A stretch of DNA of 29,352 bases, taken from a virus. A program made the translations under genes and the position numbers. Positions 1 through 29,352 of this stretch are shown piece after piece. The stretch covers positions 1 through 29,352 of the IMG/VR virus record IMGVR_UViG_3300032326_002694. One strand, written 5' to 3'. The first letter of the stretch is position 1. Each line of letters begins with the position of its first letter. A model generated the notes under the pieces. It was not told the origin of the DNA. It made no database searches and saw only the letters and a program-made list of their open reading frames with translations.

Positions 1-339
1 TCAACCGAGCCGGAAAGTGATCCGCGCCTTGGTCACATCGTAGGGCGACATCTCCATCTTCACGCGGTCACCGACGACCAGTCGGATGAAACGCTTCCGC
101 ATCTTGCCGGAAATGTGGGCGAGAACCTCGTGACCGCTCGGCAGTTGCACGCGGAACTGCGTACCGGCCAGGACCTGGGTGATCACGCCCTCCACCTCCA
201 CCGCCTTCTCGGAATCCTCCTCCTCGGCAGCCCTCCGGCCGCGCCCTCCTCCAGGACCACGTCCGCGGCCAAAGCCGCCACCTCTTCCACCGCGGCCTCC
301 GCCGCCACCACCAGGTCCCCGTCGATTTCCGTTACTCAT
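1..339 (-). CDS. infA: Translation initiation factor IF-1 with Gly/Arg-rich N-terminal extension
   Basis: The C-terminal 70 residues are a clear IF-1 OB fold: [52 protein letters not shown] and the final FRLG. IF-1 binds the A site of the 30S subunit during initiation. The usual protein is about 72 aa; this one is 112 aa when started at the ATG at 339, because about 45 residues of Gly/Arg-rich sequence and an acidic [10 protein letters not shown] linker precede the OB fold. The frame is open further upstream to 555, but that part overlaps the sigma-gene start and does not look protein-like, so I take [11 protein letters not shown] as the start. The stop codon is the first three bases of the window. 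Host gene, not phage. Confidence 0.93.
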
Positions 340-535
340 GTGTCGTCGTTGCGCAATTGGGCGCGCGCGCCTTATCGCCAATGAACAAGGCCGATTCAAT
401 GGCAAAAACCACAAAGCCTTCTTCCACTCCAATCCCCATGCCGCGAAAACCCGAAAAATTTCCGAAAGATCCCCTCGTTTCCCGGTAATCCTCTCGAATC
501 CCGTGCATCCCACTCCAGCCAATCCCGAGGAGACC

Positions 536-1027
536 ATGGTCGCCCTGATCGCCACGCATCAGGCCGCCATCCATCGCTACGTCCACTCGCTGCTGCCCGA
601 TCGCATGCTCGCCGATGACGTCGTCCAGGAAACCACTCTCCTCCTCTGGCGCAAAGCCGCCGAATACGATCCCTCCCAACCCTTCCTCCCCTGGGCCCTG
701 ACCATCGCCCTCTTCCAGATCAAAGCCGCCCGCCGCGATGCCGCCCGCGACCGCCATATCTTCGATGACGCCCTCCTCGATCTCCTCGCCGCCGATGCCG
801 CCGCCGCCACCTCGCGCGACCTTGATGCCGCCCTCGAACACTGCCTCGCCAAACTCCCCGCCAGCCAACGCCAGCTCATCCTCGCCCGCTACCAACCCGG
901 TGCCTCAGTCCAGGAAATGGCCCACGCCCGCCGCCAGTCCCCCACCGCCCTCTCCCTCACCCTCCTCCGCATCCGCAAGGCCCTCGAATCCTGCATCGAC
1001 CGCCAACTCTCCCACCCCGCCCCATGA
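536..1027 (+). CDS. ECF-type RNA polymerase sigma factor
   Basis: A 163-aa sigma-70 family protein of the extracytoplasmic-function class. Region 2 is seen as [20 protein letters not shown] followed by [20 protein letters not shown], and region 4 as [16 protein letters not shown]...[30 protein letters not shown], an HTH for the -35 element. The ATG at 536 is chosen because AGGAG lies 5 bases upstream; the open frame reaches back to 179, but that part is low-complexity Pro/Arg shadowing infA. The sequence resembles the short ECF group common in Planctomycetes and Verrucomicrobia. Its stop overlaps the next start (ATGA at 1024-1027), the normal coupling to an anti-sigma/FecR gene, but that partner is cut off by the prophage. 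Confidence 0.88.
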
Positions 1028-1065
1028 GCACCCAGCGCCTCGATGAGCAATCCGAAAAGGTTTGA
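1024..1065 (+). pseudogene. 5' remnant of gene coupled to the sigma factor (likely anti-sigma/FecR-type), cut by prophage
   Basis: The ATG at 1024 overlaps the sigma stop (ATGA) and opens a frame beginning MSTQRLDEQ that hits TGA at 1063. In this kind of ECF operon the coupled second gene normally encodes a membrane anti-sigma/FecR-like protein, and MSTQRLDE is a plausible start for one (inference). Phage-like sequence with end-type repeats follows at once, so the gene appears to be interrupted by insertion within the first dozen codons. The last few codons may already be phage DNA. Confidence 0.5.
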
Positions 1066-1128
1066 AACGGTCGGATCTAGTCGGAAACGCTGCTAAATCA
1101 ACGGATTCCGGACCGGCTGCCAGAGGCG

Positions 1129-1172
1129 TGTCGCAAAACACTGAAACGGTTGTCGCAAAACCCTGAAATGGG
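1129..1172 (+). repeat. Two tandem 22-bp repeats at prophage left end (putative transposase-binding sites)
   Basis: Copies at 1129-1150 and 1151-1172 share TGTCGCAAAA-CCTGAAA-GG and differ at three positions. They are directly abutting and end just before the portal stop codon. The core TGAAACGG also occurs at 1063-1070, preceded by CCGAAAA, which looks like a degenerate third copy at the terminus. Mu transposase recognises 22-bp sites, two of which are adjacent at one Mu end; the size, spacing and position fit that role here (inference). Confidence 0.6.
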
Positions 1173-2705
1173 TCAGACCTCGCGGAAGGCATCGGCGGCA
1201 ACGACGGCGCTCGACACCAGGACTGACTCGGCAACGGCAGCCGCATCACGGACAGAAAGGGTCGGCACGGACCTCCGCAGCCGGCGTTCGAGATCGGACA
1301 GCGATGTCGCCGCCGAAACCTGAGCAGCCAGCGGGGCCAGGGATTCTGCCAGGCTGTCGGCCAGCTCGCCGGCGGAGGTGGCCGCAAGGCGATCGATGGT
1401 CGCGAGCGCCGTCCGGGTTTGACCTGGGCCGGGGCGCGGCGAGGACATGGCCGACAGCGGGCCGTGTGCCGGCCGCGAGCTGGCCAGGCGTTCGAGGGGA
1501 AGAGCAAGCCGCTTGGAGACGGAGGCCAGGCCGTCGTCCGTCACGCCGATGCCGATGGTGGCCAACCGTTCCAGGATCTGGCTGAGGGTGTCGAGGTCCT
1601 CGGCGTCGTCGCCGCCCCAGGCGATACGGGCAGGCTCCTCAGACCAGCCATTGAGCTGGTAAAGGGGTCGGAGGATCTGGTTTCGGACGGTCGCCGCGAG
1701 CATGATGGCGTCGAAGCGGCGGAGGTCATCACGCACCTCGGACTGAGCCGTGCCCTGGGAATCGCCGAGGCCGCTTTTCTGGATTTCGGCCGACGAGGTT
1801 TGCCCGACGATGATCTTCGAGATTTCGCGGTTTGCGGTGGCGTGAAATTTTTCGAAGGCGTCGCCCGAATCGGTCGCGGAGGCCTGGTGGATTTTCACGC
1901 TCGCATCGTCCGGGACGACGATCCCGAACAGCCTGGTCGCCGCACTGAATGCCGCCTCCAAAAGGGTCCGGCTTTCGTCGTCGGACTTGTCGTAAGAGCC
2001 TTCGATGAAGGGCGCGCCGAACCGTTCCAAGAAGCGAATCCACCAGTCGCGGTCTTGGGTCGCGAAGAGCCACCAGAACAAGACGGCGCGCATGGGGCCG
2101 CCCCAGGTGTCCGGGACGGACGTGAGGAGGTGCCCACGGTGGACGACGTATTGCAGCGGTGCAGGCGCGTGGGACGTGCCCAGCGGCTCGCCCTCTGGGC
2201 CGACATCCTTAATGCGGAGGCTGCCAGTGGAGAAATCGAGCTGGTGATAGGGGACGGGAATGAGGTCCGCCAGTTCGTAGCGCCAGTCAGGGCGGGTGGA
2301 GGGGATCCAGACTTTTTGCAGGACGGACACCGGTAGAAGGGTCGAGTCCAGAAGGTGAATCATCGCGGAGTTCCAGCCAGTGATGGACTCCATGTTTTCG
2401 CCTGCACCTTTCGCGCGCGCGGCCTGGGCAGGATTGTCGGGGTCTGCTGCGGAGAAGGACTGAGTTTCGGCGAGGACGGCGAGCTTCCGCTTGCCGAACT
2501 CCGTGAGGGTGTGGCCGTGGCCGGATACGATGTCGCGGGCGAGCTGGAAAAACTCGCTCATGTCGCCGGACTCGGCGGCGCGGAGGACATCCGAGATCCG
2601 GCCGGCGTCCATGGTTTGAGCGATCGCCGGCGGCTCGAATCGGTGCGATCGCAGCGACGCGCGGCTTGAAGGCTTCCGCCCGAAAAGACGTTGCAGGATG
2701 TTCAT
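1173..2705 (-). CDS. Mu gp29-like portal protein (DUF935 family)
   Basis: A 510-aa protein, nearly the length of Mu gp29 (about 512 aa). The most diagnostic segment is ISKIIVGQTSSAEIQKSG, then SEVRDDLRRFDAIMLAATVR and QILRPLYQLNG, the pattern of DUF935 portal proteins. Portals form the dodecameric ring at the capsid vertex through which DNA is pumped by the terminase. The start MNILQRLFGRKP at 2705 is chosen because it overlaps the upstream stop as ATGA; the open frame extends to 2951 but is Arg-rich shadow sequence. It is the last gene of the leftward operon, ending at the prophage end repeats. Confidence 0.88.
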   Translation of the reverse strand: MNILQRLFGRKPSSRASLRSHRFEPPAIAQTMDAGRISDVLRAAESGDMSEFFQLARDIVSGHGHTLTEFGKRKLAVLAETQSFSAADPDNPAQAARAKGAGENMESITGWNSAMIHLLDSTLLPVSVLQKVWIPSTRPDWRYELADLIPVPYHQLDFSTGSLRIKDVGPEGEPLGTSHAPAPLQYVVHRGHLLTSVPDTWGGPMRAVLFWWLFATQDRDWWIRFLERFGAPFIEGSYDKSDDESRTLLEAAFSAATRLFGIVVPDDASVKIHQASATDSGDAFEKFHATANREISKIIVGQTSSAEIQKSGLGDSQGTAQSEVRDDLRRFDAIMLAATVRNQILRPLYQLNGWSEEPARIAWGGDDAEDLDTLSQILERLATIGIGVTDDGLASVSKRLALPLERLASSRPAHGPLSAMSSPRPGPGQTRTALATIDRLAATSAGELADSLAESLAPLAAQVSAATSLSDLERRLRRSVPTLSVRDAAAVAESVLVSSAVVAADAFREV

Positions 2706-3397
2706 GCGTTCAGGGTGCGTTTGTTTTTGGTCGGGCCGAATGAGCCCGCGAGTTTGCGTTTCGCCTGGCCCGAGCTGCCACCGACTTTTGCGCCGGCGAC
2801 GCCGCGAGATGTTCCCCGCGCGCCGCGAATGTGGCCCCAGTAGGCGAGCTTGCCGGAGTCGAAGGTGTCGCCGTGGTTTCCGGCGTCGTCGGTATCGGTC
2901 GCGTAAGACCCGGCATGGTGTTTGACCAGGCGATGGTCCTTTATGATCCACTCGCCACCGGCGATGGCCATGCGGCCGTCCTCGAATGCCGAGCAGTAGA
3001 GCTGCCCGAGGAGAGTCTTGTAGCTGAATTTTTCGCCCTGCCAGAGCACGGACTCGCCCGAGGAGATCAGGCGGACAGGGAGACGGCTGCGAAACTTTTT
3101 CGCGATGTTCCGGGCATGGTATTTTTCGTTCGAGGCATCGACCTGGAGACTGCGGAGTTTTCCAGGCGGGCAGGCATCGAGGATCGAGGTGAGGATCTGG
3201 AAGGGAGCGTCTGGGTCCTCGGCTTTGAATCGGACCAGGAGCCGCTGCCAGTAGGTTCCCGCATGTTCCTCCATGACCGTGATGGCCGATGGGTTCGAGG
3301 TTTTCGAAGTTGTGGTCGCCACGTCATAGCCCAGCGTGATCAGGCCACCGGCGAGGTGGGCTGACCAATCGGGAGGGACGGCATGAGTGGCGAGCAT
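2702..3397 (-). CDS. Mu gp28-like terminase large subunit, C-terminal nuclease part
   Basis: A 231-aa reading frame with the RNase-H-like nuclease half of a gp28-type terminase. Acidic residues expected at the active site are seen in GYDVATTTSKTSNPSAITV (Asp about 25), SLQVDAS (Asp about 87) and NHGDTFDSGKLAYW (Asp 177/180). The nuclease cuts the concatemer or flanking host DNA during headful packaging. It is in the same frame as the ATPase part upstream, separated only by TAA-CAG-CTC before the ATG at 3397. Together the two parts are about 530 aa, matching an intact gp28 of about 550 aa. It may be a separately translated subunit, a readthrough product or the tail of a broken gene. The stop overlaps the portal start (ATGA). 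Confidence 0.75.
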   Translation of the reverse strand: MLATHAVPPDWSAHLAGGLITLGYDVATTTSKTSNPSAITVMEEHAGTYWQRLLVRFKAEDPDAPFQILTSILDACPPGKLRSLQVDASNEKYHARNIAKKFRSRLPVRLISSGESVLWQGEKFSYKTLLGQLYCSAFEDGRMAIAGGEWIIKDHRLVKHHAGSYATDTDDAGNHGDTFDSGKLAYWGHIRGARGTSRGVAGAKVGGSSGQAKRKLAGSFGPTKNKRTLNA

Positions 3398-3403
3398 GAG
3401 CTG

Positions 3404-4303
3404 TTAGGCAGCTTTGACAGGTTCGGTGATGTCCACGCCGGCGCAGGCGTCCTGACCCTTGAGCTGGGCGGTGACGAGGAGGTGGCGTGGGATGGCGGCA
3501 GAGCCAGAGGCGAGGAACTTGAGGAGATAGTTTCGGTCGAAGGCGGTCTTGTTGAGGGCCAAGGCGCGGGCCTCCTCGATGGTGATGGGCTTGGAAGTGC
3601 GAGGGTGGAAAAGAGGCAGCCCGGCAGCCTCGGCATCGAAGGCATCGACCCGGTGAACCGGGAAACCGCTTTCCGTCTCGAACCAGTTGCCATGCGGGCT
3701 CCGAGGGAACTCACGAGTGCCAGGATTGAGCAGCTCGTGAGTGGGGTGAGTGTCATCGCTGGGCGGAGTGGTGGCGAGGATCATCATCCACTCGGGGTTC
3801 CGCGACATGATGGGCTCGACGGCATCCCAGACGCCATCGAAGTCGGGCCAGAAACCGATTTCGTCCCCGAACACGTCGCCCGAGAAACCGCGCGCGGTCA
3901 TGGGGTTCGGAGCGATGACTCGCGAGCGGGAATAAGTGGTCCGGCTCCACCAGATTTTCACTTCCAGCTTGGAGGCTTCGAAGATTTCCGCGACGGCATC
4001 GAGATCGAGGCCATCGATGTTCGACGATAACTTTAGTCCGCGAGCCTCCGCCGCGCGCCGGTAGTAATCTAACAAAATGTTCCAGATGGCGATTTCCTTC
4101 AGGATGTTTTCCTGGCCCATCAGGATCGATGCGGACACGAAATAGACCGAGTGGCCTTTCCGTGACATCATGCGATCCATCGCCTTCGCCCCGAGGGTGA
4201 AACTCTTCCCGAGCTGCCGCCGCCAGAGCATGAAGAACACGCGCAGCTCCGCCCAGAATACGGCTTCTTGAGGTGGCAAGAACTTGATCAGGGGCTGGCT
4301 CAT
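3404..4303 (-). CDS. Mu gp28-like terminase large subunit, N-terminal ATPase part
   Basis: A 299-aa protein with the packaging-motor ATPase features: a Walker A-like RRQLGKSF (residues 28-35), Walker B DVFGDE (143-148, with catalytic-type Glu148) and the coupling motif ATTPP (177-181). It powers translocation of phage DNA into the prohead through the portal. It stops at a TAA at 3404-3406, immediately before the nuclease domain continues in the same frame. The start at 4303 overlaps the gp27-like stop (ATGA). No frameshift is seen; a single in-frame stop is the only interruption. Confidence 0.82.
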   Translation of the reverse strand: MSQPLIKFLPPQEAVFWAELRVFFMLWRRQLGKSFTLGAKAMDRMMSRKGHSVYFVSASILMGQENILKEIAIWNILLDYYRRAAEARGLKLSSNIDGLDLDAVAEIFEASKLEVKIWWSRTTYSRSRVIAPNPMTARGFSGDVFGDEIGFWPDFDGVWDAVEPIMSRNPEWMMILATTPPSDDTHPTHELLNPGTREFPRSPHGNWFETESGFPVHRVDAFDAEAAGLPLFHPRTSKPITIEEARALALNKTAFDRNYLLKFLASGSAAIPRHLLVTAQLKGQDACAGVDITEPVKAA

Positions 4304-4986
4304 GACGGCACGGTCGGAAGGTTTGCGGGGCGACTGCCGAACATGAGCGAGCGGAGATCCGCGAGAATGACGTCTCGCGGATTCCCAGAATCGAGGATCG
4401 CCTGGGCTTCAGGGGTGCGCGCCCATTCGAAGAATTTCGTCACGGTCTGCTTCTCGAACTTCGCCTCATCCAGGTCGAGCTGGCGGTCTTTTTGACCCAC
4501 CCGCTTTTTTTCGAGTTCGAGTTTGCCTTTTGCCGTGCCGGCCTTTTGCAGAGAGGCCACGGCGGAGGCCATCTTGGCCAGGCCATCGAGCGGGTCTTTT
4601 TCGGCATCATCAGAGCCGCCGGTGACGGCGAGGTTTCCGGCAGCTTCGAGGGCTTCGAGGATCTGCCCACCGATGACGGCGGCCGCGCCATCGGCGATCG
4701 ATCCCCCGGCCTTGGCGAGATTGCTGGCGAAACTTGAGAGGGTTTTCAGGTTTTCGACCTTGTCCCGCTGTTTCCGCCATTCGGCATATCCGCCGGCGCG
4801 CCACTCGCTGAGGTTCTGCGCGGAGGCCGGAGCGCCTTCGAAAAGCTCATCCCATACTTTCACGGCGGAGGGCTGAGCATTCAGCCACTTCAAAATCGTC
4901 CGCGATGTTTCGCCATCCAATAGACGACGATTGACCTCCTCGCGGAGGTCATGAGGTAGCCGGGCGATTTTACCTTGGCGTGCCAT
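4300..4986 (-). CDS. Mu gp27-like small terminase / DUF3486 protein
   Basis: A 228-aa protein beginning MARQGKIARLPHDLREEVNRRL, followed by LDGETSRTILKWLNAQP and LSEWRAGGYAEW. This matches the helix-turn-helix N-terminus of DUF3486 (Mu gp27), which sits just upstream of the large terminase in Mu-like phages and probably recognises DNA for packaging. The middle is Ala-rich and helical, and the end (LELEKKRVGQKDRQLDLDEAKFEKQ) is charged and likely coiled coil. It overlaps the ATPase gene by 4 bp, consistent with translational coupling. Confidence 0.8.
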   Translation of the reverse strand: MARQGKIARLPHDLREEVNRRLLDGETSRTILKWLNAQPSAVKVWDELFEGAPASAQNLSEWRAGGYAEWRKQRDKVENLKTLSSFASNLAKAGGSIADGAAAVIGGQILEALEAAGNLAVTGGSDDAEKDPLDGLAKMASAVASLQKAGTAKGKLELEKKRVGQKDRQLDLDEAKFEKQTVTKFFEWARTPEAQAILDSGNPRDVILADLRSLMFGSRPANLPTVPS

Positions 4987-4995
4987 CAGTGGGGG

Positions 4996-5172
4996 TCAGC
5001 GGGAGAAAGCGAAGCGATCGCCACCAGCGAAACGGCGGCGGGCATCCCGGCGTTTTTGACGCTGCGATTTTGCAGGCCGGTGGAGCGGACGGGTTGGCAG
5101 CAATAGCCCGGACGGGGGAAAATCCCGGGCGGACATGCTGAAAAGGAAAGGGAGAGTAAGGAGCTGCATCAT
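4996..5172 (-). CDS. Small hypothetical basic protein upstream of gp27-like gene
   Basis: A 58-aa frame starts at the double ATG at 5172 (MMQLLTLPFLFSM) and ends with TGA at 4996-4998, nine bases before the gp27-like ATG. The first 13 residues are hydrophobic and the C-terminal half is rich in Arg/Lys (KSQRQKRRDARRRFAGG). It fills what would otherwise be a 290-bp gap between the endolysin and packaging genes. No family is recognised and no clear ribosome-binding site is seen. Confidence 0.35.
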   Translation of the reverse strand: MMQLLTLPFLFSMSARDFPPSGLLLPTRPLHRPAKSQRQKRRDARRRFAGGDRFAFSR

Positions 5173-5197
5173 AGGAGTTATGGTTTCGGTGTTAGAA

Positions 5198-5225
5198 CTC
5201 CCCTGAATAGCCTGGCCCAGGGGAG
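5198..5225 (-). terminator. Hairpin between endolysin and packaging genes (weak terminator or attenuator)
   Basis: Perfect 8-bp arms CTCCCCTG (5198-5205) and CAGGGGAG (5218-5225) enclose a 12-nt loop. On the minus strand the stem is followed by TTCTAACA, not a real U-run, so intrinsic termination would be weak. Its place just after the endolysin stop suggests it could tune expression between lysis and packaging genes. Confidence 0.3.
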
Positions 5226-5275
5226 GGAGATTGCGGATGTTCCAGGTCCGGTAGAGTTGCGGGCGAGGCCCTCAC

Positions 5276-6028
5276 TCAGTCAGGGAGACGTTTCAGGCGA
5301 CGGACGCCGAGGAGGCGGGAGACCGGGTAGGGAGAGACATTCACTTCATCGCTTTTTCCGCGAGACGAGTTGTATTGATTCCCGCCGAGCAACCAGAGCT
5401 GTCCCTGGCGACGGTCGAAGTGGTCGAGGAAACCGACGTGGCCTTCCCATGCCGTGAGGGACTTCCGCCAGAGGATGACGACATCGCCCGGGCGAGCGTC
5501 TGCGAGATCGATGGGCTCGCCCACACCCAGCCAAGACCTGGCATTGAGTTTGCCGCTCCGCTCGAAGCCGGTGGCCTTTGCCATGGCATTGACGAATGCG
5601 GAGCACCATGCGGTTTCTTCACTGGAAACCCACGCCGCGAAAGTCCGCAGCCAGCGGATGATGATAGGATTGTCTTGCTTGCCAGGGATCTCCTTGGTGC
5701 CGATGTAACTTTGCGCGAGCACATAGGGAGTGTCCGGAGCCTGTTCGGGACGCAGGCCGATGCGCTCGCCCCAGCGAGCGACGGCGGCCTTGGTCGCCTG
5801 GCCGAGGATGCCATCGATCCGGCCCTGGTAGAATCGCTCCTTGGCGAGCTGCCGCTGGGCGAGGGTGATGCGCATGACGTCGGCATAGACCGGCGACTTG
5901 GAGAAGGACCTCCACCACTGCACCGCTGCGGTGCGAGACATGGGGCCAAAAATTCCATCGATGTCCCCACGGTAGAGACCGAGATCCTTCAGGTAGATTT
6001 GTGCGAGGCGCGAAATGAGAGAATTCAT
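5276..6028 (-). CDS. Endolysin: two PG-binding repeats plus CHAP/NlpC-like amidase domain
   Basis: A 250-aa protein. Residues about 19-38 (YRGDIDGIFGPMSRTAAVQW) and 67-86 (YQGRIDGILGQATKAAVARW) are two peptidoglycan-binding type-1 repeats. The C-terminal domain has a papain-like triad: Cys142 in ETAWCSAFVN, His197 in WEGHVGF and Asn217 in GGNQY, the layout of the TIGR02594 family of phage lysins. It would cleave peptidoglycan to release virions. There is no signal peptide, so export would rely on a holin; the holin-like gene is next upstream. In Mu the lysin likewise precedes the gp27-28-29 packaging genes. Confidence 0.85.
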   Translation of the reverse strand: MNSLISRLAQIYLKDLGLYRGDIDGIFGPMSRTAAVQWWRSFSKSPVYADVMRITLAQRQLAKERFYQGRIDGILGQATKAAVARWGERIGLRPEQAPDTPYVLAQSYIGTKEIPGKQDNPIIIRWLRTFAAWVSSEETAWCSAFVNAMAKATGFERSGKLNARSWLGVGEPIDLADARPGDVVILWRKSLTAWEGHVGFLDHFDRRQGQLWLLGGNQYNSSRGKSDEVNVSPYPVSRLLGVRRLKRLPD

Positions 6029-6109
6029 GGAGGGGGAAAGAGTGACAGGGGCCTGACTGTGGCGGGGACGACGCCGCCACGGCCAAGCCCCTGTTTCCCG
6101 GAGGAAAGG

Positions 6110-6493
6110 TTACTTCGTGGGCTCGACCGGGCGGACGTATTCGACGCCGATGCCGCCTTTCGTGGAGTAGCTGGCCCCGATGCCGTGTTCAGGATCGAAC
6201 ACGCGGAGGTTGAGGGGTGTGCCGCATGACGACATGCACGCGCAGGCGATGAGCAGCGCGCCCAGGGCGACCCATGCGGGGCAGCGGAATGAGTTGTTAG
6301 GCTTACCATCATCCAGCAGATCGCCGATGCTGCGGACGATGGTGAGCAGCGTGGTGAGACCGCCTGAGATCCAGGCGACGGTGGCGTCATGGTCGCCGGG
6401 CATGAGGGCGGCGATGCCAGAGAGGTCGAGGGCAGACAGCGCCGTGATGATGGCGGCGGTGATGGTGAGGTAGCTGAGCAATTTCGGTTTCAT
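6110..6493 (-). CDS. Putative holin-like membrane protein
   Basis: A 127-aa protein from MKPKLLSYL at 6493. An N-terminal hydrophobic stretch (about residues 6-30) is followed by an amphipathic middle part (ISGGLTTLLTIVRSIGDLLDDG). A second hydrophobic stretch (WVALGALLIACACMSSCG) resembles a lipobox-like end followed by a short soluble tail. It sits directly upstream of the endolysin, so a role in membrane permeabilisation or as a spanin-like component is the likeliest reading. The frame stays open to 6613, but that extension would translate the hairpin-rich segment into an unlikely Pro/Gly sequence. No specific holin family is recognised. Confidence 0.55.
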   Translation of the reverse strand: MKPKLLSYLTITAAIITALSALDLSGIAALMPGDHDATVAWISGGLTTLLTIVRSIGDLLDDGKPNNSFRCPAWVALGALLIACACMSSCGTPLNLRVFDPEHGIGASYSTKGGIGVEYVRPVEPTK

Positions 6494-6535
6494 GGGCGGA
6501 TGCGGGGGCGGATGGAGTTGACCAGGGAGAGGGGT

Positions 6536-6608
6536 GCCCAGACTCGGAATCCCCACTTGTCCTTGGGCACCTCGGGAGAGGTGCTTACTGAGGCAGTCGA
6601 GTCTGGGC
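6536..6608 (-). ncRNA. Structured noncoding segment between lysis genes
   Basis: Perfect 11-bp arms GCCCAGACTCG (6536-6546) and CGAGTCTGGGC (6598-6608) enclose a second perfect hairpin, GCACCTC (6567-6573), GGGA loop, GAGGTGC (6578-6584). The 6494-6639 interval has no plausible gene on either strand. It could be a leader element for the holin-endolysin genes, a processed RNA or a phage DNA site. No known RNA family is recognised, and the strand is assigned only by the direction of the operon. Confidence 0.4.
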
Positions 6609-6639
6609 GGCACATGGGGCGGAATGCTGTTAGAGAAGG

Positions 6640-6900
6640 TTATTCGCCGCGCTCATGGGCGAGGATGCCGGCGGCGGTGGCTTGGTAGGAAAGCTCGCGA
6701 CCTCCCATGGGGTCTTGGATTTCCTTCACCTGACCGAGGGAGAGGAGGAACTTGAGGGCATCCGCGACATCGCCGGCGGTGCAGTCGAATTCCTTTTCGA
6801 ACCGGCGGTGAAGAGTGCCGGTGGAGAGAGCGACGGAAGGGCGCTCGGCAAGGTGGGCGCGGAGAGTGCGGCGGAGGGTTGGTTTATCGGCGTCGTCCAT
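6640..6900 (-). CDS. Small winged-helix-like phage protein
   Basis: An 86-aa protein, MDDADKPTLRRTLRAHLAE, then STGTLHRRFEKEFDCTAGDVADALKFLLSLGQV and a beta-wing-like KEIQDPMGGRELSYQATAAG. The order helix-helix-recognition helix-wing suggests a winged HTH (inference from pattern only). It lies 8 bp downstream of the TM/coiled-coil gene on the same strand. A related small protein is often found near the lysis genes of Mu-like phages. The target and function are unknown. Confidence 0.6.
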   Translation of the reverse strand: MDDADKPTLRRTLRAHLAERPSVALSTGTLHRRFEKEFDCTAGDVADALKFLLSLGQVKEIQDPMGGRELSYQATAAGILAHERGE

Positions 6901-6908
6901 AAAAAATG

Positions 6909-7265
6909 TTAGAGTCCTGGCTGGGTCTTCAGGCGTCCTTCGATGCGGCCCAAACTCCGGTGGATTTCCCGGAGTTCGTTGGACATGGTTGTCGAGACAT
7001 GGCCGACCTCACTGCGGAGGTTAGAGAGTTCGCGGGACACCTCATCGACCGAGGCCTTGGAAGCGTATCGGCTATCGAGCCGCTCATCGGTCTCCGGATC
7101 CGCGCCACGGAGCTTCCGGGCATTCAAGATGGCGGCCATGACCTGGTTCGCGATGATGGCAGCGGCCACCATGCCTCCCAGCCACGTGAATGCGGCGGAG
7201 TAGTCCCCGGCAGAGGGAGCCGGTGGAGTGGTCTGGGCGAAAAACAGAAAGGCCGCATCGATCAT
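6909..7265 (-). CDS. TM plus coiled-coil protein (DUF2730/Mu gp25-like)
   Basis: A 118-aa protein with a single N-terminal membrane span (about residues 26-47, FTWLGGMVAAAIIANQVMAAIL), a basic ARKLR flank, and a long heptad-like region (SKASVDEVSRELSNLRSEVG to LGRIEGRLK). This is the architecture of the DUF2730 proteins of Mu-like phages and of many i-spanins. It sits in the lysis/packaging leader region, matching the place of Mu gp25. The function is not established; participation in lysis is an inference. Confidence 0.6.
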   Translation of the reverse strand: MIDAAFLFFAQTTPPAPSAGDYSAAFTWLGGMVAAAIIANQVMAAILNARKLRGADPETDERLDSRYASKASVDEVSRELSNLRSEVGHVSTTMSNELREIHRSLGRIEGRLKTQPGL

Positions 7266-7331
7266 GCAGGGGCATGATGAGCGGCCTGAGAAATCGCGCC
7301 TCGCGGGATGGCGCGGATGTCACTAGAAGGA

Positions 7332-7727
7332 CTACTTCACCGGAGCGATGGAAAGGATCTTCACCTGGTGGTCGAAGACGGCGACCAGCGACCCATCGGG
7401 CGAGTGCCAGGTCTCTTTCACCACGCGGCCTGGCTGCCGGACCCACTCTCCGGGCTGGGCGTTTTTGAGTTGCTCGGCGATGAGCGTCGGCGGCATGGGC
7501 GAATAGCGCCCCGCCATGATGCTGGGCAGCTTTGCGACGCGGATTTCAGAGGCCTTGCCATCGTCCCCGAAAACAAGGTCGATCCGCATGCCACCGTGCT
7601 CGTGAGTGGTCGAGGTTTCCGTCGAGGAGATCGCCGCACCGTAGCGGGTGGCCGCTTGCTCGCGAGTTTCGCCCAGGCGACCATGGGCCAGCCCGGCCAG
7701 GAGGATGAGTAGGGGGATGGATTTCAT
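7332..7727 (-). CDS. Secreted hypothetical protein
   Basis: A 131-aa protein with a short signal peptide (MKSIPLLILLAGLAHG) and a mature part starting near RLGETREQAATRYG. It contains a beta-rich segment (GGMRIDLVFGDDGKASEIRV) and ends in KILSIAPVK. The ATG at 7727 overlaps the stop of the HsdR-N-like gene, so they are coupled. Because it lies between the immunity gene and lysis genes it could be a lysogenic-conversion or superinfection-exclusion factor, but nothing in the sequence proves it. Confidence 0.6.
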   Translation of the reverse strand: MKSIPLLILLAGLAHGRLGETREQAATRYGAAISSTETSTTHEHGGMRIDLVFGDDGKASEIRVAKLPSIMAGRYSPMPPTLIAEQLKNAQPGEWVRQPGRVVKETWHSPDGSLVAVFDHQVKILSIAPVK

Positions 7728-8575
7728 GGCGCTGGATCAGGATCGCTGGTGCCTGCCTCATCGGTGCCCATTTGTTCACCGGTTTCAGTCGTGACCTCGC
7801 CGGGGGCATCGGGAGCTTTGTCCTTGGCGGCTTTCTTGGCGAGCTTGTTCGCTTGCTTCTTGACCCTGGAGGCTGCATCAGCGGCCTTTTCGCCCTCGGT
7901 GACTTCGCGTTTGAGGATCGACGATTTCAGCATGATGCCCAGCTCTTCCGCTGTGACTTTAATGTCTGGGAAAATCCTCCGCAGTTCACGCCGCAACACC
8001 GCGACGACGGGGTCTTGCATCAGGACCTGAGTGACCGTGTAGGGATTCATTATGGCCGCATGCTGGTGGAAAAGGTTCATCGCATCAGCCAAGACACCTT
8101 CCCGCGAGATCATGAAAAGCTTCCGTTGATCGTCTTCCGCCCGAGGGTTCAACGTAGTGAGATCAAACGAGCAAATTTCCTCGGCATCGATGGGCTGGGC
8201 GAACTTCATGCGGAAGAGCCGCCAGCGGATGGAGTTCGTAAGCATGACCCACTCGATGCCCTGGTTGGCCGCGTAGTTGATCGCCTGGCGGAGGTGCGAC
8301 TCATTCAGATCCACGCCGGCGGCCTTCGCTTCGAGTAAGACCCGGATCTTGCCATCGATGCGAATGGCGAGATCGCAGAAGGTGCCGCGAATTTGCTGTT
8401 CGCTGGTCAGCTCCGTGTATTTGTCGAAGCCGCAAACATCGGCGAGGATGTCCTTGATCAGAGTGACGGTGTCCGCCTCAGAAACATCGCGAGCCCGGTG
8501 GGATTCGGCGATTTTCTGATAGTTCTTGAGAGAGGCGGTGGCCCGGTCGATGACTTTCTTTGGGATGTTGAACAT
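7724..8575 (-). CDS. Stand-alone HsdR-N-like PD-(D/E)XK nuclease-family protein
   Basis: A 283-aa protein starting MFNIPKKVIDRATASLKNYQ at 8575. The N-terminal 150 residues match the type I restriction HsdR N-terminal nuclease fold: TFCDLAI (Asp68), then VLLEAKAAG giving E82-x-K84, preceded by helices ending in ILADVCGFD. There is no helicase part and no HsdM/HsdS neighbour, so it is not a normal type I enzyme. The C-terminus is a Lys/Ala tail (KKQANKLAKKAAKDKAPD). It lies 8 bp downstream of the repressor and so is probably expressed in the lysogen, which would fit a role against other phages (inference). Confidence 0.7.
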   Translation of the reverse strand: MFNIPKKVIDRATASLKNYQKIAESHRARDVSEADTVTLIKDILADVCGFDKYTELTSEQQIRGTFCDLAIRIDGKIRVLLEAKAAGVDLNESHLRQAINYAANQGIEWVMLTNSIRWRLFRMKFAQPIDAEEICSFDLTTLNPRAEDDQRKLFMISREGVLADAMNLFHQHAAIMNPYTVTQVLMQDPVVAVLRRELRRIFPDIKVTAEELGIMLKSSILKREVTEGEKAADAASRVKKQANKLAKKAAKDKAPDAPGEVTTETGEQMGTDEAGTSDPDPAP

Positions 8576-8583
8576 GGGATCTG

Positions 8584-9084
8584 TTAGGTGGATTCGGTTC
8601 GGATGAGCAAGAGCAATGCCCTGGCAGCGGACGCGGCCTCGGCATCCCCGGCGAGGGCTTGGCGGGTGAGGTTTTCCAGGGACTCCGCCCGCTCGGCGGA
8701 GTTCAGCCGGCGAAAGAGCCAGCGAGCGAGTATTTCCATTTCGGCACATGAGGCGGAGGCGGCGGGCGGGGTCATGAGATTTTCACTGCGCACCCGATAG
8801 GGAGGCGGCTCCTCACCCACGTTTCGAGGAGGTCCGGCATCATCGGCAAAGCCGCCGCCGGCAGCGATCACGCGTTCGACGAATTCACCAGGCTGCAATG
8901 ACAACTCGGCGGCGATGCGCTCCGCGAAACCTTCCGTCAGGGGCCGTTTGCCTGTTTCGACCTCAGAAAGGTAGGACGCAGCCACCCCTAGTCGGGCCGC
9001 CAAATCCTTGGCGCTGAGGGACTGCGCCTCGCGGAGATACTTCAGGCCACGACCGTGGTCGCGGAGGGTGCGGAAAACGCTCAC
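8584..9084 (-). CDS. XRE-family HTH repressor (phage immunity, c-type)
   Basis: The HTH is LREAQSLSAKDLAARLGVAA-SYLSEVETGKRPLTEGFAERIAAEL, a classic cro/C1-type motif. The rest is helical with no S24 peptidase domain, so induction by RecA-stimulated self-cleavage is not expected. The start is uncertain: there is no ATG; the GTG at 9084 (166 aa) is my choice, and the frame remains open to a TTG at 9186 (200 aa), which would run through the palindromes. It is divergent from a small HTH gene across a palindrome-rich spacer, the layout of Mu c and ner. A DNA-binding repressor of the early operon is the natural role. Confidence 0.78.
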   Translation of the reverse strand: MSVFRTLRDHGRGLKYLREAQSLSAKDLAARLGVAASYLSEVETGKRPLTEGFAERIAAELSLQPGEFVERVIAAGGGFADDAGPPRNVGEEPPPYRVRSENLMTPPAASASCAEMEILARWLFRRLNSAERAESLENLTRQALAGDAEAASAARALLLLIRTEST

Positions 9085-9149
9085 GCCACGATGACGGGTC
9101 AACAAAGCCCGCCAGTCAAGCAACGGCGGGGTTTCCCTTGTATCTTCAT

Positions 9150-9238
9150 GGTGAACTTCACCTAAGAATGGTGAAGTTTTTTGCAATTCGGGTGAATTTC
9201 ACTTGCGCGGATTCGGCGAATTCGTAGAAGTGACTTCG
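9150..9238. promoter_or_regulatory. Divergent operator/control region
   Basis: Dyads between the repressor and the Ner-like gene: GGTGAA-C-TTCACC (9150-9162), half-site GGTGAAG (9170-9176), GGTGAA-T-TTCACT (9191-9203), ATTCG-G-CGAAT (9211-9221) and GAAGT-G-ACTTC (9228-9238). The first three start 20 and 21 bp apart, about two helical turns, so bound dimers would lie on one face. They most likely bind the XRE repressor and/or the Ner-like protein. I cannot place -35/-10 boxes with confidence. Confidence 0.65.
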
Positions 9239-9240
9239 TT

Positions 9241-9429
9241 ATGACGAGTCAACGACGGGCTGCCGCGAAAAAGCGGCTCAAGAAGAAGGGCTGGTCCCAC
9301 CGGGCCGCCGCCGCCGAGCTGGGCGTGACGTTCGAGCACCTCAACCGCGTGCTGAACGGCCACCGCGAATCCGCCCGGCTCATCGCCGCCATCGAAGCTC
9401 TGCCAGCGAGGGAGGTCGCAGCCGCATGA
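9241..9429 (+). CDS. Ner/Cro-like small HTH protein
   Basis: A 62-aa basic protein: MTSQRRAAAKKRLKKKGWSH, then RAAAAELGVTFEHLNRVLNGHRES, a compact HTH of the Cro/Ner type. It is the first gene of the rightward early operon, immediately after the operator region, as ner is in Mu, where Ner shuts down early transcription and the repressor promoter. The palindrome GAAGTGACTTC lies 2 bases before its ATG. The stop overlaps the next gene (ATGA). Confidence 0.75.
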   Translation: MTSQRRAAAKKRLKKKGWSHRAAAAELGVTFEHLNRVLNGHRESARLIAAIEALPAREVAAA

Positions 9430-9593
9430 GGACGCTCACGGAAATTCTCGCGGACATGGAGCTTGCCATGGATCTGCTCAAGCGGACCGCCGGGCAGCCT
9501 GAAAACGGCACCATGGCCAAGGAGGCAAATGGCTGGATCCGCCGCCTCACCGTCGAACTCGACAACCTGCAAACAAAGGAGGTCGGCAAGTGA
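9426..9593 (+). CDS. Small hypothetical early protein
   Basis: A 55-aa frame from the ATG at 9426 (overlapping the previous stop as ATGA) to the TGA at 9591-9593, which overlaps the next start (GTGA). The product is MRTLTEILADMELAMDLLK and a predicted helical remainder ending LDNLQTKEVGK. The double overlap and the codon use typical of the neighbours support translation. No family is recognised. Confidence 0.6.
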   Translation: MRTLTEILADMELAMDLLKRTAGQPENGTMAKEANGWIRRLTVELDNLQTKEVGK

Positions 9594-10504
9594 GCACCCA
9601 ACTCATTCTTCGGGAGTCGATGGCTCCGCACCCGCTCCTGGCGCGTGTCGGCACCATGGAAAGCCTCGCCACTCATTTCACCATTCGGTCGCGCAAGGCC
9701 GGGAAAAACCGCGATGAGCATGCCGAGCGTGCTGCCGAGCTTGAGGGCGATCTCGCCGCACTGCTCGCCAGCATCACGGACGTGGGCATCATCGAGCCCC
9801 TCAAAATCTGCAAGATCGAGGACGATGACGACACCCCCCGCCCGCTCGGAGCGGAATGGTGGATCGTCGATGGTCGGAACCGCTGGTATGCCGCCGGCTC
9901 CGCAAAGCTCGCCAAGGTCCCGGCCACCATCGTCGCCGCCAGCGACGCGCCCGCCATCATCGCCGCTACGGTGGCCGGACGCCGCCACTACTCGAAGGGC
10001 GCGGCGGCTTACCTGGCATGTCTCCTCAATCCGCAGATCGCTCTGGATGGGGGCAAGCGGAAGCTGGCCGCCCTGAAGCAAAGCCCGTCCCGCACTGAAT
10101 GCGGGACGGACCTCCCGGCCCTCGCCTTCAAGTTCTCCGTGTCCCTCCGCCTCATGGAGCAAGCCGCTGAGCTATTCCGCCTGCTCGAAGGCGATGGAAA
10201 GCCATTCCAGGCCGATGCCGAGGCGAATGTCTGGGCGGGCTGTGGCCTCGGAGCCGTGAAGGCCGGCGTCGATTTCCTCATCGCCAACGGCAAGGCCGAA
10301 AAGAAGGCCAAAGACCCCGCCGCCATCGCCCGCGCTGCCGCATGGCAGACCTATCGCGGAGCCCAAACCAAAGTCTCCGACCTCTGGAAAAAGTGGGACG
10401 CGCTCGATGACGAGCAACGCGAAGCCGCCAAGACCGGCATCGCCACCTGGATCGAGGAAGCACCCGCCGAAATCCGCGAACTCATCACCCAATCCCTCAT
10501 CTAA
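9590..10504 (+). CDS. ParB/Srx-domain protein
   Basis: A 304-aa protein starting at the GTG at 9590. Its N-terminal half carries a ParB/sulfiredoxin-like fold: GIIEPLKICKIE, EWWIVDGRNRWYAAG (residues 89-103, the GERR-type motif) and KLAKVPATIV. A second helical part follows (AYLACLLNPQIALDGGKRKL and FKFSVSLRLMEQAAELFRLL), which may hold an HTH like that of ParB proteins. In transposable phages, related genes lie beside the transposase, where they may bind DNA or act as nucleases. The distal part contains a perfect hairpin at DNA level (10085-10109). Confidence 0.7.
   Translation: MSTQLILRESMAPHPLLARVGTMESLATHFTIRSRKAGKNRDEHAERAAELEGDLAALLASITDVGIIEPLKICKIEDDDDTPRPLGAEWWIVDGRNRWYAAGSAKLAKVPATIVAASDAPAIIAATVAGRRHYSKGAAAYLACLLNPQIALDGGKRKLAALKQSPSRTECGTDLPALAFKFSVSLRLMEQAAELFRLLEGDGKPFQADAEANVWAGCGLGAVKAGVDFLIANGKAEKKAKDPAAIARAAAWQTYRGAQTKVSDLWKKWDALDDEQREAAKTGIATWIEEAPAEIRELITQSLI
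10085..10109. repeat. Perfect 10-bp hairpin inside the ParB-like gene
   Basis: Arms CCGTCCCGCA (10085-10094) and TGCGGGACGG (10100-10109) flank a CTGAA loop. It encodes a short, probably looped segment (SRTECGTDLP) of the protein. The perfect symmetry in a coding region suggests a DNA- or RNA-level function, but none is shown. Confidence 0.5.
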
Positions 10505-10505
10505 C

Positions 10506-10721
10506 ATGAACCCCACCTGGACACCCGGCGAGCCGCCAAAGGACGGCCAATTCTACGTGGTTTACGCCCGTCTCAAGGACGGGTATGACCGTTGGAATGG
10601 AGCGGACCGCATTCAGTGGGACGACATCGCCGGGGAGTGGGTGGACACCTACGGAATGCCTCTGGTGCAAGGCGAAGGAGTATCCGCCACCATCCTCTTC
10701 TGGATTCCCGTTCCCGTCTAA
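10506..10721 (+). CDS. Small hypothetical protein
   Basis: A 71-aa protein, MNPTWTPGEPPKDGQFYVVY, then ARLKDGYDRWNGADRIQWDDIAGEWVDTYGMP and FWIPVPV. It is aromatic-rich and resembles the small DUF551-like or SH3-like phage proteins that begin with a W-x-P-x-x-G-x-P-P motif (weak similarity by eye). The ATG is 1 base after the ParB-like stop, and its TAA is 5 bases before the transposase ATG, so it is inside the early operon. Confidence 0.65.
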   Translation: MNPTWTPGEPPKDGQFYVVYARLKDGYDRWNGADRIQWDDIAGEWVDTYGMPLVQGEGVSATILFWIPVPV

Positions 10722-10726
10722 CAGCC

Positions 10727-12493
10727 ATGACGAAACAGCAAAAGCTCACCCTTGCGAACCATGCCCGGCAGCTCCTCGCTGCCGGGGGCATGCGCCAGGC
10801 CGATGTCGCCCGCCAGCTCGGGCTCACGCCGGTGCAGCTTACGCGTTTCCTCCGCCTCGATGCCGACTCTCTGGCCCGGCCAGCCGCTGGCGGACGCCCC
10901 GCCAGCGTCCCGCTCACCCCCGGCGACATCGACCTTCTCCGCCGCTATCGGCTCATGAACAAAGTGCATTCCCTGGCGAAGGCCATCGATGCCTTTCTCG
11001 ATGATCCGTCCGCTTCCCCTGAAGCCTATCGCGCCCTTTCCGCGATCATCGCCCGCGCTCATGCCGAGCGACGCCAGCCGAAATGGCCGCTTTCCGTGCG
11101 CAAAGCAGCCGAGCTGACTCCCGCCCTGGAAGCTGAGCTTCGCGGATCGAAGCATGCCTTCGATGTCGCCATGCGTTCCCGCTCCGGAGCCTTCATCCGC
11201 ATCGGGGACCGTGATGTCCCGCTCCGTGCCGGCATGGTGTTTCAGAGCGATGACATGAGCATCAACCAGCCTTATCGGTATTTCGATGCCGCCCTGGGCC
11301 GCGAAACCACCGGACGGCAAACCCTCATCACGCGGGACACGCGCTCGCTCCGCTGGCTCCAGGCGGACCTCTGCGGCCGCGAGCGCGATGCCTATCGCTT
11401 GGAAGACATCGCGGACCACATGCGCGCCGTCGTCGAGGCCAATGGCCTGCCCCTCGCGTGGATCGTCGAGCGTGGCCCCTGGAAGAATACTTTTATCGAC
11501 GGCCTGCGCCTGGAAGACGGCCGCCGCTGGGGCTCACTCTCCGATCTTTTCTTCATTCATCACGCCTTCACCTCCACCGGCAAGAGCGAGGTCGAGGGAG
11601 GATTTGCCGAGCTGCAATCCCTGCTCTCCCACCGTTCCACGGACATCGGCGCGCATCGCGGCGAGTTTGAGAAGGCCACGAAACTTTTCCTCCGCGCTCA
11701 GAAAGGCCATGCCGATGCGCTGCCCTATTTCTGGGCTCTCCCCGAATGCGCTGCCGCCCTGGTGGATGTCATGGAGCGAGACAACCGCGCTCTGAAAAGC
11801 CGCCAGCATTTCAATGGCCGCACCGTAAGCGCCGAGGAACTCTGGGCTGCCGAGCATGTCCGGACGCCTCTGTTAGAAAAGGACCGCTGGTATTTCCTCC
11901 CGGTGAAAAAGACCGCCAGCGTCCGCGGTGGCATCATCGAAGTCCGCGCGGACCACTACGAGCGGAGTTTCCGCTTCGCCGTGCATGGTGCCGTGGGCAT
12001 GCCCTTGCTGCCGAACCTTTACCCGGTCCTCATCGCCTTCCACCCGGCGCGCCCGCATGAAGGCTGCCACGTCTTCAATGCCTGCACCGACCAGCGGAAC
12101 CGCGAGGGCTTTGCCTTTGGCCAGCTCATCGGCGTCGCCGAGTTCGATGCGGATGTCCCGAAATACGTCTTCGATGGTGCCGCGCCCGAGATCGAGACCA
12201 AGCGCAAGCGCAATGCCGCCCTCCGCGCCGAGTATCGCACCATCATGCCGGCCGGTGAAGGCCCGGCCATGCTGAAGAGCGTGGCGCGCGATGGCCTGGG
12301 CAACGCCCTGGAAGTCCAGCGGAACCCCACGGCAGACGCCCCGGCCCCTGCCGAGCCAGCCAGGGAAACCCGCATCGCCGCCCCGGTGCGCGGAGGCCTC
12401 GCCGCCATGCCTCGCGAAGCTGCCGCCCTCTTCGGCTCAGACCGCGCCGCTGCCCTGGCTGCCCTCGAATCCGCTGCCGAGCAGCACCTCTAA
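10727..12493 (+). CDS. MuA-like DDE transposase
   Basis: A 588-aa protein (MuA is 663). The N-terminus has an HTH (GMRQADVARQLGLTPVQLTRFL, 21-42) for DNA binding. The catalytic RNase-H core runs from GMVFQSDDMSINQPY (Asp175/176) through WIVERGPWKNTFIDG (Glu248 where most transposases have DNG) to GKSEVEGGFAELQSLL (Glu288 or Glu290). A beta-barrel and tail follow (YERSFRFAVHGAVGMPLLPN). It would cut and join phage ends for integration and replicative transposition, with the MuB-like ATPase as target selector. The ATG at 10727 is 5 bases after the preceding stop. Confidence 0.88.
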   Translation: MTKQQKLTLANHARQLLAAGGMRQADVARQLGLTPVQLTRFLRLDADSLARPAAGGRPASVPLTPGDIDLLRRYRLMNKVHSLAKAIDAFLDDPSASPEAYRALSAIIARAHAERRQPKWPLSVRKAAELTPALEAELRGSKHAFDVAMRSRSGAFIRIGDRDVPLRAGMVFQSDDMSINQPYRYFDAALGRETTGRQTLITRDTRSLRWLQADLCGRERDAYRLEDIADHMRAVVEANGLPLAWIVERGPWKNTFIDGLRLEDGRRWGSLSDLFFIHHAFTSTGKSEVEGGFAELQSLLSHRSTDIGAHRGEFEKATKLFLRAQKGHADALPYFWALPECAAALVDVMERDNRALKSRQHFNGRTVSAEELWAAEHVRTPLLEKDRWYFLPVKKTASVRGGIIEVRADHYERSFRFAVHGAVGMPLLPNLYPVLIAFHPARPHEGCHVFNACTDQRNREGFAFGQLIGVAEFDADVPKYVFDGAAPEIETKRKRNAALRAEYRTIMPAGEGPAMLKSVARDGLGNALEVQRNPTADAPAPAEPARETRIAAPVRGGLAAMPREAAALFGSDRAAALAALESAAEQHL

Positions 12494-12526
12494 CATTCTC
12501 TCCCCGCTAACACCAAGGACGACACC

Positions 12527-12880
12527 ATGGATACGCTAAAACACACCGCCAGCTCCGCCGCGCCAGCCGTGGAGGAAACCACTGAGGGCTTCCGCCCCAC
12601 GTTGATCGAGGGCCGCCACACGGCGGACCGCGAACTCCGCATCACCCTGCCCACCGGAGCCGTCTGGCTCTACGACTTCCCGCTGCCTCCGCGCATCGTG
12701 GTCGCCGCATCGGGCAGGGAAACCACCGTGCCGGACATGCTCTCCGCCCGCGCCCTCCTGGTGTGTGTGGATCTCGCATCGCCGCGCGTCGCCACCGTGT
12801 TCCAGCCATCGGCTGAGGGCATCCACCCATTCCTTGGGCTCGCCACCCGCATCGGCGTGGAAAGGAACCCCCGCGCATGA
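12527..12880 (+). CDS. Hypothetical protein between transposase and MuB-like ATPase
   Basis: A 117-aa protein (MDTLKHTASSAAPAVEETT, then LRITLPTGAVWLYDFPLPPRIVVAASGR). The N-terminal 25 residues look disordered and the rest is beta-rich. The ATG is preceded by the AGGACGACACC leader shared by three other genes here, with AGGA acting as a ribosome-binding site. Its stop overlaps the ATPase start (ATGA). Function unknown; its position suggests an accessory role in transposition. Confidence 0.65.
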   Translation: MDTLKHTASSAAPAVEETTEGFRPTLIEGRHTADRELRITLPTGAVWLYDFPLPPRIVVAASGRETTVPDMLSARALLVCVDLASPRVATVFQPSAEGIHPFLGLATRIGVERNPRA

Positions 12881-13947
12881 ACTTCATGACCGCATCCCAC
12901 CCCGAGGCGGACCAGCGCGCGGACGCATCGCCCACCGCTGCCGAACTCATCGCCCTCGCCCAGGGCATCCAGGCTTGGCAGGCATCCAGATCCCCGCGCA
13001 TCAGCAATGAGGAAATGCTCCGGCGGTATCCCGGCCTGAGTAGTACGAAAACCTTCCGTCGCCTGGTCAATGGCGATGCCGATTTCGCGGACCTCGATAG
13101 CCTCCTCGCTCGCTACCGTGGCGTCTGGGATCTCATCCAGCATGGCTCCGGCGCGAATGGGCCGGAGGAAATCTATCCCGACCTGGAACCCGCCTTCGAG
13201 ACCGCGAAAGCCGCCGCCCTACTCATCCCGCAGCACGGACGCGAGCGGCTCTTGCTCATCGAAGGACCGACCGGATCCGGCAAGACCATGTCGCTCACGA
13301 ACATCGTCCGCCGCTACCCGAAAACGGCGTTCCTAGTAGATGCCAACACCGCATGGAAGAACCCGAACTGCATGGTCGCGGACATCCTCGTCGCTGCCGG
13401 TGTCTATTCGGACCCTACCGAGGACGAAAACTCCCGCATGCCCATCCGCTACGCTGGCCGGCTCGCCGCCCTGAAGGCTCACTTCCGCAGCAAGCGCCAG
13501 ATCCTCGCCATCGACGAAGGCCACCACATGGCTGCCGAATCGTTGAACGTCCTGAAGGGCCTGCTCAATGACTCGGATGTCATCGTGATCGTCGCGTGCA
13601 TCGATACGCTGTGGAAGAAGCTGGCCAGCGCCGCCTGGGCGGAGGCCAGCCAGCTCGTGCTCAATCGCATGTTCGATCGAGTGCGGCTGAAAGCCCCCTC
13701 GCCGGCGGATGCCGAGCTTTTCCTCCGCCGCCGGGTCCCTGCTCTGGAATCCGCTCAGGGAGATTGGACCGCCGCCCTGGGCATCGTCTGCCGCGCCGCT
13801 CAGTCCTACGGCTCCTATGCCTTCCTCCGCCGCCTGGCGAAACGCCTGGGCAACGCGGACACCATCGCCAAGGCCACGGTCCTCGCTGAGACCGAGGACC
13901 TCGTCGCCGCCCTGCAAACCCGCAACGCCAAACCCGTCGCCGCATGA
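12877..13947 (+). CDS. MuB-like AAA+ ATPase (transposition target protein)
   Basis: A 356-aa protein. Residues 40-66 (PRISNEEMLRRYPGLSSTKT) are a small N-terminal HTH-like domain as in MuB. The ATPase follows: Walker A GPTGSGKT (130-137), Walker B QILAIDEGHH with Asp213/Glu214, and a sensor-like VIVACIDTLWKKL. MuB binds target DNA as a filament, stimulates the transposase and gives target immunity. It lies directly downstream of the transposase gene cluster, overlapping its neighbours on both sides (ATGA), as expected for an early operon. Confidence 0.85.
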   Translation: MNFMTASHPEADQRADASPTAAELIALAQGIQAWQASRSPRISNEEMLRRYPGLSSTKTFRRLVNGDADFADLDSLLARYRGVWDLIQHGSGANGPEEIYPDLEPAFETAKAAALLIPQHGRERLLLIEGPTGSGKTMSLTNIVRRYPKTAFLVDANTAWKNPNCMVADILVAAGVYSDPTEDENSRMPIRYAGRLAALKAHFRSKRQILAIDEGHHMAAESLNVLKGLLNDSDVIVIVACIDTLWKKLASAAWAEASQLVLNRMFDRVRLKAPSPADAELFLRRRVPALESAQGDWTAALGIVCRAAQSYGSYAFLRRLAKRLGNADTIAKATVLAETEDLVAALQTRNAKPVAA

Positions 13948-14420
13948 CTCCCACCCTCATCGACCGCGAGGCCCAGCGCGAAATCATCGACCTACTCGGG
14001 AAGATGTCTCTCATCGAATACGCCCTTGAGTGCGTCATCGTCGGAGACATCGGCCCGGCCACGGCCACGCCATCCGCTCGCCGGACCTTCGCCGAGACCT
14101 TGCGGGCCACCGCTGGTCGCCTCTGCGAGTTTGCCGATACCATCGACCCCCTCACCGATCGCATCGCCGAATCCGGCGAGGTCATCGAGATCGAGCACCT
14201 CCCGCTGGATGGCGAGGGCGACATCGAGGCCGTAGAGACCGCGCTGGACGCCCTCCGCGAGCGAATCGGCTTCAGCGAAAACACCGTCCACTACCTCTCC
14301 GACACCTGTGCGAATGCCCTCCTCGAACGCATCCGCCATGGCCGCGTCTGCGCCGAGCGTGTCGCCCACATCCTCCAGGCTGCGCGTGCAGCCATCACCG
14401 AAACCACTGCCACCCACTGA
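13944..14420 (+). CDS. Hypothetical early protein
   Basis: A 158-aa, mostly helical acidic protein (MTPTLIDREAQREIIDLLGK, LRATAGRLCEFADTIDPLTDR, GDIEAVETALDALRERIGFS). No catalytic motif is visible. The ATG overlaps the MuB-like stop and the gene ends 4 bases before the Gam-like ATG, so it is part of the transposition/replication block. Confidence 0.65.
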   Translation: MTPTLIDREAQREIIDLLGKMSLIEYALECVIVGDIGPATATPSARRTFAETLRATAGRLCEFADTIDPLTDRIAESGEVIEIEHLPLDGEGDIEAVETALDALRERIGFSENTVHYLSDTCANALLERIRHGRVCAERVAHILQAARAAITETTATH

Positions 14421-14424
14421 CATC

Positions 14425-14994
14425 ATGACCACCAAATCGCTCCTATCCAAGCTCCGCCTCCCCGCCATCAAGGACCGTGATGAGGCCACCGGCATCGCTG
14501 CCGCCACCGCCGCCCTCATCCTCGAACGCGACCGCGCCATCCTCACTCGTGACGAGCGGCTCGAAGCCCTGAAGATGGAATTCTCCATCCACATCGAGGA
14601 ACTCGACCGCGAGATCGAACAGAAAACCAAGCGCCTCGCCCAATGGGCCACGGCCAACCGCAAGAACGAGTTTGGAGAAAAGCAGTCGATCACGCTCGCG
14701 GGTCACAAGCTGTTTTTCCGCGCTGGCAAGGGCAAGGTCGCATTCGAACCTGGCATCAAGGCTGCCGAGGCCCTCGATAGTCTCCTGGCCTGCGACGATG
14801 AGAAAACCATCGAGCGGTTTGTGAGCATCAAGCCCACGCTCAACAAGAACGCCATACTGGCCGCATTCCGGTCGAGCGATACCGCCCGCGAGTTCCTGGA
14901 ATCCCTGGGCATCCGCGTCGTGAAGGGCGAGGCATTCGGCTTCGAGCCGGACCGCGATGTCCCTGCCGAGCAGCCCACCGTCCCTGTCACCTGA
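14425..14994 (+). CDS. gam: Mu Gam-like host-nuclease inhibitor
   Basis: A 189-aa protein starting at MTTKSLLSKL. The N-terminal two-thirds form a long helical region (LEALKMEFSIHIEELDREIEQKTKRLAQWATANRKNEF), followed by ITLAGHKLFFRAGKGKVAF, the beta element typical of Gam. The C-terminal FVSIKPTLNKNAILAAF...LGIRVVKGEAFGFEP matches the Gam end (I-x-V-x-x-G-E-x-F-x-x-P). Gam dimers bind DNA ends and protect linear DNA from RecBCD-type exonucleases. Its place after A and B is as in Mu. Confidence 0.85.
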   Translation: MTTKSLLSKLRLPAIKDRDEATGIAAATAALILERDRAILTRDERLEALKMEFSIHIEELDREIEQKTKRLAQWATANRKNEFGEKQSITLAGHKLFFRAGKGKVAFEPGIKAAEALDSLLACDDEKTIERFVSIKPTLNKNAILAAFRSSDTAREFLESLGIRVVKGEAFGFEPDRDVPAEQPTVPVT

Positions 14995-15024
14995 ACCTGA
15001 ATTGTTAGAAAGGCATCCCACACC

Positions 15025-15273
15025 ATGCAACTCCGCAAAGGCATGACTATCGGCACCCGCACCGCTCCCGCCGTGCCGGCCGACATCGCCCCCATCATCT
15101 GCTGCGCCGCCGCGAAATGCCATGCCGCCCTGCGCTTGGCCACTCGCGAGCAGCTCATCGATGCGCACCGCTGGTGCGATCGAAACGGCGGCCACGGCAC
15201 CCGCCGGGCTTTCATCGCCAAGGAACTCCGCAAGCGAGCCCTGAATGAGGCCACGGAAGCGGAAATGAAATAA
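15025..15273 (+). CDS. Small hypothetical protein
   Basis: An 82-aa protein, MQLRKGMTIGTRTAPAVPAD, with IICCAAAKCHAAL (three Cys and a His) and a basic C-terminal helix (RRAFIAKELRKRALNEATEA). The cysteine cluster may bind metal, but it does not follow a standard CxxC spacing. It lies in the same orientation between gam and the next gene. Confidence 0.6.
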   Translation: MQLRKGMTIGTRTAPAVPADIAPIICCAAAKCHAALRLATREQLIDAHRWCDRNGGHGTRRAFIAKELRKRALNEATEAEMK

Positions 15274-15300
15274 CCCGCACCACTACCCCAGGACGACACC

Positions 15301-16005
15301 ATGAAACCAAAGACCTCCACCAGCTCCGCCCGCGTGCCCGCGCACCTCCAGGCAGCCCTGCATACCGGGCTTCGCGCCGGACGTAAAACGGCGGCGGGCA
15401 ACCTGCTCAGCAAGCTCCAAAAGGCCCGCCTCAGTCAGGAAGCCGCTGCGGCCTTCGCCCACCAGGAAAAGGTGGGGCTGGTGGAGGTGCCTTTTGGCAC
15501 CTCCCGCTCCGCCGCCATTGCCGAGTGGCGTCGCAAGCAGCTCGCCGAGGCCGGATTCCCCGCCAGCCTTACCGCCTGCACCAACCATCAGTTTCGCGGC
15601 ATCCGCGCGCACTTCGAAGTGCTTGCCGGGAAGGATGTCCAGGCATTCCGGAACTACATGCGCACCGGACGCGTGAAGGACCACGGTGCGGAAGAAGACA
15701 CCCACGAACGCCGCGAGGAACTCCGCGCCCTCATCCTCCGCGCCGTGCTCGAACACGCCGCCCGCATCACGCCCGGGAATGCGGAATACAGCCCCATGAT
15801 CGCCCACCGCGTCGCCGAGGCCGGGGGGATGCTCACGGCGGCTTACGTCGTCGCCATCGCCAAACAGAAATGCCGGGGCCGCGACCTGGCATCCCTCACC
15901 GCCGGCGAACTCGCCCAGATCCTCTACACCATCCGCAATCGGATTTCCGCCCGCGAGGGCAGGGGATCGAAGCGCGGACGCAACAAATCCCAACGCAAGA
16001 GCTGA
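15301..16005 (+). CDS. Hypothetical protein, middle operon
   Basis: A 234-aa basic helical protein (KTAAGNLLSKLQKARLSQEA, FRGIRAHFEVLAGKDVQAFRNYMRTGR, LTAGELAQILYTIRNRISAR) with a very basic tail (GRGSKRGRNKSQRKS). The position after gam is where GemA/gp16-type regulators often lie, but the sequence does not show that family's features clearly. The ATG follows the shared CAGGACGACACC leader. DNA or RNA binding is possible from the tail. Confidence 0.65.
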   Translation: MKPKTSTSSARVPAHLQAALHTGLRAGRKTAAGNLLSKLQKARLSQEAAAAFAHQEKVGLVEVPFGTSRSAAIAEWRRKQLAEAGFPASLTACTNHQFRGIRAHFEVLAGKDVQAFRNYMRTGRVKDHGAEEDTHERREELRALILRAVLEHAARITPGNAEYSPMIAHRVAEAGGMLTAAYVVAIAKQKCRGRDLASLTAGELAQILYTIRNRISAREGRGSKRGRNKSQRKS

Positions 16006-16008
16006 GCT

Positions 16009-16440
16009 ATGAGCGAACCTAACAAAAAAGCACCGATCCTGAAGCTCGCCAACGGACGCGAGGCGAAAACCGAACTCGTAGAGATCGCCCCTGGCCAGTG
16101 GGCAGTCGGAAACATCCACCCCGATGATGTCCCGCGCGTCGGCCTGGTCCGGCTCATGCGCCAAGTGGATGGCACCTACCTCCCGGTCCTGAAGCTCCAC
16201 TCGCAGTATGTCCGCATGACTCGCGACCTGGGCGAAAACGTCGGCCTCCATGGCCTGTCCTGGAAGAGCCTCTATCGCCTCATCGGCGCCGGCTTTGTCG
16301 AATCATCGCGACCCACGCCAAACGTCATCCTCGTCGATCTCGTTTCCCTGGCTGCCCACGTCGAGGCCGCCCGCGACCCTGAATTCTGGACCCCGCAGCG
16401 CCGCGCCATCTGGTCGCAGGCCTGCGCCGAGTTTCAATAA
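16009..16440 (+). CDS. Putative HTH-containing hypothetical protein
   Basis: A 143-aa protein. The segment GLSWKSLYRLIGAGFVESSR followed by NVILVDLVSLAAHVEAARDP looks like an excisionase/MerR-type HTH in which a resource-selecting helix is followed by a wing. The N-terminal half is beta-rich. It overlaps nothing but starts 3 bases after the upstream stop. A regulatory role is possible (inference). Confidence 0.6.
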   Translation: MSEPNKKAPILKLANGREAKTELVEIAPGQWAVGNIHPDDVPRVGLVRLMRQVDGTYLPVLKLHSQYVRMTRDLGENVGLHGLSWKSLYRLIGAGFVESSRPTPNVILVDLVSLAAHVEAARDPEFWTPQRRAIWSQACAEFQ

Positions 16441-16445
16441 ACCAC

Positions 16446-16831
16446 TCACCACTCACCGGACGACACCATGCCTAACAACGCGCTACCTTTTGAATCCTTC
16501 CGCGATGCCTGCGAAAAGGCCGTCTTTTATTACCCCCGCCCCTACGGTATCTACCACAAAGGAGAATGTTTCTGGGACGCGAAGCTGCCGAGAAAGAAGG
16601 GTTCTGTCGTCCGCTACTTCGAAGATCATAGCGGACCCTGTCTCAGCCTCGTGGTCCTCAGCCTGGACGGGGAATTCCTCTGCTGTGCGTTTCCGGTCTC
16701 ATGGGCCGAAAACGATCACCCCGCACAACACGAGGCCGCCGCCTACTGGGCAAGCCTTTCGCCTGAAGAGAAAGCCAAGCTGCTCGAACCCTAAACCTTC
16801 ACCACTCACCGGACGACACCATGCCTAACAA
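16446..16831 (+). repeat. 33-bp direct repeat spanning two gene starts
   Basis: Positions 16446-16478 and 16799-16831 are identical over 33 bases: TCACCACTCACC, then GGACGACACC, the ATG, and CCTAACAA. The two genes therefore share leader, ribosome-binding region and first three codons (MPN) but not the rest. Shorter versions of the leader (AGGACGACACCATG) precede the starts at 12527 and 15301. Confidence 0.85.
16468..16794 (+). CDS. Hypothetical protein
   Basis: A 108-aa protein (MPNNALPFESFRDACEKAVF, YYPRPYGIYHKGECFWDAK, SLVVLSLDGEFLCCAFPVSW). It looks like a small globular alpha/beta protein with an acidic helical end (LSPEEKAKLLEP). The start is fixed by the GGACGACACC leader. No family is recognised. 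Confidence 0.62.
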   Translation: MPNNALPFESFRDACEKAVFYYPRPYGIYHKGECFWDAKLPRKKGSVVRYFEDHSGPCLSLVVLSLDGEFLCCAFPVSWAENDHPAQHEAAAYWASLSPEEKAKLLEP

Positions 16832-17054
16832 AACCACTCCCGCCGTTGGCGAATGCTACATTTTCACCAGGCCGTATCACCGCTGGCGCGGATGCCGCGT
16901 GGCCGTCGCCGCTGTCCAGGGCGAGACCATCACCGTGGTCCTGCTCACGGCCCTGCAAACCATCCTCACGGATCTAGCCAAGGGCAAGACGCCAGCGCCG
17001 GCGATCAAGCTAGCGGTCACTGCGGACGAACTCTATCCGATCACTGCCCCATGA
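16821..17054 (+). CDS. Small hypothetical protein
   Basis: A 77-aa protein, MPNKTTPAVGECYIFTRPYH, with RWRGCRVAVAAVQGETITVVLLTALQ and LAVTADELYPITAP. It appears to be a small beta-barrel-like protein. It shares its leader and first codons with the preceding gene, and its stop overlaps the next ATG (ATGA). Confidence 0.6.
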   Translation: MPNKTTPAVGECYIFTRPYHRWRGCRVAVAAVQGETITVVLLTALQTILTDLAKGKTPAPAIKLAVTADELYPITAP

Positions 17055-17470
17055 CCATCGCCCAGAAAATCGCTCGCGGCCTGGCCGAAAGTTTCCAGCG
17101 CCGGGAAGGCCGTTTCAGCAAGTCGCCCGTGCTCAGCTCTGGCGACATGCAGGCACCCACGGACACTCCCTTCATCCTCGCCGAGCTGCACGCCGCGCAT
17201 TCCGAGGCGGTGCATGGTGACGGTCCCTTCCAGGCCATCGTCACGCCCCAAGCCGCTGCGGAGGAAAACACTCAGCCCATTTACCTGCCCTTGGCGAATG
17301 GCCTGCATGCCCGCGTCATCGTCCACATCGCTGCCGAGCCGCTGCCCACGCCCTTCGAGCGGCCGGAGATCCGCCCGCCTTACATGCGGGAAATCGAGGA
17401 GGTCGCGAAAGGCCTCCTCGCCCGCTCCTGGTCATTCACTCCCCACGGCACCCCCTTCGAGCATGAGTGA
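17051..17470 (+). CDS. Hypothetical protein
   Basis: A 139-aa protein from MTIAQKIARGLAESFQRREG, with LAELHAAHSEAVHGDGPFQA and a beta-rich QPIYLPLANGLHARVIVHIA, ending in helices. The start is set by the ATGA overlap with the upstream gene; the frame is open to 16853, but that part shadows the previous gene. It overlaps the next gene by 8 bases. Confidence 0.6.
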   Translation: MTIAQKIARGLAESFQRREGRFSKSPVLSSGDMQAPTDTPFILAELHAAHSEAVHGDGPFQAIVTPQAAAEENTQPIYLPLANGLHARVIVHIAAEPLPTPFERPEIRPPYMREIEEVAKGLLARSWSFTPHGTPFEHE

Positions 17471-17740
17471 CATCGCCCTCGCTGATTTGCACGCCGCCTA
17501 CTCTGCCCTGCTCATGGCGGAGGCCAATCTCATCGAGGCCATGCAGGCCGCGAAGCAGGACATCGCCGCGCCCACGCAAATCGCCCGCGCCATGCACCAC
17601 ATGAGCCGCGCGGGAACCATCCTCGCGACGGCCCCCAGAAAGCCCCCTCGCCGGGCTTCGCCGGGGGCAAAAACGCGCCGGAGGCCACCGCTCCAACGTC
17701 GGCTTTATCGACCCCCCCCCCCTCTAAAATCGCGATATGA
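17463..17740 (+). CDS. Small gene with an apparent single-base frame disruption
   Basis: From the ATG at 17463 the frame reads MSDIALADLHAAYSALLMAE and a helical Ala-rich continuation up to AGTILATAP (about 17636). It then turns into an implausible Arg/Pro sequence that would run through the next gene to 18095. Shifting by one base at the CCCCC run at 17632-17636 gives QKAPSPGFAGGKNAPEATAP, then TSALSTPPPSKIAI and a TGA at 17738-17740 that overlaps the next ATG (ATGA), as do most junctions here. The intended product is therefore about 92 aa. The disruption is a lost C, a sequence error or a frameshift signal. An 11-C run at 17712-17722 lies in the tail. Confidence 0.6.
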
Positions 17741-18063
17741 GCGAAAAGCGGAAATTCCCCCGAAAACTCGCCCTGGACGTGGTCCGCGAGATCCTCCCGC
17801 ATTTCCGCCCGGCCACGGTGCAACTCATCATTGCCGGCTCACTTCGCCGGGGCAAGGAACAAGTCGGGGACATCGAGATCGTCTATGTCCCCATCGTCGA
17901 AAATCGCCCCGCCACCGCTGCGACCTTGCTAGTGGCTACTCTGAACGAAATCCTGCACGAGCAACCTCTCCGCATTGTCGCCGTGACGGCAGCCATCCAA
18001 CTCATCGACCCCGTCATCCCCACCAAACCCGCACCCCCGGCTGGCCCGGCATTGCCAAACTGA
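17737..18063 (+). CDS. Minimal nucleotidyltransferase (DNA polymerase beta-like fold)
   Basis: A 108-aa protein with LIIAGSLRRGKEQVGDIEIV (residues 30-49). The GS-x-RRGKE-x-x-G-D-x-E pattern is the signature of the pol X/beta nucleotidyltransferase superfamily. Gly34-Ser35 contact the nucleotide, and Asp45 and Glu47 stand at the metal-binding D-x-D positions. The family in phages often has D-x-E. Only the core palm is present, with no fingers or thumb, so processive DNA synthesis is not expected; it may nucleotidylate a partner or be inactive. The tail is Pro-rich. Confidence 0.7.
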   Translation: MSEKRKFPRKLALDVVREILPHFRPATVQLIIAGSLRRGKEQVGDIEIVYVPIVENRPATAATLLVATLNEILHEQPLRIVAVTAAIQLIDPVIPTKPAPPAGPALPN

Positions 18064-18066
18064 GAT

Positions 18067-18279
18067 ATGCCACGCCATTTCCAATCTTACGCTGAACTCC
18101 GCGCTCACGCACTCGATATCAAGATCCAGGCCATCGAGTTCTACAAAGCCAAGGATACCTTGTTCCCCGACCAGCCTCGCCGCGAAAGGTTTAGAAATTG
18201 CATCATGCTGGTGGCGGACATCTGGTTTCGCCTGGGACCGCAGTCTTTTGAAGACGGCACCATTATCTATCTTCCATGA
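18067..18279 (+). CDS. Small hypothetical protein
   Basis: A 70-aa protein, MPRHFQSYAELRAHALDIKI, followed by FYKAKDTLFPDQPRRERFRN and a C-terminal SFEDGTIIYLP. It begins 3 bases after the nucleotidyltransferase stop (GAGATATG start context, also seen at 25518) and overlaps the MuF-like gene start by 4 bases. No family is recognised. Tight coupling with the nucleotidyltransferase suggests they act together, but no function can be assigned. Confidence 0.58.
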   Translation: MPRHFQSYAELRAHALDIKIQAIEFYKAKDTLFPDQPRRERFRNCIMLVADIWFRLGPQSFEDGTIIYLP

Positions 18280-19877
18280 AAGCCACTGCCACCATCACCC
18301 CCATGCCTCATGCCGAGGGCGCGAAGTTCTTGCGGAACAAACCCGCCATCACCCGCGCCATCTTCGACACCTTGCCGAATGAACTTCGCGCCCGCGCCCT
18401 GGTCATCACCGGCATCGAGGCACTGGACGTGGTGGCCCGCATCCGCGACCGCATCGCCGAGCTGCCCCTGGGCGCGGACTATGAGGACATCAAGGCCGAC
18501 ATCCTCGCCGAAATGTCCCCATTCCTCATCACCAGCACCGATCCAGACGAGCGCGCCAAACAAACCTCCGCCGCCCGCCGCCGTGCTGAAATGCTCCTGC
18601 GCATGCACGGCTGGCAGACCTACGCCCGGACTCAGCATGCCCTCATGGAGGCTCATGCCGATGCCTTCCCCTACCGCCAGTATCTGAGCAGCGAGGACGG
18701 CCGCGTCCGCCCCACTCACGAAGCTCTCAACCGCAAGATCCTCCCGGCCAACCATCCATTTTGGGAAAACCACACTCCGCCCTGGGAATTCGGCTGCCGC
18801 TGCGATTGCGTGCCGCTCACCCAAGACGAGGTCGATGAGATCCGCGCCGCCGAAAGCAGCAAGCCCCCCGAGGACAAGGAAGTCCTGCCCGATGCCCAGC
18901 TCCGCGAGATCGAGCTAAACCAGCGCATCGTCAAACCCGGTGGCCAGGGCTTCCTCGACCTCCGCACCCCGCGTGAGCGGGACGGCGAGGGCTATGAGTG
19001 GCGACCAGGAGACGATGTCTTGCCCATCGATCAGATCCTTTCCCGCTTCGGCCCTGCCGAGCGTGCCACCTGGGAAGACTACGCCGCCCGCCAGCGCCTC
19101 GACGATGGCCGGACCCTCCTCGATTGGCTCCTTGCTGGCCGCGCCCCCACGCCTGCCAATGTCCCCGCCGCCCCCGCTCCCCAGGCACCGACACCGGCGG
19201 CCGCGCCCGCGCCCGCTCCCGCGCCCCGTGTCCCTGCACCGGCACCGCCGTCCGCCGCCGCGCCTGCCCAGCCGGCCAACCGCAAAGCCCCCGTGAGCGA
19301 TGCCCTCAAGCTCAAGATCCGGGACAAATCCCAGGTCAAAATCGCGCTCGATGCCATCGACAGCGTCCACGACGATGGAGTCCTCCCCGAGATCCCCCTG
19401 GATGGCCAGCCCGGCAGCGACCCCGGCACCCTCGGGGCCTACACCCGGCAAGGCCCGGCAGCGGTGAAAATCAGCGTCCGCTCCAAGGGCATGCGAGCCG
19501 CCCTTACCACCGTCCATGAGGTCGGTCATTTCCTCGATCACCAGGCCTTTGGCAACGTAGGCCTCATGTCCAGCGAGATCCGGGGCACGGACATCTGGGA
19601 CATCGTGGAAATCGCCATCGGCACGCCCACCGTGCAGGAGATCCCGAACTACTACGGCCCCCGTTCGGACTACACCTCCTACCTCCTCCGCCGGCGCGAA
19701 ATCTGGGCACGCGCCTATGCTCAATACATCGCCGAGGAATCAGGCGATGCCACCTTGCTTTCCCAGCTCAATGCCACCCTCCTGGGTGCCCACAACCTCA
19801 CGCAGTGGCCTGCCCAGGAGTTTGCTCCCATCCGCCAGGCCATCACGGATCACTTCAAAAAGCTCAACTGGAAATGA
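18276..19877 (+). CDS. MuF-type head morphogenesis protein fused to a zincin (HEVGH) domain
   Basis: A 533-aa protein in three parts. Residues 1-200 are the MuF minor head domain, with GRVRPTHEALNRKILPANHP, WENHTPPWEFGCRCDC at 163-178, as in Mu gpF. Residues about 290-335 are a Pro/Ala linker. Residues about 340-533 contain TTVHEVGHFLDH (HExxH at 414-418) and, 57 residues on, REIWARAYAQYIAE, whose Glu475 could be the third zinc ligand of a gluzincin. MuF C-terminal extensions of this kind are known as polymorphic toxins carried in virions. The zincin might instead process head proteins. A small acidic gene overlaps its stop. Confidence 0.8.
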   Translation: MKATATITPMPHAEGAKFLRNKPAITRAIFDTLPNELRARALVITGIEALDVVARIRDRIAELPLGADYEDIKADILAEMSPFLITSTDPDERAKQTSAARRRAEMLLRMHGWQTYARTQHALMEAHADAFPYRQYLSSEDGRVRPTHEALNRKILPANHPFWENHTPPWEFGCRCDCVPLTQDEVDEIRAAESSKPPEDKEVLPDAQLREIELNQRIVKPGGQGFLDLRTPRERDGEGYEWRPGDDVLPIDQILSRFGPAERATWEDYAARQRLDDGRTLLDWLLAGRAPTPANVPAAPAPQAPTPAAAPAPAPAPRVPAPAPPSAAAPAQPANRKAPVSDALKLKIRDKSQVKIALDAIDSVHDDGVLPEIPLDGQPGSDPGTLGAYTRQGPAAVKISVRSKGMRAALTTVHEVGHFLDHQAFGNVGLMSSEIRGTDIWDIVEIAIGTPTVQEIPNYYGPRSDYTSYLLRRREIWARAYAQYIAEESGDATLLSQLNATLLGAHNLTQWPAQEFAPIRQAITDHFKKLNWK

Positions 19878-20038
19878 CCATCCGCACCATCCTCGAAGCC
19901 TTCTCCAAAGGCGAAACCACCCGCGCCCAAGCCCGCACCGATCTCATGAGCCTCGGCATGACCGGCGAGGAAGCGGACCACACTCTTTTCATCGAGTCCG
20001 GCGGCGATGATGTCATCGACCTCGATGAGCAACCCTAA
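19874..20038 (+). CDS. Small acidic protein coupled to the MuF-zincin gene
   Basis: A 54-aa protein (MTIRTILEAFSKGETTRAQA, RTDLMSLGMTGEEADHTLF, IESGGDDVIDLDEQP). Its ATG overlaps the MuF-zincin stop as ATGA. Size, acidity and coupling are what one would expect of an immunity protein or a virion chaperone, but no family is recognised and both roles are inference. Confidence 0.6.
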   Translation: MTIRTILEAFSKGETTRAQARTDLMSLGMTGEEADHTLFIESGGDDVIDLDEQP

Positions 20039-20051
20039 CCAATCCACCAAC

Positions 20052-20216
20052 ATGGACGAACCCGACATCGACGGCTGGAACGAGGAAGAGGATGAGGACT
20101 ACTGCGACGACACCGTGGACATGACCGATTGCGGAATGCACTACGATGATGGCTTCAACTTTGCCTGCGATTTAATTGGGTCAGAGCAATGCGAGTTCTG
20201 CCCAAATCGCCGATGA
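20052..20216 (+). CDS. Small acidic Cys-rich protein (putative zinc-binding)
   Basis: A 54-aa protein, MDEPDIDGWNEEEDEDYCDD, then TVDMTDCGMHYDDGFNFACD and SEQCEFCPNRR. Five cysteines and a histidine (C-x-x-C end) suggest a small metal-binding fold. An alternative ATG at 20025 would add nine residues. The stop overlaps the following ATG at 20213. Confidence 0.55.
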   Translation: MDEPDIDGWNEEEDEDYCDDTVDMTDCGMHYDDGFNFACDLIGSEQCEFCPNRR

Positions 20217-20476
20217 ATTATTACAAGAACCAGAGCATGACATCCATCCTCGAACTCGCCCCGCTCGCGAAACTTCACTGGCTCATCGCCGTCATGGCCC
20301 TCGTGCTCGGTTTTCTGGCCATTCTGCTCGCGACATCCATCGCCGCCTTCTTCGTGCTGGACCGCATCATCGGCACCTGGCTGGAACGAACGAAAGAAGT
20401 CTGGGCATTCATCGACTACCTCCGCCATCGGCAGGACTTCAAGGCATGGAAAAAAGAAAGGAAATCCACCCCATGA
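20213..20476 (+). CDS. Single-span membrane protein
   Basis: An 87-aa protein. Residues about 18-52 (LHWLIAVMALVLGFLAILLA, then TSIAAFFVL) are hydrophobic, long enough for one or two spans, followed by a charged amphipathic tail (RHRQDFKAWKKERKS). The ATG at 20213 overlaps the preceding stop; a second ATG at 20237 is possible. It could serve lysis or membrane export, but the function is unknown. Confidence 0.55.
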   Translation: MNYYKNQSMTSILELAPLAKLHWLIAVMALVLGFLAILLATSIAAFFVLDRIIGTWLERTKEVWAFIDYLRHRQDFKAWKKERKSTP

Positions 20477-20550
20477 AAACCGCCTGCCTCATCATCATGA
20501 CGGTCGGCCCCTGGATGGCCGCTTATGCCTTTGGCCGCTACTTCTCATGA
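20473..20550 (+). CDS. Very small membrane peptide
   Basis: A 25-codon frame, MKTACLIIMTVGPWMAAYAF, ending GRYFS. The ATG overlaps the previous stop and the TGA overlaps the methyltransferase ATG, both as ATGA, a pattern used throughout this operon. It is hydrophobic enough to span a membrane. Translation is plausible but unproven. Confidence 0.4.
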   Translation: MKTACLIIMTVGPWMAAYAFGRYFS

Positions 20551-21395
20551 ATCACGGACTCATCCCCTATGTGGGCGGCAAACACCGCTTGGCCAAGCGC
20601 CTGGTCGAGCTGTGCGCCGTGGAACCGGCAAACACCTTCATCGATGTCTTCGGCGGATCCGCCGCCGTCACCCTCGCCGCTGGTGATCGCTTCGGGAAGC
20701 TCATCTACAATGATGCCGATGGCGACCTCGTGAACCTTTTCCGCGTGGTCTCCGTGCCGGACTCCCGCGCCCGGCTCTTCCGCACCCTCCGCTGGCTTCC
20801 ACCGTCCCGCCGTGTTTTCGAGGAGGACTATGAGCAATACGTCGCCGGCGGGTTTTCGTTCCATGCCGTCGCGGATCCCATCGAGCGCGCCCGCAAGACT
20901 TTCTATCGCCACTGCTTCGCCTTTGGCGGCAAAGTGCGCTCTGGCGGCTTCGCCATCAGCCCCGGCGATCGCGAGCGGATCAAGGAAGTCGCGCGCTATC
21001 GAAACACTCTCCAAAAGCTCGCCCGGGTGGGGAATCTCTTTCGCCAGGTCATGATCGAGAACCTCCACTACTCCGAACTCATCCGCATCCACGGCCGCCG
21101 CCGCGAAGCGGTATTGTTCATCGATCCTCCTTACTTTGGCTCGGAAGGATATTACTCGCGGACCTTCGGCGCCGGCGATCATGCGTTCCTGGCATCCCAA
21201 CTTGCTGCAGTCCCCGCCCGCGTCGTCTGCACCTATTACGATTGCCCCCAGGTCCGCGCTCTCTACGCCGGGCCGCAGTGGAAATGGATACCGCTCCAAG
21301 CCACAAAAAACAGTGCCTTCACGCGGGGGAACAAAGTCATCAGCACTGAAACCGTCATCATCAAAGAAGCCGCGCAAGAAAGGACAAAGATATGA
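20547..21395 (+). CDS. Dam-like (D12 class) adenine-N6 DNA methyltransferase
   Basis: A 282-aa protein. SAM-binding motif I is FIDVFGGSAAV (31-41), followed by IYNDADGDLVNLF, and the catalytic motif IV is FIDPPYFGSEGYY (DPPY at 193-196). The intervening target-recognition part includes FYRHCFAFGGKVRSGGF. This is the D12 (EcoDam/T4 Dam) fold that methylates adenine in a short DNA site, often GATC. No restriction enzyme is adjacent, so it is an orphan phage methylase that could protect phage DNA or affect regulation. Confidence 0.88.
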   Translation: MNHGLIPYVGGKHRLAKRLVELCAVEPANTFIDVFGGSAAVTLAAGDRFGKLIYNDADGDLVNLFRVVSVPDSRARLFRTLRWLPPSRRVFEEDYEQYVAGGFSFHAVADPIERARKTFYRHCFAFGGKVRSGGFAISPGDRERIKEVARYRNTLQKLARVGNLFRQVMIENLHYSELIRIHGRRREAVLFIDPPYFGSEGYYSRTFGAGDHAFLASQLAAVPARVVCTYYDCPQVRALYAGPQWKWIPLQATKNSAFTRGNKVISTETVIIKEAAQERTKI

Positions 21396-21748
21396 AATTG
21401 AAAAGCAGATTGGCGGGTTCACTGCAGCGACTTCTTCTGTGGATTTTGGGGCATCGCGAGCGGCGGCAAATGCAAGTCATCCTCGGCGGCATGGCGGCGG
21501 TCCACGCTGACAACGCCTCCCGCATGGTGGCGGATCAAGGAGGGGACATGCCGAAATGCAAGCCGAAGCTCGGCACGCACTACTGCGAACGATGCGGGCG
21601 CGATGTGACCACGAACAACGCCAGAAGCTCTGCGTGTCCCTCGATCCCGCCAGAGCGCCGATGGAAGATGACTTACCCGCCGCATTGTCCACGGAACGAT
21701 CCAGCGATGGCGCGGCGCGCTGGAGATCGAAATCAAATTGACGGCTGA
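21392..21748 (+). CDS. Hypothetical protein with zinc-ribbon-like motif
   Basis: A 118-aa frame starting MKLKSRLAGSLQRLLLWILG, overlapping the methylase stop. It contains HYCERCGRDV (C-x-x-C) and a second pair further on. The first 30 residues are basic and amphipathic. Base composition turns less GC-rich around here. A real gene is likely but not certain. Confidence 0.5.
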   Translation: MKLKSRLAGSLQRLLLWILGHRERRQMQVILGGMAAVHADNASRMVADQGGDMPKCKPKLGTHYCERCGRDVTTNNARSSACPSIPPERRWKMTYPPHCPRNDPAMARRAGDRNQIDG

Positions 21749-21809
21749 TCGCCGTCGTCCATCCGCGTCTTGTTCATCCTTGCCCGATTCACCGAAAACC
21801 AACCGGAAA

Positions 21810-22379
21810 ATGACAACGACACTTGTGCGAAAGACATGGGGAGAACGCGAAGGCGTTACGCTCGAACTGCTGGAAAGATTCACGAAGGCCGGAGATCCGC
21901 GCTTCGGGAAAGTGCAATGCGTGTGGAGCTATCGCGGCGACTGCACCGAGACTGGAGACCGTCGCCTGCGTGCAACGATGCCCGAGGGGGCCTATGAGCA
22001 CTACCACTGGAACACCGTGGCATGCAATGGCGGAGTGCTCGTCTGCGTGCCTCGCTGGAAGTCGAGCGAGGAGCGAGGCGAAAGCGTTGGACTCCGCGCA
22101 CCCTACTGGTGGGCAATGTCAGAGATCGCCGCCGCCGAACCAGACCCGGCACTCGGAATCCGCCCGGCCAATGCGAAAGAGATCGCGGACGTGGTGCCGC
22201 AAACGCAAGAGATCCTCTCCGCGCTCCCCGGCCTGGAATACATGCGGATCGCCAAGGTGGGATTCTACAGCACCGCCAGCAAGGGCCGGAAGTTCGACAA
22301 GGCTCCGCAGGACGTGCGCTTCTTCCGCTTTGCTGCGGGATACGGGTGCGTCTCAATCAGGAAGGACGACGCCGAATGA
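21810..22379 (+). CDS. Hypothetical protein (cargo region)
   Basis: A 189-aa protein from the ATG at 21810 (MTTTLVRKTWGEREGVTLEL), with FTKAGDPRFGKVQCVWSYRG, YWWAMSEIAAAEPDPALGIR and YGCVSIRKDDAE. The frame is open to a TTG at 21738, but the extension is low-complexity. No domain is recognised; Trp-rich segments suggest a globular protein. It lies between phage head genes and looks like accessory DNA. Confidence 0.55.
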   Translation: MTTTLVRKTWGEREGVTLELLERFTKAGDPRFGKVQCVWSYRGDCTETGDRRLRATMPEGAYEHYHWNTVACNGGVLVCVPRWKSSEERGESVGLRAPYWWAMSEIAAAEPDPALGIRPANAKEIADVVPQTQEILSALPGLEYMRIAKVGFYSTASKGRKFDKAPQDVRFFRFAAGYGCVSIRKDDAE

Positions 22380-22438
22380 TTCCTTGGATGAACGCGCGGG
22401 ACCTCGGCCCCGCAACCCCTGGAAGGAGCGAAGCCTAA
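22376..22438 (+). CDS. Possible 20-aa peptide
   Basis: The ATG at 22376 overlaps the previous TGA (ATGA) and opens MIPWMNARDLGPATPGRSEA. The coding pattern is weak, and this stretch holds one arm of an 18-bp inverted repeat (22391-22408). It may simply be a spacer. Confidence 0.25.
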   Translation: MIPWMNARDLGPATPGRSEA

Positions 22439-22613
22439 CAAATCTATGAATACGATCGAAATCGAAGCAGTTAAAACCTACCTGAGAGAGTCGCTTAATG
22501 CCCTTGAGCGACTGGAAGGGGTGGAGGGTGCGGAGCGTTCTCTTGTTACGATGACGCGCAGCGGAGGAGGACAAGAGAACGCGGAGCAGCGCAGCGCCGA
22601 GGTCCCGCGCGTT
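22391..22613. repeat. Nested inverted repeats in cargo region
   Basis: An 18-bp perfect pair, AACGCGCGGGACCTCGGC at 22391-22408 and its complement at 22596-22613, surrounds a 12-bp perfect pair, GCGTTCTCTTGT at 22535-22546 and ACAAGAGAACGC at 22571-22582. The complement CCGGCGTAACG near 23155 is also related to CGTTACGCCGG at 22610-22620. They could form a large hairpin in RNA or mark a mobile sequence. Confidence 0.6.
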
Positions 22614-22799
22614 ACGCCGGGGGAGGCGGAGGCAGCATTTCGGGACCTTGCCGCTTTTTGGTTCGACATAGCGAAGGCCCATCGCCGCGAAGCGCCTCTA
22701 TGGAGGCACGCGAAAAACAATCATGAAATCACCAACCAACTCCGCCGCGTTGCCTCCCATGGCTGGTTCTTCGCCTCTCCGGGCGGTGATCCACATTGA
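22446..22799 (+). CDS. Hypothetical protein (cargo region)
   Basis: A 117-aa protein: MNTIEIEAVKTYLRESLNAL, ERLEGVEGAERSLVTM, then a Gly/Ser/Gln-rich part encoded by the inverted-repeat segment, and FRDLAAFWFDIAKAHRREAP. It shares 77 bp with the next gene in another frame. The middle looks like an insertion into an otherwise helical protein. Confidence 0.45.
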   Translation: MNTIEIEAVKTYLRESLNALERLEGVEGAERSLVTMTRSGGGQENAEQRSAEVPRVTPGEAEAAFRDLAAFWFDIAKAHRREAPLWRHAKNNHEITNQLRRVASHGWFFASPGGDPH

Positions 22800-22944
22800 G
22801 GAAATGCCTGGCTCATGGTGGCTGACTCTTGAGTGTGGACACTATGCGGCCCGGCCCAAGCAGAGAGCCAATTTCTTCAAGAACCCGTCGCTCCCACGCC
22901 TCGCTCCAAAGCGCGTGCGGTGTATCGACTGTGCGAAGAACTGA
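22723..22944 (+). CDS. Small zinc-ribbon-like protein
   Basis: A 73-aa protein with WWLTLECGHYAARPKQRA and PKRVRCIDCAKN. The C-x-H...C-x-x-C arrangement is common in small phage and bacterial zinc-binding proteins. It starts inside the preceding gene; a start at 22804 (MPGSWWLTL) would avoid most of that overlap. Confidence 0.55.
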   Translation: MKSPTNSAALPPMAGSSPLRAVIHIEEMPGSWWLTLECGHYAARPKQRANFFKNPSLPRLAPKRVRCIDCAKN

Positions 22945-23042
22945 TGAGATTGTTCACGCCAAAGAGCCCGATTGGCACGCAAGAGCCGTACGCACCAGAG
23001 GCCGAGCGGACGTGTTTTGGCTCTGCGCTCAAAGTGTTCTAG
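22944..23042 (+). CDS. Small hypothetical peptide
   Basis: A 32-aa frame, MRLFTPKSPIGTQEPYAPEA, ending GSALKVF. Its ATG overlaps the previous TGA (TGATG). Little can be said beyond the coupling; it may be a spacer frame. Confidence 0.35.
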   Translation: MRLFTPKSPIGTQEPYAPEAERTCFGSALKVF

Positions 23043-23072
23043 CGCTGCTGCCGGAGCCGGACAGTGGAGCGG

Positions 23073-23252
23073 ATGAAAGCCCTGCCGCGCGCCCCGATTC
23101 TGTCGCCTCCACCGAAGCCCAAACGTGCCCCCATACCTGTGATGAGCGGAGCGTCCGGCGTAACGCCGAAAGTGAGGGATCGCCGCCCTCACGGCTCGAA
23201 TTCAAACAGGAGGCTTCCGGCGGTTCCCTCCACTGACTTGTTCGATTTATGA
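23073..23252 (+). CDS. Small Pro/Arg-rich hypothetical protein
   Basis: A 59-aa frame, MKALPRAPILSPPPKPKRAP, continuing with RDRRPHGSNSNRRLPAVPST. GGAG lies just before the ATG, and the stop overlaps the next ATG (ATGA). The composition points to a disordered, basic peptide. A GTG start at 23064 is also possible. Confidence 0.4.
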   Translation: MKALPRAPILSPPPKPKRAPIPVMSGASGVTPKVRDRRPHGSNSNRRLPAVPSTDLFDL

Positions 23253-23515
23253 CGACTGACGAAAAACGCGCGATAGACAGAATGAAACGGGCAATCCGCG
23301 ATGCTCATAAGCTAGGAATCCGCCTTGCCGGGATGGATGGCTCGCTACTCTATGCAACTGCCAGCGCATTCCGAAAAGGCCAAGCGATGGCCGATGATGC
23401 CGAGCAGCGACATGGTAGCTGCTATTCCGCTGTCGCTCACGCTTGCCAGTGTGGCGACATCGACGGAGCAGGAATCCTCGACAACAAATGCTATGAGGAC
23501 TCCGGTGGATATTAA
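23249..23515 (+). CDS. Hypothetical protein (cargo region)
   Basis: An 88-aa protein, MTTDEKRAIDRMKRAIRDAH, with KLGIRLAGMDGSLLYATASA and a Cys-containing end (HGSCYSAVAHACQCGD). The helical N-terminus and clean overlap with the gene before it support translation. No family is recognised. Confidence 0.52.
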   Translation: MTTDEKRAIDRMKRAIRDAHKLGIRLAGMDGSLLYATASAFRKGQAMADDAEQRHGSCYSAVAHACQCGDIDGAGILDNKCYEDSGGY

Positions 23516-23554
23516 ATCGAACAGCAATTCAACCAACCCAACCTGATTTAACTC

Positions 23555-23623
23555 ATGTCCGCCTACAAGCACCCGCCGGCGGACGATCACACACGCTGGA
23601 CCGGCCGTGATTTGCTGGTATGA
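23555..23623 (+). CDS. Possible 22-aa peptide
   Basis: The ATG at 23555 opens MSAYKHPPADDHTRWTGRDL, ending LV before a TGA at 23621. It lies in the gap between two cargo genes and has GC-rich codon use like the phage. There is no other support. Confidence 0.25.
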   Translation: MSAYKHPPADDHTRWTGRDLLV

Positions 23624-23648
23624 CTCTCTTGCCAACCCCGTCAGACTC

Positions 23649-23849
23649 ATGTCTCGCCACTACATCTCCCTCGTTGACCCGCATTCCCTGGCTGTGCTTA
23701 CCGCCATCCTCGCCACCCAGGCCCGCCAGGCCGGGGGGGAAATCCGCTTCCGTGGCATCGTCGATGCCGACACATCCGTCGAAGTCTATTATGACGAAAG
23801 CACCATGGAATACGTCGTGAGAGCCTCCCCGCCCGCTCAAGGCGATTGA
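23649..23849 (+). CDS. Small hypothetical protein before gpG
   Basis: A 66-aa protein, MSRHYISLVDPHSLAVLTAI, then LATQARQAGGEIRFRGIVDA and EVYYDESTMEYVVRASPP. It looks like a small alpha/beta protein. It starts at the ATG at 23649 and stops 8 bases before gpG. The high-GC phage codon use resumes here, so it marks the right edge of the cargo patch. Confidence 0.6.
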   Translation: MSRHYISLVDPHSLAVLTAILATQARQAGGEIRFRGIVDADTSVEVYYDESTMEYVVRASPPAQGD

Positions 23850-23857
23850 CCCTCCCC

Positions 23858-24379
23858 ATGCAACTCAACATCCGCAAAGTCTCCGACTCGGTCACTCCTC
23901 AGCTCGCCACCCTCTATCGGCGAGCGAAGGACAAGTCGGGACTGCATGCGGCCATCGGCCTGGGTTTGCAATCCCTGGCCAAGCGAGCCTTTAACGATCC
24001 CTCCAAACGCCCCGCCGCGTGGGCACCCAAGGCGGATGGCACCGCATCCCGCCTGCGGAAATCCGGCACGCTCGCCAAAAGCATCCGGGCCACGACATCC
24101 TCGGCCAGCATCGTCATCGGCTCAGATCGGCACTATGCGGCCATCCACCAACTCGGCGGCCGCACCAAGCCCCACATCATCCGGCCGAAAAAAGGCAAGG
24201 CCCTCGCGTGGCCCGGTGCCGCGCATCCCGTGGCCATGGTCCGCCACCCCGGATCTAACATCCCGGCCCGGCCTTACCTGCCCTTCTACTCCTCCGGCCA
24301 ACCCACGCCGGCCGCTGGCCGCGTGGTGGCCAGTGTCCTGCGCGCGAAGCTCATGCGCGGCATAGGCGGCACACCCTGA
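23858..24379 (+). CDS. Mu gpG-like virion morphogenesis protein
   Basis: A 173-aa protein. The diagnostic part is SGTLAKSIRATTSSASIVIG, then SDRHYAAIHQLGG, HIIRPKKGKALAWP and PARPYLPF. It matches the virion morphogenesis family (Mu gpG) with YAAIHQ-G-G and the PARP-[FY]-L signature near the C-terminus. This protein acts in head/tail completion. The ATG at 23858 follows a frame that is open to a TTG at 23846. Downstream lies gpI, as in Mu. Confidence 0.85.
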   Translation: MQLNIRKVSDSVTPQLATLYRRAKDKSGLHAAIGLGLQSLAKRAFNDPSKRPAAWAPKADGTASRLRKSGTLAKSIRATTSSASIVIGSDRHYAAIHQLGGRTKPHIIRPKKGKALAWPGAAHPVAMVRHPGSNIPARPYLPFYSSGQPTPAAGRVVASVLRAKLMRGIGGTP

Positions 24380-24456
24380 AAAAAGGGTTGTCACCCGCGC
24401 CATGCCCTGTGGCGGCTTTGGCATATCTCGGCATGCTGGCGACCTCGTTGTTGCTC

Positions 24457-25479
24457 ATGACCAAGCCCGCCGCCATTCCTTCGCTCGTGTTCCTTTCCGC
24501 GCATGCGGTGGGCGTGGCGGCGGGTGATGGCGTCAAAACCGGAGCCATCCCCCTGCCCGAGGAAATCGTCATCTGCCCCTGGGGAGAATCCCGCGACCTG
24601 GATGGCGAGCCCGTCATCGTCAACGAAACCACCCTTGCCCAGCTCGCCGCGAATCAGAGCCTCTATGGCTTCGATGAAATCGCCATGGACTTCGAGCATG
24701 GCACCGTGCCGAAAACGGCTGCCGATGGAAACCCGGTGAAACCCCAAGAGCCCGTCATCATCGCCGGGATGGGCAGCCTCTCTGTCCGCGAGGGCGTGGG
24801 GATCATCTACCACCCCGTCTCCTGGACTCGCGAGGGTGAGCCCGCCTACACCGGCCGGCATTTCCGCGACCTGTCTCCCACCGTCAGCAAGAACGAAAAG
24901 GGAGAGGTCATCTTCGTCCACTCCGTGGCCCTCTGCCGGAATGGCCAGATCCGCAACCTGCACACGTTCTCTGCTCCCTCTCCCGCAACGAAACCGACCC
25001 CGACCCCGAACATGGATACCCCTGACTACCGCGAACTTCTCCGCGCCAAACTCGCCCTCCCGGAAGACGCCACCGATGAGCAGCTCATCGCCGGCATCGA
25101 GACCCTTTCCGTGCCTGCCCCGGAAAAGAAAGAGGAGGAAACTCCCGCCGCCCCGCCCGTCACTGCCATGGCCGCGCCTGACACCCCTGACCTGGTCGCC
25201 CTCGCCGCGCGGCAGGACCAGCTCGAAAAGGACGTGCTCATCGCCCAGGCCACCGCTGCCGGGAAGATCATCCCGCTCAGCGCGGAGGCCGTGAAGCTCA
25301 CTCCGCTCAGCGTCGTCCGCGAGCTGGTGGCCACCGCCACTCCTGGAGTGGTCCCCACCACGCCCACGCCCGCGGCCAAGGAGACGCCCGCCGTCAAGGC
25401 ACTCTCCGCCGAGGAAAAAGTCGTGGCCCAGCGCATGGGCTACAGCGACGCCCGCTGGCGCGAACTCAACCCCGCCTGA
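24457..25479 (+). CDS. Mu gpI-like head maturation protease
   Basis: About 340 aa with the Mu I protease pattern: EIAMDFEHGTVPK (the DFEH motif), IIAGMGSLSVREGVGIIYHP, VSWTREGEPAYTGRHFRDLSPTV and GEVIFVHSVALC. It cleaves scaffold and head proteins during prohead maturation. The C-terminal third is charged and low in complexity, typical of a fused scaffold. The start is uncertain: I use the ATG at 24457; ATG at 24433 and a TTG at 24388 are alternatives. An internal ATG at 25012 may start a nested scaffold. Confidence 0.85.
   Translation: MTKPAAIPSLVFLSAHAVGVAAGDGVKTGAIPLPEEIVICPWGESRDLDGEPVIVNETTLAQLAANQSLYGFDEIAMDFEHGTVPKTAADGNPVKPQEPVIIAGMGSLSVREGVGIIYHPVSWTREGEPAYTGRHFRDLSPTVSKNEKGEVIFVHSVALCRNGQIRNLHTFSAPSPATKPTPTPNMDTPDYRELLRAKLALPEDATDEQLIAGIETLSVPAPEKKEEETPAAPPVTAMAAPDTPDLVALAARQDQLEKDVLIAQATAAGKIIPLSAEAVKLTPLSVVRELVATATPGVVPTTPTPAAKETPAVKALSAEEKVVAQRMGYSDARWRELNPA
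25012..25479 (+). CDS. Possible nested scaffold (Mu Z-like) in frame with gpI
   Basis: The internal ATG at 25012 (MDTPDYRELLRAKLALPEDA) opens the last 155 residues of gpI in the same frame, after a Pro/Thr linker. In Mu a scaffold protein Z is made from such an internal start within I. The segment is acidic and helical like a scaffold. No Shine-Dalgarno is visible, so the internal start is only a possibility. Confidence 0.4.
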   Translation: MDTPDYRELLRAKLALPEDATDEQLIAGIETLSVPAPEKKEEETPAAPPVTAMAAPDTPDLVALAARQDQLEKDVLIAQATAAGKIIPLSAEAVKLTPLSVVRELVATATPGVVPTTPTPAAKETPAVKALSAEEKVVAQRMGYSDARWRELNPA

Positions 25480-25517
25480 TCTCCGCCCCGCCTCCCCACC
25501 TCTGAACCTTCTGAGAT

Positions 25518-26273
25518 ATGTCAAACACCGTTTACCAAATGTCCTCGAATGATGGCTCCTTCACCGGACCCATCCCTGTGAAGGCTGCCGTGCTCATCGC
25601 TGCCGGTGCCTTCTTCGCCCTCGATTCCGCCGGGCGCGCCGTGCCTGCGGATGACGCCACTGCCCAGGTCATCGGCGGCAGCGCCTCGACCGAGGCGGAC
25701 AACACCGCCGCTGGCGCTGCCGATGGCGACGTCAAGGTCTATGGTGAGTTGATCACCTACACCTGCGACAACTCCGCCACGAACCCGCTCACGGATGCGG
25801 ACATCCTGAAGCCCTGCTACCTGGAAGCGGAAAACGTCGTCCGCCGCGACCGCACCGCGAACCAGCCCTGCGCCGGGATCTTCCTGGGCTTCGATGGCGG
25901 CTATCCCATGGTCCGCATGGCTCCGGGCCATGCCGGTCTCCCTGTGGGTGGCCATGATGCCGATGGTGCCACCCTCCTTGCCCACCAGTCCGGCGGGGCG
26001 TTCTCCAATCTCGGCGCGGCCGGCGCGGCGACCTTTGTGCTGCCGCCCGCCCGCCCTGGCCTGGAATTCCACTTCGCCGTGAAGGTCGCCCAGCAACTGC
26101 GCATCGACCCCGCCGGCACCGAGACCATCGAGGTGCCTTCCACCGCTGCCCAGGGCGCGGCTGGCAAGTATCTGTGGGCGGATGCCATCGGCGAGTTCAT
26201 CCACATCCGCTGCCTCGTGGCCGGGGCATGGGCCGTCGTTTCTTCCGCCGGCACCTGGACCATCGAAGCCTGA
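25518..26273 (+). CDS. Head decoration-like structural protein
   Basis: A 251-aa protein between gpI and gpT. The N-terminal half (KAAVLIAAGAFFALDSAGRA, DATAQVIGGSASTEADNTAA, DVKVYGELITYTCDN) shows the beta-rich pattern of phage capsid cement proteins. The C-terminal half (FVLPPARPGLEFHFAVKVAQ, LRIDPAGTETI) resembles a jelly-roll-like virion domain. The start ATG at 25518 has the GAGATATG context. Confidence 0.65.
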   Translation: MSNTVYQMSSNDGSFTGPIPVKAAVLIAAGAFFALDSAGRAVPADDATAQVIGGSASTEADNTAAGAADGDVKVYGELITYTCDNSATNPLTDADILKPCYLEAENVVRRDRTANQPCAGIFLGFDGGYPMVRMAPGHAGLPVGGHDADGATLLAHQSGGAFSNLGAAGAATFVLPPARPGLEFHFAVKVAQQLRIDPAGTETIEVPSTAAQGAAGKYLWADAIGEFIHIRCLVAGAWAVVSSAGTWTIEA

Positions 26274-26313
26274 TCCACCCGCACCCACCGCAACCTAACA
26301 GCAATATCCGATT

Positions 26314-27240
26314 ATGCTCACCTCCGCCCGTCTCAATGCCGTCTATCTCGGCTTCAACACCGCCTTCAAGGAAGGCCTCCAAGGCGAGGCCACTCCCCTG
26401 GAGGACCTCTGCCTGGTCACGAACTCCACCGCCGAAACCGAGGCCTATGAATGGCTGAACACCATCGGCGGCATGGAGGCCTTCACGGGCACCGGCAAGT
26501 TCGATGACCTCACCAGCTCCGGCTACGAGATCAAGAACCGCGAGTATCAACGCGGGGTCTCGGTCAAGGCCATCAACATCATTCGCGACCGCGAGGGTAT
26601 CTACAAACCATCGTTCCAGATGCTCGGCGCGCGCGCCCAGCAACACAAGAGCGAGCTGGTGGGCGAGCTGCTCATCGCCGGCTTCATCCAGAAGGACTAC
26701 ACCGGGAAGTTCTTCTTCGATACCGACAAGAAGCACTCGCCAAACGTGGAAGGTGGCAAGGCCAAGAGCCCGACCTTCTCCAACAAGGGGACCAAGAAAA
26801 TCAGCACGGCCAACTACGAGGCCGCCCTGCTGAACATCAAGGGACGCCTGGATCGGGAAGGCAAGCCGCTGCGCCTGGGCAAGAAGCTCAAGCTCATCGT
26901 GGGCACCGCTGCTTGGGTCACCGCTCGGGACATCTTGGAACTCGAAACCCTCGCCGCTGGGGGCAAAAACCCGAATTACCGGTCCGCCGAGCTGGTGTTC
27001 ATGCCCGAGATCGATGCCAGCGCGAACCCGCACGCCTGGTTCCTGGTCGAAACCGGCATGCCGGTGAAAGCTCTCATCTATCAGGATGAAATCCCCGTCC
27101 GCCTGGAAAGCCAGACGGAAGTCACCAGCGACACCGTGTTCGAGAAGAAGGTCTTCCGCTACCAGGCTTACGCCAGCCGTGGCGCGGGCTACGGCCTGCC
27201 CCAGCTCGCCTACGGCAGCACCGGCGCGGACGCTGCCTGA
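26314..27240 (+). CDS. Mu gpT-like major head protein
   Basis: A 308-aa protein matching the Mu T family: MLTSARLNAVYLGFNTAFKE, YEWLNTIGGMEAFTG, VSVKAINIIRDREGIYKPSF, LGARAQQHKSELVGELLIAG, ALIYQDEIPVRLESQTE and VFEKKVFRYQAYASRGAGYG. It forms the capsid shell. A strong intrinsic terminator follows the stop. It sits in the Mu order after I and before gp36. Confidence 0.9.
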   Translation: MLTSARLNAVYLGFNTAFKEGLQGEATPLEDLCLVTNSTAETEAYEWLNTIGGMEAFTGTGKFDDLTSSGYEIKNREYQRGVSVKAINIIRDREGIYKPSFQMLGARAQQHKSELVGELLIAGFIQKDYTGKFFFDTDKKHSPNVEGGKAKSPTFSNKGTKKISTANYEAALLNIKGRLDREGKPLRLGKKLKLIVGTAAWVTARDILELETLAAGGKNPNYRSAELVFMPEIDASANPHAWFLVETGMPVKALIYQDEIPVRLESQTEVTSDTVFEKKVFRYQAYASRGAGYGLPQLAYGSTGADAA

Positions 27241-27272
27241 TCGCCCGCTCCATGAGATAAGCACACACCCTG

Positions 27273-27310
27273 AGCCCGGCGGCGGATCTTCCCCGCCGGG
27301 CTTTTTCTTT
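27273..27310 (+). terminator. Rho-independent terminator after the major head gene
   Basis: A perfect 10-bp stem, AGCCCGGCGG (27273-27282) and CCGCCGGGCT (27293-27302), with a 10-nt loop, is followed by TTTTTCTTT. It would partly separate capsid from downstream neck/tail transcription. Confidence 0.88.
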
Positions 27311-27321
27311 CTCCTCCTGCC

Positions 27322-27741
27322 ATGCCCTACGCCGTCCGCACCGACATCGAAACCGAGATCCCGCCCGCCTTCCTGGTCGAGGCCCTCGACGATGATGCCG
27401 ATGGCATCGAGGATGCCGGACTCTGGGATGCCATCAATGCCGCCGTGGATGCGGAGATCGAGGGCTACCTCTCCCGCCGCTACCCGCTGCCGCTCGCCGA
27501 TGTCCCGCCGAGCCTCCGCGCCGGTGCCGCCGCCCTGGTGCTGGAAAAACTCCATGGCCGCCGTGGCAAGTCCGGCGACAAGAACCCGGCCACCAAACGC
27601 GCCGCCGATTTCCGCAAAATGTTAGAGGCCATCGCCTCCGGAGACGCCGCCCTGGAAGCGGGGAAAACCAATGCCCGCCCGCCCGTCTCCATCATTTCCG
27701 AATCCGCCGGCACCGTCCCGCGCCAACGCCTCAACGGCTGA
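27322..27741 (+). CDS. Mu gp36-like protein (DUF1320)
   Basis: A 139-aa protein: MPYAVRTDIETEIPPAFLVE, ALDDDADGIEDAGLWDAINA, AVDAEIEGYLSRRYPLPLAD and LRAGAAALVLEKL. This fits DUF1320, the gp36 family of head-tail connector proteins, with the acidic DDDADG and Y-LSRRYPLPL parts being typical. It lies right after the capsid terminator. Confidence 0.88.
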   Translation: MPYAVRTDIETEIPPAFLVEALDDDADGIEDAGLWDAINAAVDAEIEGYLSRRYPLPLADVPPSLRAGAAALVLEKLHGRRGKSGDKNPATKRAADFRKMLEAIASGDAALEAGKTNARPPVSIISESAGTVPRQRLNG

Positions 27742-27756
27742 CCATTTCCCCAAACC

Positions 27757-29352
27757 ATGAACCGCCTCTACTTCGATCTCGACCGCAACGAACTCCTCAC
27801 CGCGCCGCGCGGCGGTGCCATCGCCAGCATGCGGCTGAAGACCCGCACCGGCTACCCGATCTCCATCACCCTGGTGCGCGGCCGCACCATCGTCACCGCC
27901 ACCACGGCCGTCCTCACCCTGGCCCTGAAGCGCCAGGAATCCTCCGCCGAGTTCCTCGCAGTGGCGGAGGATTTCGAGGAGACCAGCAATGTCTGGGACG
28001 CTGTCCTGGACACGAACACGGAAGAGGCCATCGCCGCCCTGGGCTCGGAATCATCGGTCCCCTGCGTCATGGAACTCACCGCGGCGATCGATGGCGGCGA
28101 GCTGGTCCGCTCCCAGACCATCCACGTGGCCTTGCTGCCTGCGGTGGCCACGGGGGATGAGGGCACGCCGTCCGCCCAGTCGACTCCTGACGCCTACGTC
28201 GCCGCGCGGGCCGTTTTGTTCGACCGCGTGCAGACCCTCAGCGGTCCCCAAGCTGCCCAAGCCCGCGCCAACATCGGCGTCGCTCAGGACCCCAGCCCAG
28301 ACGGCGCGAATGAACTGTATGTCGGCACCGATGGCGTGCGGTTCCGGGGTGTGGATGCAGACGGTCGACTGAAGGCCGGGGATGGGTATTTTGAGCTGCT
28401 CTGGAACCCAGACGGGGCGTCGCCCGAAAGGGCATTCTGGCGGTTCGATAGCAATTCGACGTTCTGCCCGACGTTGACCTTCTCCGGGACAGCAGATCGT
28501 CTCTTTGAATTCCCCGACCAAGCCGGCACCGTCGCCCTCCTCTCGGACTGCGAAATTTCGGGCGAAGTGCTTATCTCGGCAACCACCGTCATCGACCCCA
28601 CTCACATGGGCAAACGGCTCCGCAACATTTCCGGGATGACCCAGGGGCTGGTTCTCGCGTCCCCCACCACGGGCACGGAAGGCAAATCATTCGTCGTGGA
28701 TGCCCGGACAAATGGATACACGTTTTCGGGCGCTGCTCCCATCGGCCCGGCCGGCGCGGTCGCCACCGCACCGGCCGGGGGCATGTATGTCGTCCGCGCG
28801 GTCGATGGAGCCTGGATGATTTCCGGGCTCACCTCGTCTCAAGTCATGCTCCTCACCGGCGACCAGACGGCGGCGGGGCAAAAGACATTTTCGACCTCTC
28901 CGATCTCCACCGGCACTCCCACGCTGGGGACGCATATGCTCAACCGCGACCAGGTGGATGCGAGGTATGGCCAGCGACTTTTTGCAGAGTTGGCAGCCGA
29001 CTCCGCCCCCGTGGTGTCCTCCACCAACTATGCAGACACCGGGCTGGAGCTTACTCTATCTGCCGGCGTATGGGAGGTCTTTGCGCTGGTCGCCGTGGAG
29101 TCTGCCAACTCAGCAGCCGGAGGGAGGTTGCGGCTGTTGGCCGATGCCTCCGTCGATTGGCACCTCCTGAGTATCGCTCCTCAGGCTGCGCCCAATCAGA
29201 TCCGTTGCACTCGCGAGCTATCATCAGGAACCAGCACTGCCGTCGCCACGTGCGTGCTCACCTCCGGCACGGTTTCCAGCCTTAATTTGCAAGGCACCGT
29301 CCGAGCTGCGGGGACAATCCTGCTAAAGGCACAGATCACGCAATGGTCTTCA
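27757..29352 (+). CDS. Large structural protein with tail-fibre-like repeats (runs off window)
   Basis: The frame from the ATG at 27757 (MNRLYFDLDRNELLTAPRGG) is open for 532 codons to the window end. The first 150 residues form a beta-rich domain (TAVLTLALKRQESSAEFLAV, MELTAAIDGGELV). Later segments (LLTGDQTAAGQKTFSTSPIS, then GTHMLNRDQVDARYG) are the typical repeat of tail-fibre or host-attachment proteins. Another segment (NGYTFSGAAPIGPAGAVATA) is of the same beta-rich kind. It is probably a virion surface or adsorption protein, unusually close to the head genes. The product may be longer still. Confidence 0.75.
   Translation, partial: MNRLYFDLDRNELLTAPRGGAIASMRLKTRTGYPISITLVRGRTIVTATTAVLTLALKRQESSAEFLAVAEDFEETSNVWDAVLDTNTEEAIAALGSESSVPCVMELTAAIDGGELVRSQTIHVALLPAVATGDEGTPSAQSTPDAYVAARAVLFDRVQTLSGPQAAQARANIGVAQDPSPDGANELYVGTDGVRFRGVDADGRLKAGDGYFELLWNPDGASPERAFWRFDSNSTFCPTLTFSGTADRLFEFPDQAGTVALLSDCEISGEVLISATTVIDPTHMGKRLRNISGMTQGLVLASPTTGTEGKSFVVDARTNGYTFSGAAPIGPAGAVATAPAGGMYVVRAVDGAWMISGLTSSQVMLLTGDQTAAGQKTFSTSPISTGTPTLGTHMLNRDQVDARYGQRLFAELAADSAPVVSSTNYADTGLELTLSAGVWEVFALVAVESANSAAGGRLRLLADASVDWHLLSIAPQAAPNQIRCTRELSSGTSTAVATCVLTSGTVSSLNLQGTVRAAGTILLKAQITQWSS

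What the first reader, a model, noticed from the sequence alone, without database searches (positions are those of the whole stretch)
18276..20038. MuF head protein fused to an HEVGH zincin: candidate virion-borne polymorphic toxin with a coupled small acidic partner
The MuF domain and the C-terminal metallopeptidase-like domain are joined by a Pro/Ala linker. The HExxH at 414-418 and Glu475 form a plausible zinc site. Polymorphic toxins with an N-terminal MuF domain are established in temperate phages; a zincin effector with an overlapping 54-aa acidic gene as possible immunity or chaperone would be an interesting variant. It may act in injected host cells or in head maturation.
Basis: partly seen in the sequence, partly recalled or inferred. 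Interest (0 to 1): 0.7.

Follow-up and report, generated by a model that had tools for sequence, protein, structure and literature searches.

The report
Swappable phage-head protease with cognate partner
A Mu-like phage carries a head protein with a zinc-protease domain on its tail end, followed by a tiny acidic partner gene; related phages swap this protease-plus-partner cassette for other cassettes, the hallmark of a toxin-and-antidote system that could travel in the virus particle.

Summary
The gene at 18276-19877 encodes a 533-aa protein: a MuF head domain, a Pro/Ala linker and a C-terminal zincin (HEVGH 414-418, Glu475). It overlaps by ATGA a 54-aa gene (19874-20038, pI 4.1). The zincin has about 90 aligned relatives. 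His414, Glu415, His418, Tyr469 and Glu475 are invariant, and the domain model (pLDDT 95) resembles M34-type metalloproteases (Z about 9). The 54-aa gene's family is recognisable in 56 of 78 zincin loci. In one MuF clade it occurs in 10 of 10 zincin members and 0 of 54 others. Other C-terminal classes mostly have their own small-gene families; short MuF genes have no small acidic neighbour. One Verrucomicrobiota-type chromosome holds the zincin in an array of displaced cassettes, as polymorphic-toxin loci do. This fits a MuF polymorphic toxin/effector with a dedicated antidote or inhibitor. Toxicity, packaging, injection and neutralisation were not tested. The kind is already known (Jamet 2017; Iyer 2017); the partner family and its linkage to this zincin look new.

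The parts
18276..19139 (+). MuF head-protein module (residues 1-288), ending at '..TLLDWLLAG', about where relatives without a C-terminal domain stop
   Evidence: Pfam Phage_Mu_F 92-177; short relatives end with the same ..WxWL.. segment
19140..19295 (+). Pro/Ala-rich linker (residues 289-340)
   Evidence: translation
19296..19874 (+). C-terminal M34-like zincin metallopeptidase domain (residues 341-533)
   Evidence: about 90 homologues; AlphaFold2 pLDDT 95.2; VIA-align PPEP-1 Z 9.4, anthrax lethal factor catalytic domain Z 9.1
19515..19529 (+). HEVGH motif (residues 414-418): two zinc ligands and general base (predicted)
   Evidence: H, E, G, H invariant in all rows
19680..19700 (+). Tyr469 to Glu475: predicted catalytic Tyr and third zinc ligand
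   Evidence: both invariant; spacing similar to the M34 Tyr/Glu pair (own knowledge)
19874..20038 (+). 54-aa acidic partner gene (predicted antidote/inhibitor or chaperone), ATGA overlap with the stop of the MuF-zincin gene
   Evidence: family with 56 distinct sequences; 73 of 76 family matches lie directly downstream of this zincin type and 2 of the other 3 are duplicate records of that arrangement; 3-helix model pLDDT 85.6 with flexible acidic tail

Best explanation
The gene pair is a MuF-type polymorphic toxin (effector) cassette of a Mu-like, probably temperate phage. The MuF part builds the protein into the phage head. The Pro/Ala linker carries an M34-like zinc protease that would be delivered with the DNA, or released from virions, and would cut a bacterial target protein. 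The overlapping 54-aa acidic three-helix protein is made in the same cell by translational coupling and keeps the protease inactive, as an immunity protein or inhibitor, probably by binding at the active site. The zincin plus its partner move between phages as one unit, and the zincin also occurs in a bacterial toxin-like array. Shown by sequence: domain make-up, intact predicted catalytic residues, predicted fold, cassette swapping, and linkage of zincin and partner. Inferred: packaging, injection, proteolysis, toxicity and neutralisation; the target is unknown.
For: Catalytic residues are invariant in about 90 relatives and the predicted fold is M34-like. Within one MuF clade sampled by the MuF domain alone, 10 zincin loci all have the partner family while 41 with other C-terms and 13 short ones have none. 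There are at least 11 C-term classes and at least 35 class changes on the MuF tree, 8 for this zincin, at least 6 forced by strong branches. Small-gene families follow the C-term class. A small acidic ORF follows 69/78 zincin genes and 33/41 other-C-term genes but 0/13 short MuF genes. A displaced-cassette array, G194:C19, has 91-97% identical DNA segments shared by the parent gene and the orphan cassettes. Precedent: small ORFs follow 89.4% of MuF toxin genes versus 25.5% of short MuF genes (PMC5576092), and a neutralising partner is shown for another MuF toxin (PMC12226406).
Against: No activity, toxicity or binding data. 22 of 78 zincin loci lack a recognisable member of this partner family, and Akkermansia phages lack an overlapping one. 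Some relatives are near-copies or share ancestry, so counts are not fully independent. The 3-helix motif of the partner also resembles common phage helical pieces. It is unclear why a late virion protein would need an antidote in a cell about to lyse.
Confidence: 0.7

Rival explanations
1. Injected polyvalent effector rather than a toxin: the zincin cleaves host defence or regulatory proteins, or frees itself from MuF after entry, to help the phage. The small protein is a chaperone/inhibitor that keeps it inactive during head assembly.
For: Zincins are the commonest domain of phage polyvalent proteins and are proposed to act in processing or on the host (PMC5512222). One class in the same MuF clade carries a Kinase-PolyVal domain. 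An inhibitor needed only during assembly would explain why a head gene is paired with one.
Against: The displaced-cassette array in a bacterial chromosome and class-specific small genes are typical of toxin/immunity loci rather than of phage assembly factors.
Confidence: 0.2
2. Structural or head-maturation role: the zincin processes head proteins or MuF itself and the small protein is an ordinary assembly factor.
For: It is part of a head protein and lies upstream of other head genes.
Against: The phage has its own head-maturation protease (24388-25479, phrog_328 E 1.4e-26). 13 relatives with the same MuF have no C-terminal domain and 41 carry other ones, so it is dispensable for building heads.
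Confidence: 0.05
3. Linked cargo: the zincin and the small gene travel together but do not interact; the small gene has an unrelated role.
For: Genes in phage morons can be inherited together, and there is no binding evidence.
Against: Linkage persists through at least 6 strongly supported changes of cassette on the MuF tree. The small gene starts within about 20 nt of the zincin stop in almost all cases, and other C-term classes have other small families at the same place.
Confidence: 0.05

Closest known systems
MuF polymorphic toxins (Jamet et al. 2017, PMC5576092; Apk2/IapK, PMC12226406)
   Same: N-terminal MuF, variable C-terminal domain, small downstream ORF, phage head gene context; 20% of the reported MuF toxins had a metallopeptidase domain
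   Different: Here the metallopeptidase family, its invariant residues and its specific partner family are defined; toxicity and neutralisation are not shown, unlike Apk2/IapK
Zincin-like MPTases and LPD1 of phage polyvalent proteins (Iyer et al. 2017, PMC5512222; Pfam PF18796)
   Same: HExxH, Asp three residues after it, C-terminal Glu helix; LPD1 weakly matches residues 467-530 (E 0.014 for the window, 25 of 74 members at E<=0.01)
   Different: Simple MuF-zincin architecture rather than a giant multidomain protein; the invariant His365 lies between helix and strand 2 in the model
MEROPS M34-type metallopeptidases (PPEP-1/Zmp1, anthrax lethal factor catalytic domain)
   Same: Predicted fold (Z about 9 over 140-160 residues), HExxH plus Tyr and Glu
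   Different: No sequence-level match; 11-15% identity; delivery part unrelated and target unknown
PHROG 4529 'minor head protein and DNA pilot' and PHROG 4415 'peptidase'
   Same: Sequence matches to the C-terminal domain (E 2e-4 and 1.6e-6)
   Different: No functional description of this C-terminal domain or its partner

Membership tests
MuF polymorphic toxins | N-terminal MuF domain | tested here: met
   PF04233 E 2.2e-11 above cut-off
MuF polymorphic toxins | C-terminal domain varies among relatives with the same MuF | tested here: met
   at least 11 classes or none in one MuF clade, at least 35 changes
MuF polymorphic toxins | small ORF directly downstream, absent after short MuF | tested here: met
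   small acidic ORF after 69/78 zincin genes and 0/13 short MuF genes
MuF polymorphic toxins | toxin/immunity module shared with other (non-MuF) toxin contexts | tested here: inconclusive
   zincin ORF in a displaced-cassette array of a bacterial chromosome, but the small gene there is not clearly homologous to the window's partner and the large gene is not an established toxin
MuF polymorphic toxins | encoded by a temperate phage | tested here: inconclusive
   Mu-like portal, gpT major head, HTH repressor-like and a transposition AAA gene; the putative transposase ORF 10592-12493 has no Pfam match and integration is not shown
MuF polymorphic toxins | toxicity and neutralisation by the partner | not testable with these tools
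   needs expression assays
M34-type metallopeptidase | HExxH with downstream Glu ligand and catalytic Tyr | tested here: met
   H414, E415, H418, Y469, E475 invariant
M34-type metallopeptidase | same fold as M34 structures | tested here: inconclusive
   best matches PPEP-1 Z 9.4 and lethal factor Z 9.1, above the unrelated rows, but Foldseek E about 0.2 and Z close to the level of common arrangements
Phage polyvalent-protein MPTase (Iyer 2017) | Asp three residues after HExxH and conserved His at the end of strand 2 | tested here: inconclusive
   D421 present in 95% of rows; invariant His365 present but placed between helix and strand 2 in the model

The most novel reading that the evidence does not exclude
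The 54-aa family is a previously undescribed antidote family for phage-head-borne M34-like proteases: its near-invariant Asp (Asp46, in a GD-V/I tail) plugs the zinc site, and Mu-like phages act as carriers of exchangeable protease/antidote cassettes that also circulate in bacterial toxin arrays.
Probability: 0.4. Interest if true: 0.7.

Novelty: new member of a known kind. Interest (0 to 1): 0.55.

Why it matters
If the inference is right, phage virions deliver a swappable protease whose producer is protected by a tiny dedicated inhibitor. That ties phage heads to the polymorphic-toxin arms race and gives a compact 54-aa inhibitor that can be tested directly against an M34-like protease. The class-specific pairing of small genes with C-terminal domains in one MuF clade is a ready-made list of candidate toxin/antidote pairs.

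Tried and rejected
Chance HExxH: rejected by invariance in about 90 rows. Head-maturation role: disfavoured because the phage has a separate head protease and close relatives lack the domain. Sequence search of solved structures with the zincin profile gave only weak matches around the HExxH helix of metzincins, and Foldseek against the PDB gave none below E 0.001. tblastn of the small ORF in phage records gave only chance-level hits. The MuF domain as a single sequence found no relatives in IMG/VR; an alignment did. An unbiased collection scan with the second partner type was not possible (no conserved enough stretch). PDB fold comparison of the 54-aa model gave nothing above Z 4.2.

Full report
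What is there. The window is an IMG/VR virus record with Mu-like genes: Portal_Mu and terminase on the minus strand, an HTH repressor-like gene, a ParB-like gene, a transposition AAA protein, a Phage_tail_S (gpG-like) gene, a head-maturation protease and a gpT-like major head protein. The ORF at 18276-19877 encodes 533 aa. Residues 92-177 match Phage_Mu_F. Residues 289-340 are a Pro/Ala linker, and residues 341-533 hold HEVGH at 414-418 and Glu475. The 54-aa ORF 19874-20038 overlaps the stop codon as ATGA and is acidic, pI 4.1.

The C-terminal domain is a conserved, apparently active zincin. Relatives were found in two Akkermansia phages, 174 IMG/VR stretches of which 80 loci were kept, and 10 bacterial genome loci, several of them from Verrucomicrobiota or Lentisphaerae. 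In an alignment of about 90 rows H365, H414, E415, G417, H418, Y469, E475, R479, Y481 and Q483 are invariant and D421 is at 95%. A 76-row alignment without the near-copies gives the same core set. The AlphaFold2 model has mean pLDDT 95.2 and pTM 0.92. VIA-align places it nearest to PPEP-1/Zmp1 (Z 9.4) and the anthrax lethal factor catalytic domain (Z 9.1) over 140-160 residues, both M34-type zincins (family assignment from own knowledge); Foldseek alone gives E about 0.2. The four viral structure matches with E below 0.001 are all 'phage head morphogenesis' proteins. The MuF-zincin arrangement is therefore widespread, though no function is assigned to it in those records.

The domain is exchanged between phages. 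A search with the MuF part alone gave a clade of 64 distinct loci. They carry this zincin (10), other C-terminal domains (41 loci in ten further classes, several of them other HExxH families, one with a Kinase-PolyVal match) or no extension (13). On a maximum-likelihood tree of the MuF domain the class changes at least 35 times, and this zincin 8 times, at least 6 of them forced by strongly supported branches. The window's second nearest MuF relative by path, L097, has a different zincin. Short relatives end at the same ..WxWL.. segment after which the window's linker begins. The 'short' class is approximate: L138 looks like a frameshifted copy of L139, and L121 is nearly identical in MuF to L115.

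The small gene belongs to the zincin. A profile grown from the window's and L003's small ORFs (39% identical) finds homologues directly downstream of zincin genes, nearly all starting between 1 and 19 nt before the end of the stop codon. Together with a second type (profile comparison 81% probability of relation), 56 of 78 distinct zincin loci have a member, against 0 of 67 MuF relatives with other or no C-terminal domain (Fisher P 3e-22, not corrected for relatedness). In the clade sampled by MuF alone it is 10 of 10 against 0 of 54. Among 31,554 ORFs of all loci held at that point, 73 family matches lie directly downstream of the zincin and 3 do not. Two of these 3 are duplicate records of the same arrangement, and the third (L048) is encoded on the opposite strand right after the zincin gene. 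Loci were gathered around zincin or MuF, so this count does not sample genomes at large. Small-gene families follow the C-terminal class: ten zincin-A, five c4, four zincin-C and three families for zincin-B, with two mixed families that each join different HExxH classes. A small acidic ORF follows 69/78 zincin genes and 33/41 genes with other extensions, but 0/13 short MuF genes. The partner is modelled as three helices with a flexible acidic tail (pLDDT 85.6); Asp46 in the tail is nearly invariant.

A toxin-locus context. In genome G194 (same phylum as G001, the Haloferula genome) a zincin-A ORF with a 69-aa downstream ORF sits 3' of an ORF of 1,515 aa that ends in a zincin-B-type domain. Next comes a zincin-B-like ORF with its own 101-aa small ORF, and then a fragment. 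These orphan units share DNA segments 91-97% identical to a region of the large gene upstream of its C-terminal domain. This resembles the displaced-cassette layout of polymorphic toxin loci. Limits: 450 bases there are masked, the large protein has no significant Pfam match, and the 69-aa ORF is not clearly homologous to the window's partner. The zincin is sporadic in this phylum (7 of 289 genomes at E<=0.001, two of them marginal).

Interpretation and limits. MuF polymorphic toxins, including metallopeptidase ones, and small downstream ORFs are established by Jamet et al. 2017, MPTases of phage polyvalent proteins by Iyer et al. 2017, and neutralisation of a MuF toxin by a small binding protein in PMC12226406. 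Literature searches in the open-access library found no description of this zincin's partner; subscription papers were not searched. The window's pair meets most of the testable features, so it is filed as a new member of a known kind, with a newly defined partner family. Whether the protein is packaged, injected, proteolytic or toxic, and whether the 54-aa protein blocks it, is inferred only.

Noticed in passing
L190-L193 (genomes of the phylum of G001), Pfam PF18796 LPD1: All four strong LPD1 matches lie in proteins with an HEW-type HExxH motif; in the window's protein LPD1 matches residues 467-530, which hold the third zinc ligand. LPD1, a domain of unknown function, may be the C-terminal half of a zincin.
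   Followed up: partly
G194:C19 (L188, reverse complement 350-8728): Array of orphan cassettes (zincin-A, zincin-B-like and a fragment) behind a 1,515-aa ORF with a zincin-B-type end, with repeated DNA segments that would allow recombination.
   Followed up: partly
L048:8548-8904 (-): The partner gene of the second type is encoded on the opposite strand, convergent with and overlapping the end of the zincin gene, instead of co-directional; could be an inversion or an assembly error.
   Followed up: partly
window 1173-4986 (-) and 18276-27240 (+): Portal and terminase genes lie on the minus strand while MuF, gpG, protease and major head genes are on the plus strand, separated by the early region; an unusual order for a Mu-like phage.
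   Followed up: no
window 7724-8749 (-): Protein with an HSDR_N (type I restriction enzyme R N-terminus) match next to the repressor-like gene.
   Followed up: no
L138 and L139: Identical MuF domains, but L138 has the zincin-type region in a separate downstream ORF, as if frameshifted.
   Followed up: no
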